A DNA stretch of 64,000 bases, taken from Mucidula mucida (Eukaryota; Basidiomycota; Agaricomycetes; Agaricales; Physalacriaceae). The notes under the pieces are model-generated. The model was not told the DNA's origin. It did no database searches and saw nothing but the letters and a program-made list of their open reading frames with translations. The DNA lies in the NCBI GenBank assembly GCA_015501055.1, contig JADNYV010000089.1, forward strand, positions 80,330 through 144,329. Direction: 5' to 3'. This document shows, one piece after another, positions 1-64,000 of the stretch. The position numbers and the translations under genes are program-made. Each line of letters begins with the position of its first letter. Position 1 is the first letter of the stretch.

Positions 1-477
1 ACCACCATGTCCCGCACTCTGAGTGGGCTCGCCTTGCGCAGCCACAAAGTCTTTGTCTACCTACCGCCGCCGCCGTGGGTCGTCATCCTCGTCGTCTCCG
101 CTTGGATTCACATGTCAATCTTGGAGCGCCCATTATGGACCAAGTACTGGTTGACTACGCGCCGCTCGATATTGTTGGTGTTCCCGCTCTATGAAAGATA
201 CACCCAGTTCAATCTGATGCGGTTACAGTATGGCTTAGATATCCGCCTTTGTAGAGTATGAGCACCGAGATTAACGGGACTAGCGCGCTTTTTCATGGGT
301 ATTTCAACATGTTTCCAAGATGGGTGTTCGCCCCTGCTGGAGATGACGATTGACGAAGGTAGAATGATTCCCAGAGATCGGTACATTGTCTGCTTCCATG
401 CTGGGCTTTTGACTCACGGTTGTATAAGAGGACTCCCTCATTCTGCGCAGCGGTGGCTGTTTCCAGCTTGTCCGCTT
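1..477 (+). pseudogene. Gene X copy i, left part (degenerate membrane-protein gene)
   Basis: This segment resembles other copies of gene X in the window. The end of one exon and the intron start near 300 match the exon-intron junction near 7420. An intron-like stretch near 400-430, with a CTCAC branch-like motif, is followed by GACTCCCTCATTCT, which recurs at 7681. A hydrophobic stretch (VVILVVSAWIHMSI) matches VILVVLHLDL at about 6.0 kb. The copy is cut at 477 by copia-1 and resumes at 5829. No frame is open across the region, so it is probably a pseudogene. The function of X is unknown. Confidence 0.45.
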
Positions 478-728
478 TGTTGGATCTCAAGAGGACTCGG
501 ACGACGAGGAGGAGAATGCACACAGTATATAGTCCAAATGTATGTAGTTTATATACTGTAAATATGAGGTGTATTAAAAGGGGAATATGGGGATCTAAGT
601 AAGTAAATGAGTCAGTACGAGATGTCGGTGCAAACGGTAGCGGGTCGGTAGATACGGGAGCGGTTCGGTAAGTAAAGGAGCGGGTCCGTTGAGTAAGGAA
701 TAGCAAGTAGTCGGGCTTGTTATCAACA
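478..728 (-). repeat. Copia-1 3' LTR
   Basis: This is a direct repeat of 5578-5828 with two mismatches near its inner end. It begins TG and ends CA. On the minus strand it is preceded by a polypurine tract, CTTGAGGGGGAG. Confidence 0.95.
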
Positions 729-740
729 CTCCCCCTCAAG
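729..740 (-). promoter_or_regulatory. Copia-1 polypurine tract
   Basis: On the minus strand this reads CTTGAGGGGGAG and directly abuts the 3' LTR. It is the expected primer site for plus-strand DNA synthesis. The identical 12-mer lies at the same place in copia-2. Confidence 0.8.
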
Positions 741-742
741 CC

Positions 743-3700
743 GGAACGGCTGCGAGCAAAGTGTTTTGCCTTCGCGCTGGGAAGGGCTTTGGTGAGCGTG
801 TCCGCGAGCATGTCGTCCGTGGGACAGTAGACAAGCTGGATGTCTCCGTTTGCAATCGCGTACCGTATGAAGTGGTACCGGATGTTGATGTGCTTTGTGC
901 GGGCGTGAAATTGACCAAGTTCAGCGTGAGCAAGAGCGAGTGCTGACTGGTTGTTGTCATGGATGATGATGGCATCGTTAAGCGGTGTGAAAAGTTCAGA
1001 GATGAATTGACGCGTCCATAAGGCTTCCTTGCCTGTGTATGTCAACGCGATGTACTCCGCCTTGGTGGTGGAGAGTGCGACGATATCCTGCTGTTTAGAC
1101 GACCACGAAACAGCTCCTCCGTCGATGAGAAACGCGTACCCAGAAATCGCCTTGCGATTCTCAATAGACATCCCATCTGCATCAGCAAATCCTTCCAATC
1201 CTCTGCCTGATCCTTCTCCTCCAAAGGTGAGTCTCCAGCTGCGAGTACCCTTGAGATATTGTAGTGCATGTTTCGCTGCGTGCCAGTGTACGAGTCCGGG
1301 GTTGTCATTAAATCGGGAGAGGATGGTGGCCGCGTAAGCCAAGTGGGACGCGTGCCAGTTGTGATCCAGATCAGTGATCCGACCACTCCTCTGTACGGAT
1401 GTCGCTGTATCTCAGCGATCTCGAGCGCGTCAGTAGGACATTGGTCGCGTGAAAGTTGGACATTCGGGTCCATAGGTATGGCAGGCGGTTTGCAGTCTTC
1501 CATGTTGAATCGCTGCAGGACGGAATCAATGTACGACGTCTGATTGATGGAAATGGTTCTGGCCGCTCTGTCGCGTATGATCTCCATACCCAGGAGCCAG
1601 CTGATAGGCCCCAACATTGTAATTTTGAACAGCTGCCCGATGTGATCCTGGATTTCTGTGATGAGTGAAGGTGAACTGCCCGTAATGGTACAGTCATCGA
1701 CGTGAATCGCGAGAATGATGATGTCCGCACCGGTAACGAGTCTGAATACCGCGTGATCCTTTTCGAGTGCGGCAAATCCGAGTGTGGCGAGAGCGGCAGT
1801 GAGCTTCTCATACCACTTGCGAGAGCTTTGCTTGAGCCCGTAAATCGTCTTACGTAGACGAAGAACATATTGACGTCAATCCGCGAATTCAAAGTCCGGA
1901 GGCTGTTCCATATACAGCTCTTCTTCATCGTCAAATTCTCCGTTTAAGAATGCGCCGTAAAAGTCGAAGACATTGATGTCCCAATCATTACGTGCTGCGA
2001 TGGCGAGAATGATGCGGAGTGATGCGAGTTTGGCGACTGGAGCAAAAGTGACAAAGTAATCCACTCCCTCGACTTGTGTAAATCCTTGCGCGACAAGTCG
2101 CACCTTGTACTTGTCGATAACGCCGCCGGCTTTCTTCTTGATCCTGAGGACCCACTTGGATCCGATAATGTTCCGATCCGTCGGGCGAGGCACAATTTCC
2201 CATGTGCCCGCTTGCGTAAGCGTTCGGATTTCTTCCTCAATTGCTTTTCTCCACGATGGCCAGTCTGCACGTCGTTTCTCTTCCTCGAATACAGGCTCAA
2301 TAGCCTCGGACTCTGCTATGGCAGCAGCCATGGCCATCTCCAACTGTTCTTCTGGCATTTCCACGTAGCCGGCCTCGGGCAACGCTGCAGACGAGTCTCG
2401 CAACGGTTTGGACGACTCGGCCATTTCTTGGGCCTTTTGTGATGGTTTCCGGGCGCGTTTGCCTTCGCGTATATTCGCTGGGTCGAGTCCTTTGCGCTGA
2501 AGCAAGCCGCCAAGGAAGTCAGGGAGTTGGGACGCGTCGGGTGGGGTTGTGGACTGGGATGGAGACGATGTTGGACTTGGTGTTGTTGTGGACAATACGG
2601 CTGGTTGTGGAGCAGGCGCTGACGATGCTGGGGGCGTAGTAGGTGTGTTTTTCGCATTTTCAGCACTGGTTGTTTGCTGAATGCCATTTCTTCCTTCCTC
2701 CCCCTCATTCAGCATACTCTCTTGTACTCTTGTGTCCTCTCTTTCGTCAAATTTTACGCTTCTTTCAACTCCAATTGTTCGGTTATCCTCCCAATAAATC
2801 CGATGTCCGCTGGTCTCGCTGTCAAAACCGAGCCAGCGACCAACGCAAGCACGTCCGTCAAGCTTGGATCCTTTCGCGTTGTGGACCCAGACCTTGCACC
2901 CAAATTTGTGCAGGTCGCGAAGATTTGGCTTTTCACCATGGAGCATCTCGTACGGTGTCTTGCCGTCGAGTGCACGTGTCGATGTCCGGTTCTTCAACCA
3001 GACAGCGTGCTTCAACGCTTCGCCCCATAGATTCTTGGGTAGTCCGGATGCGTGGAGCATAGCGCGGACCTTTTCGAGGAATGTCCGGTTCAGTCGCTCT
3101 GCGATGCCGTTGTGCTCGGGTGTGTCGTGGACCGTGGTAGTGCGCTTGGTTCCTTGTGCAGCGAGATGAGCTTTGAACTCGTCGCTGCTGTATTCTCCGC
3201 CCTTGTCGGTGTGTAATTCCTTGATTTTTGCTGAATGCTGCGTGCTGAGCCATGCCTCGTATTGCTGGTAGGTTTCGAAGGTTTCGCTCTTCTGGCGTAT
3301 AAGGAATATGGCGGAGTAGCGCGTGTGGTCGTCCGTATACGACACATAGTACTCCTTATGTTGAGGAGTGCGAATGGGAGAGGGACCCCAGAGGTCAGAA
3401 TGAATGATTTCTCCCAGTTCCTTCGCACGAGCGCGTTCGCTGACCTTGCCGACAGGTTTTCGAGTCTTCTTTCCGTACTCACACGAGTCACAGGATTTCG
3501 GTGGCGGTTTTGATTCGTCAAGAATAATTCCTTCAACAATGTGGTTCTTCACGAGACGCTTCGCTGCGTCGGGCGCAATATGGCCCATCATCTGGTGAAG
3601 GTCGTCGAGTGATACGGTGATGGGAGTGTCGTGGGCAGCGTTTGCGCGAGGTACGTCTGTTTCAACGCGATAAAGTCCTCCTTTAACAGGTACCTTTCCT

Positions 3701-4585
3701 AGAAGCTTGTCCTTGGGACCATAAATGCGGCATTCGGAGCCGCAAAACAACATGCCATATCCGGCGGCAGTAATCTTCGATACGGACAGCAATGATACGC
3801 CCAACTGCGGCGCATACAGGACATCGCGGACTAGGAACCGTATCCTCTCGCCGGCTTTTCCAGGAATGTAGACGTGCATGTCTCCTTTTCCGATTGCCTG
3901 GAACTTCCCTTTGTCGGCTGCCGTGATGGATTTGGGTTGATAGACGTATAATTGAAGAGGCGATGGCGGTAGGGGGTCATGTGGCGAGACGCGCCTGAGT
4001 CGTAGATGTCGACCTGTGGATGTTGGGGAGCGTGGCGGCGGCGGCGAGAAATACCGTATCAAAGGTACGTGTGTAGGCCTCTTCTCCTTCATCTCTGATG
4101 ACTTCTTCTAGGTCGTTTTCTGTATCAGACCAATCCTCGAGGTCTGGGATATCTTCGCCGGGATCAAAATCACTGAAATTTCCAGTATCTTCTTCCTCCA
4201 CCATGGAATACTCCCCCTCATCAGAGTAATCTGATGTACTTGCTACGCTCAACAGCGTGGGGAGGTCGTCGTCGTTCTCTGACTCTGAGTCAGACGTCTC
4301 GAGGAGTGGCGGCATGGAGTCGTAGTCTGACTCTGAGTTGGTCTTGTTGGGAATGGAAGTGGATAGTGCTGCTTCCGCAGCCTCGAGTGCGCTCTCCGGC
4401 ACCTCCGCATACGGCTGGGCTACCTCGTCGTTGAGGTATAGACCCGCCAATCCTTCCAACCTCTCTTCTCCCTCGTCGCGCGGATATTCAGACCACGGCT
4501 CATCGTAGCCGCCGAGGTTCATTTCTGTAAGGTTGCGCCAATCCTGTTGGAGTCTCCTGACTCTGAGCCTGCGTGCGCGTACCAC
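743..4585 (-). pseudogene. Copia-1 pol remnant: protease, integrase, RT, RNase H
   Basis: The pol region lies in several frames. A protease active site DSGASRHMTPYRH is encoded near 3980, in a different frame from both flanking open stretches. Integrase (frame 4092-1876) has the metal-binding and catalytic core motifs HSDLWGP, HTDKGGEY and NGIAERLNRT, and that frame runs into RT (RLVAQGFTQVEGVDY) before a TGA at 1876. RT resumes with IYGLKQ and the catalytic pair HVDDC. A 1-bp loss near 1349 shifts the frame again before RNase H (ADADGMS, STTKAEY, ADTLTKAL). The last frame has no stop in the element; it runs through the 3' LTR and ends at 293 in flanking DNA. At least four breaks mean it cannot make Pol as it stands. 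Confidence 0.85.
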
Positions 4586-5487
4586 ACGCCGTCATCGTTG
4601 TCGTCGGCCTTATTCGCCGACGCCCGTCCCTTGCCCTTTCCTCTTGGGCCTTGTCCTTCCTTCCCGCCTCCTTTTGCCCAACACTCTGCCTTAATGTGTC
4701 CCTTCTTGTGGCAGTTGTAGCACTCGACCGTGCTGCTGCGTCTGCTGCCCTGGGATCGTCTGCCGCGTCCTGAGGAGCCGCCATTCGCGTTGAACGCGGC
4801 CTCCTTCTCTTCCTTGACGCGAGTCTTGATTCGCCGGCGATCAGCTTCGTCGCTGATGCCGCGTACGTATACGTCGGGTGTGATGGTCTGGCTGAGCAGT
4901 GCTGATGTCGCTGTCAGCGCTGCGAGGTAGGGGTTGTACGATGCGGGGAGGGAACCGAGCAGGATGGCAATGAAATTGTCGTCGCCGGGGTCTGCGCTCA
5001 TTGCGGTAAGCTCTTCGCGTAGAGCTTCGAGTTTTGAAAGGTGAGCCTTAACGTTGCCGTTCTCGGGGCACCTCTCTTCCTGGAGCTTCCTCCTGAGGTC
5101 GACAGTCATCATCTTCGACCTCTTCTCAAACTCCTCCTTTACCTTCTTCCACATCTTCCCTGCTGACGACTCCCCCTTTACTTTTAGGAACAACGAGTTG
5201 GGAATCGTCGAAGCCAGAGCTTGCTTCACGATGGCCTCGTTTGCTTTCCAGAGCCGAACGACGCCTGGATGGCGATTGATGGAGTCGGTCTCCTCCTTGG
5301 TGGGATTGGCGGGATCGGCGGGGACTGGAACAGACGGTGGTGCGGCCGTCTCTACGAGGTAGTCGTCGAGTTGTGCTGCTTCGGCGGCGAACACAAAACG
5401 GTCGCGGTAGAACGTCCAATTCGTCCCGTCCGCTTTGCACTGCGGGACGCGGGCGAAGAACTCGATGAGTTTTGTGCTGGTGGACAT
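4519..5487 (-). CDS. Copia-1 Gag-like protein with zinc knuckle
   Basis: This 322-residue open frame starts just inside the 5' LTR. It has the helical copia-type capsid layout (TNWTFYRDRF, then KMWKKVKEEFEKRS, then a LLGSLP motif around residue 175) and ends with a basic linker and a CX2CX4HX4C knuckle, CYNCHKKGHIKAEC, near residue 257. It packages the element RNA in virus-like particles. The frame ends shortly after the knuckle, where a frameshift separates it from an acidic linker (4585-3977) and pol. The Gag domain itself looks intact. Confidence 0.8.
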   Translation of the reverse strand: MSTSTKLIEFFARVPQCKADGTNWTFYRDRFVFAAEAAQLDDYLVETAAPPSVPVPADPANPTKEETDSINRHPGVVRLWKANEAIVKQALASTIPNSLFLKVKGESSAGKMWKKVKEEFEKRSKMMTVDLRRKLQEERCPENGNVKAHLSKLEALREELTAMSADPGDDNFIAILLGSLPASYNPYLAALTATSALLSQTITPDVYVRGISDEADRRRIKTRVKEEKEAAFNANGGSSGRGRRSQGSRRSSTVECYNCHKKGHIKAECWAKGGGKEGQGPRGKGKGRASANKADDNDDGVWYAHAGSESGDSNRIGATLQK

Positions 5488-5564
5488 GGCGGGATGCGAC
5501 GCGAAGAGGTACGTGGATCAATATGCAAGCAAGTGGATTTCTGATGGATAAATTAGGCACGGGC

Positions 5565-5577
5565 GGGGCCCATAACC
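5565..5577 (-). promoter_or_regulatory. Copia-1 primer-binding site
   Basis: Immediately inside the 5' LTR, the minus strand reads GGTTATGGGCCCC. This resembles the primer site of Drosophila copia, which pairs with the anticodon arm of a cleaved initiator-methionine tRNA, not with a tRNA 3' end. The same 13 bases occupy the same place in copia-2. The tRNA match is from memory of the family and was not computed. Confidence 0.6.
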
Positions 5578-5828
5578 TGTTGGATCTCAAGAGGACTCGG
5601 ACGACGAGGAGGAGAATGCACACAGTATATAGTCCAAATGTATGTAGTTTATATACTGTAAATATGAGGTGTATTAAAAGGGGAATATGGGGATCTAAGT
5701 AAGTAAATGAGTCAGTACGAGATGTCGGTGCAAACGGTAGCGGGTCGGTAGATACGGGAGCGGTTCGGTAAGTAAAGGAGCGGGTCCGTTGAGTAAGGAA
5801 TAGCGAGTAGTCCGGCTTGTTATCAACA
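5578..5828 (-). repeat. Copia-1 5' LTR
   Basis: This is a 251-bp direct repeat of 478-728. It starts TGTTGG, ends CAACA and is followed by the target duplication CGCTT. It contains AT-rich stretches that could hold the promoter. Confidence 0.95.
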
Positions 5829-6530
5829 CGCTTTTTCTCCATCGTTCACTGCCCTCTTCATTGCGGTCATATATTGCCTGGTTGTCCACTCTTCTTTGAT
5901 TTCGATTTTCAATTTCAAGAGTACGCGAGATAGTGCTGAATGGACAAGGCCCATTGCTGCCGGATTGGACGGGATGTCAACGAGATGGACGGTTGCCTTC
6001 TCCGTCATTCTTGTTGTCCTCCACTTGGATTTGTGTTTCAGTTTCGGTCCACCCATCATGGAGCATCGGTGGCTCGTCATCCAGCGCATCCTCACCTGCC
6101 ACCGTATCGACATTGGCCTTGCCTTCATCGTGAAAACCACCCGGACACCCGAAGCCGCACTTAGATGTAGCTCGACCAAAAGGGCTCTCAGTGTGGGGGT
6201 GATTGTCTAGGGGGGGTGGACGCGACTTGTGTAGAATCCGCATTGTCTTGGACTGGAGAGTGACAGGTGTCCCGACAGGGATATCGACGGGTCACATGTG
6301 CTGGTTCTCGCATCTACTTGCTCCCTCCATTGAAGTTTCAGAATTTACTAAGGCTATATCGGCGACCTCGAGCAGATAATATCAGGCAGAAATTGTTGCT
6401 TTTCTGGTAGCACAACCATTGCGGCGCTCATGGATGACCGTAGCGGATACGGAGGTAGATAAATTCGACTTGCAAGATAGCGCGTCCTCTATCTACATGC
6501 ACCCTCCGGTCACGTTGTGATTCTCCGCGG
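5829..6530 (+). pseudogene. Gene X copy i, right part
   Basis: This continues the X copy split by copia-1. A hydrophobic stretch (SFTALFIAVIYCLVV) matches GVISVACSYTA at about 7.78 kb and VITLVCSYTA at about 14.7 kb. A second (VAFSVILVVLHLDLCF) matches about 8.4 kb. Near 6425-6480 lies the module encoding DDRSGYGG, which recurs near 8585, 15370 and 20775. The frame is not continuous. It is a relic of a multi-pass membrane protein of unknown function. Confidence 0.45.
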
Positions 6531-7139
6531 AGGACAAGAAAAACTATCTGACGAGGATCCGTTCCAGCAGTTTGGAATTTCCCGACCCCGCCGCCCGCAT
6601 GAGGCCGTCTCTAACCTCACGTCGAGCTTTGTTGATGTTATGTCCGCCCTCTTAAGAGTCCCTAAACAGCCGATGTTGATCCCGCCCCATCGGCGCTGTT
6701 GGCGCGCAGGAATGGCTGCACGGTACCAGTAAAGCTATACGGACTCGAACGGGACGCGTCGACCAATAATCAGTGATGCATGATCTCGGCTCGCAAGCAC
6801 GTGTGGATATGTATACCTATACATTCGTAAGCGACCACCAAGAAATGAACGCCACATTGTACGTGGCTAGTCCACTTTTGGACACACGATTTTTCGTTCG
6901 TGAGTCTGCCACATTATGACTCCTCAATGGGAGAAATTGCTTACAAGTATACCGTTGATAGAAAGGTCTGGACGCGAGCTCACACAGTGACACTACGGCC
7001 TCACAAGGTCGGTTGACCTAATTGGATAATGGAATATGTGAGATCAATGTCGAGTGAAACTCGCAATGGGCAACCTATGTCTAGTGAAGACTTTCAAGCG
7101 CGACGAGCAGGTCAGAAAGCGTGTCACGTTAATCCAGTC
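6531..7139. other. Stretch without recognisable genes
   Basis: No coherent exon series, motif or repeat was recognised. Only short frames with no conserved features are present. Confidence 0.4.
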
Positions 7140-7990
7140 ACTCCATATCATAATCACGTTACAGGTTTCCTTCCTGCCACCAATTGCTATGGTGCCACCC
7201 ATTCTCTTTAGCGCTTCCGGCCTGGGCTCTTCTACACGTTCCTCGGGAACGGAACTCGTATCGACTTAGCATCGACGCCAGGTCGGCGGTACGAAGGCCG
7301 TGCAGATATCAGCCTTATACTATGATTACCATTGGAAAGCAGTTATTCGACGGATTGCTTGTCCGACGAGGACTCATTAGCAGACTCGTCGGCGGCTCCA
7401 ATAAGCGCGCCGAGTTTTTGGGTATGTTCACATGTTTTTCAAAAGACTTACTCTGAACAGGACCTACTTTGACTAGCATCCTGGCATCCAAATTCGCCCT
7501 CGGCTTTCCGGAAATCGCATGAGGCTTCCTTTTGTATTTCTGGATATATTTGCGTTGCGGAAATGGACGTTAGCATTCCTGCAGATGTTGATTGACGATG
7601 GGAGGAGAAATCGTGGATCAGAATGGTTTGGTACGTCGTCTGCTTTCACGCTGGCTTTTGAACTCACGGTTATATAACAGGACTCCCTCATTCTCGCCAA
7701 TATTTACGCGGTGGCAGCAGCTGATCGTCAGGTCGTCTCCGTCTTTTCCATTGTTCAAAGCCCTCTTCATCGGTGTCATATCCGTCGCATGTTCGTACAC
7801 CGCTCGTCTCAATTCAAGAACTATCCGAGATAGTACTGAATGCACCAGCTCCGACACCATACCAATACCGTTAGGTCTCACAGGTTGTCGACGAGATGGA
7901 CGTCAGCCTTCCTGCAGATATTAGAGTATGAGTATGAGTATGAGTTGGGGCTAACACTCCTGTCACATTTATAGTTTCAGTCGTGCTTCC
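7140..7990 (+). pseudogene. Gene X copy ii (degenerate)
   Basis: This copy aligns by eye with 13.79-14.5 kb and 19.34-20.0 kb. It has the exon starting after a CAG with GTTTCCTTCCTGCC, the downstream GGAAAG...CGACGGATT segment, an intron with GTATGT donor at about 7421 and CTGAAC...CAG acceptor, and a second intron (GTACGT...AACAG) at about 7631-7679. The next exon encodes GVISVACSYTA, a probable membrane segment. Stops and frame changes interrupt the exons, so it is likely a pseudogene. Confidence 0.45.
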
Positions 7991-8059
7991 GCGCTCGCGT
8001 GTCCCGGCCACACGCTCGCGGTCACCACCACAGTGTCACATTTGAGTTGATGAAGGGGG

Positions 8060-8960
8060 GAAATCGTACATGAGATAGCGCCCAGAACTTGGTACGTCGT
8101 CTGCTTTCAGTCTGCGTCCTTAAGATTAAGGATTATATAGCAGAACTTGCTCGCTCCCGCCAAAATACTGCGCAGCAGAGGCGATTGGCCACCAGCATGT
8201 CCGCCTCTTTTCCATCGTTCTCTCCATGTACATCATCCTCGTTCCTGGCAACGTATCGTCGCATATCCCAATCCCTGTACTCGAGAATCAGAGTAGAGAC
8301 ATCCGTGTCATGCACGAACTCTTCAAGAATCTGCCGCGTCTCATGCAACGGCAAACTCTTCATTCCCTCTAGCGCCGCCGCCGCCTAACTTGACAGAAGG
8401 CTTGTCATCCTGTCCTTCACTTGGATTCGCGTGTCAATTTCGGTCCAGTCATCTTTAGCAACGGCGGCTCAGCATGCGGCCCAGACATCGGCTTCCGTGT
8501 TTATGAAGGCGAGCGGTGACCGCGCGACGATGGCTCGGGCGCGGCTGTGGGATGGCAGCGGCGGAGGGGTAATTGAAGGGGTCATGCATGACCGTAGCAG
8601 ATATGGAGGTAGAGAATTTTGTCTTACAAGACAGCGGGTCCGTCTATCCGCATCCACCACCTCACGCCAATCATCCAACCCTCCGTGTTCGTCGTTCCAA
8701 AATCCGGATACTACTTGCGCGTTTGGATACGATGTCACTGTCGCCTAAACCTATATCATACAATCATCGTCTGTTTTGTCCATTGTCACGCCAGCGATGT
8801 TAATGGATACAACCCAGACGATTTGGTAGATACATGTATGTTCTCTCCTTGTAAGTCTGCCCTTGCGATGTTGTGTGCTAGAGTACCTCCTCTTCAGTAT
8901 CACGTCCACGGGGGTTGGTGATCGTGGCGTTCGGTACTTCATTTTACAAACCTCTTTACA
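8060..8960 (+). pseudogene. Gene X copy iii (degenerate)
   Basis: The segment repeats the X signature: a GTACGTCGTCTGC donor at about 8092, a TATATAGCAG acceptor, the VILSFTWIRVSISVQSS segment at about 8.41 kb and the DDRSGYGGREFVLQDS module at about 8.59 kb. The part after 8700 has no recognised relative. There are no convincing start and stop signals, and it is probably decayed. Confidence 0.4.
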
Positions 8961-9662
8961 GGTACCGTTGAGTTGACGGATGATTGAAACTGTTGCTGTT
9001 TGTCCTGGAGACTATGAGCGCCTATTTAGTGTTGATCTCAACTGTCGGAATGTATGAGGCGAATTATCGATCAAGAGCGGAAGAAGATCCACCTCAACCA
9101 GTCTCTTTCCTCGAAGAGGAGGTAATATCGCCCAGGACAACAGAGGCCCAAGCATATTCTGTGTCGACCGGAGTGACTGGATAAGAGCCATCGAGCAATC
9201 GTACCTCCAGCAGCTATAATGAATCTTTGGACCATCATGAGGACGATCCTACCAATTGCGAATCAATCCTCTTACTACTGCTACTCGTGACCGATGAATC
9301 GCTCAGCCTCCTGCCGTGCGCGCCGCTCGCGCTCTACATCTGTGTGGTTTCGCTGCATCGGTGTAGCGGGTTACTCTAAATGGGTGTTCCGATTAGCATA
9401 ATAGCTTGCTAGTCCCAGCCCAGCCGTGCCACAACGACGGGGCAGTTGATGAGATGCCGGCGCTGAGAGTACTGGCGGTCGTTAAACTGTCGAGAGGCGC
9501 GGCGGAATGCCCACATCTTTTGCCTCAGTTCAGCATAACGATAGCGCGGACCCTCTTAGTCCGTTCGATGACTAGTTTCGCGGCAGCCGCCATGGGTTTT
9601 ATTGTCCGATCTAGAGCATCCGTGCGTTGGCGGTGCATCAGGTGGTGATATCAGCGGAGACT
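8961..9662. other. Stretch without recognisable genes, outside the inverted repeat
   Basis: Nothing conserved was recognised here. The segment ends where the left inverted-repeat arm begins. Confidence 0.4.
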
Positions 9663-10384
9663 GTTGAAGATTTGTGCGCGCTCAAGGCCCTGGCGTTTGT
9701 GAAGGGCGTGAAGTTCCAGGATCTTTTGATGCAGTCCAGCATAAAGGCAGTGAATAGAAACAAGAGCTTACCGCATCGCAAACATGGCCTCCGACGGCTT
9801 AGGTGTCGCCGGTCAACAATTGACTTCAGCCACCGTAGTCTCATTGTTGGATAACATATTGTATTACATAACGAAAGGCGGGTGGAGCGGCGGGTGCACG
9901 AAGGATATATGCGACGTAGACGACTTAACGCGTCCGTTACATGACGGCACTACTGGGGACATAAGACAACAGAGAAAGAGGCGCGACCGCGTAAGACTGA
10001 CCTGTATTCTCGGTAATCACCCAACCAAACGGTTCCTCATTTGCGAGCGAAAGCTTCACTTATTCCGATAAGCCCGTCCTCACGAAAAACGGCAACCGTT
10101 GGACGGTAGACATGATACTGCGAGAGGAATTCCGCGTGCCGTATAAAAACCGTAGGTCGCGATGGCCATGGGATACAGAGGGAAACGTTGGCGGTGTCTA
10201 TGCCTCTTCGGCTGACCGCCTGTTGATGGGGAGAACCAGTGCGAACGAAACTGGTCCCAAGGTCAGTTTTAGATGCAAAGGTAGAGCACAATACGAACCG
10301 TTGGCTCAGAGCAGCACCAGCATTGCTGCGTCGATCAACTTTCCCGCCATGCCCGACCTTTTAAAAACGGCTGTCAGATTTCCG

Positions 10385-10912
10385 AGCAAAATCAAGGAGA
10401 GACCAGAATAATAAAATCAGAGTAAACAGGAAATTGGTCTCATGCGCAGTGCGTCGAAGTGAGCTGAGTTATAGGTTTCATCACGGGAAGGTAGAAGACA
10501 ACAACAGGACGAGGCCGAGAAACTCACTTTTATACTCTGCACCATGGTGCGAAGGGAGTATCAGTGATAGCCCTTCGAAAAGGAACGCGGGGCCGCCATG
10601 TATGATATGGGACAGATAAGCTATAACTGATATCAGATACGAAAGAAAGTTAGAAAGATGTGCGACTTAGACGCCATAGCCACAACCCCATCAATTAAGT
10701 ATCTTGCCTCGTTCCCGTATCGAAAACGTAGACTGAGCCCACAAAGATAGCAATTTGCAGCGCGACGGGGGAGTAAGAGTACTGCGTAGACAGCAAATGG
10801 TCGGGGCGGTCGGGAGTAGAAATCCATGTGTTGACCCGAATTTTGTAGTCTTTACGGACGAAGGGTACCATATCATCCATGATAGGTGTACGCTCAAGAG
10901 CCGTCGAGACAT
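10385..10912 (-). CDS. Gene Y, distal copy (small membrane protein, uncertain)
   Basis: The minus strand has an exon encoding DYKIRVNTWISTPDRP and a hydrophobic stretch LQIAIFVGSVYVF. A clean 64-nt intron follows at 10527-10464 (donor GTGAGT, acceptor ACTCAG), then an exon with frame SLRRTAHETNFLFTLILLFW, a likely membrane helix. The same arrangement occurs at 11580-11920, with the intron at the same place and also 64 nt. In this copy the two exons do not join in the helix-encoding frame, because a TAA lies just before the donor. It may be a pseudogene. The function is unknown. Confidence 0.35.
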
Positions 10913-11579
10913 CCAGCGAAACTTTGAGGCTTCATAGTATTAGATAAGGCCGAATGTGTACGCATAGCAACGTACAGAAACAAAGCATCTATCCGTGGTG
11001 GCCTCAGGATATACAGCGTCGAGCACTATCAGCGTCGGCCCACTCCAGAATCGGCATCGCTGACTATTGCAATATTCGACTGAAGGCCTCGATTCTGGCA
11101 TTACTGGTCGTCTCACGCTTCCGCCTCACGATTCCTGGAAGTGTTATTAGATGTCGCGAGAACGAATCGGCGTGACCTTTCCGGCGAAGCTTGGGGTCAT
11201 GATAGAGTTAATCGAGGCAGGATAGGAGCCTCCGCAGATATAGCGTGGTCCTAGACGAGCACCGTCAAGGTCATATAAGCTCCTGCCTGACACGTCAACT
11301 ACAAATAGAACCAGACGGTAAGTACACGTACGATGGGAAAACGTTTTTCACACATTGGAATCCGCGCTTGCATCTCCCACAATCCAAAGTGTCTTGCGGT
11401 ATATAGCTGCGATTCACGGATTACTGAAAGAAACATTAGATAGGCAACCATATACACTGGGCGCACGCACCATCGGAAGAAGCGTCTCTATGCCGCGAAT
11501 CAGACACACTACGAACCTTAGGCTCAGTGCAGCACCAGCATTCCTGTATCAATCGACTTTCCCGTCCTGCCCGACCTTT

Positions 11580-11920
11580 CAAAAACAGCTGTCAGATTTC
11601 CGAACATAAACATAAACAAGGAGAGACAAGAATAATAAAATCAGAGTAAACAAGAAGTTGGTCTCATGCGCAGTGCGTCGAAGTGAGCTGAGTTAAATAT
11701 TCATCACGGGAAGCCAAAAAGACAACAACGGGGCGATGTCGTAAAACTCACTTCGATGATCTGCACCATGGTGTCCGCCATGAAGGAGGTAGGGCATGGA
11801 AGCAGCAGAGAGGTTCTTCGAAAGCGATATGGACTGGGGGCCGTAAAGCATCGACGGCGGCGTACCATGCATAGCGTTCCAATACTGAGCCCCCAGCGCG
11901 CGCACTCTTTTACATGGCAA
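11580..11920 (-). CDS. Gene Y, proximal copy (small membrane protein, 5' part deleted)
   Basis: On the minus strand the exon ends HALPPSWRTPWCRSS. A 64-nt intron (11751-11688, GTGAGT...ACTCAG) joins it in frame to an exon ending in a hydrophobic helix and a basic tail (TLILLFLSLLVYVYVRKSD). The right-arm equivalent extends 603 bp further upstream and there includes the GSVYDTSYFRDRNDA segment shared with other Y copies. This copy has therefore lost its 5' part. The role is unknown. Confidence 0.4.
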
Positions 11921-12199
11921 AAGCCAGGCTGGCTGCCAACAATTTCGTTTTATGATGTTGAGTCAATGGTGGTGATATTGCTAGGCGGCCAGTCGGTCGA
12001 AAGGCTCGATATTGTTAGCCGGTGTGTTGTCGCATTTCTGGGCGTTGGTGATGGTCATGGTAAGAGATGGGACACCGGCCCGCAACTCCGCTGGCTTCCT
12101 CTTTTCCATGGTTAACGTCTACATACGCGTACAGACCCCGTCATACAATTTTCGCGAAAGCAACAACAAGGAAACGATATCTCTTCGCCGGTGAAGGCG

Positions 12200-12969
12200 T
12201 ACATCGTATATATGGGTTCCGCAATATTAAATGACTGACAGTGATATAGTAAATGACCCCCCATAGGAGGAGAATGACGGCCAGGATGTCTCAATTTTCG
12301 TGGCAAGCAGAGAGCATTTCAATCTCAAAGGTGCTGTACATTTGCACCCATTTCAATGAAGCAGCTGTGACGCGTCGCGTTGCGTCGTTCCACGTCAGAC
12401 TCGGTCGCCTCCACCCTAGCAATCACATCTCTAGTCGACATTTCCTCGTAATTCATCACATTCTTCTCCTTCCCTGCGTAAACTGAAGGAGCGCGCAAGT
12501 CGCCCAAAGGCGAGAACTGACTCCAAGGTTTGTGGCGCTACAATAATCAACACTCATCAATATGTTTTGTAGACATACGTGAGCCGTTGATCCTCGAATT
12601 ATCTACCAAGCCGCTTGTGTTCCTCTGCTGAGGCTTTCATGAGCTCGCCAAGCTGGCATTCACGATATTTTCAAGCACGAACGTACGCACGCCATCCTAA
12701 ACCTAGGTACCTCTGCAACCGTGTGGAGGCTCGGCGCCGCTCCTCCCCGACAGCTTTGCTCGGCTAAAGACATTGTCAACGGCTCGTTATATCCGCAACC
12801 TCGACGAAGGTGTAGCTCGAATGTCTCATCCTGGCAACGTGACCGCGCCAAGGTAAAGTTCGCTACTTGCCCGAACACACACCCTACACATCGCCTTGGC
12901 TTTACCACCGTCATGTCCATGTGTGTTCGACGCCTCAGTCGTTTTGCGTTCTCTGCGTCGCGTATATAA
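12200..12969 (+). promoter_or_regulatory. Conserved upstream region of KD1
   Basis: This block is repeated before KD2, KD3 and KD4. It contains GTGGCAAGCAGAGAGC, the palindromic core GACGCGTCGCG (about 12368), a TTGTGGCGCTACAAT motif, CATCCTGGCAACGTGACC and, 51-57 bp before the start codon, the TATA box TATATAAG (12963-12969). Conservation of a non-coding block over several copies suggests promoter function. Confidence 0.6.
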
Positions 12970-13019
12970 GCACTGATCATTTAGTCTAGTCGACATCCAT
13001 CCCACTCCTCTCTACAAAC

Positions 13020-13652
13020 ATGTTAGTCAAAGTCCTCTCCGTCTTAACACTATCCGCCGTCGCCCTCGCAGCCCCGGCCTTACATGCTCCACTCGAAGCA
13101 CGCGCTGTGGCCAGAAGAGAATACTATGATCACAAGGACTACAAGGATAAAGACTACAAAGACACGGACTGCGACGACAAAGATAAAGACTACAAAGACA
13201 CGGACTACAAGGACAAGGAGACTTGGGTGGTACGCATACAACCTATGCGCGTTTAACATTCTTGCTAACCCCGCCGTATTCAGAATTGGAATGACAAGCA
13301 CGACGACTGGAAGGATAAACATGACGATAAGGACAAATACGACGGAAAGTACAGACGCAACAATGATAAGCACGACGAGAAGTACAAGCACGATTGGAAG
13401 GACAAGTATGATGGGAAGGATAAACATGACGACAAAGAGAAGTATGAGAAGGAGAAGCATGATGACAAGTACGATGGGAAGTACAAACGCACCGATGGGA
13501 AGGATAACGATTGGAAGGACAAGCACGACTGGGAGGACAAACATGATTGGGAGGACAAACATGATTGGGAGGACAAGCATGATTGGGAGGATAAGCATGA
13601 CTGGAAAGACAAACATGACGGGAAGGATAAGCATGACGACAAGTACTACTAG
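13020..13652 (+). CDS. KD1, secreted Lys/Asp/His-rich repeat protein
   Basis: There are two exons, 13020-13229 and 13284-13652, separated by a 54-nt intron (GTACGC donor, GCTAACC branch, TTCAG acceptor), giving 192 residues. Residues 1-18 are a signal peptide (MLVKVLSVLTLSAVALAA). A dibasic RR at 32-33 is a likely Kex2 site before EYYDHKD. The rest is almost all Lys, Asp, His, Trp and Tyr. Exon 1 has DYKD repeats with one Cys, and exon 2 has repeats such as HDWKDK and HDWEDK. It is highly charged, probably extended and wall- or matrix-associated, and may bind metal through His/Asp, which is inference. No known family is recognised. An identical inverted copy is KD4. Confidence 0.8.
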
Positions 13653-13769
13653 CCATGTTCGTCGCGCTCTGACTTGTACCTATCTACTGTACCCGTACTT
13701 CGCTCTGCTCTAGGACTTTTCTTCCCCACGGACACCTTGTATTAACTTTCATTGATCGCATCGCATTCA

Positions 13770-15560
13770 TGGTATGAACACGTCACGTTTTGTCACTTAT
13801 CAGGTTTCCTTCCTACCACCAATTTGGTGTGTTCCCAATCTCTTTTGCGTCGTCAGCTCTTTGCCACCTCGTGCCCTAACGGAATACTCATTGACTTTGC
13901 ACCGACGCTACGCTCGTATACTGTTCGTATATCATCCTGATACCATGATCCAATGGAAAGAATTCCTCGACGGATTCTTTTTCCGACTAGAACCAATTCG
14001 CAGACTCGTTTCCTGCTCTAATCAAACCGCAGAATAATGGGTATGTCAACATCTTTACACCATGTTATGAAAAGGCTTACATACTCTGAACAGGACCTAC
14101 TTTAACTACCATCATCCTGGCATCCACCACTTTCGCATCCGTGCTTCGAAAATCGCAAATGGATTCCATTCTTATTCCTGGATATACATAATTGTGTCGC
14201 CAAGATGGACGTTGCATTTCATGTAGGTACTATTGATTGGCGAATGCATAGAAATCGTACTTGAGAATAGCGCCGAGAACTGGGTACGTCGTCTGCTTTT
14301 GGCCTGCGCTTTTCTGACCGTCATGTATATTAGTAGGACGTGCTAGTTCCCTCTGCCTAAATACTGCACGGCGACGGCGGTTGGTTACCAGGTCGTCTGC
14401 GGCCTTTCCTGATCGCATGGTCGTATACTACCGCCCTTCTCTCGATTTCACCATTACCGCCAGGTCGGATGGAATATCGACGAGATGGGCGTTAGCCTTC
14501 CTGCAAATATCAATTCATGAAGGGGAAGAAGTACCAAATTAGAATGGCATACAGGAAATGGTACGTCGTCTACATGCAGCTATGCTTTTCGAACCGAGGT
14601 TGTATGGCCAGACTTCCCCTTCTCCGCTCTAAATATCGTGCCACGGCGGCAGCTCCCAGGACGTCCGCGTCTTTTCCATCGTTCTCTCCATATGCATCGT
14701 TATCACCCTCGTTTGCTCGTACACCGCTCTCTTCCCCCCGATTCCAAATGCACTCAAGACAGTTCTGAATGGGGCATGGAAGGTACTCAATGCACCAAGT
14801 CGGGCGCGACATGCACATGCGGATCAACAGCTTGTCCGTCTGACAGGGCTCCGCGCGTATATCCACCTCACCTCGAATAATGACGATCTCCCCAGATTTT
14901 CCGACCTCGCTGATTGTCTACGCGAACTCACCACCTGCATATGAATGCGCATTGGCTTGCCTTGTGCCGTCCAGCTCTGCTATGGAATGTCATAGGCGCC
15001 GTTCCGACAAGGCTCTATGTGTGCACGTTGTCCTTGTAGAGAGTCTGTATACGGAGTTGTGGTAGTCGTCTGTGCGCTTGGGCATAGCAGGTGGTCATAC
15101 TTGGCTCTACTCGTCTAAAATCCGAGGCATGTTGGATCATAGCTCCAGAGACTTTCCGCGGCAACCATCACGTCCTAGTGGCAGTCGGTGCCCACCGCCC
15201 TGTACATCGAGCCCCCTCGTGCCTTGCGCTCGACGGCCCTCGGTCGACCATACATCGACTCCAGGCCGTCCTGGCGTCCAGGATCGGTGGCGATGCCAAC
15301 GAGTTTCGGTTGATCCTCTCAATCCTACTTTTGACATACCAGCATCGTGTACACTGGTTGATCCCTGATGACCGCAGCGGACGGTTGTGCAGAAATCGTC
15401 TTAAAGGCAGCGAGTTCAGTGAACAGCGAACAGCCGTTGTGTTCGTATATTGGTCTTCGCGTACTCAACGATCGATTTCCCGCCATGTCCTTAGTGATCA
15501 GTGCATATACAAAAATCTTTCGTACGAATACAGGTATCAGTACTACACTTTTTAATAGTT
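13770..15560 (+). CDS. Gene X copy iv (multi-exon membrane protein, probably decayed)
   Basis: This copy starts about 120 bp after KD1. It encodes, in pieces, NGILIDFAPTL, a QWKEFLDGFF segment, a hydrophobic TLTTIILASTTFASVL, and a membrane-like FSIVLSICIVITLVCSYTALF at about 14.68 kb. The 3' end has IHRLQAVLASRIGGD and the DDRSG module at about 15.37 kb. Intron signals include GTACGT at about 14284 and 14561. Some exon frames contain stops. It converges on the NLR tail with about 30 bp between. No known family is recognised. Confidence 0.4.
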
Positions 15561-15583
15561 AATATCGAGTTTCTGACGAACAT

Positions 15584-16102
15584 CTACTGTATCGATAGGC
15601 GCAGCGCTGGCGGCGCCACATATAAATAAAGGGCAACGGCAGCTACAACAACAAGAAGAAGTACTGCAGGTATACGATATGTATCGACTGCTTCGAATGC
15701 CCGCCTGGAATCGGAAACGACTTGGTCATCGAGCTCATTGGAGACATCAACCAGGCGTCGCGCGTATGGGCGTAAAATTTCTGTGAACTTTTTTTGGGGT
15801 AGGAAAGGGTTTTGAAGAAATATGACAGGTTCCTGAGAAAGCATCAACAGCGCAAGCAATAATTCTGGGGGTACCATATGCGTGATGTGCGCATCAAGAT
15901 CGATATCCTCTCTCTGCAGGAATACTGCGGTGACATCCAGGATTTTTGGGGGTCGGGATCTTGGAGCACCTGGGAGAGGATATACTGGGAACCGGGCTGG
16001 CGGATAGGGATTACTGGTTGCATCGCGGGAGAGGCGTTCGAGGATCATTTTGATGTTCTCAATTCGGTTGTTGGTGTCAGACCACCAAAAGATCGGGACA
16101 TT
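15584..16102 (-). pseudogene. NLR-A tail: C-terminal part of a NACHT protein
   Basis: On the minus strand about 172 codons match the C-terminus of the NLR at 44.1-47.2 kb almost perfectly (from VPIFWWSDTNNRIEN to the end). It includes a hydrophobic segment LLLVVVAAVALYLYVAPP that would anchor the protein in a membrane. The match stops at 16102, where sequence related to gene Y begins, so the NACHT domain is missing. It is a 5'-truncated copy made by the inverted duplication. Confidence 0.75.
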
Positions 16103-16137
16103 TAATGCACACACGGTATGATACGGGGGGAGGAAAG

Positions 16138-16480
16138 CTAAGACTGATATTAGATACCGAAGAATATTAGAAAGAAGCGCGATGTACACGCTATAGCCAC
16201 AGCCCCCGACAATTAAGATCTTCCGCATCGTTCCTATATCGAAAACGCGATGTGCACTGAGCCGACAAAGGTGGCGACTTGCAGCACGACGGCAGAGTGA
16301 TAAAGTACAGTGATGTGACAGCAAATGCTTGGGGTAGAAATCCATGTGTCGATCCAAATTTTGTGATCATGACGGACCAGTAAACGCGTTCGAAGCATCC
16401 AGCCAAACTTTATAGGGTTAGTCAAGGGCGAAAGGTGTACGCATAGCAACGTACGCAAACCAAGCATCTAGCCTTGGTGG
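16138..16480 (-). pseudogene. Gene Y copy of unit B
   Basis: This aligns with 10620-10980. It has the conserved HKIWIDTWISTP segment and a hydrophobic VLQVATFVGSVHIAFSI, then a stop. The flanking motif ACGCATAGCAACGTACG is shared. It marks the start of the second tandem unit. The second exon was not found next to it. Confidence 0.4.
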
Positions 16481-17640
16481 CCTCGGCGTATACAACGTGA
16501 ACTGGATGAGTACCATCAACGTCGGCCCACTCCAAGAATCTTCATCGCTGGGACTATTGCAATATTCAGCGGGAGGCCATGATTCTTGCAATACTGGTCG
16601 TCGATCAACGTGTCTCCTAGTATACGGCTCCGACTCACGATGACTGGAAGCTTTATCAGATACTAGGCGCGCACCAGGGTAAAAGCGTCAATGTAGCGGG
16701 AACACGCGTACGCCAGCGGTGGGATATTCGAACAAGGCATGTTACGCGGCTTACAACTTGACCCTATAAAGTCTGCAACGAAAAGGATGAGAACGAAGGT
16801 AGGAGAATCGACAGCGGCGTACCATGCTTAGCGGAGCACCAATTCCGCAAGACGCGCCCGTGCCGTCCATTTCGATAACACGAACTGTCATTTTTTGCAT
16901 CTCCAAATCCACGAAGCCTGCCAGAGGTGCCGCTTCCTGCCGGGGCGCTGTCGAGCGAATGGTGGCGATAAATCTGTTTTCCCTTTTCCGAGCGTATTGG
17001 GAGATAATAATGTGCTCATGCCAGAGGTTCATATTTCCTGGGCGGCGCGGCTCGTCGAAAGGCTCGAAAATGCTAGCTGGCGTGTGGTCGCCTTTCTGGC
17101 CTGGCGTAACCTCCGGTCATCGTTGGTGATGGTGATGGTAAGAGAGGCAGTGACACCGACCCTGAACCTTCTCTCTTCCAACGATAATGATCTCGACGCG
17201 TACTCCGCCAAACAGTTCCTGCCGCAAGATTAAGAAAACAACAACATCTCATTGGCCAATGACTGGGAAGGCGCAGATTGTATGTATGATCTCTATTACA
17301 TTTCACTGACGGTGATATTCGCTCGCTGATGCCACCAACTGTGAATGGCCACTCATGCATAGAATTTAACTCGGTTTCTGACGAGGATGTCGACCGGTAA
17401 AAACAACTTTCGTAGTCTTGCAAGCAGGCGCACGTTAAATTTTACGGAAATCGATGACAATGTGGCAAATTGACGCGACGCGTCGCGTCGCCCAAACCAG
17501 CTCGTCGTCCCCTGACAGATCCCCTTCTCCTCTCTCACCGCGTAAACTCTCGGACCGCGCGAGTCTTCTAACATCAAGGATTACTTCCAAGGTTTGTGGC
17601 GCTATAATGATTCACAGACACTGATAGTAAACTTTTGTTC
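16481..17640. repeat. Unit B segment matching 10.95-12.5 kb
   Basis: Patches matching the left part of unit A occur in the same order: the GTCGGCCCACTCCA stretch, the GGTGATGGTCATGG-like stretch and the GACGCGTCGCGTCG palindrome (about 17475). It is a diverged tandem copy. No intact gene is seen. Confidence 0.45.
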
Positions 17641-17814
17641 TGCATTACTCGAAGGATACATGCTCAACGAAAAACAGTCTATCCTTAGTTTCAGTACCAA
17701 GCGGCTTATCGTGCTCTGCTGAGGCTTGCATGAACGCGCCAAGGTAGCATTCGCGAGCTCTCAGATACACATGACTACGTACTAGGGCTCGGCGTCTACG
17801 TTCGCTGACCCTCA

Positions 17815-18070
17815 ACAGATTTTCTCGGCTAAAACATTGTCAACGGCTTGTTACATCCGCACCCTCGACGAAGGTGCAGCTCGAATGTCTCATCCTGGCA
17901 ACGTGACCGCGCCAAGGTAAAGCTCGCTGCATGCCCGAACACACGCCCTACACATCGCCTTGCCTCGGTCGGTCGCCTCCGCCCAAGCAATTGCCTCCCT
18001 CGTCAACACTTCCTCCTAACCTATCACATTAGTCACGCTCAACCTAAGTCTCCCAAAAGCGAGAACTAAC
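17815..18070 (+). promoter_or_regulatory. Orphan copy of the KD upstream region
   Basis: The block TCTCATCCTGGCAACGTGAC with its flanks is repeated here, but no KD reading frame follows. A second copy at about 18240-18480 directly precedes KD2. This looks like a tandem duplication of promoter DNA alone, or a lost KD gene. Confidence 0.5.
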
Positions 18071-18239
18071 TCCAAGGTTTGTGGCGCTACAATGATGAAC
18101 AGCGTGAGCCGTTTGATCGATCTATCCTCAAATCATCTACGTGTTCCTTTGCATGAGCGCGCCAAGCTGGCATTCACGAGATATTCAAGCACGAATATGC
18201 GCACGCCATCCTAAACCTAGGTACCTCTGCAACCTCAGC

Positions 18240-18525
18240 GCCCACGTTCTCTCCGCCTTTCTCGGCTAAAGACATTGTCAACGGCTCGTTATATCCGCAA
18301 TTTCAATGGAGGCGTAGCTCAAATGTCTCATCCTGGCAACGTGACCGCGCCAAGGTAAAGCTCGCTGCATGCCCGAACACACTATACATGGCTTGACCAT
18401 CGTCATGGCCATGTGTGCTCGACGCCTCAGTCGGTGTACCTTCTTGCGTCGCGTATTTAAGCACTGAACATTTAGTTAACTCAATACTATCCTTCCCACT
18501 CCTCCAACAATCCATCTCTACCAAC
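18240..18525 (+). promoter_or_regulatory. Upstream region of KD2
   Basis: This is the conserved KD upstream block, ending in the TATA-like TATTTAA (18454-18460) about 70 bp before the start. KD1 and KD3 have TATATAAG at this site, so this box is altered by one base. Confidence 0.55.
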
Positions 18526-19169
18526 ATGTTGGTCAACATCCTCTCCGTCTTAACACTCTCCGCGGTTGCTCTCGCAGCCCCGGCCTTACACGCTCGACTT
18601 GACGCACGCGCTGTGGCCAGAAGAGAATACTATGATCACAAGGACTACAAGGATAAGGACTACAAAGACACGGACTGCGACGACAAGGATGAAGATTACA
18701 AAGACAAAGACTACAAGGACAAGGAGACTTGGGTGGTATGCATATAGTCTTCGGCGCTTAGCGGTTTTGCTAACGCCGTCTCCGTACTCAGAATTGGAAT
18801 GACAAACACGATGATTGGAAGGATAAACATGACGATAAGGACAAATACGACGGGAAGTACAGACGCAACAATGATAAGCACGACGAGAAGGATAAGCACG
18901 ATTGGAAAGACAAGCATGACGGGAAGGATAAATACGACGACAAAGAGAAGTACGGGAAGGATAAGCACGATGGGAAGTACAAGCGCACTGACGGGAAGGA
19001 TAATGATTGGAAGGACAAGCACGACTGGGAGGGAAAGCACGATTGGGAGGACAAGCATGACGAAAAGTACAAGCACGATTGGGAGGATAAGCATGATTGG
19101 GAGGATAAGCATGACTGGAAAGACAAGCACGACGGGAAGGACAAGCACGACGACAAGTACTACCACTAG
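18526..19169 (+). CDS. KD2, secreted Lys/Asp/His-rich repeat protein
   Basis: There are two exons, 18526-18735 and 18792-19169, with a 56-nt intron (GTATGC donor, GCTAACG branch, CTCAG acceptor), giving 195 residues. The signal peptide and the VARR processing site are as in KD1, with a few substitutions (LDARAV for LEARAV). The repeat region has the same start (NWNDKHDDWKDK) but a different internal repeat pattern, for example HDWEGK and HDEKYK, and ends DDKYYH. The open frame is preserved despite divergence, which suggests function. Confidence 0.8.
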
Positions 19170-19329
19170 CCATGATCGTCGTGCGCTAACCTATACCTAT
19201 AACTATGTACCACGGACTTCGCTCTGATCTAGGACTTTACTTACATACGGACAACTTGTATTTACTTTCATTGATTGCATCGCATTCTTCTTCTTCTCAG
19301 CGTGTCGATATTCTGGTGACTGTGCGTGA

Positions 19330-20975
19330 CTGTCACTCATCAGGTTTCCTTCCTGCCACCAAATTGCTATGGTGCCACCCATTCTCTTTCGCGCTTCCGG
19401 CCTCAGCTCTTTTCCGCCTCGTTTTCGAACGGGATACTCGTCGACTTTGCACCGACGCCACGTTGTCGGTACTAATACCGTGCGGATATGGAAAGAATTC
19501 CTCGACGGATTCTTTGTTAACTAGAACCCATTTGCAGACTCGTTACCGACTCTAATTAGCGCGCGGAAAACTGGGTATGCCAGCATGTCTTTACAATGTT
19601 TACAAAACTTACTTTGCAGTTTGCGCAGGCATCCGCATCTACCTTTGTCCTTCTGGAACTCACACATGGATTCCATCCGTCTTTTTTGATGTATTTACTT
19701 CGCCGAGGTGGATGTTAGCCTTCCGCAGATGTTGATGACGATGCACGGCGAAATCGTGTAGCAGAATAGCGCCTAGAAATCGGTGTGTTTTCTGCTTTCA
19801 CCCTGGTTTTTTCCAACTCACGGTTCTCTCATAGAACTCCCTCGCTCCTGTCCATATTTGCGCGGCGGCGGCTGGTCGCCAGGTCGTCTACATCTGACTG
19901 TTCAAAGCCTTCTTCATTGGTGTCATCTCCATCGCATGGTCGTATACGCTCTTCTCGAACACACAAGTACCGTGCCACCGTACCAATACTATCATGTCGG
20001 ACAGAATACCGACGAGATAAACATCAGCTTTACTGGAGATGCTGATTGACCCAAGCCAAGTCGTGTTTTAGAATGACGCTCAGAAATTGGTACGCGGTCT
20101 GCGTTCAGGCAGGCCTTTTCTAAGTACGATGTACGATCAGGCTTCCTCTTCGGCGGTGCCCGATTCCAAATGCACTCAATACAGTTCTGAATGGGGCATG
20201 GAACGTACTCAATGCACCAAGTCGAGCGCGACATGCACAAGTTGTCTGTCTGACAGGGCTCCACGCGTATATCGACCTCGAATAACGGCGATCTCCCCAG
20301 ACATTGCGACCTCGCTGATTGTCTACGCGAGCTTACCACCCGCATATGAATCCGCACATGGTCCAGCTCTGCTAGGGAGTCTCGCAGACTTGCCATTTCG
20401 ACGGGGCTCTAGGTGTGCTTCTAGAGAGTCTGTATACGGAGTTGTGGCAGTCGTCTGTGCGCTTGGACATAGCAGGTGGTCATACTTGGCTCTACCCGTT
20501 TAAAATCCGAGGCATCTTGGATAACAGCTCCAGAGACTTTCTGGGGCAACCATCACGTCCTATAGTCGCAGTCGGTGCCCGCCGTCTTGACGTCGACAAT
20601 TCGCGCTTTGCGCTCGATTGCTATTCGCCCATCATTACTCGGGCGATCATACATCGACTCCAGGCGATCCTGGCGTCCTGGATCTGTGACGAACCCAACG
20701 AGTTTCGGTTGACCCTCTCAATCCTACTAAGGTCATACCAGCATCGTGTACACTTTGTGCTTATGGTTGAGCCTTGATGGCCGCAGTGGATACGGTGGTG
20801 CAGACATCGTCTTGAGGGCAGCGATTACGGGCGATACATGCTCTGAACAGGCCGAAAGCCGTTGTGTTCGTATATTCGTCTCCCTTTATCGTCGCGTATT
20901 GAGCGATCGATTTCCCGCCATGTCCTTCGTTAATGTGCATACATAAAATTCTTTCGTACAAATCCAAATATCCGT
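19330..20975 (+). pseudogene. Gene X copy v (unit B)
   Basis: The same modules as copy iv follow KD2 at similar spacing: VSFLPP, NGILVDFAPTP, a FFIGVISIAWSYTLF membrane-like stretch at about 19.92 kb, the LDIAGGHTWLYPFKI segment at about 20.46 kb, IHRLQAILASWI, and GRSGYGGADIVLRAA at about 20.77 kb. The early exons carry stops, while the 3' part (20415-20777) is open. It is probably decayed. Confidence 0.4.
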
Positions 20976-21006
20976 ACTACACTGTTTATAGTCTTCTGAT
21001 GAACTT

Positions 21007-21690
21007 CTATTGTATCGATAGGCGCACGACTAGCGCTGGCGGCGCCACGTATAAATAGAGGGCGATGGCGGCTACAAGAAGAAGAAGAAGAACTGAAGTC
21101 ATACGATACGTATCTACAGCTTCAAATGCCCGCGTTGCATCAACAGCGACTAGGTCACTGAGGGCTTTAGGAACATGAGCGATTATGCTGTCAGTGGAGA
21201 CTGGTTTGGGAACATGGTCGGAGATGCTAGCATCGGAGATAGTAGAGATCATGTCGCAAGCAAAAACAAACCTGAGCTGCTCCCAAGACGGGAAAATCTA
21301 CGGATACTTCGAGCTGGTAGTGGCATAAATCCACATAATGGCCTGAAGAGCAAGTTGCTTCATTCTGCCGCCTTGTTTGCCAATGCGCTCGAATATCTGG
21401 CCATATGCTTCGTCTAAACTAACAGAAATGGACATGAGCACCTTGCGGATGTCAACTTCACTGGCGACGTCGTGCTCCAGCTCCCATAGTGTTAGACTCG
21501 CTAACAGAAACATGCCGTTCGCTCTCGCAACAATCTCTTCGCGAACGCTGGTCTGTAGATCCTCGTTGTCCCTTACCCAAGGCAAGTCTGGGAGTTTGCT
21601 ATTGACGAGAGTGAGGATGTCATGATCTGCAGCTCGAATGCGGAGAGATGGATAATCTTTTATCTGGGAGAAGATGTTGCGCGAGGTGAT
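21007..21690 (-). pseudogene. NLR-B, 3' part (split by copia-2)
   Basis: On the minus strand the frame resumes right after copia-2 at the sequence following the NACHT sensor region and encodes VRDNEDLQTSVREEIVARAN and GRMKQLALQAIMWIYA. It then jumps to the C-terminal tail RAFEAVDTYRM with the hydrophobic VLLLLLVAAIALYLYVAPPA. Compared with the NLR at 44-47 kb, the whole domain between WIYA and the tail is deleted. It joins in frame to 26547-26995 if the element and one GTGAT copy are ignored. Confidence 0.8.
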
Positions 21691-21992
21691 TGTTGTAAGA
21701 TATGGGGAATATGATGTTGCAGTGGCTAACTGCGAGACTCGAGCTATGTGAGGATGAGGGAGAAGTAAGAGTAATTAGATTCTTTTGAGGGCCTTGCAGG
21801 CCGCGTATATATATACTACAAATTGTAGAGTACTAGAATGTTCTACTATCTACTGAAATAAATACTTGACTCATTTGCTGAGTGAGCAGACGAGCGAACG
21901 TCCCAAATCCGCGTGAACGAGTATGTACGCGAAGGTTCCGGAAGATGCCGGATTGGGACGTGTCGTGCACAGCCACGACTGCTCCTTCGACA
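21691..21992 (-). repeat. Copia-2 3' LTR
   Basis: This is a direct repeat of 26245-26546 with three mismatches. It is preceded on the minus strand by the polypurine tract CTTGAGGGGGAG (22004-21993). Confidence 0.95.
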
Positions 21993-21999
21993 CTCCCCC

Positions 22000-24900
22000 T
22001 CAAGCCGGCATCAGTCCAAGTTCTCGGACAAACTTCTCGTGCTTGGGCCGTGGCAGTGCCTTCGTAAATATGTCGGCCACCATCTCATCCGTAGGACAAT
22101 AGGCCAACTCGATAATCCCGTGCTCCACTTTTTCGCGGACAAAATGGTTCTGGACGTCAAAGTGTTTTGACCGGGCGTGATATTGCGGGTCGTGCGCGAT
22201 GGCGATGGTGGATTGGTTGTCCTCGAAGACCAAGGTGGGTTCTTCTTGTGGATAGCCTAGGCCTTCTAAGAGGTTTCTGTTCCAGATGGCCTGGCGTGTG
22301 GAATGGGCTAAAGCCGTGTACTCTGCCTCTGTGGATGATAGCGCGGTGGTGGATTGTTTTTTCGAGCTCCATGCGAATGCTGCTCCTCCCATGAGGAATG
22401 TGTAGCCAGAGATGGATTTCCGATCGTCTGGGTTCGACGCGTAGTCCGCGTCGCTGTATCCGGCACAAATGACTTCTTGTTCTTCATTAGCTCGGAAGGT
22501 GAGTTTGTAGTTTCTTGTTCCAGATAGGTACCTGAACACTCGCTTCACAGCTGTCCAGTGTTCGGGACCTGGATTCGATGAAAACTGGCTTAGCGTCTGG
22601 ACGGCGTATGCAATGTCAGGACGCGTTCCAATTGCCGCGTACATGAGCGAGCCTATCGCGGACTGGTAGCCGCTTCGGATGGTGGATTTGACTTCGCCGT
22701 CTTCTTGGCGCTTTCGTAGGATAACATTTGGGTCCAGTGGAGTGGAGACGGGCGACACATTGTGGAGACCAAAGCGGGTGAGTATCCCATCGATGTATTG
22801 TTCCTGGGATAGAGAGATAGATCCATTGCTGCGGTTCCTCTCTATCTCTATTCCGATTATCTTCTTTGGCTCTCCCATGTCTGTTATCTCGAAGAGTTCC
22901 TTCAGCTGACTTTTTGTTGCCTCTAGGTCGTCATTCGTTTCCGCGAAGATGAGCAAGTCATCGACCCATACTGTGATCAACACTTTTTGGCCGTTCTGGA
23001 TGCGTTTGTATACGCAATAGTCTGCGTCGAGCTTCGAGAATCCGATGGAGGTGAGTTTCCTATCAAATTCTTTGTTCCATTCTCGGCCTGACTGTTTCAA
23101 CCCATATAGAGTTTTCACAAGTCGGCAAACACGTCCGGACTGGTCGTTATACCCTGGCGGCTGCTTCATGAAGATTTCTTCTTCGAGTTCTCCATTTAGG
23201 TAAGCGCCTTTGATATCCATCTGACCTATTTCGAGGTGTTCAATGGCTGCGATTCCCAGGGCTGCTCGTACGGATTCAAGGCGAACGACTGGCGCGAATG
23301 TCTCGGTGTAGTCTACACCAGGGATTTGTGAAAATCCCTGTGCGACAAGTCTGGCTTTGTACCGTGACACCTGTCCATGTTCATCGTACTTTTTGATGAA
23401 TGTCCATCTGCACCCCACGACGTCTCGTCCATCTGGTAAGTTGTTTAATTCCCATGTTCCCATCTGATGAAGCATGCTGATTTCCTCATCCATAGCCTCT
23501 TTCCACTTGGGCCATTCGAGCGAGGCTTGTGCCTCTGCTAGGCTTCGCGGGAAGTCATCGCGGTCCATGTGCTCGCCATTACCGGCAAGATAGCTCTGTA
23601 TGACGGCAAGATTTGCGGACTCGGGTGGACTGTGCTCGGATGGCGACGGACGAGGGATTCGTGATGTTTGGGATGAACGAGCATTTGGGTTGTTGAGTTT
23701 GGCATAGTTGTGATCTGTCGCGGTGCGACTAGACCGCCGGATTGGTCCTGATGGTGGTTTCGGGATTTGTGATGGCTTGGGGATTGTCGGTGGCATAATT
23801 GGTGGGTTGACTGCTGTTGGTGCCTCTTTCTTCTGCTGATCCGTATCCTGCTCAGACTTTTCTGGCAATTGCGGGTCGCTAGCACCTCCTGTCTCCCCCT
23901 CGAGCCGCATATTGTCAATGTTTTCGACGTCAACTGCTGGTGCCGGCTGCACAAACTCGTAGTTCCGTGATTCCCGGATGGATCGCAGGCCCGCGTCGTA
24001 GTATTTTATGACTACGGGGTCGTCTGAAAACCCGACGAAGGTATGCTTTGTTGCTTTGCTCGAGTTTCCGCCAAGTTTTGACAAGTTTTTGCCTTCTCTT
24101 TTCACCCAGACTGGACACCCAAACTCCCGGAGATGCGAGATGTCGGGCTTCTTGCCTGTCCAAGCTTCTTCCGGTGTCTTTCCTTCGAGCGCACGTGTCG
24201 GTGCGCGATTGCGGATATATGCCGCATACTCAACCGCGCATTCCCACAGGAACGATGGAAGGCCTCGCGCGATAAGCATTGCGCGGGCGAGTTCAACTAG
24301 GGTGCGATTAAATCGTTCAGCTACCCCGTTTGATGAGTGGGCATATGGTGCCGGTGTCTGTAAGTGAATTCCTTCCTTCTTCAACCATGCTTTGACCTCT
24401 CCGCCTGTCAGTTCTTTAGCGTTGTCTACCCGAATGACTTTGGGTTTGACTCCATCCTGCTGCTTGATAAAGGTAATGTATTCCTTCATTTTTCGAAATG
24501 ACTCTGACTTCTGTTTTAGAAACTCAGGTCTGCAGCGGCGTGTCGCGTCGTCGGTGAACGTGATGGAGTATTTTGACTTCTGCAGGGACTCGACGCGGGC
24601 TGGACCCCAAATATCGCCATGGGTCAATTCTCCTGGCTGTTTGCATCGGTTTTTCGCTTCCTGCGGGAATGGGCGGAGTGTCATCTTTGCCTGGATACAG
24701 GCTTCGCATTGGCTGAGCGGCGGCGAGTCGTCCGATATGGTAAGTCCTTCAACGAGTCCTTCCCTTTTCAGTCTTTCTAACCCTGCCTTTCCTAGGTGTC
24801 CCATCTTTCGATGCCATGCATCCCATGTGTCTTTGTTGCTTGTTTCGGCGACATTTGACTGCTCGGGCGCTACAACGCGTGCACATGCCTTCATAAGGTA

Positions 24901-26169
24901 CAGTCGGCGCGTCTTCTGTCCTTCCGCTAGGACTTTCCCGTCTCTGCGGAGGAATCGCACCTGACCTCCTTTAAATGAGGCTTCCATCCCGGCGTCATCG
25001 AGTCTGCTGATGGAGATGAGGTTGTTGGCGGCATTCGGGGCAAATAATGTGTCTTTGAGCTTGTGAGTGATAGTTTGCCCATTGACTTTGCAGTCTAACA
25101 GGACTGTTCCTCTGCCCACAGCTTTGATTGCGATGTTTCCGATGCCATTGATGGAGGTTGCCTCGAGCGGCCGAAAGTCGACAAAGGTAGCGCGGTCATT
25201 GGAGATATGTGACGTTGTGCCTGAGTCTGAGAGCCAGGTGTAACGGGCGAAGTGGTTATCGAATTGCGGTTTCGTCTCCGCTACGTGGTAAGACGTCTCG
25301 ACTACATCATCGTGGGCATTCCCTGACTGGGCCTGGTTAGATCTCTCCTTCTTCCTTTTGTTCCTGCCCGGGCCTTTTCCTTCCTGACCGCCACCCTTTG
25401 ACCAACATTGGTTCTTGGTGTGGCCTCGTTTGTGGCAGTTAAAGCACTCAACATCGTCGGATACTCTCCCTGACGTGGAGTCTCTGCCATTCCAGTTTCT
25501 GCCTGTCTGTCTTCCGCTTCGCGCGTACATGGCTGATTCGCCCTCACCAGACTTCTCCTTTCGGCGTCGGTTCTCTTCCTGAATGATGGAGATGAACTCG
25601 TGGGAGGTAACGGTGGGGTTATTTCCGGTAGCACCAAGGTACGCTGATGTGAATTGGTCCCAGGACTCAGGCAATGAACTGATGAGTAGCATTAGGAAGT
25701 CTTCGTCGGTGACGACACTTCCCAATATGCCGAGTTCTTCCTGGACGCGGCGCATTTCGGTGGTGTGTTCGGTGATGTCTGTAGATTCGTCGGCAACGGT
25801 GCGGTAAAGACGGCGGCGGAGTGATAGTATCCCTAATTTTCCTCTAGCTTCCTTCACTAACTTCAGCTGCGACCACATTTTGGCTGCTGTCTTGGCTCCC
25901 GCGATATGTATCATCTGCGAGTCACTCAAGGTGAGCTCGATTTGTGTCTGCGCTCGTCCGTCTTCTTCTTCCCATTTCCTAATTTTGGTTGCTTCCTCCG
26001 TAGTGATGTTGTTGGCATCTGCCGGCACGGGGATTTTGGTCGTGCCGTCGGCGTACTTCAAGAGACCTTGTTCTCGCAAGATCGCGGTGACACAACGCTT
26101 GTACGGAACCCAGTTGTGCTCTTGGAGGAGCTCAATACGGAAGAGCGATGAAGGGAGAGAGTCGGACAT
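22000..26169 (-). CDS. Copia-2 Gag-Pol polyprotein
   Basis: This is one uninterrupted frame of 1389 residues, a normal length for Ty1/copia. Gag occupies about 1-235. The zinc knuckle CFNCHKRGHTKNQC is at 242-255. The aspartic protease site DSG is at 315-317. A pre-integrase region has HRKMGHLG (453-460) and CEACIQ. The integrase core has Asp519, Asp582 and Glu618, a D,D-35-E spacing. A low-complexity Pro/Ser linker (about 745-850) follows. RT has QMDIKGAYL (Asp985) and WVDDLL (1070-1071). RNase H near 1235 has GYSDADYA. The start ATG lies about 75 bp inside the 5' LTR. No frameshift is needed for Pol, so the Gag:Pol ratio must be set another way. Confidence 0.97.
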   Translation of the reverse strand: MSDSLPSSLFRIELLQEHNWVPYKRCVTAILREQGLLKYADGTTKIPVPADANNITTEEATKIRKWEEEDGRAQTQIELTLSDSQMIHIAGAKTAAKMWSQLKLVKEARGKLGILSLRRRLYRTVADESTDITEHTTEMRRVQEELGILGSVVTDEDFLMLLISSLPESWDQFTSAYLGATGNNPTVTSHEFISIIQEENRRRKEKSGEGESAMYARSGRQTGRNWNGRDSTSGRVSDDVECFNCHKRGHTKNQCWSKGGGQEGKGPGRNKRKKERSNQAQSGNAHDDVVETSYHVAETKPQFDNHFARYTWLSDSGTTSHISNDRATFVDFRPLEATSINGIGNIAIKAVGRGTVLLDCKVNGQTITHKLKDTLFAPNAANNLISISRLDDAGMEASFKGGQVRFLRRDGKVLAEGQKTRRLYLMKACARVVAPEQSNVAETSNKDTWDAWHRKMGHLGKAGLERLKREGLVEGLTISDDSPPLSQCEACIQAKMTLRPFPQEAKNRCKQPGELTHGDIWGPARVESLQKSKYSITFTDDATRRCRPEFLKQKSESFRKMKEYITFIKQQDGVKPKVIRVDNAKELTGGEVKAWLKKEGIHLQTPAPYAHSSNGVAERFNRTLVELARAMLIARGLPSFLWECAVEYAAYIRNRAPTRALEGKTPEEAWTGKKPDISHLREFGCPVWVKREGKNLSKLGGNSSKATKHTFVGFSDDPVVIKYYDAGLRSIRESRNYEFVQPAPAVDVENIDNMRLEGETGGASDPQLPEKSEQDTDQQKKEAPTAVNPPIMPPTIPKPSQIPKPPSGPIRRSSRTATDHNYAKLNNPNARSSQTSRIPRPSPSEHSPPESANLAVIQSYLAGNGEHMDRDDFPRSLAEAQASLEWPKWKEAMDEEISMLHQMGTWELNNLPDGRDVVGCRWTFIKKYDEHGQVSRYKARLVAQGFSQIPGVDYTETFAPVVRLESVRAALGIAAIEHLEIGQMDIKGAYLNGELEEEIFMKQPPGYNDQSGRVCRLVKTLYGLKQSGREWNKEFDRKLTSIGFSKLDADYCVYKRIQNGQKVLITVWVDDLLIFAETNDDLEATKSQLKELFEITDMGEPKKIIGIEIERNRSNGSISLSQEQYIDGILTRFGLHNVSPVSTPLDPNVILRKRQEDGEVKSTIRSGYQSAIGSLMYAAIGTRPDIAYAVQTLSQFSSNPGPEHWTAVKRVFRYLSGTRNYKLTFRANEEQEVICAGYSDADYASNPDDRKSISGYTFLMGGAAFAWSSKKQSTTALSSTEAEYTALAHSTRQAIWNRNLLEGLGYPQEEPTLVFEDNQSTIAIAHDPQYHARSKHFDVQNHFVREKVEHGIIELAYCPTDEMVADIFTKALPRPKHEKFVRELGLMPA

Positions 26170-26231
26170 TATGGTATGTGTTTTGGTGAGGTAAGTTGTA
26201 TAGTGAGTCTTGGTATAGTTTAGTTAAGGTT

Positions 26232-26244
26232 GGGGCCCATAACC
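26232..26244 (-). promoter_or_regulatory. Copia-2 primer-binding site
   Basis: On the minus strand GGTTATGGGCCCC abuts the 5' LTR. It is the same 13 bases as in copia-1 and resembles the half-tRNA-Met(i) primer site of Drosophila copia. Confidence 0.6.
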
Positions 26245-26546
26245 TGTTGTAAAATATGGGGAATATGATGTTGCAGTGGCTAACTGCGAGACTCGAGCTA
26301 TGTGAGGATGAGGGAGAAGTAAGAGTAATTAGATTCTTTTGAGGGCCTTGCAGGCTGCGTATATATATACTACAAATTGTAGAGTACTAGAATGTTCTAC
26401 TATCTACTGAAATAAATACTTGACTCATTTGCTGAGTGAGCAGACGAGCGAACGTCCCAAATCCGCGTGAACGAGTATGTACGCGAAGGTTCCGGAAGAT
26501 GCCAGATTGGGACGTGTCGTGCACAGCCACGACTGCTCCTTCGACA
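26245..26546 (-). repeat. Copia-2 5' LTR
   Basis: This is a 302-bp direct repeat of 21691-21992. The target duplication GTGAT follows at 26547. It contains TATATATA near 26360, a possible promoter element. Confidence 0.95.
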
Positions 26547-26997
26547 GTGATGAGGAGATTGAAGTCGTGGCCCAGACTTTGAATGGCGGCCACAAGATCA
26601 AATCCGAGAGGGCATTCGTCGAGTGCGTCAAGAACGATGAAGATGGGGCGTGGAATGAGCCGGGCCGCCTCGATTAAGAGGGTACGAACACCATCTTTCA
26701 ATGGATGTATGTCCTTTCGATACAAATCCACTAAAGAAGGCGGGACGCTTGAAGTAGCGTCGAGTTGAAGCAATTGACGAAGCAGACAGCAGATGAAGGT
26801 GTGCGTCTCGCGAAAATACTCACGATTATGGTTATACCGGCAAACAATGACGAGTACTATGTTTCCTGCGATGGAACGCAGGTGCTCGACAATCATGGCA
26901 CTAGAAGAGGGAGAAGTCATCAGTAATGCTTTCCGGAGTATACACGATGTAACTCACGCAGCAACGGACTTTCCAGCACCCGCTGAGATGGCCAAAT
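26547..26997 (-). pseudogene. NLR-B, 5' part (NACHT domain, truncated)
   Basis: On the minus strand a short exon encodes the Walker A motif GAGKSVAA. An intron with GTGAGT donor is followed by the exon MIVEHLRSIAG...VLVIVCRYNHN. The Walker B-like RPIFIVLDALDECP is present. The exon runs into copia-2 at NLLIT. Upstream of the intron acceptor at about 26985 the sequence no longer matches the paralogue, so the N-terminal domain is missing. With 21007-21690 it forms one broken gene. Confidence 0.8.
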
Positions 26998-28050
26998 GAA
27001 TGCCTTCGACCTTCTTCCATCTGAACCATTCTTTCGTTAGCTTTCCCCTGAGGTGCTCATTGCATTGATGCACGTGATGTTGATATTACTTTTCGACGAC
27101 GAGTCCGAGAAAACTACTTCCTTCTCTCCTTCCACCACTACTTAGGTTGTTTTCCAAAGTCCACTGCCTGCAGCTGATGTCATGTCGTCGATGTTGACAA
27201 CAATCAGTCTTCTCCTTGCTTCTCTTCCTGGATATACTGATTCGGACACTTCTGCAGCGCACACCGGCATCGTCATCGCGAACACATCCAAGGCGCGGTC
27301 GCTTGCTCCCCATACGGTTGACATCACCTATCTCCCCTTCCATCATGCACAGGTACAATGCCTTCATCCTCATTCCCTTCATCAACTAATGTGTCTTATT
27401 GCTGCCGGCTTGCCTAAATGAACCCCGTTTCCCATCCCAAGAACGGCGAAAAGCAGGCATGCTGCCGAGCTGTGTGTTGCTAATAGGGTGCTAGAACAGC
27501 CTCATGTATGCCCTAGTTACTACCAGAAGTTGTAGTTGTATTGCATAGGTAGTTCAGCAATTACATTCGCAAATTATATTCTGTTTTATTCCCTATTTTT
27601 TGCAAGCACGAACCGAATCTGTAAGCAACCTAAAACCAGAACCAACGGTTGGCGCAATGGCTGCCATTTTGAGGCCATAATTGCCAACAGTGCTAGAGGG
27701 CGCACAATAGGCCATGATTTCTAATCAAAATCTTGCGCTCAGGTCGACGCCTGGCCGGTCTGATGAGGGAACAATATTATTCATTGACATGCCTCGATCT
27801 ATCCAGAGGGACTTTTCACTGGGGCTCAAGATGTGCATACTGACAGGTCCAACAGTATCCGTACTCTTGCACGATGTTGGTGCACCTGAGTGTCAATCAT
27901 TCTGGCGCTAGAAAGACAAGATGCGGGCCAACAGCTCTGCTCAGAGTCGTGAACTTCCTCATTCTCCTCGACGGCAAACATTTCGCTCGAAGTTCACGCA
28001 AACTCAAACACTTTGGTTTCAAAGAAAGTCAATTTGAAAGCACTTCGCTA
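26998..28050. other. Stretch without recognisable genes
   Basis: No repeat or family is recognised. A short tRNA-A-box-like string near 27648 has no matching B box. Confidence 0.35.
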
Positions 28051-28322
28051 CTGGCTGCAAGAACACTTTAATATCTCAACCTGAATGGTGCAGATCGTAT
28101 GTATGGGTCCGTACTATTTGACTAACAATGACATGTCAATAGAAAATGACCACCCATGGGAAGAGAATGTCGGTCAGCCTGATCTGAAACATTCGTGGCA
28201 AGCAGTTTATTTCAATCTCAAAGGCGCCGTACATTTTCTCCAACTTCCATGAAACACGTTGCGTCGCATCCTTCCACGCTTGTTACCTTTTCGGTCTGTC
28301 GCGCTGCATTGACTAACAGTAA
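28051..28322 (+). promoter_or_regulatory. Part of a third KD upstream region, cut by the gypsy element
   Basis: This matches 12.2-12.4 kb (TCGTGGCAAGCAG, then TTTCAATCTCAAAGG). It ends at the gypsy target site AGTAA. The match resumes at 36154 (TTGTTCTGCATTACTC) and then at 38705, so unit C has been split twice by insertions. Confidence 0.55.
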
Positions 28323-28851
28323 TGTTATGAATCGCCATATTTTCACACTTTCACATCTTATCATATCTTATCGGGGGCCTTGTCTTATCAACCAACGGAC
28401 TGTTTCATCATCTGTTTCGTCACCGATCATATCCTTTTTCATTACCGAAGCCGTACTCATGCCGGACACACGTCCAACACATGGATGACATCATACATGC
28501 CGATACCTCATGGACTCCCTATTGTATACACACCGCCGACACTCGTAGTACACATAGTCGTTTCAGTATTATTACTTACATGCAGTTACCACTCGTATTT
28601 AATGGTTTCACGGACTAGTAGCATACAACACTGGGTCAAGGGCGTGGAGCATCCCTAGTGGAAACGCGTATGGACAAGGAGTCTCAAACACAGACTTACT
28701 AGTATATAAGCAGTAGTGTAGTATCATTGTACTTTAGTTCCGATCTCGTTTATACACCTGGCCTAGCCTAGTCTTACGAACGCGAACACTTTCTTCCTTA
28801 GTTCTTGCTGTGGTACCTGGTTAAGTCTCGTGGCTTAGTCAGTCGCTAACA
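28323..28851 (+). repeat. Gypsy 5' LTR
   Basis: This direct repeat of 35620-36148 contains TATATAAG near 28701, a probable core promoter, followed by a T- and C-rich stretch. Confidence 0.95.
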
Positions 28852-29450
28852 GAAGATCGGAACTACTTTCTACCACCTACCACACATCCCTGATCGTCGA
28901 TCAGCACTTCGCTGTTTGATCATCGCACATTTCCCTGTTCCCTTTCCCTGTTTACAGATCGACGGATTCCTAATTCCAGCGCACGTCCGCATACATGTGT
29001 ATTGGTCCCAGTAGCGCCGGCTAACAGTTAGAGATAACTGCCTCGGGTGCTGGAAGTAGCCGCTCTCACGAGAACAAACTTTTGGCAGTTGCACTTCAGT
29101 GGGCGCTGTTTACGGGTCAACCCCCGTTCCCAGGAAAACTTCGGCTTACCTCACACCAGAGGGACGTCGGCTGGGCAATTGCGAACTTGTGACGAGCTCT
29201 TGGGCTCCGTAGATACGTAGTCAGTAGTCGGTAAAATAGTGTAGACAGTTACGATACCTACCTACTTTACTTACCTTACGATACACATCATCATTCCCCA
29301 CCCTACCAAGTCCTGGATTCTATTTCAGATCTAGGCGATCCCTCCCTATTCATCCAAACCTCTATTCCCTCACCCGTTTCATCCAAATCCGCATCACCTA
29401 TATCCCCACTTTCACCCTTTCACTCTCCGATCCCATCACCCCGATCCATC

Positions 29451-30380
29451 ATGTCCAACGAAGCACCCAAAACCGCTCCTCACACACCCGCTCATCACGC
29501 TGATGTCGAAATCAAAGGCCGATCCCTTGTCAACAAGCCTTACGACTATGACGGGGACAAGTCCAAGTACAAGAGCTGGTGGTGATCAATGTTCACATAC
29601 ATCCGTGACAAGAAGAACAACCTCACATCTGACTCCGAAAGGATCGATGTTGTTCTCTCCTACATCCGAGGAGATCATGTAGATGCATGGGTCCAGAACT
29701 ACTCGGACCAGAACTTCGATGAGGAAGAAGAGGAATGGACAGTCTCTTGGACGGAGTTCAAGGAAGACTTGAAGGAGCGATTTGTGGATTCCAATCTCGC
29801 GCGAGACGCGCAAGACCAGATCGAGCGGTTGCGCCAGGGGCAAGACACTGCTCAAGACTTCTTCTAAAAGTTCGAGGTCCTGCTCACTCAGGCAGGATAC
29901 TCGAAGGATGATGCATTCGTCGTGCGACTTCTCGAGACCAATGTCAACGAGAAGATCATCAACCAGATCTATGGCAGCCGAGATGGGTTGCCAGAGAAGT
30001 ACAAGGATTGGAAGGCACAGATCCTTCAGATCGATCAGCTATGGAGAAGGCGGGCGGCGAGCAAGAGGTCCAGCATGCAGTCCCGGCCTCAAGCTCCGCA
30101 GGTGGTTACATCGAGAGCTAATCCTACAAACCCACCTCCAACGCCGATCACACAACGAGATGCTACCGGTGTTACCTATGGAGGAGCCGGCAGGCCGATG
30201 GACATCGACAACGCACGTCGAAGAGGACTTTGCTTCAGCTGTGGCGAACACGGCCACGTCAGCAGGTTCTGTCCGAAGAAGGGTCGACCCCAGACGATTC
30301 GGGGTTTATGGACCGAGATGAATGACGAGGAGAAGAAGAAGCTGGCCGAAGAGTTGGGTTTTGCGAAGCTCCCGCAGTAG
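29451..30380 (+). pseudogene. Gypsy gag with two nonsense codons
   Basis: The start ATG is in CCATCATGTCC. The frame reads 44 residues to a TGA at 29583-29585, resumes in the same frame (FTYIRDKKNN), meets TAA at 29865-29867, and again resumes in frame (KFEVLLTQAGYS). The capsid-like helical domain is followed by a zinc knuckle CFSCGEHGHVSRFC near 30231. The frame is constant throughout, so both stops are point changes. Family comparison suggests Arg (CGA) and Gln (CAA) codons at these sites, which is inference. Confidence 0.85.
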
Positions 30381-30439
30381 ACGCAGTCCTGCCGGAGCAG
30401 TCATCAAGGAAAGGGTCGTCAGATGCAGAATCTATTTAC

Positions 30440-33075
30440 AGTACGGGTACTGAAACATCTAAAATATCATCGACGACTTTACCACCAAGACCTGCGAAAG
30501 AAAGATTTGAGCCAAATACGCCCGAGTGGATCGCACAACGGCTAAAAGAGGATGACATGTCGAGAGCAGTGGGAATTTTGAGAGCATGGATGCCGGAGCG
30601 GAGAGAGAGAGAAGCGACGGAGGAGAAGGTGATGGTGATCAGAGCGTTGACAAAGGAAGCCGCGGTGGAAGTTGTGACGGAGTTGAAAAAGTCGAGGAAG
30701 TACATCCGGGGAACAAAGGGGCGGGACATGAAACTCCGAGTAACCATAGAGAGCGTACACACAGGCTCTGAATGGGAAACGAGTGCCCTTCTTGACAGTG
30801 GAGCAACGGGTTCTTGTGTCAATAAAGAATTCGTCGAGAAGAACGGACTCCCGATCAAGGAGTTACCGGTCAAGCTCCCTGTCTACAATGCGGATGGAAC
30901 CCTAAACGAGGGAGGAGCAATTGAAGGTTTTGTGGAGGTCCGGATGAAGATCGGCGATCATGCAGAAAAGATTGAGTTGGCCGTCACCAATCTTGGCAAA
31001 ACAAGCATCTTTTTGGGGCTAGATTGGCTACGATATCACAATCCCACGATCAACTGGACGGAATCCACATTGACCTTTGATTGATGCCCAGACCGCTGCG
31101 GCTATCTACCCAAGTACAACTCACCGGAAGATAAAGGAGAAGACGTAGAAGAGAAGTTGGAAGAGGGAGAGCGTTTGTTCTGGATGGACTGGGACAACTA
31201 TCGCAAAAGCGGTGAAAAGCTGAGATCACAACAGCCTTCATCCGCTGCTGCACCTTACATCGAGGAATTTTCCGATGTATTCAGCAAGGCGGACTTTGAC
31301 AAGTTACCGGAGCGAAGACCCTGGGATCACGCGATAGAACTTATGCCTGGTTCCAAACCGGTTGACTGCAAGGTTTATCCCCTTAGTCCATCCGAGCAGA
31401 AGGCGTTAGATGAGTTCCTGGAAGAAAACATACGGACGGGACGTATACGGCCATCAATTTCACCTATGGCATCACCCTTCTTCTTTGTCAAAAAGAAGGA
31501 TGGAAGCCTTCGGCCAGTACAAGATTATCGGAAGTTGAACGATATGACAATCAAGAACCGATACCCCTTGCCGTTGATCCAGGAGCTTATTGACAAGTTG
31601 AAGGGAGCAAAGGTTTTCACGAAGATGGATGTCCGATGGGGTTACAATAACATCCGGATCAAAGAAGGTGATGAGTGGAAAGCGGCGTTTAGAACAAACC
31701 GAGGCCTGTTCGAGCCCTCAGTTATGTTCTTCGGACTTACAAACTCGCCAGCAACGTTCCAATCGTTCATGAATCACATTCTGAAGGAATTGATTGACGA
31801 CGGACATGTTATCGTTTACTTGGACGATATACTTATCTTTACGAACACATTGGAAGAACATAGGCATATCGTACGACGAGTATTAGAAATATTACGAGTA
31901 AATAAGTTGTATTTAAAACCCGAGAAATGTAGTTTCGAGGCACATACTGTAGACTACTTAGGAGTTATTGTTGGAGGAGGAGAAGTGAAGATGGATCCGG
32001 CAAAAGTGGCCGTAGTGAAGGAATGGAAGGAACCGACGAAGAAGAAGGAAGTACAGTCATTCCTGGGCTTCTGCAACTTCTACCGACGTTTCATCCGGGG
32101 ATTTGCGGGAGTAGCGAAGCCATTGACATCGCTAACCGGGAAGGGCGAGTGGGTTTGGGGCATGGAGCAGCACGAGGCGTTTGAGGGGTTGAAACGGAGG
32201 ATGACGGAAGAACCCGTTCTGATCGTACCACGCGACGACGGCAAGTTTTGAGTTGAGGCAGACTCCTCAAACTATGCAAACGGGGCGGTTCTTTCCCAGT
32301 TGGTTGACGGAAAATGGAGACCAGTAGCCTTTCGGTCTCGCGCGCTGAACGAAGTAGAGCGCAATTATGAGATCTACGACAAAGAGATGATGGCTATTAT
32401 GGACTCGATTGACGACTGGAGACAATATCTCCTTGGAGCAAAGGAAACGGTGGAGGTGTTTACCGATCATCAAAACCTCCAGTACTTCCGGAAGCCACAG
32501 AAGTTGAATTGGAGGCAGGCGAGATGGGTTACGGAGTTAGCGGAGTATGACATACAGATGATTCACAAGCCGGGCAAGACAATGGGGAAAGCTGATGCCT
32601 TGTCAAGGATGACAGGCCTTGAGAAGGGGGAAAAAGATAATGAAAACGTTGTTTTGCTCAAGCCGGAGTTTTTTATTTCACAAATTCAATTTTCTTTACA
32701 TACAGTAGATACACCGGAGGACGAATTACTTAACAAAATCAAACAAAGAAAAGGAAACAAAGACAGATACGTACAAAAAGCATTAGAAAACAAAGAAAAA
32801 GGATGGGAAGAGAAGGAAAATGGACTTATTATGTGGAAAGATCATATTTACATACCGAAGGACAAGGAATTGCGGGGAAAAGTTATTGGAATGCATCATG
32901 ACGCACAGCTTGCAGGGCATCCCGGACGATACAAGACCCTCGAGCTGATCACACGTACCTATTGGTGGCCAGGAATCAGCCAAGACGTCCGTGAATACGT
33001 AGAAGGGTGTCAAAAATGCCAGGTCACAAAGGCACATCGCACGAAGCCGGCTGCACCTCTTCATCCTATTGACGT
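30440..33075 (+). pseudogene. Gypsy pol, first part: protease, RT, RNase H, integrase N-domain
   Basis: The protease has ALLDSGATGS near 30795 and ends at a TGA (31082-31084), where the same frame goes on. RT (31157 on) has KMDVRWGYNNIRI and the catalytic VYLDDILIF. A TGA at 32249-32251 falls at the RT-RNase H border. RNase H has DHQNLQYF. The integrase zinc finger (HH...CQKCQ) lies at about 32.9-33.03 kb. The frame is then cut by the hAT-like insertion at 33084. The reading frame is constant across the stops. Confidence 0.88.
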
Positions 33076-33083
33076 GCCAAGCG
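33076..33083. repeat. 8-bp target duplication of the hAT-like element (left)
   Basis: GCCAAGCG is repeated at 34375-34382. An 8-bp duplication is diagnostic of hAT-type insertion. Confidence 0.85.
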
Positions 33084-33418
33084 TAGAGATGGACACGAGT
33101 CCATACTCGAGTATATTCGGACTCATCGTATGAGTAACTCTTACCTCAAACCCAATACTCAAGACTCGAGTCTTCACTCGAGACTCTACTCGAATATCTA
33201 CTCTACTCGAGAGTACTTCATGAGTCTCGAGTATTCGAGTACTCGAGTACGATCCGAGTATACTCGAGTATACTCACGTATCAGCAAGCAAATTCAAACA
33301 TAAAGACAGTGAAGATTAAAGTAAGTAGGTCGTAAGTGTATCAAGTTATATCCATATCAGTAGCATCCATATCAGTAGTATCCTGAGGTGAAGAAGCAGG
33401 CTTGCGCCGTCGAACCAC

Positions 33419-33820
33419 GTGGGCTTCAACGATCCGCAACCTGACACGGAGCTTGGGCAAGCAGTGCCTTACGACAATTTGGATGCCTCGTCTTTCGGTG
33501 ACCGCCAGATGCAGATTCTCGGTGCACTTTTCAACGGCCGAGTCGTCCCGGAGAGCATTGACTGGGGTCGGATGGGGCTGGCGGCAGCAACGTTTACGGG
33601 ACGCGCGTCTGTCCTGGCTGCTTTGTACCGGGTGATGCGACGCTGGTGTCGTGTTCCACCAATGCCGGCGGGAACTTCACAGGCCGCTCACAAGTTGATC
33701 TGTGGCTCTCTGATGTCAGAACGGGAAATGCGGACTGTTGAGTACGGATTAGCTGAGTACTATGTGGACTGTTACGTTACAGTTTTCGGGCGCGCACCCC
33801 TTCTTCCTCACGGACTGTAG
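33419..33820 (+). CDS. Open frame inside the hAT-like element, unknown
   Basis: An open stretch of 133 residues is present, but the first codon is GTG, so a true start is not obvious. It may be an internal exon or a captured gene fragment. It reads FGDRQMQILGALFNGRVVPE, then an Ala-rich helical stretch and LMSEREMRTVEYGLAEYYVD. No zinc-BED or hAT dimerisation motif is visible. The function is unknown. Confidence 0.25.
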   Translation: MGFNDPQPDTELGQAVPYDNLDASSFGDRQMQILGALFNGRVVPESIDWGRMGLAAATFTGRASVLAALYRVMRRWCRVPPMPAGTSQAAHKLICGSLMSEREMRTVEYGLAEYYVDCYVTVFGRAPLLPHGL

Positions 33821-34038
33821 AGTATTCGTTTTTGTGGACGATTTTGTAGTTTTTTTGTATATTAGATGTATCATACTCTTCACCTGATGCGTCGTATGCG
33901 TCGCTTCGCAACAGTACTCGCATCAGGTTTGTTTGTAGCACAACATTTTGTATGGCCTTCATGGCCTTTGTCCTTTTTTTTGCTAATGGCATTTTACCTA
34001 ATTATGTGTGATCTGGACTGAAATTGTATAATGAATAT

Positions 34039-34125
34039 GCCCTTTTGGCGCAGTGGTTATACTCGTTGTTGTGCTGATGCACAGAAATGGCTGAGCTCCG
34101 TGGGTTCAATGCTCACGGGGTTCAT
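34039..34125 (+). ncRNA. tRNA-like sequence with A and B boxes (SINE-like)
   Basis: TGGCGCAGTGGTTA matches a pol III A box. About 50 bp on, a T-arm folds as GTGGG/CTCAC around TTCAATG, covering a B-box-like GGTTCAATGCT. The acceptor stem does not pair, so it is not a working tRNA. It could be a tRNA-derived SINE head or an ancient tRNA pseudogene. Confidence 0.45.
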
Positions 34126-34382
34126 TTTGTTCAAAAAATATATATTAGGAGCTGAATACTCACGAATACTCACGAATATAAGAATACTCATGAGTATTCA
34201 CGAATATTTATGAGTATGAGTCTATCGAGTATTCGTGGCCCCAAACTGAAACTCTAGACTCACCATAGACTCTAGACTCTACTCTACTCACGTGCGAGTA
34301 TACTCTTGGCTTGCATGATGAGTATGAGTTTATTCGTGAGTACTTTTTTTATTCTATACTCGCGTCCGACTCTAGCCAAGCG

Positions 34383-35608
34383 AGCCATGGGAGATAGTAG
34401 GGACGGACATGATTGGAGAACTGCCGGAATCAGGAGGATACAACGCGATCAGCACGTTTGTGGACCATTTCACAAAGCGATTACGCATCATACCCACACA
34501 CACCACTCTGACGTCGGAACGCATGGCCCGCATTTACCGTGATCGGATTTTCCCCATACATGGGATGCCACGACAGATGATACATGACCGCGGTCCACAA
34601 TACCACTCGCGTTTTATGAAGGAGTTGTACCGGTTGTTGGGCATACAAGGAAACTTTACAACGGCATATCATCCACAGGCAAATGGGCAGACGGAACGGC
34701 TGAACCAAGAGATAGAACATTTCTTACGGTTATTTGTCAACTATCATCAGAACGACTGGCACGAATGGCTACCCTCTGCCGAATTTGTTTACAATGATCG
34801 GGTACACTCGGCAACCAAAGTCACTCCGTTCTTCGCAGACATGGGCAGACACCCTTACAAAGGCACCGCCCCGAAAACGGCATCGAGAAATGAGACTGCG
34901 CAGGAGTTTGCCGACGGCATGAGGAAAACATGGGATGAAGTGGGGTTGGCATTGAAGATGGCCAAAGAGGACATGAAACGGTTTTATGACAAGAAGCGAA
35001 CAGAAGCAGTAGAGTACAAGGAAGGCGACAAAGTATGGCTGGAAGGGATGAATCTCAGCACGGACCGACCAATGAAGAAGCTCGATGACAAATGCTTTGG
35101 GCCGTTCAAAGTGATCAAGAAAGTCGGGACAAGCTCTTACAAGTTACAGATTCCTCACACGTGGAAACACATTCATCCTGTGTTCAATGAGGCCCTGTTG
35201 ACGCCTTACCACGAGCCGCAATTTCCGACGCAACCCCGAGACACGCGTCCACCACCTGCGCTAGAAGGAGCCAAACCAGAATGGGAGGTTGAGAAAGTGG
35301 TTAATTCCCGGAAGTACCGCGGGGGTTTTCAATACGAGGTTCACTGGAAGGGTTATGGCACACACAAACAGACATGGGAACCGGCATGCAATCTCAAGAA
35401 TGCCGACGAACCTATTCGCGATTTCCACCAGCAGTACCCGAACAAGCCGAAGCCACCTGCGCTTGCTCGCATTGAAGTCCCCATGTCGCAATTTCCATCA
35501 CATCTATTCCAACCCATGCCACCGCCTGACACCGAACCTCTTGACGTCACGCTACCCTCTGCGGCCCTCATGGAGCAAATCTGGCGCAGAATGGAACTTG
35601 CGCCTTAA
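34383..35608 (+). pseudogene. Gypsy pol, second part: integrase core and chromodomain
   Basis: The frame resumes right after the nested element. The integrase catalytic residues are in VGTDMIGELP, MIHDRGPQYHS and NGQTERLNQ. A GPY/F-like segment (CFGPFKVIKKVGTSSYKL) follows, then a chromodomain (EWEVEKVVNSRKYRGG, YEVHWKGY, TWEP) near 35.28-35.40 kb, which in chromoviruses steers insertion to marked chromatin. The tail is Pro-rich. This part is open from about 34386 to the stop, but it is separated from its own N-terminal domain. Confidence 0.88.
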
Positions 35609-35619
35609 GGAGGGGGTGA
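35605..35619 (+). promoter_or_regulatory. Gypsy polypurine tract
   Basis: TTAAGGAGGGGGTGA directly precedes the 3' LTR and overlaps the pol stop codon region. Confidence 0.75.
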
Positions 35620-36148
35620 TGTTATGAATCGCCATATTTTCACACTTTCACATCTTATCATATCTTATCGGGGGCCTTGTCTTATCAACCAACGGACTGT
35701 TTCATCATCTGTTTCGTCACCGATCATATCCTTTTTCATTACCGAAGCCGTACTCATGCCGGACACACGTCCAACACATGGATGACATCATACATGCCGA
35801 TACCTCATGGACTCCCTATTGTATACACACCGCCGACACTCGTAGTACACATAGTCGTTTCAGTATTATTACTTACATGCAGTTACCACTCGTATTTAAT
35901 GGTTTCACGGACTAGTAGCATACAACACTGGGTCAAGGGCGTGGAGCATCCCTAGTGGAAACGCGTATGGACAAGGAGTCTCAAACACAGACTTACTAGT
36001 ATATAAGCAGTAGTGTAGTATCATTGTACTTTAGTTCCGATCTCGTTTATACACCTGGCCTAGCACAGTCTTACGAACGCGAACACTTTCTTCCTTAGTT
36101 CTTGCTGTGGTACCTGGTTAAGTCTCGTGGCTTAGTCAGTCGCTAACA
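35620..36148 (+). repeat. Gypsy 3' LTR
   Basis: This is a 529-bp direct repeat of 28323-28851, followed by the target duplication AGTAA. Confidence 0.95.
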
Positions 36149-36187
36149 AGTAATCAGAAACTCTTGTTCTGCATTACTCAAAGGATA

Positions 36188-38704
36188 CTTGAGCCGGGGC
36201 ACCACAAAAGTGCCGTGGCCGCTACCGTGCATCATTACCGTGCATCACTGCCGTGATGGACCCTGTGACCGCGGCATGCAGCATTACGCACAGGTGGTCA
36301 CACCATGACTTGAAAGCGTAACACTGTTAAGCGGAGATCGTGTCTTGACTCTCAGCCACCACCATCTATCACGACACGTCTAGTCACACCTCAGATATAT
36401 CCAGTCTCCCTCTTTACCAACCTGTGGTGCATAAGACATAGCTTTTTTCACGTCCCCTCAAGGGTCAATCCCACCTGTACCATTGCGAGCACGCCTCTAC
36501 TGTTCTTGGTGCTGTCATTGCACTGGCGCATGGGCACCTCCTCCAAAACAAAGACGTTGAATGCTCTTGGCGCGCGCCAGCAGGACCAAGGCATCAATGT
36601 CGCCTCTTCTGAGTCATCACCTGACGGTTCCACCAACCCGTTCTCTCTCTGCACCTCCACTTTGTCCTTTACACGAAAACCGCATCTCAGGTGCTGCTTC
36701 TTCCTCGCTTCTCCCTCAATACCCGCACCTGATCCTCCCTCTCTTTCTTTTGCCTGGCCTTATTTGCTCTGTCCTTTTCTACTCGCTACTCTTTCCGAGT
36801 CTCCCGTCGCCATTGTTCCTGTAAGTTCAAGTGCTCTTAGAGTTGTCGTTCCGTCACATACAGCTCCTGCCCGACCCTCTTCATCTGTGCTATCCTTTTT
36901 CCCTTTGCTGCTCTTCCTTTCGCCGCTGTAAGTGACATAGAGTTGTTGTTCCATTGAACGATGCAGCAATCTCCTCTTCATCCTTTAGTTGGTCGAGAGT
37001 CGGGACTTTCCTCCTTGTCCTTTGTTCTCTCCTTGCCCGGAAAATTCTCCGACTAGTACACTGGTGGTGATGCCGGTACTTCCTGCTTGGGACAATGCTC
37101 GACTTTGGCTTCTGCTTCGATGGCGACGGGTCATCCTTGGGAGTCCAATCTGACTGTGAAGACCGCAAAGTTTAGAAATGTGCGCGTGGTCTGATTTTAT
37201 GGTGAGGGCCAGGATTCTGGTGGCGGTGAGCAATGTTCATATTGGTGCACGTCTTGGAACAAACATTTGCCGAAGGCAAATTCAAGTCAGTCAACTTCTT
37301 AGATCTCGGCGGGTATGTCTCTTCGCAATTACTAATACAGTTGTGCCGTATCAGTGTGCATCATACTACATGTGCGCGCCGACTAGCATTGGAAGTATAG
37401 AAGTTGGGATGATGACAACCAACTACACTATGGTAAGGACCGTACAGCGCCTGAGAACAATCTTGCCAAGCCCCACACGCCCATCATTTGAAGTAGACAG
37501 TGACTTGGAAAGCCATCAGCGACTCAAGACTATGTAGTAGTCTTGCCCACATGTGAATCTACTCTGTAGTTTCTCATTCTCTCTCCAATTGTAGTGAGGG
37601 CAACCAACTTCAGTAGGTTGGTAACGTGGTAAACAGAGACATTCTACTTGTACTTAATATGGCGCCTTTTCACTAGCCGCACAAAAGAAGCTATGAGAAT
37701 AGATTGGAAAGAACATCAAATGAGTACCAGACAGTGGTATACATATATCCAAGCACATATGCACCAGTGTCGTGATTAAAGAGTACGTTGAGGAAGATCC
37801 AGAAGTAGAACGGTAACGCCAAGTAACATGTCGTCATGCACCTGTCACGGCTATGACCGGTTAGTGCCGTGCAGGGGGTTATCGGCCGGTAAGTCCGTGA
37901 AACTAGAATTTGGCTTGGGGCTTAGGTCTACGGTAAATGCCGACCACCATATCTGCCTCAAACAGAACGATAACGAGACTTATGGAGATGACGGAGACTC
38001 CAAACATACTGTGTGATAAACATGAGCCATAACCCTGCTATTGTATGAGCAGGAGCTGTAGAATAAGCATTAGTGGGACTTCCCCACTCTTGTTTGCCTC
38101 ACTATCAGTCCAACGGTCATCTCAAGCATCATCACATTTCCAAATGGTCTCTGCTGTACAGTGTATATCAATGGTTCCCAAGGACCTCGGTTGTCGACAG
38201 TCGACTTGTTGGTTGGGGCGCTGTCAGTCTCTGAGCCCTTTTGTAACCCCCTTGCTTACTTAAGGGTACCCCCCAGCACCAGTGGATTTTAAGGCACGTC
38301 AGGTCGGGAGTCCCCTGGTGCCGTGCCATTACCGTGCTACCGTGCTACCGTGCTCGCATTACTGCCGCTACCGTGCGTGACGTAAGAGTACCGTGGCCGC
38401 TACCGTGCAGACAACCGTGACCGCTGCCGTGAGTACCGTGCGACTGTGGGCCGTGCAGGGTGATACCGTGCGCACGGTAGCGGCCATGAGAAAAACTTTG
38501 CTCATTCTCGGTGATTTTTGGTCTGACCACACAAAGTTATCTTACCAAGATATGTTCATTGATACATGTTATAGCCGACGCATAACTCGTCTGCTCGAAA
38601 GTAGATGCTCCTGGGGATGTGGAAGGTGGCGCAACTTAGGCTGTGGCTGTGCTACCGTGCGGCCACGGCCAAATTGCGGGGCCGCTTGAGCCGTTGGACA
38701 GACC
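36188..38704. mobile_element. GC-rich 2.5-kb insertion with TACCGTGC repeats (putative DNA element)
   Basis: Comparison with 17.63-17.70 kb shows that this segment interrupts the sequence ...GGATAC/ATGCTCAACG. Both ends carry clusters of TACCGTGC and variants (36218-36250; 38322-38480; 38650-38665). The interior is unrelated to the rest of the window and has no clear gene. Subterminal repeats of this sort are typical of hAT-like elements, but no terminal inverted repeat or target duplication was found. There may be more than one nested insert. Confidence 0.45.
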
Positions 38705-39159
38705 ATGCTCAACGAAAAACAGTCTGTCATCAATTCCTGCACTAAGCGGCTTATTTTGCGCCAAGGTGTCATTCGTGCGTTCTTAAACCACGAGTATATG
38801 CGTGCCATCCTAGACCTATGTACCTCCCTTGACCGTGCTAGTGCTCGGCGCCCACGTTCGCTCCTCCTCAATCATCGACAGATTTGCTCGGCTAAAGACA
38901 TCGTCAACGGCTCGTTATATCCGCAACCTCAATGGAGGCGTAGCTCGAATGTCTCATCCTGGCAACGTGACCGCGCCAAGGTAAAGCTCGCTACTTGCCC
39001 GAACACACGCCCTACACATCGCCTTGGCTTGTCCATCGTCATGTCCATGTGTGTTCGACGCCTCAGTCGGTGTTCGTTCTCTGCGTAGCGTATATAAGCA
39101 CTGAAGATCTAGTCTAATCGATACTATCCTTCCCACTCCTCCTGCCCTGTCCAAACCTC
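38705..39159 (+). promoter_or_regulatory. Upstream region of KD3
   Basis: This is the conserved KD upstream block (TCGGCTAAAGACAT, then CATCCTGGCAACGTGACC) with the TATA box TATATAAG at 39091-39098, about 62 bp before the start codon. Confidence 0.6.
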
Positions 39160-39797
39160 ATGTTGGTCAACGTCCTCTCCGTCCTAACACTCTCCGCGGT
39201 CGCTCTCGCAGCCCCCGCCTTACATGCTCCACTCGAAGCACGCGCTGTGGCCAGAAGAGAATACTATGATCACAAGGACTACAAGGATAAGGACTACAAA
39301 GACACGGACTGCGACGACAAGGATAAAGATTACAAAGACAAAGACTACAAGGACAAGGAGACTTGGGTGGTACGCAGATAGTCTTACGCGTTTAACGGTT
39401 TCGCTAACGCTGGTGTACTCTTCAGAATTGGAACGACAAACACGACGATTGGAAGGATAAGCATGACGAGAAGGACAAGTACGATGGAAAGTACAGACGC
39501 AGCAATGACAAGCACGACGACAAGGATAAGCACGATTGGAAGGACAAGTATGATGGGAAGGATAAACATGACGATAAAGAGAAGTACGGGAAGGATAAGC
39601 ATGATGACAAGTACGATGGGAAGTACAAACGCACTGACGGAAAGGATAACGATTGGAAGGACAAGCACGACTGGGAGGGAAAGCACGATTGGGAGGACAA
39701 GCATGACGGGAAGTACAAGCACGACTGGGAGGACAAGCATGACTGGAAAGACAAGCACGACGGGAAGGATAAGCACGACGACAAGTACTACTACTAG
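39160..39797 (+). CDS. KD3, secreted Lys/Asp/His-rich repeat protein
   Basis: There are two exons, 39160-39369 and 39426-39797, with a 56-nt intron (GTACGC donor, CTAACG branch, TTCAG acceptor), giving 193 residues. The signal peptide, the VARR site and the DYKD repeats in exon 1 are as in KD1. Exon 2 starts NWNDKHDDWKDKHDEKDK and has one unit fewer in the final HDWEDK run than KD1. It ends DDKYYY. Gene X and an NLR do not follow here. Confidence 0.8.
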
Positions 39798-39867
39798 TCA
39801 GTATCGTCGTGCGCTAACTTATATTTATCTACTGTACCACGGATCTCGTTCTGCTCCCGGACTTTAC

Positions 39868-39956
39868 TTACGCATGGACAGCTTTTATTTACTTTCATTG
39901 ATCGCATCGCATACGCATGGACAGCTTGTATTTACTTTCATTGATCGCATCGCATT
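39868..39956 (+). repeat. Short tandem duplication downstream of KD3
   Basis: A unit of about 43-44 bp (CGCATGGACAGCTT...ATCGCATCGCAT) is present twice in tandem with one mismatch. The single-copy form follows KD1 and KD2. Confidence 0.8.
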
Positions 39957-40600
39957 TGTCGCATAGTTCCTCTTGATTTCCTCAGAATAGCTTCATTCTG
40001 GGAATAGTTACGCCACACTCTCCGTCCGCTGCTGGTCTTTCCTCCGGAACAACCAATGGTAAAGAAATAGCACACTCGATCTAACAGAGCGTCGACTCCC
40101 CGACATCGTGACACCGACCCATTGCAGTCAGTAGTAGCGCTACATAGAGAGTCGGACGCGCAGGCTGCGAACATATATTTGACTTATGACAAGGCCTAGT
40201 CCGAGCAAGATTTTCGACGGCAGATAACAGTACTTTGCAACCTGCCTCTTCACCAATGTCTCAACCGCAGCATCGAGCGTACTTGTAGCAACATGTAGAA
40301 CTCAAGACTAATTCAGAGCGAAGCCATAGGTGAGGCACCCCTCGTCCAGCTCCTTATAAGTCTAAGCGCGTCACTCAAGATCGACTGTCATGCCTGACTG
40401 ATGAGGCTACATGGAACACAGATAAATCGTAACTGTCATGATCATTGAGGTAAACCGAAAGTACAATGAGTGTGGACTCTGGAGTCGTAAAGTAGTACAA
40501 CGAGTGTGAGCTCTCCGAGTAAGTATTCATACAAATGAATTCAAACCGTCATCATGGCTCAAGAAGAGCACTGCGCCTGCGCAACAACCAGCCAGCACCA
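39957..40600. other. Stretch without recognisable genes
   Basis: No conserved block of the KD/X unit is seen after KD3, and no coding series is recognised. Confidence 0.35.
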
Positions 40601-40614
40601 GTGAATAAAAGAAA

Positions 40615-41762
40615 TCATCGACGACTCTTTGCCTTTGACGATGCGGCTGATTTTGAGGAAGCAGCCTCTTTGTCCTTATGCCGTTGTCGGGCAGCCGCTA
40701 CAGCGCACGGTGATTCGTTGCGCTGCTTGCGCTTTCCAAGGTGGGTAGGAGATGGATCCTCGGGCGACACCACGATCGGCCATGAAACGGGGGGAAGCAA
40801 CTTTTTAGGGACCTTTGCTGACGAAGTCCACACCTGGAACAATTTGAGGATACGGAAGCCATCATCGGAAAGATCACCTGGGAGCGCCGATATCTGGTCA
40901 AAGGTCATGTTCGACAGCTTGAGGCCAGCGTTCCAGGCCAGAAAGAACGGGTTGATATGAGTTTCGAGCACTTCCAGCGATAGACGGTCGGTGGCAAATG
41001 GGGTTGGAAATTCTTGACTTTCCGCATTTGGCCCGTTGAAGTAAGAGCCGTCTGGGTTTTTATGGAGATTGTATCGTGTAAAAGATTCTTGATGAGGCTC
41101 CAGGAAAACTACCCGGCATTGATGCACTAGCCCGTTCTTGATGTACTAGAAAGGATGTGTCAGCGATTCAGAGAAAACGAGTACGTCGGCGGCACCTTGA
41201 GAGCATGTTTTCTCTTCTTTTCTTTCATTGGCAGCTTCTAAAACTTCTCCATCTTCCCGATAGTCCGGGTTAGAGGGAAGGCAGCAATGAGGTCGTGGTC
41301 CAACCAATTGTGGCACGTGTAGCATCCTTGTTTTCATCAGTTCAGGTGAGATCGATGTTATGAGATCGAGACACACCGAACGTTTGTCCTTCTGCATACC
41401 CCAATTATACTGTAATGTGATGATCTATTGAATGGTCAGCATCACTGTTGAATAATTTCGTAGAGGTTACTAACCTCTTCCTCTTTGAGGGCCTTGTCAA
41501 TGATATGGACACAACAGGTTGTTCTTCCGTTGTTGTTACTCCTGTGGCAGAACAGGCACACTTCCCGAAGCGGGCTCGCCGCAATGACGGCGTCCTTAGC
41601 ATCCTGCGACAGCGCTTCGAGATAGACCACATGTCTATTTGGAGAACCATCATTCACTCTGCGATAGGCTGTCCGACGAGAGGTGCTAGCGGCTTCCTGG
41701 GAGGGACTGTAGGCAGGATCGGGTGGACCATTGCTTTTCCTTGCGCTTTTCTTGCGGGCCAT
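40615..41762 (-). CDS. HNH-like domain protein, basidiomycete family (tentative)
   Basis: Three exons on the minus strand (41762-41475, 41409-41185, 41145-40615) give 347 residues in one frame. Intron 1 is 65 nt (GTTAGT...TACAG). Intron 2 would be only 39 nt (GTACTC, GCTGAC, TTCTAG), which is short. The middle has CLFCHRSNNNGRTTCC, then VHIIDKALKEEE joined across intron 1 to YNWGM. This recalls the HNH-type domain proteins that are numerous in Agaricomycetes, where a His follows a Cys pair and a WGM segment follows. A later THINPFFLAWNAGLKL segment also fits that family. The C-terminus is Lys/Ser/Ala-rich and could be a nuclear signal. Catalytic activity is not established. Confidence 0.6.
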
Positions 41763-42129
41763 GACAGCAGCACTCTATGACGCCAGCGCCAGAGGATACA
41801 GAGAAAGGAACGGGGTGAGAGACAACGAACAATTAGATTGTGCGCGCCTCTTTATACTGGCTAGCGTGGAATGACCCCGTGAATGCACGAACAATGGGTG
41901 CCGCGCGGCATCCCGCAAGGAGTCACAAGTCATCTGGCAAGTTACCACATTCAGTCGGTCATTGTGCAGTTCATGCGCCCAGGTAGAACAATGGTCAGAC
42001 TCAAAGGCAGTGGTAGCGAAAAAGGCAATTGCGGCAAACACGTACAAGCATCACATGACCGGTTCTTTGTGCATCGATCGAACCAAGTCTTGACCTTCAA
42101 CCATCATCACCACCATCTCACTAACGACA
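41763..42129. promoter_or_regulatory. Divergent intergenic region
   Basis: 367 bp separate the start codons of two oppositely transcribed related genes, so both promoters must lie here. TTTATACT near 41851 (minus side) is the only TATA-like string that I can see. Confidence 0.45.
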
Positions 42130-43240
42130 ATGCTCTTCCCTTCGCTCAACATCAGCACTAAGAAATCTTTTGCGAAACCGCAAGACTTTACGCTCTTAAC
42201 TCCAGACGACTTGAGTGTTAGTCCAACCGTTTCTTGTTGACGCACCTTATCAACCGTTCGAACAGCTTGACCATTACGAGTGCTGTTGGGGCCTGAATCG
42301 AGGTCAACTTAATACCTATCGAAAAAGCCCTGCGAATTACCTGCGTCGTAAGTCTTTCTTGACTGCTGTTTGGTTTGCCGAATTCTAAAATACGGTCGGA
42401 CAGTCCAGCCAGCTTTGAAGGCGGCGCTCAAAGCGGGAAGAGTAGTCATTCTTCCGTCCGATGACATACTTCACAAACTTCTGGACCTGCAAAATAGCAA
42501 TGACACCGTCCGTCTACAAGATAGACAGCTGTTCTTTGAGGTTCGTGGGTGTCTTCAAACCCTCTATAACCCGCATGCTCACTCAACACCAGGCCGTTCC
42601 ATTCGGAACATACAAATATCGAGTGATCCCTCTCAAAGAGAATGTCAACGTCTACGCCAAAGATCCCGTCGACCAAACGATTACTCGTCTTGACACCGGC
42701 TCCTTGACAATCTCCTCCGACGTCCATCCATTCTTCCTCGTCGCCTACGTAGCCGGTGTTATTCAACAGCACCTGCCCGCCCTAGACCGCGAGCTCCGGC
42801 GACTTCTTGTCCAGATAGGCGGACGCTGGGCCGTCCTGCCATGCCTTGAATTCGTCGAAGGCAGTTATGAGGGCGAGTTTGGGCGTCGACTTTCTTTCCG
42901 CTACATGAAGCGAAGGTTTCCCATTCCTTCTGTGCCATCGCTCACGTCGGCATCCACGTTCACATCCTCCACATCCTTCAGTCGCTCATTCAAGCGTCTC
43001 CGTTCCTCGTCCCCTGTGATGGAGGAAGATGAAGACGTTGACGTTGACATCCGTACATGGGTCGCGAAATGCGATCCTAACGATTTCGATCCGGTGGTCG
43101 ACAATGATGCAGACGTCCAATCGTATCGCCTTGAGGCGGTTACATCGATACAAGACGCGGTACACGCCAAGGAGAATACACCATGTATGAAGACCGTACC
43201 GGCACCCAAAAGACGGAATCCGAAGCGGAAAAGAGCTTAA
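42130..43240 (+). CDS. HNH-like family protein, partner of the upstream gene (tentative)
   Basis: Four exons (42130-42216, 42266-42347, 42404-42540, 42593-43240) join in frame to 317 residues. Introns are 49, 56, 52 nt with donors GTTAGT, GTAAGT, GTTCGT and acceptors AACAG, GACAG, CCAG. The order LDHYECCWGLNRGQLN, KAGRVVILPSDDIL, FGTYKYRVIPL and SDVHPFFLVAYVAG is like the C-terminal half of the basidiomycete HNH-like family, in which WGL/WGM, a short-helix segment, a YRVIPL strand and an HPxFxxxNA segment recur. The N-terminal Cys/His part is not seen, so it may be a shortened member. The end is acidic and then strongly basic (KRRNPKRKRA), a likely nuclear signal. Confidence 0.65.
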
Positions 43241-44127
43241 CCCCCTAGCGTTTTTGCGAATGCGTATAGCTTACCATCCGGTCATGGGCTTCCCTTGGTC
43301 TGCGCCTTTTCGGTTTTGGGTTTCACTCTCCCTTGAGACCGTCTGCTTAGGCGGCAGTGCATTCCTTGGCCCTATAGCGCGAGAGCAGCAAGTTCACGAC
43401 TCGGGAGGATATACCAAGGGCGTGTCGAAGGGGTGTATAGTAGTACACTTTGATACTGGAATGTGCGTAACGGAATCGTACAAGAGCTGTTTTACTTGTT
43501 ACCAATGTTACGAATGCGCATCTGCACCATTTTCAGTACTACCGTTGGAATAACGTTGCTCGTTGTTAGAGATATGAGATGCTTCAAGAAGATGAAGTAT
43601 AGGATTTCAAGGCAGGCATGTGCTATAGAACGGTAGACATCTGAACAGTCATCATGAGCCAACCCAAAAGATGACATAGAAGAGGAGGCAACGCGCTGGT
43701 GTGGAACGATGCGACGCGTCGCGTCACAGCTGCTGCGTTGAAATCAGATTAAGAATATGAGCTCCATGAAATTGAAACGCACTCAACTACATACAAATCT
43801 TTCGTCTTGACGGAAATCCTTGTGGACATTTTTATCGGCATGTCACTGTCTCCAAATGTTGTGGAATGCATACATAGGATCTGTGCCTTTAGCGCAGTCG
43901 ATGAAATCAGTGTCCTCGCCTCCTAGAAGGTTTTGCCTTTTTTTCTGATACTAGCTTGCCCTTGTTGGCTTCTTTCTCTGTTAGCATGTTCGGACAGATC
44001 CGGTGGAACATGAGACACAGAGCATGCAAATCTACCCTGCGATCCTGTCCCCATCCAGGTACATAAATTGCACTAGTACTCCATATCGCATACCGCTTCC
44101 TGGCTCCTGCTGTGCTTCCTATCCATC
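43241..44127. other. Intergenic stretch with a KD upstream relic
   Basis: Most of it is unrecognised. At about 43695-43790 there is a diverged copy of the KD upstream region in the same orientation as the right arm: GCGACGCGTCGCGTCACAGC, then AAATTGAAACGC. No KD frame is next to it. Confidence 0.4.
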
Positions 44128-47100
44128 ATGGCTGTCGACCCGACATCCATCGTATCCATGATCGAGCAGTGCGTCAAGATCTATGAGTACATTGAAGCTG
44201 TGAAGGAATCCTCTAAGGAGCGACAGCGCTTCATGCAGCAGGTGGCCGCCTTGCGAGACGTGTTCGTCAATCTTCAAGGCCTCCTCCGGGACGAATCCTT
44301 CAGCCAGGACCGTTCATCGATGGCTCCTCTCAAGGTCCTCTTCGACCCGACGAAGCCATAGAGCGGGATCTTGCGGAGTTGGAAGGAAAGCTGCGTGGAG
44401 CGATGAAGAAGAATAGGACCAGATGGCGGCTGTCATGGACGAAGGTGGTAGCCGCTGGGATGTGGCCACTGGACAAAGCCGAGAGCGAAGTTTTGTTCAT
44501 TCGTCTCGAGCGTCACAAGAGCTTGATTTCATTAGCTATGCAGCACGACATCGAGTGAGTCTGATAACAGCGCACTTGAATATCATTGACATGAACTTTA
44601 GTCGGCTCATACACGCGGTTCTCGAGATGGCTGCAGATAGCAAGGGGCAACTGCCCGAGGTCACAGCAGCGGTTGCCGAGTTGACTCAAGTCATCGGAGT
44701 TGCTATCAGCTGTGCGTACATAATTCTCAAACATCTAGCCTTCGAATCCTCATGATCCTTAAGACGAAGAGCGCCGGAAAGTGGCCGAATGGATTTCAAA
44801 TGTCACGTTCTCCGCTTACCATGCTGAGAACTCGCGCAAGTGGTTGAAAGGGACTGGCGGCTGGGTACTGGAGAGCTCGGAATTCCAGTCATGGGTGACC
44901 GGGACCTCGTCGCCGCCTGTACTGTGGTGCTACGGAGACGGTGAGTTGGTCTTCGATGTAAATCGGCGTTTTATCTGACTACCAGCCATCTCAGCGGGTG
45001 CTGGAAAGCCCGTTGCTGCGTGAGTTGCATCGTATACACACCAGAGAGCAGTACTTAACATCGCTCTTCCAGTGCCATGATTGTCGAGCACCTGCGATCC
45101 ATCGCAGGGAATATAGTACTCGTCATTGTGTGCCGATATAACCAGAATCGTGACTCCCTTCGCGAGACGCACGCCTTCATATGCTGCCTGCTTCGTCAGC
45201 TGCTTCAACTCGACGCCACCTCAAGCGTCCCGCCATCGTTATTGGAATTGTACCGAAAGGATATATATCCATCGGAAGATGGCGTTCGTACCCTCTTAAT
45301 CGAGGCAGCCCGGCTCATTTCACGGCCCATTTTCATCGTTCTCGACGCACTCGACGAATGCCCTCTCGGATTTGATCTCGTGGCCGCCATTGAAAGTTTG
45401 GGACACGATTTTAATCTCCTCATTACCTCCCGCGACGTCTTCTCCCAGATAAAAGATTATCCATCTCTCCCCATTCGAGCTGCAGATCGTGACATCCTTG
45501 CTCTCGTTGATAGCAAGATCTCCAAATTGCGTTGGATATGTGAGGACGAGGATCTGCAAAGTGCCGTTCGCAGCGAGGTTGTTGCGAGAGCGAACGGCAT
45601 GTTTCTGTTAGCGAGTCTAACGCTATGGGAGCTTGAGCACGACGTCGCCAGTAAAGTTGATGTCCGAAGGGTGCTCACATCCATTCCTGTTAGTTTAGAT
45701 GATGCATATCACCAGATATTCGTGCGCATTGGCAAACAAGGTGCTAGGATGAAGCAACTTGCTCTTCAGGCCATTATGTGGATTTATGCCGATTTTGGCA
45801 ACCCGGTTAACTGGAATAAGCTGTATTGGTGGGAGCTCAGGCTCGTTTTTGCTTGCAACATGATATCTATGTCCGGATCTGACTTTCCTGAACCGCCATC
45901 CGCAAACACGATTGTGGATGCCTGTGGTGGCCTGGTCAGTGCTCCTAGAGATGTCGCACTTGCACCTGCATTCATCCGTACGCCGTGTTCTAGGTCTACA
46001 CATTCATAGTTACTGATAAGTATACAGATTATTCGGTCCAGGAGTACATTTTCCGCTTTCAGTCTTCTGTGTTTCCCGAAGATCCCTATGAATTTGCTTT
46101 CAAATTCTGTATCACCGCTCTTTCCCGCATAGAAGGGCGCTATGCGACTCGCTTACGCAACAGACTACAAGTTGTATGGTATTGTCTTGCTCACATCCTG
46201 GATTCATATCAGCCTGTTGTTGTTCACTCTGCCTTGGCGGACGAAAACTTCACTAAATGCTTGAGCTACCACGGGCAGATCATCGGTTTACTTCGCCAGG
46301 GCGACGGCGGTTCCACTCCTCTTGATTACGCCGCAATACTCGGAATTCCTCATACATTTGGACTTGCTCAAGAAGTACAGGCTCCGGACGAACGTCATTT
46401 TCGTCGCGTCACGGCCGTCATGATAAAACGGGATTACTGGGACATCGTGCATGAGGTTTGGATAAATGCGGGGACTATGACATTAACGTTTTCTGCGACA
46501 CAAGGGGCACCACCGCTGCATGTGAACTCGTCTCTTCCACCAGAACTTTTCCGCCCAATGGGGAACTCCGCCGGTCATTCCTTCATCACCCAAGTACCTC
46601 CCTGTGTTGCCCACGTCACGATAGTCTACTCGCCTGTGCATTGCGTCGCAATGTCCCGATCTTTTGGTGGTCTGACACCAACAACCGAATTGAGAACATC
46701 AAAATGATCCTCGAACGCCTCTCCCGCGATGCAACCAGTAATCCCTATCCGCCAGCCCGGTTCCCAGTATATCCTCTCCCAGGTGCTCCAAGATCCCGAC
46801 CCCCAAAAATCCTGGATGTCATCGCAGTATTCCTGCAGAGAGAGGATATCGATCTTGATGCGCACATCACGCATATGGTACCCCCAGAATTATTGCTTGC
46901 GCTGTTGATGCTTTCTCAGGAACCTGTCATATTTCTTCAAAACCCTTTCCTACCCCAAAAAAAGTTCACAGAAATTTTACGCCCATACGCGCGACGCCTG
47001 GTTGATGTCTCCAATGAGCTCGATGACCAAGTCGTTTCCGATTCCGGGCGGGCATTCGAAGCAGTCGATACATATCGTATGCCTGCAGTACTTCTTCTTG

Positions 47101-47168
47101 TTGTTGTAGCTGCCGTTGCCCTTTATTTATATGTGGCGCCGCCAGCGCTGCGCCTATCGATACAGTAG
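44128..47168 (+). pseudogene. NACHT (STAND) NTPase with C-terminal membrane segment, probably disrupted
   Basis: This is the most complete NLR in the window. The N-terminal helical domain starts MAVDPTSIVSMIEQC, as in basidiomycete NLR-like proteins. Introns (44555-44601, 44941-44994, 45020-45072) surround a small exon with the P-loop GAGKP, where family members have GKT/S. The Walker B-like IVLDALDECP is at about 45330, the sensor LLITSRDVFSQIKDY at about 45420, and a winged-helix-like KVDVRRVLTSIPVSLDDAY at about 45660. The C-terminal half (LDYAAILGIPHTF to FWWSDTNN) ends with VVVAAVALYLYVAPP, a membrane helix. Breaks: a 1-base shift near 44340, uncertain frame near 45970-46020, and a 1-base shift near 46475. 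Such proteins sense non-self or stress by nucleotide-driven assembly; this one is probably inactive. Confidence 0.75.
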
Positions 47169-47195
47169 ATGTTCGTCAGAAACTCGATATTAACT

Positions 47196-48982
47196 ATTAA
47201 AAAGTGTAATACTGATACCTGTATTTGTACGAAAGATTTTTGTATATGCACTGATCACTAAGGACATGGCGGGAAATCGATCGTTGAGTACGCGAAGACC
47301 AATATACGAACACAACGGCTGTTCGCTGTTCACTGAACTCGCTGCCTTTAAGACGATTTCTGCACAACCGTCCGCTGCGGTCATCAGGGATCAACCAGTG
47401 TACACGATGCTGGTATGTCCTAAGTAGGATTGAGAGGATCAACCGAAACTCGTTGGCATCGCCACCGATCCAGGACGCCAGGACGGCCTGGAGTCGATGT
47501 ATGGTCGACCGAGGGCCGTCGAGCGCAATGCACGAGTGGGCTCGATGTACAGGGCGGTGGGCACCGACTGCCACTAGGACGTGATGGTTGCCGCGGAAAG
47601 TCTCTGGAGCTATGATCCAACATGCCTCGGATTTTAGACGAGTAGAGCCAAGTATGACCACCTGCTATGCCCAAGCGCACAGACGACTACCACAACTCCG
47701 TATACAGACTCTCTACAAGGACAACGTGCACACATAGAGCCTTGTCGGAACGGCGCCTATGACATTCCATAGCAGAGCTGGACGGCACAAGGCAAGCCAA
47801 TGCGCATTCATATGCAGGTGGTGAGTTCGCGTAGACAATCAGCGAGGTCGGAAAATCTGGGGAGATCGTCATTATTCGAGGTGAGGTGGATATACGCGCG
47901 GAGCCCTGTCAGACGGACAAGCTGTTGATCCGCATGTGCATGTCGCGCCCGACTTGGTGCATTGAGTACCTTCCATGCCCCATTCAGAACTGTCTTGAGT
48001 GCATTTGGAATCGGGGGGAAGAGAGCGGTGTACGAGCAAACGAGGGTGATAACGATGCATATGGAGAGAACGATGGAAAAGACGCGGACGTCCTGGGAGC
48101 TGCCGCCGTGGCACGATATTTAGAGCGGAGAAGGGGAAGTCTGGCCATACAACCTCGGTTCGAAAAGCATAGCTGCATGTAGACGACGTACCATTTCCTG
48201 TATGCCATTCTAATTTGGTACTTCTTCCCCTTCATGAATTGATATTTGCAGGAAGGCTAACGCCCATCTCGTCGATATTCCATCCGACCTGGCGGTAATG
48301 GTGAAATCGAGAGAAGGGCGGTAGTATACGACCATGCGATCAGGAAAGGCCGCAGACGACCTGGTAACCAACCGCCGTCGCCGTGCAGTATTTAGGCAGA
48401 GGGAACTAGCACGTCCTACTAATATACATGACGGTCAGAAAAGCGCAGGCCAAAAGCAGACGACGTACCCAGTTCTCGGCGCTATTCTCAAGTACGATTT
48501 CTATGCATTCGCCAATCAATAGTACCTACATGAAATGCAACGTCCATCTTGGCGACACAATTATGTATATCCAGGAATAAGAATGGAATCCATTTGCGAT
48601 TTTCGAAGCACGGATGCGAAAGTGGTGGATGCCAGGATGATGGTAGTTAAAGTAGGTCCTGTTCAGAGTATGTAAGCCTTTTCATAACATGGTGTAAAGA
48701 TGTTGACATACCCATTATTCTGCGGTTTGATTAGAGCAGGAAACGAGTCTGCGAATTGGTTCTAGTCGGAAAAAGAATCCGTCGAGGAATTCTTTCCATT
48801 GGATCATGGTATCAGGATGATATACGAACAGTATACGAGCGTAGCGTCGGTGCAAAGTCAATGAGTATTCCGTTAGGGCACGAGGTGGCAAAGAGCTGAC
48901 GACGCAAAAGAGATTGGGAACACACCAAATTGGTGGTAGGAAGGAAACCTGATAAGTGACAAAACGTGACGTGTTCATACCA
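47196..48982 (-). CDS. Gene X copy vi (inverted copy of copy iv)
   Basis: This mirrors 13770-15556 with about six visible substitutions in the 3' part (for example R to W in LASWIGGD and L to R in LLRTYQ). Modules and probable introns are as in copy iv. It converges on the NLR end with about 30 bp between. Membrane segments are predicted from hydrophobic runs. No known family is recognised. Confidence 0.4.
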
Positions 48983-49099
48983 TGAATGCGATGCGATCAA
49001 TGAAAGTTAATACAAGGTGTCCGTGGGGAAGAAAAGTCCTAGAGCAGAGCGAAGTACGGGTACAGTAGATAGGTACAAGTCAGAGCGCGACGAACATGG

Positions 49100-49732
49100 C
49101 TAGTAGTACTTGTCGTCATGCTTATCCTTCCCGTCATGTTTGTCTTTCCAGTCATGCTTATCCTCCCAATCATGCTTGTCCTCCCAATCATGTTTGTCCT
49201 CCCAATCATGTTTGTCCTCCCAGTCGTGCTTGTCCTTCCAATCGTTATCCTTCCCATCGGTGCGTTTGTACTTCCCATCGTACTTGTCATCATGCTTCTC
49301 CTTCTCATACTTCTCTTTGTCGTCATGTTTATCCTTCCCATCATACTTGTCCTTCCAATCGTGCTTGTACTTCTCGTCGTGCTTATCATTGTTGCGTCTG
49401 TACTTTCCGTCGTATTTGTCCTTATCGTCATGTTTATCCTTCCAGTCGTCGTGCTTGTCATTCCAATTCTGAATACGGCGGGGTTAGCAAGAATGTTAAA
49501 CGCGCATAGGTTGTATGCGTACCACCCAAGTCTCCTTGTCCTTGTAGTCCGTGTCTTTGTAGTCTTTATCTTTGTCGTCGCAGTCCGTGTCTTTGTAGTC
49601 TTTATCCTTGTAGTCCTTGTGATCATAGTATTCTCTTCTGGCCACAGCGCGTGCTTCGAGTGGAGCATGTAAGGCCGGGGCTGCGAGGGCGACGGCGGAT
49701 AGTGTTAAGACGGAGAGGACTTTGACTAACAT
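49100..49732 (-). CDS. KD4, secreted Lys/Asp/His-rich repeat protein
   Basis: The exons are 49732-49523 and 49468-49100 with a 54-nt intron. The translation is identical to KD1 over all 192 residues. The TATA box TATATAAG is at about 49789-49783 on the minus strand. Perfect identity fits a very recent duplication or ongoing gene conversion between the arms. Confidence 0.8.
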
Positions 49733-50905
49733 GTTTGTAGAGAGGAGTGGGATGGATGTCGACTAGACTAAATGATCAGTGCTTATATACGCGACGCAGA
49801 GAACGCAAAACGACTGAGGCGTCGAACACACATGGACATGACGGTGGTAAAGCCAAGGCGATGTGTAGGGTGTGTGTTCGGGCAAGTAGCGAACTTTACC
49901 TTGGCGCGGTCACGTTGCCAGGATGAGACATTCGAGCTACACCTTCGTCGAGGTTGCGGATATAACGAGCCGTTGACAATGTCTTTAGCCGAGCAAAGCT
50001 GTCGGGGAGGAGCGGCGCCGAGCCTCCACACGGTTGCAGAGGTACCTAGGTTTAGGATGGCGTGCGTACGTTCGTGCTTGAAAATATCGTGAATGCCAGC
50101 TTGGCGAGCTCATGAAAGCCTCAGCAGAGGAACACAAGCGGCTTGGTAGATAATTCGAGGATCAACGGCTCACGTATGTCTACAAAACATATTGATGAGT
50201 GTTGATTATTGTAGCGCCACAAACCTTGGAGTCAGTTCTCGCCTTTGGGCGACTTGCGCGCTCCTTCAGTTTACGCAGGGAAGGAGAAGAATGTGATGAA
50301 TTACGAGGAAATGTCGACTAGAGATGTGATTGCTAGGGTGGAGGCGACCGAGTCTGACGTGGAACGACGCAACGCGACGCGTCACAGCTGCTTCATTGAA
50401 ATGGGTGCAAATGTACAGCACCTTTGAGATTGAAATGCTCTCTGCTTGCCACGAAAATTGAGACATCCTGGCCGTCATTCTCCTCCTATGGGGGGTCATT
50501 TACTATATCACTGTCAGTCATTTAATATTGCGGAACCCATATATACGATGTACGCCTTCACCGGCGAAGAGATATCGTTTCCTTGTTGTTGCTTTCGCGA
50601 AAATTGTATGACGGGGTCTGTACGCGTATGTAGACGTTAACCATGGAAAAGAGGAAGCCAGCGGAGTTGCGGGCCGGTGTCCCATCTCTTACCATGACCA
50701 TCACCAACGCCCAGAAATGCGACAACACACCGGCTAACAATATCGAGCCTTTCGACCGACTGGCCGCCTAGCAATATCACCACCATTGACTCAACATCAT
50801 AAAACGAAATTGTTGGCAGCCAGCCTGGCTTTTGCCATGTAAAAGAGTGCGCGCGCTGGGGGCTCAGTATTGGAACGCTATGCATGGTACGCCGCCGTCG
50901 ATGCT

Positions 50906-51508
50906 CCTCGTGTCATTCTCATACCTTTTTTCATGCAGATATGGTCTTTGTCTCATTGCTTCCATCAAAATCCCAGCGCTGGCGTACGTTTGTTCGCGGG
51001 ATAGAGACGCTTCTACGATGGTGCGTGCCCAGGGCGTATGTTTGCCTTTATCTAACGACTCTCCTAGTCGTCCCAGCAATTCGTGAATTGGAACGTATAC
51101 AGGGAGATACGTTTTCTCGACGATGAGTAATGCGAACCTCAAGCCAAACGTCCGGTCGAATGTTGGAATAGTGCCGGCGATGAAGATTCAATGATGTAGA
51201 CTGTCAAGGCCCTTATGCCACCGACGATTATCGCGCTGTATACGCGAAGGCTTACGCGCTCACGGCTGGCCGCTTTTGCTTCCACCAAACTCTCAACTGA
51301 TCCTCTGAAGACTTCCAGTTTTGCTGGGTGCCTCGACGACCCCCCCCCCCCCCCCCCCTCCCCCCCCTCCATTTACTATCTCCCCAGTACTCTGTACTGT
51401 CCTATCGTGCTGAAAGTTGCCACAGTTTCCGGTTCAGTCTATGATACATCGTATTTCCGAGATAGGAACGATGCAAGAGATCTTAATCGACGGGGTACCG
51501 TGTGTGCA
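50906..51508. repeat. 603-bp segment present only in the right arm
   Basis: The flanks GATGCT and TTACGG are contiguous in the left arm. The segment contains the 5' part of a Y copy (GSVYDTSYFRDRNDARDL) related to 16.2 kb and 10.7 kb, so it is ancestral sequence that was deleted from the left arm, not inserted here. Confidence 0.8.
51340..51369 (+). repeat. Poly-C tract
   Basis: A run of 19 C is followed by T and a further C-rich run, inside the 603-bp segment. It is prone to slippage and to assembly error. Confidence 0.9.
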
Positions 51509-51775
51509 TTACGGCCCCCAGTCCATATCGCTTTCGAAGAACCTCTCTGCTGCTTCCATGCCCTACCTCCTTCATGGCGGACACCATGGTGCAGATCATC
51601 GAAGTGAGTTTTACGACATCGCCCCGTTGTTGTCTTTTTGGCTTCCCGTGATGAATATTTAACTCAGCTCACTTCGACGCACTGCGCATGAGACCAACTT
51701 CTTGTTTACTCTGATTTTATTATTCTTGTCTCTCCTTGTTTATGTTTATGTTCGGAAATCTGACAGCTGTTTTTG
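51430..51775 (+). CDS. Gene Y, right-arm proximal copy (longer 5' end)
   Basis: The frame opens upstream at about 51215 and includes LKVATVSGSVYDTSYFRDRN, then EEPLCCFHALPPSWRTPWCRSS. A 64-nt intron starts at 51604 (GTGAGT...ACTCAG) and the next exon encodes a hydrophobic helix with a basic tail ending KSDSCF. Unlike the left copy, the 5' part is kept. Function is unknown; it is a small membrane protein at best. Confidence 0.4.
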
Positions 51776-52443
51776 AAAGGTCGGGCAGGACGGGAAAGTC
51801 GATTGATACAGGAATGCTGGTGCTGCACTGAGCCTAAGGTTCGTAGTGTGTCTGATTCGCAGCATAGAGACGCTTCTTCCGATGGTGCGTGCGCCCAGTG
51901 TATATGGTTGCCTATCTAATGTTTCTTTCAGTAATCCGTGAATCGCAGCTATATACCGCAAGACACTTTGGATTGTGGGAGATGCAAGCGCGGATTCCAA
52001 TGTGTGAAAAACGTTTTCCCATCGTACGTGTACTTACCGTCTGGTTCTATTTGTAGTTGACGTGTCAGGCAGGAGCTTATATGACCTTGACGGTGCTCGT
52101 CTAGGACCACGCTATATCTGCGGAGGCTCCTATCCTGCCTCGATTAACTCTATCATGACCCCAAGCTTCGCCGGAAAGGTCACGCCGATTCGTTCTCGCG
52201 ACATCTAATAACACTTCCAGGAATCGTGAGGCGGAAGCGTGAGACGACCAGTAATGCCAGAATCGAGGCCTTCAGTCGAATATTGCAATAGTCAGCGATG
52301 CCGATTTCTGGAGTGGGCCGACGCTGATAGTGCTCGACGCTGTATATCCTGAGGCCACCACGGATAGATGCTTTGTTTTTGTACGTTGCTATGCGTACAC
52401 ATTCGGCCTTATCTAATACTATGAAGCCTCAAAGTTTCGCTGG

Positions 52444-52971
52444 ATGTCTCGACGGCTCTTGAGCGTACACCTATCATGGATGATATGGTACCCTTCGTCC
52501 GTAAAGACTACAAAATTCGGGTCAACACATGGATTTCTACTCCCGACCGCCCCGACCATTTGCTGTCTACGCAGTACTCTTACTCCCCCGTCGCGCTGCA
52601 AATTGCTATCTTTGTGGGCTCAGTCTACGTTTTCGATACGGGAACGAGGCAAGATACTTAATTGATGGGGTTGTGGCTATGGCGACCAAGTCGCACATCT
52701 TTCTAACTTTCTTTCGTATCTGATATCAGTTATAGCTTATCTGTCCCATATCATACATGGCGGCCCCGCGTTCCTTTTCGAAGGGCTATCACTGATACTC
52801 CCTTCGCACCATGGTGCAGAGTATAAAAGTGAGTTTCTCGGCCTCGTCCTGTTGTTGTCTTCTACCTTCCCGTGATGAAACCTATAACTCAGCTCACTTC
52901 GACGCACTGCGCATGAGACCAATTTCCTGTTTACTCTGATTTTATTATTCTGGTCTCTCCTTGATTTTGCT
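52444..52971 (+). CDS. Gene Y, right-arm distal copy
   Basis: This mirrors 10385-10912. The exon has DYKIRVNTWISTP and LQIAIFVGSVYVF, and a 64-nt intron at about 52829-52892 precedes an exon with a membrane helix. As in the left copy, a stop precedes the donor in the helix-encoding frame. Confidence 0.35.
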
Positions 52972-53693
52972 CGGAAATCTGACAGCCGTTTTTAAAAGGT
53001 CGGGCATGGCGGGAAAGTTGATCGACGCAGCAATGCTGGTGCTGCTCTGAGCCAACGGTTCGTATTGTGCTCTACCTTTGCATCTAAAACTGACCTTGGG
53101 ACCAGTTTCGTTCGCACTGGTTCTCCCCATCAACAGGCGGTCAGCCGAAGAGGCATAGACACCGCCGACGTTTCCCTCTGTATCCCATGGCCATCGCGAC
53201 CTACGGTTTTTATACGGCACGCGGAATTCCTCTCGCAGTATCATGTCTACCGTCCAACGGTTGCCGTTTTTCGTGAGGACGGGCTTATCGGAATAAGTGA
53301 AGCTTTCGCTCGCAAATGAGGAACCGTTTGGTTGGGTGATTACCGAGAATACAGGTCAGTCTTACGCGGTCGCGCCTCTTTCTCTGTTGTCTTATGTCCC
53401 CAGTAGTGCCGTCATGTAACGGACGCGTTAAGTCGTCTACGTCGCATATATCCTTCGTGCACCCGCCGCTCCACCCGCCTTTCGTTATGTAATACAATAT
53501 GTTATCCAACAATGAGACTACGGTGGCTGAAGTCAATGGTTGACCGGCGACACCTAAGCCGTCGGAGGCCATGTTTGCGATGCGGTAAGCTCTTGTTTCT
53601 ATTCACTGCCTTTATGCTGGACTGCATCAAAAGATCCTGGAACTTCACGCCCTTCACAAACGCCAGGGCCTTGAGCGCGCACAAATCTTCAAC

Positions 53694-54814
53694 CAATTCT
53701 TTTGCAATCTGCCTTGGCAGACAGAAACTTCACTAGTAAACGCATAGTCCCGTTTCGCAAGGCGGATTATTGGTATTCTAGCACTTGGGGAATTTCTTCC
53801 CTTTGGGTCAGAGATTTACTCCACAGAGGCGACAGCAGTCTCACTCCTCTTGATTACGCTGCAGCTTTTAGACTCCCTCATACGTTTCAACTCGCTCGAG
53901 AAACCCAGGCTCCGGACGAGCATCAGTTTCGTCGGGCAATGACAATTCTGATTAGAGAACATCACTGGGACCTCGTCCGTGACCTTTGGGCACACGGGGA
54001 CTACGATATTAACATTTTCTGCGACATCATGGGCAACACTGCCGTATGTGAACTCGTCGCTTACTCAGAACAGTGGCCGTCGCAGTCTATTGAGGAACTC
54101 CGCCGGTCATTTCTTCATCACCCAAGTACTTCACTGTATTGCCCGCGGCATGAGAGCCTGATCGGCTGCGCAATCTGTCACTTGGACACACCGTGCGGGC
54201 GCAGATACCACAATGATCCTTGCAACCGAGGATCGAGAACACTATCGCAATCATCCTCGAACGCATCTGCCGCGATACAACCAGTAAACCAGGTCAGTCA
54301 GCCCGCTTCGCGGTCTATCCTCCCCCAGATTCTCCAAGATCCCACCCCCAGATATCCTCAATATCATCGCAATATTCCTGCAGAGAGCAGATATCGATCT
54401 CGATGCGCACATCACGCAGATGATGCCCCCCGAGATACTGCTCAGCTTGTTAGCAGTGTCTTGGATGCATCATGGTACCTGTTGCATAGGTCTTTCAGAG
54501 GTCTCCTTCGACCGTACGCACGACGCCCTGATATCCAGAACATCCGTACCCAAGTTCCCGAAGCTGACTGTCAGCCTCCTATCCTTGTTTCCACCACCAC
54601 AGCAGTCGGAATAACGGATGGGGCCGCGCGACACGACACATCCGAATATGTCGAGGGCATACCTTCTGGTGAAGCGCTTGACGACTGTGTCATTGTTGAC
54701 ACATCGCTAATAGTTGGGGGAAGAATGACGCGTCGTGTTATGGCGGTCCTTCTTGTAGGAACCATTCTCATTTGTCTATGGATGTTTTCGTGCACATGTC
54801 GTGGACATATATAG
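53694..54814 (+). pseudogene. NLR C-terminal fragment outside the right arm
   Basis: Starting exactly at the arm boundary, the frame encodes SALADRNFTS, TPLDYAAAFRLPHTFQLA, APDEHQFRRAMTILIRE, GDYDINIFCD and ELRRSFLHHPSTSLYCPRH, matching the C-terminal half of the 44-47 kb NLR at moderate identity. After about 54200 the homology continues in other frames (RIENTIAIILERICRD, then MMPPEILLSLLAVS). The frame from 54600 ends with a hydrophobic helix AVLLVGTILICLWMF. No NACHT domain is present. It is an old, frameshifted relic. Confidence 0.7.
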
Positions 54815-57800
54815 GCGATAGAGTCGAAGGACAAATGCAGTGAACGTTAGATAACTTCAAAGTCGCAAGTCCAAGAACTTCACATAACATGCCATTCGCC
54901 AACACGGTAGCTCGGACGTCTGCCTCACCGCGACTAACGAGCCGATTGTAAGACAGCCGAGGATTGGTTCTCGTATGGTCACCATTGAAGGAAATCATTA
55001 CCAGGATGTGGCAAAGACGAAAATGATACGGAAGTGCAGTGTCTTTGACGGGGACGCAGAGCAAGCGACAATAGTTCAACTAATTGATACGCACTTTCTG
55101 ATGGAGTTAGTCAGAAGGTGTCTATCCCATGGACGGGAGTCGTTTTAGAAGGCGCCCCTCAGAGTATTTACTAAAGAGGTGTATGAGTGTGCAAGTGCCT
55201 GTTGTGTTGGCTTACTTTTTGAAGGAGGCAGTTTCAATGGTTCAGGAAGAAACAAGTCCAAGCAATGAGATGAGAGGTCGGAACACTTTATTTCCTGGGT
55301 GGCGGCCAGTATGTTTTCCTTGAGCTCGCTAGCGGTCAATGGGCCGTGACTGGGACCGAACTGGGCCCGAACGAGGCGTTAAAGTCAAAAAAAAACGCAG
55401 GAATGGAGACAAAGAAAGCTCCCGTCTATGAAAGGAGCGTCAAAAGGGAGTTCCAACCGGGGAAGAGAAAGGAAAGAAGCATAGACGTGGGCACGCCGCG
55501 TCACCTGACACCGGCACATGCTGCGTCGGCTTCTCCCGGACCCAGACCCAAATCACGACTACCAACACGGACTGGTCCTTTCCACGTACGGCTATTGGAC
55601 AACGGACATTGGGTCATTTCTCATAGACGCGAGACTCTGTCGTTTCCAATGGGACAAGGTGCCCTATGCTCGATCAAGGGGGCGTGCGGGTGTCTTTCGT
55701 GCTTTGGTTCGTCCATGCAATGCAAGCGCGTTGATCTCACGTCAGTGCGGTGTTTCTCATGTCCTTCAGCCCAATGCTTCTATCTGTAAGGGGGCCTTGC
55801 GGATTCCATAGAAGCGACTCATAAATTTACAAGCCTCCTATGATGAAAATTGCAAGACAATTGCAAGTCGGCTCCCTTCGATGCGTTATAATGCGTACGA
55901 GAATGATTTCTTTCCTAATCTGATCTTCTCTTGCTTGCGACTCCTCCGAAAGAATTCTGACATCTTGACAGGCGTACAGATGAAAAGAAAAATATGACTG
56001 GGCTTGCTTGCGCGGATGCTGTACGTTCTGGTAATGCTTGGGTCTTCTAGCGTTAACACAGGGTCCGTGATTCCCTCGCCAATAAGCTGGTTCAATACTT
56101 GTTTCGCCCGTAAGCCGGTAACAGCACTTACACTCGTATAATATGTTTGACCGCCAGTAACGTCAGGTTTTGATTACGCTCCTTACGCCATAATAGACGC
56201 CTTCGACCTCAACGTCGCAAATTTCTCACCAGGGCCGAAATTAGGAAATAGGCATCCTATTCTCTTTTTCGAGGTTCGTCTTTCCTCATGATTTAATTCA
56301 TCAGTCTCGGAGATTCTCCTTCATTTAGAACTGGGGTTCTCACTCATTACGTTTGATTTTGGAAGCACATCGCTGTTTATCGAATGCAGCACACTTGTCA
56401 GCATAAGAGGAGATTGGACCGCAGTGATGAAGCTCCCAGCGTAATGATAACCGGTCGTGTTGGACTTTTTTGACATATGGCAACAATGCGGGCGGTTGAC
56501 AATGTATTTCTCGTGTTTTCATGCTCGAAGGTCTTTTTGATTGGCCATCTGTTGAAGAGGCACGATTCTGATGGCTCTGTCACCAGGTAGCCGCGCTGTT
56601 ACATTTCATGCATCTTGGGAGATAACTGTCCGCGTATGTGCACGTTTGACTCCGCATTCTCGTCCACTGTAGAGCCAGTCGGAGGGTCGTGTGGATAACT
56701 GCGCCTCATCTTGAGCCTATACGTATGTGTTAGGATAAGTTGTCCGATTAAGTAGCTTCGACGATGTCGACACGCCGCATGCATTCGACTTGTCAGACAT
56801 GCCGTCCTCTATGGCTCGCTTGCATTCTGGTTTATGTAAAGGGCTATGGCCGTTCCCCTAGTTTCTCCAAGCGGAACTTCGTATGGACGCTCCTGCCCAA
56901 CAGTGTTATGTATCTTGACGAGGTTTATCCTGTTTTGCTCTCTGACGTTGATATCCTACTCATTCTCATCTTAGAGCGGGCTGTGGTATGGCAACGGGGG
57001 TCACGATACGATTATGGCTTGCACACACGAGGATACATGCGATACAGTACGTGGCACAAAAACGTACGCCTTCACAGCCGTTAGGATAATGACCATAGGT
57101 CAGTGGAATGCGGCTTCCGTTTGATCCAGAGAACCGTACTCTACAACGATATATTGTTTCTTCCGCCTCCATGTTTGGCTCTACTTCGGTTCAACGCAGA
57201 AACTCGATGACATTCTTTGACATGTAGAACGACAGGATGGGCGAGGCCCCGTTTTTTGAGAGATCACAGGGCTACGAGCCGAATACGGTATGAGAATGTG
57301 ACTCGCACAAGATATTGAATACGCGTCCGTTGTGTTCAAGGCGCGGTCTCCCCCTCGGAGTCCTTCGGTCCCTTCCTTCAGATAGACACCTTCGCGTTAT
57401 CTGTCTCATTGCCCTTAAAGTCGGGGGAATACGCTGTCTTCCCCTTCCGCGTGCCCATCGGAACCATTAACTTCATAAGGTAGACACTCCCTCGATGCAT
57501 CAGCGTCTACGGGAGCAAGGGCGCTCACGACGTTTTATATACACATTGTCAACTATGGGATGGCAAAGACACAGGAAAGAGTCCTCAGCTTCTAGGTCCC
57601 GGACAGAGTACGTGTTCTCATTTCTACTCCAAAATCGCGTGCTGACTTTTCGTAGGAAAAATGCCCACCCCAGTCGGGACAGTGACGCAATTTGATTTTA
57701 GTGGAGATTCGATGATACACGGGCGTGACAAGAAGTACGAACGTTGGTGCGTCTGGGCCCGACAAGTAATGCTTCCACAATGTATCTTGTATACGACTCC

Positions 57801-60414
57801 AAGATGGCAGCTGAGGCTCTCAATCAACTCAACGAGATTTCGTGTTGATTGGTTTGTGCGGTTTCACATTTGAAAAAAGTCTAGAGAGAGGCCTTTGTAT
57901 GTCCGAACCTCTTTCTTGGACCCGTGACGCGCCACACGTATCTGTACCCGGACCATGCGACTTGTAAGTAGATTGATTTACGCGATTACTGTCCTTGTTT
58001 GCTCCTTTGAGATCTGGCTTTGGGCAACTTGCCGTCATTCATTTACAGTCCGTTCAAAAGAGACGCCACATGTTGTTTATTTCCGTGAGTCGCCGAGTAT
58101 ATGATGATACCGACAGGAGACGATTTTCTCGCACGATAACTCCTTTCTGCTTTCGGTTGCGCGCTGTCGCCACAACTCTAGCAGCTTTAGGCGCCCTTCA
58201 AGGTGACGTCCTGTAATTGTGGCGTTGTCCTCGGATACAGGAATTTGTTTCCGTTATAGAGAGATTCTGGCTTAGTAAGAGGCAGGTAAATATCCGGTTC
58301 GGGCTTTTTTCCTGGATTCGTTCGCTTGTAGAAGACCTTCATAGCAAAGATTCGCGACTTCTGGATTCTGGCAGATGCCAGTAGACGTCCTACATTTCGT
58401 AACATTTGGGATCCAGACCTACTGGGCCATCTCGGCCGCGTACTACGTCGTTGCTTTTGTCGCACACAGTTATATCGCTTGCTATTCTCGTATATTCGTA
58501 TATAGGCAGAAATAATCAGCTCTCTCACGTCTAAGTTCCAGACATCTCATCATCTAATTCAGGAACAAAGCTGGCGGCCTTCAATTCAGCCTTTCCTCGG
58601 CAATCCAGGACCTCCCACTGGTCTTCGAGTTCAGCGCCCACAACGGAACTCGCCTAGCTACACGACATGTGAACTACGCGCGGCATCGAAACTTGATGTG
58701 AGTCACTTTCCACAAGGCTCTTTAGGTTTAATTTCCAATTCCATGGCCTCCGCCTTACCCTTTCCAATTCAGTTAACGAAGCCAAAAGTTCCGCCGTAAT
58801 ACATACTCGACCTGACGACGAATGATGATTCTCGAGACGGGCGTTATGTTGGTAACGGTTTCGTGTTTGCATCAGTACACTCAAAGATGAGGTCGGGGCG
58901 CCTACTGGCAATCATAGCGAGAAATCTGCCCACGTAGTACTCGGTGATACGGCGAGAAGGTGAGATCGATATCTGACTCCTTCCTATTATTACTATCATT
59001 GCTACAGTTTTAAACTTTGCTTGCTCGTACGTGAGATGGATGCTGAGCTAGACGATAACGACGTGAGACGATGAGCTCAATTGAGTCGGAGCCTGATACT
59101 CACGATATCGTGATGAATATTACCGGGTGACCAGATGCAGTATTACCGGCGCTGCGCACGATATCATACACCGCCTTTTTGAGACCGTGATACCTGACGT
59201 GAGTATACGAAGACACACACACCAGAACGGTAATCTCCGTGGGTCGGCGTGTATGTGTGTGTCGTCCATGTTCAACAACAGCGGTTTTGTATGACATTCC
59301 TAACAAGGTAACGTCAAGAAGTGAGCAAGGATCACGATTCGATCTACTCAATAGATTACTGGACAATTGTGGAACTATGTCGAAAGAATCCGAGTACTAC
59401 ACCGAGCTGGAATGCGAGATACGCATGGTATGATCACAGAGCAACGTATCGTGAGATAGAGATGGAGCGGGTTCTTGCGTCCACTGAGTCCTACCGTGCA
59501 TGAGATTCCAGCGCATACCTATCAGCACGCAATTAGATCACGGAATTCCGATGAATCGGAATTCACAATCAAGTTTACAATTGATGCACGCTGGGAGCAA
59601 ACTGCAACGCGTCTCCATTGAAGTTGAGATCGGGTCAGAGTCTGAGGAGAAGTTGTACAGTCCCGAAAGATTCTTCCAGCTGGGGAAAAGGTGGGCCTTA
59701 TCGGACGAAGTTAATTATGCCGTCGTTAAGGAGCTGAAGTACGAACGACGAGGATGAGGTACTCCGAAGAACTCTAAAGGCTGTACCGAAGATGATCCAC
59801 CGTTGTCCCAGAAACGAAAGGGTACTCACCGTTCTATCTTCGTGTGCTTCGGGTCTCTGATTTCTCGACGAGCGGGAAAGTCAACTAAGATGATCCACCT
59901 AGAAATCAACCCACTACGGACACGAGGTGCTCAACGAACCTAACGGGGATCCAAGCGGCCTTGTGCCTTGTGTGATGATGACCTCACAAGGGCATCCGGA
60001 TTCTAGCTCCGGAACATTCTGTAGAATCAGTCGGAAAAGCGACCTGACGTGTGTACTCCCACCACTCACACTCTGACCTGTCGATGCGTCATAAGTGCAC
60101 TCGAACGTGTCCCGTTTTTTGACCCTACTGACCAACCTAAATGCATATCACCCGAGCAGATCGTACCGGATCATTATCATGCACAACCCCAGTGGGCTTG
60201 TCGACCTCCGGGGGTTGAGTGGTCGCCCGAGTTGATCAATACCTACGGGTGGAATATCAGATAAAGCAGCATTCTCACCAGGTGTCTGGTCCAGGTACCA
60301 ATTGAATGGAACGTATCGAAGCAGATGCCGACGGCTCAGCCCAGCGCAGAAGGGTAAGCTCACAGCGACTTGACAAATCAGGTCCGAGAGTATTTCGATC
60401 ACCGTGGGCGAGTT
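54815..60414. other. Long stretch without recognisable genes
   Basis: Six-frame reading gives only short frames without family features. Some intron-like strings occur (for example GTACGTGTTC...TTCGTAG at about 57608-57655), but no exon series could be built. No LTR or inverted-repeat boundary was seen. It may hold diverged genes or non-coding DNA. Confidence 0.35.
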
Positions 60415-60422
60415 TATAAAAA
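60415..60422 (+). promoter_or_regulatory. TATA box of the repeat-peptide precursor gene
   Basis: TATAAAAA lies 61-68 bp before the start codon, followed by a pyrimidine-rich stretch and a C-rich leader. This is a typical layout for a strongly expressed fungal gene. Confidence 0.6.
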
Positions 60423-60482
60423 CTCCTTCCCATTCGACCGAGACCACCCCAGATACCCACCCCCCCCTCACACACTACCGCA

Positions 60483-61592
60483 ATGCGATTCGATATCTTC
60501 GTTGTCCTCACCTCTGTATTTGCTGCTGCTGCGGCTCTAGTAAGTCCCGTACCTGTCTCCGCAAGTCATGCAGCTGATCTGGGCACAAGGACGAGCGAAG
60601 CACCTGGAAACCTCGGGGAAGTTCCCAGGCGAGGGGGGAAGCCAGTGTTAGTGTTGGTGTCGCCGCCCTGTAGTAGTTTGACCCTCTCAACCGCATCTAG
60701 GTCATTGAAGCGGAGAAGCGCACCGACGATATCCACGTCAACGTAGGCATTAGGCTTTTCTTGTGCGCGCCGACGCTGACCGGCTTTACGGAATATGCAG
60801 CTTGTGGGTGCCGGACAGTCGTGGAAACGGGCGGTATGCCGTTATCGCCATTCAGTATTCGCTGAATCTGTAACTGCTTGCGATAGGTGGTCGATGGGGA
60901 TGACAATCTAAAGCGCGAGGCGGTGAGTGAAACTCCTAATCAATGCGGTCTTTGTCCTCATGAACATGCCAAGCTCGTTGGGGCTGGACAGTCGTGGAAG
61001 CGAGAGGCCGAAGCCGTACGTGGCGAACATATCGACGCTATAAGTATGGCGACTTATGCAACACTGATAGATGGTCGGAGCTGGACAGTCGTGGAAGCGG
61101 GAAGCCGATGCCGTACGTCACAAATGTCCACAAGGAGAATTAACGTCTGATAAGTACTGACAGATGGTCGGCGCCGGACAGTCTTGGAAGCGTGATGATG
61201 CTGAAGCCGTGCGTGCATCGCGTGAACGCTGGTACGACCTATACTCACGACACGTTAATAGGTTGAGTTGCGGAAGGTGTCCATGCGTGAGGCGGATCCC
61301 GTGCGTTGAGCTGATAGAGCAGGTATAATTACTGACACCGCCATAGATGGTCGGCGCGGGACAGTCCTGGAAGCCGCGCGAAGCTGCACCTGTAAGTCGA
61401 TGTTCATTCCAGAAGGACACAGCTGGATTAAATTTTGATCTTCTAGATGGTCGGTGCAGGCCAGTCATGGCGACGTGATCCTGAAGCGATGGCGAAGCCT
61501 GTCAGTGCCTTTCTTGCAAAACACCGGTATTGTTAGACTGACCAGCCGCGTAGATGGTTGGAGCAGGACAAAGTTGGCGTCGAGACGACTGA
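60483..61592 (+). CDS. Kex2-processed repeat peptide precursor (seven VGAGQSW cores on micro-exons)
   Basis: The start MRFDIFVVLTSVFAAAAAL is a signal peptide. Phase-0 exons then follow: 60701-60742, 60801-60833, 60887-60922, 60974-61015, 61071-61112, 61164-61208, 61262-61300, 61347-61391, 61447-61500, 61554-61592, with introns of 46-58 nt. Seven exons encode M/L-VGAGQSW followed by KR, RR or KPR and mostly an EA/AP-type spacer. Three are variants without the core (for example VVDGDDNLKREA). Kex2 would cut after the basic pair, and a Ste13-like dipeptidase would trim X-Ala/X-Pro spacers, releasing [M/L]VGAGQSW. The 5' part is uncertain: either one exon 60483-60644 (192 residues in total) or two, 60483-60539 and 60590-60646 (176). 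The acceptor before 60974 is AAG, which is unusual. Secreted signal or RiPP precursor; no named family is recognised. Confidence 0.85.
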
Positions 61593-64000
61593 TTACCACC
61601 GTAATCTTTCGCGCCGAGACGCGGAATCAGGAAAAATCGAACTCATAACCCAGGACGCTCCTTACCTCTCCCGTTTCTCTTGCTGGTTCTCGTCGTGTCC
61701 TGTCCCTCTTTTACGTTTTGTTCATCTTCCGGTGTCCCTTGTTGTATAATTCTACGTTCACCTTTGTTGTCTGAATACGATTAGCTTATGCCCTCTAGTA
61801 CTTTCTAGAACATATTCGTAGTGAGCACGTCGTGTAAAATTTAACCATCAGGAAGATGTATACTTACATCTGCTGCCCGCCTAGCTCGCCTCATGTCCCT
61901 GTCACTGAAAGTGTGTTACCGTTTACGCTGTTCTGATAGGTACATTGAGTACATTGAGCAGGTGACAGATCAAATGGCGCTGGTAGGTAGATCGAGCTCC
62001 GAACAGTTTTTAATTGAGTAGCCGTACCTTATGATGTTTTCGGTAGTCCGCGTTCTAATTGGCGTGCGCACGTACTCACGGACGAAGATTACGAAGCCTC
62101 GCTCCTTCGACGATGCCTGAAAGCGAACTGAGTACCAAAGTAACTCTGGGTAGAGACAGTCTTCAAGGTAACGTACACAGATAAACCCTATTAAACGTCG
62201 AGGATTTGCGGATCGTATCTAAAAAACGGTTATTCAAAAATGACCTGGGCGCGTTCCATTTGACAGGCGTTCACGGTGATTGATTCCATACGTCTCGTTG
62301 CAACGAAGGCCGGAATGCGAGCGAAATCAGCAGCTTGATTGCAATGCATGCGGACATAGCTGTCGCATTAAAGGAAGCTCCGTCAATTACGCGTGTGCAC
62401 ATCTTTCAAGCGGAACAGATAAGTGGGCCGCCGAAGTCCGTTTGGGTTGCAGTTGCGTCACCACACCGGTGGCCATAGAATTGGGGCCATCACGTTGTCC
62501 AAGGATGGAGGGAGGACTTCAGGAGCAGTGATTGCTTCTGTTTGGTTGAGGGTTGTTGATGGTCACGTTTTGGGAAATCTAGTAATTCCTCTCCTTTACT
62601 CAAGATCTTGTTTTGTGACTATGGATTGAACCCGGCCCTTCAAACACGGACCAGCTCTTCTCAGATCTTCCCCGGCTCTGTCTAGTCTTTCGTGTTGTGT
62701 TTCGACCACTTCCTAGTATTTTCTGTCGTGACTGACGTCGTGGACCTTACTCGTGGATTCAAGGACTGGAGCGCATGAAACTCGGAAAATTGTGGAGCTA
62801 ACGCTTCAGCGGGAGCGAAAGGAACATTGGGAATGTCATTGCCAGGATCCCCCGTCATCAGCTGTTAGCCGTTCCTCTGCTATGCTTCTCGTCCGTGGAA
62901 GTCTTCGTGTTGCTTCACAGGGTGCAAACATTAATACTCAGTATTAGTCAAACTCATTAGGGGCGACGGAGAGCTGAAGGCCAACACTGACGAGCATAGA
63001 CTCTCTATCACTGCAGTTACTGGTTGATCCATGATGTCCACCCAGCGGACCCTTTTGTTCGAGCGCGAAACATGCGATTTTCGATACACGGCGCGCATTT
63101 ATGATAAGAAGCGCCTGGTATCCACTCTAACGAGCTATTTTGTGAAGCACTAAAATTTTCAGTACTTACTTACTTCGACCGAGTCTCGACTCGGACTCCC
63201 ATGACACTGCAGCCTATCCTCCACGCCTGACCACGCGATGATACTAGAAATGTTGCCGTCACTTCAGTACGAACAGTTCACCTTGCACGGGAGTGTCCTG
63301 CATGGAGGGAGCTCAAGAAGGATCAATGATGTCGAAAGACATGTGAGTAGTAAAGACTTCTCGAACTGTCGCCTGCGTGTCACCGATCCCTTCCAGAAGG
63401 CTGGCTTCATCCTCTTTCACGGTGCGGTGCATTCCCCTTGTCCGCCAGAATGGGAAATCTCGTGAATTTCCTTCTGCATTGCGGTGAGAAATAAACGCTT
63501 CGAACCAAAGGGTAGATTTGATTGTGGCACGATTTGCTCGCTCCTTAGCGCGCTCCCAAGCCCGACAGGGCCATCCTACAAGGCGCTCGCTCACGTCGTT
63601 CCTAAGGACTAGCCAAGGGAAGTAGTCAAGCGCTAATCGACAATTCGTTTCTTCTCCTTCATTCGCTGCGCTACGGGCGAGGCGAATGCATCACGAAACG
63701 TATCGGTAAAGGAGCATGACTTGAGAGGTAGGATGAGAATCAGTATGCACTTTCGGATATCACAATCCCACAAACAAAACGGTAAATAAAGTCATTTCCA
63801 GAAAACAAGATGAGGTGTTTCGACAATATCGATGCCTCGTTCTGACGGAGAAGTGGCCTCATTGTCGTGTGGTGGTAGACTGAGAGCGTGTACGAGGGTG
63901 CAATTTGGATTTCGGGTCATTATGTCTCGCCGTACCAGAGCTAGATGTTTCTGGTTGTGGCGAATCCGACGGTGACGATGAGGCAGTCTTGACACGAAAA
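61593..64000. other. Stretch downstream of the peptide gene, no firm genes
   Basis: The first about 250 bp after the stop are pyrimidine-rich and fit a 3' UTR. A Cys-rich open stretch at 62280-62531 is discussed as a weak candidate. Nothing else was recognised to the end of the window. Confidence 0.35.

Follow-up and report, generated by a model that had tools for sequence, protein, structure and literature searches.

On the forward strand of the window, by which we mean the entire 64-kb stretch of DNA analyzed here, positions 60483–61592 hold eleven phase-0 exons that join, as read from the sequence, into a 157-residue frame with a TGA stop codon at 61590–61592. The exons of this gene, named KEP-A, measure 57, 42, 33, 36, 42, 42, 45, 39, 45, 54, and 39 nt, and all ten introns are GT..AG, phase 0, and 46–161 nt long. 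The translation opens with a hydrophobic N-terminus, continues with a short pro segment that contains a single KR site, and carries seven [M/L]VGAGQSW cores (two LVGAGQSW and five MVGAGQSW) that start at 60801, 60974, 61071, 61164, 61347, 61447, and 61554. Each core sits on its own exon, with at most one core per exon, and the basic sites directly after the cores are KR (four), RR (two), and KPR (one). An earlier note on this DNA had the coordinates, the count of seven cores, and the KR/RR/KPR sites right, as judged by the exon chain and translation; its description of a Kex2-type repeat precursor spliced from micro-exons and yielding a Trp-ended heptapeptide or octapeptide is borne out by the sequence reading.

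Exon 1 (60483–60539), followed by a gtaagt donor, encodes MRFDIFVVLTSVFAAAAAL. The highest 12-residue Kyte–Doolittle mean is 2.53, from residue 5, a measure of hydropathy only, and the hydrophobic N-terminus resembles those of KEP-B and KEP-C, two further precursors in the same genome; hydropathy and the likeness to KEP-C lead us to call exon 1 signal-like. Intron 1 (60540–60700; 161 nt) contains 11 open phase-0 micro-exon candidates of at least 9 nt if the introns on either side are required to span 40 nt or more, and may conceal a micro-exon. The pro segment VIEAEKRTDDIHVN, with its KR site, comes from exon 2 (60701–60742). Core 1 follows on exon 3 (60801–60833; LVGAGQSW-KR-A), preceded by TDDIHVN, which is not a STE13-type spacer. 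Exon 4 (60887–60922; VVDGDDNL-KR-EA) is coreless and provides KR-EA ahead of core 2, located on exon 5 (60974–61015; LVGAGQSW-KR-EAEA). Cores 3 and 4 lie on exon 6 (61071–61112; MVGAGQSW-KR-EADA) and exon 7 (61164–61208; MVGAGQSW-KR-DDAEA). Exon 8 (61262–61300; VELRKVSM-R-EADP), again coreless, carries a single-Arg site and a STE13-type spacer ahead of core 5 on exon 9 (61347–61391; MVGAGQSW-KPR-EAAP). The last two cores are found on exon 10 (61447–61500; MVGAGQSW-RR-DPEAMAKP) and exon 11 (61554–61592; MVGAGQSW-RR-DD-stop). By DNA likeness, exon 4 is a weak candidate for a decayed core repeat (280 of 5000 codon shuffles score as high) and exon 8 an unsupported one (3416 of 5000). For a duplicated exon–intron unit we make no claim: five of 36 intron pairs exceed z = 2, with a maximum of 2.7.

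The window also holds mobile and duplicated DNA. A large inverted duplication occupies 9663–16102 and 46650–53693, with one 4.3-kb piece at 99.8% identity and one 2.2-kb piece at 99.6%. A Copia-type element on the reverse strand (22003–26223) retains one 1407-residue open frame with gag, integrase, and reverse transcriptase domains. A Ty3-like element (28319–36148) has RNase H, integrase zinc-binding, Tf2-1-like SH3, and chromodomain matches and is flanked by two direct copies of 533 nt, whose near identity (99.4%) suggests a recent insertion. Four related low-complexity frames rich in Lys, Asp, and His are located at 13132–13637, 18638–19157, 39272–39780, and 49115–49620; the one copy scanned has no Pfam match. 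Nine open reading frames flanking KEP-A (four at 42–64 kb of the window and five downstream on contig C144) gave no Pfam match above cut-off, so no cluster is evident around the gene.

KEP-A is a well-supported gene, beyond what chance would produce, and this conclusion rests on the constancy of its cores in the face of synonymous divergence. Within the window, on both strands, VGAGQSW-coding DNA is present at the seven cores only. In the 59.9-Mb genome, the 21-nt VGAGQSW pattern has 14 matches, seven in the gene (contig C926) and seven on C144, and its reversed control has none. Among the seven VGAGQSW segments, 8 of 21 nucleotide columns vary and no residue does; six of the variable columns are third positions, and the other two are a TCN/AGT serine switch. 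Over 21 pairs, pS is 0.70 and pN is 0.042, the latter solely from the serine switch, and the other two reading frames of the core DNA are not conserved. C926 and C144 share 99.3% identity over the 8.6-kb stretch containing KEP-A, and we read them as two haplotypes. Their copies of the gene are distinguished by two substitutions and a 7-nt indel, each of them intronic, leaving identical coding sequences. One substitution and the indel fall in intron 1; as the indel would disrupt a frame there, it supports this part of intron 1 as intronic. That the exons are chance open frames, or the gene is decaying and untranslated, is extremely improbable. Two coreless exons, and the presence in the window of two LTR retroelements and a large inverted duplication, speak for such a reading; the constant residues at a pS of 0.70, the intron-only haplotype differences, and ten GT..AG phase-0 introns speak against it.

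The segments between the cores indicate how the precursor would be processed. Counted from the nearest Arg, the spacers to cores 1–7 are TDDIHVN, EA, EAEA, EADA, EADP, EAAP, and DPEAMAKP. Six of the seven are exact runs of X-Ala/X-Pro dipeptides, 13 pairs altogether; among 200,000 shuffles of the spacer residues, none reaches six of seven and 15 reach five of seven. By their sequence, these spacers are the STE13 trimming signature of ascomycete alpha-pheromone precursors (PMC6339444, PMC9769878). They did not figure in the earlier note, and they point to alpha-factor-type trimming over dikaritin chemistry.

A dikaritin-type RiPP precursor, from which KEX2 would excise a core for oxidation or cyclization by UstYa-type enzymes, is a highly unlikely identity for KEP-A. 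UstA-type precursors, which combine a signal peptide, repeated core, and KEX2 sites, resemble it in plan, and UstYa (PF11807) does occur in the genome, with 15 exon-level matches on 10 contigs. The layout alone is also non-exclusive: of 7878 KEX2-processed repeat proteins (KEPs), Umemura (2020) reported 76 similar to six basidiomycete STE13-type precursors, with DUF3328 genes near 17 of the 76 (PMC7329392). Against this, the core lacks Tyr, and its X-Ala/X-Pro spacers suit STE13 trimming, a signature described as absent from toxic cyclic tetrapeptide and epichloecyclin precursors (PMC6339444). The UstYa genes that the earlier note proposed to seek on the flanking scaffold did not turn up: all 15 matches are on contigs other than C926 (144 kb) and C144 (72 kb), in a search that disregards introns and that a much-split gene could escape. 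C926 ends 2.4 kb from KEP-A, but C144 reaches ~38 kb beyond the gene.

Candidate processing enzymes are encoded in the genome; our domain searches of contigs disregard introns, and match counts are lower bounds. A STE13-like gene on C227 (DPPIV_N, with Peptidase_S9 in the next exon) has a counterpart with the same scores on C590, the two copies being read as haplotypes, and its protein has an apparent N-terminal membrane segment, judged by eye. A KEX2-like gene is found on C305 and C340, again read as two haplotypes, with P_proprotein above cut-off and Peptidase_S8 above cut-off in the neighboring exon; the P-domain single-exon fragment, scanned separately, fell just below its cut-off (20 versus 21). 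The P-domain search returned this one KEX2-like gene pair, and it may have overlooked further kex2 genes, since three are reported in Coprinopsis cinerea and other agaricomycetes (PMC9769878). Peptidase_S10 has 45 exon-level matches in the genome, left unsorted. Two of them, at C926:41700–42307 and ~99 kb from KEP-A, mark a carboxypeptidase that is no more than a candidate for KEX1, a member of this family. KEP-A thus combines repeated cores between KEX2 sites with a KEX2-like gene in the genome, two marks of a KEX2-processed repeat protein, and X-Ala/X-Pro dipeptides before six of its seven cores with a STE13-like gene, two marks of the STE13 type.

Our main reading, to which we assign a probability of about 0.82, is that the KEP-A product is a KEX2-processed repeat protein of the mushroom Mucidula mucida (Agaricales, Physalacriaceae), laid out like alpha-factor and processed to a linear octapeptide. 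The protein would enter the secretory pathway, where KEX2 would cleave after KR, RR, and KPR and probably after the lone Arg that exon 8 supplies. A KEX1-type carboxypeptidase would take off the basic residues, and a STE13-like enzyme would strip the EA, DA, DP, AP, MA, and KP pairs. An octapeptide is expected because trimming would presumably halt at Met-Val or Leu-Val. Processing would release about six copies of a linear octapeptide, [M/L]VGAGQSW, some of which might be shortened further to VGAGQSW, and the first unit would yield TDDIHVNLVGAGQSW as well. Counting against this reading are core 1, which lacks a STE13-type spacer, core 5, which relies on a single-Arg cut, and the coreless exons 4 and 8, as well as the one KEX2-like gene pair set beside the three published kex2 genes and the fact that our protein searches returned no precursor of this layout from other species.

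The most likely role for such a peptide would be that of an extracellular signal other than a mating pheromone, a judgment we hold in even balance. Six kep genes of C. cinerea were knocked out with no apparent phenotype (PMC9769878), so a signaling role for KEP-A is a guess. The same linear peptide could instead be structural, antimicrobial, or aimed at hosts or competitors and not a signal to the fungus itself, which we consider somewhat unlikely; the processing is the one assumed in our main reading, so the two probabilities overlap. An interaction with the biotic environment was suggested after the lack of an axenic phenotype, and Ustilago Rep1 peptides are reported to form fibrils (PMC9769878); nevertheless, a short octapeptide with an invariant core and no charged side chains appears more ligand-like than membrane-active or fibril-forming.

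It is scarcely probable that KEP-A makes a mating pheromone that signals through pheromone receptors. The alpha-factor-like layout would suit one, and STE3 gives 27 exon-level matches in the genome, including a STE3-type gene ~15 kb from KEP-C on C804. None of these matches lies on C926 or C144, however, and KEP-A has no CaaX motif, its C-terminus being WRRDD. Although basidiomycete a-type mating pheromones are likewise small peptide products of mushrooms, they differ from KEP-A, with its signal-like N-terminus, in being synthesized in the cytoplasm and prenylated (PMC9769878). The identical coding sequence in both haplotypes is also unlike a mating-type-specific pheromone. There were zero STE2 (PF02116) matches, in a search that gave no signal in any control genome and leaves the absence unproven. 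In two ~3.5-kb loci at the STE3 genes of C804 and C559, an unspliced scan found no CaaX frame of at least 16 codons. Three STE3-type receptor loci lie within ~106 kb on C14 (7364–8430, 44696–45693, and 112714–113732), a cluster that fits what we would expect of a pheromone-receptor mating locus.

KEP-A has company in its genome. KEP-B carries GNGQSW/AGQSW cores and KEP-C carries QYAPGGGKPW cores. A protein search with KEP-A returned a frame with GNGQSW-KREA repeats (P0001; E = 6.2e-4, or 0.008 in the genome search), which is a single read-through frame of KEP-B at 100% identity, found on C1 and C1000; the latter is probably the second haplotype of the C1 locus. The spliced KEP-B model contains 10 GQSW units. 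Over the ~1.4 kb compared, the sole exonic difference between C1 and C1000 is at L046:5801, a silent change in the third base of an AGC/AGT serine. On C1, an MCM-domain gene lies within ~3 kb of KEP-B (L046 5167–5807 and 7805–8551). KEP-C (L048 3814–4208; C804:11814–12208), with QYAPGGGKPW-type cores and KR-EA/EP spacers, came to light through a weak match on C804 (E = 1.04). The spliced KEP-C model equals an annotated Mucidula mucida protein over all 90 residues, so splicing by our logic reproduces a publicly annotated gene. A P450-domain frame adjoins KEP-C, and the STE3-type gene, a long open frame at C804:27191–28222, is ~15 kb away; as the genome has several STE3 loci as well as three KEPs, this proximity may be chance.

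The three precursors follow a common plan: a signal-like first exon bounded by a phase-0 intron, then a short exon, then ...SW/PW-KR-EA/EP repeats. From this plan and their GQSW/GKSW ends we infer that they are related by descent; their direct matches are weak (E = 0.096 for KEP-A versus KEP-C). Genome-wide, the pattern S-W-K-R-E-[A/P] has 15 matches, solely in KEP-A, KEP-B, and KEP-C (one in the reversed control), and W-K-R-[E/D]-[A/P] followed by W-K-R has 11, solely in KEP-B and KEP-C (again one in the reversed control). Such core patterns would miss genes with RR sites, with AGY serines (first pattern), or with many introns. A genome search with KEP-C retrieved only itself and KEP-A. A broader and doubtful proposal is that the three precursors are hormones of a non-mating, alpha-factor-like signaling system of mushrooms that acts via an orphan receptor, possibly an extra STE3-like one, for which the STE3-type gene near KEP-C would be the first candidate.

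Protein searches with KEP-A and KEP-B (E up to 1) and KEP-C (E up to 10) returned no precursor of KEP-A layout from another species, the KEP-A search being limited to proteins of 0.55–1.75 times the query length; the further VGAGQSW-repeat precursors that the earlier note had proposed to look for thus did not emerge. The KEP-A search returned no named protein for the gene, P0002 being an unsourced 87-residue frame of KEP-A itself. P0003 (E = 0.026), whose VGAGxSW-like repeat lacks KR sites, was taken as a chance likeness, and P0004 is KEP-C itself. A full-text literature search retrieved no paper for VGAGQSW and two for SGVAADW; supplementary tables of surveys, which may list the sequence, are outside its coverage. 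The word "undescribed" in the earlier note consequently holds for the VGAGQSW sequence in the full-text literature searched, but not for the kind of precursor, as STE13-type basidiomycete KEPs have been published (PMC6339444, PMC7329392, PMC9769878), beginning in our citations with the report of Le Marquer et al. (2019; PMC6339444).

Precursors of alpha-factor type in basidiomycetes are a standing puzzle, as these fungi mate via a-type pheromones (PMC6339444, PMC9769878). The present genome provides three precursors of the same plan with defined candidate peptides, together with a STE13-like gene. The calculated [M+H]+ values are 835.377 for MVGAGQSW, 817.420 for LVGAGQSW, 704.336 for VGAGQSW, and 648.274 for GNGQSW. 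With 11 exons, at most one core on each, and no named protein returned, genes such as KEP-A may be overlooked by KEP surveys based on proteomes.

Among known systems, the alpha-factor precursor of Saccharomyces and the alpha-pheromone precursors of ascomycetes share with KEP-A basic sites with X-Ala/X-Pro dipeptide spacers and a repeated core, and their signal peptide has a signal-like N-terminus as its counterpart in KEP-A. The core sequences of alpha-factor and KEP-A are unrelated by eye, and a Pfam scan of KEP-A with an E limit of 1 gave no match, hence no MF_alpha. KEP-A would therefore be alpha-factor-like in its expected processing while lacking three marks that we tested, namely the MF_alpha domain of ascomycete alpha-pheromones, a UstYa match on its contigs as for dikaritins, and the CaaX end of lipidated mating pheromones.

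Closer parallels come from other mushrooms. C. cinerea KEP 490115 and the related basidiomycete KEPs with Trp-ended cores have X-Ala/X-Pro spacers, removed after KEX2 cleavage in Pichia, and cores that end in SW (QYKAPSW, QMRPPSW). Expressed in Pichia, KEP 490115 gave QYKAPSW with the pairs removed, and some of its products possibly arose from single-Arg cuts (PMC9769878). The core sequences of this group differ from that of KEP-A, and KEP-C has a similar Gln-Tyr start and Trp end. According to Vogt et al. (2022), Pleurotus ostreatus KEP 1091723 yields MSGVAADW, SGVAADW, and LSGVAADW in fruiting bodies; this protein and P. eryngii KEP 1439342 are, like KEP-A, STE13-type agaricomycete KEPs (PMC9769878). 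The Pleurotus cores also have eight residues, with Met first (or Leu in P. ostreatus), Gly at position 3, and Trp at position 8, and they also occur without the first residue (PMC9769878). The KEP-A core differs from them at positions 2, 4, 5, 6, and 7, and, from the core sequences alone, we regard the likeness as a resemblance of layout. Judged by its sequence, KEP-A is a newly found STE13-type KEX2-processed repeat protein of Agaricomycetes, a class described in 2019–2022.
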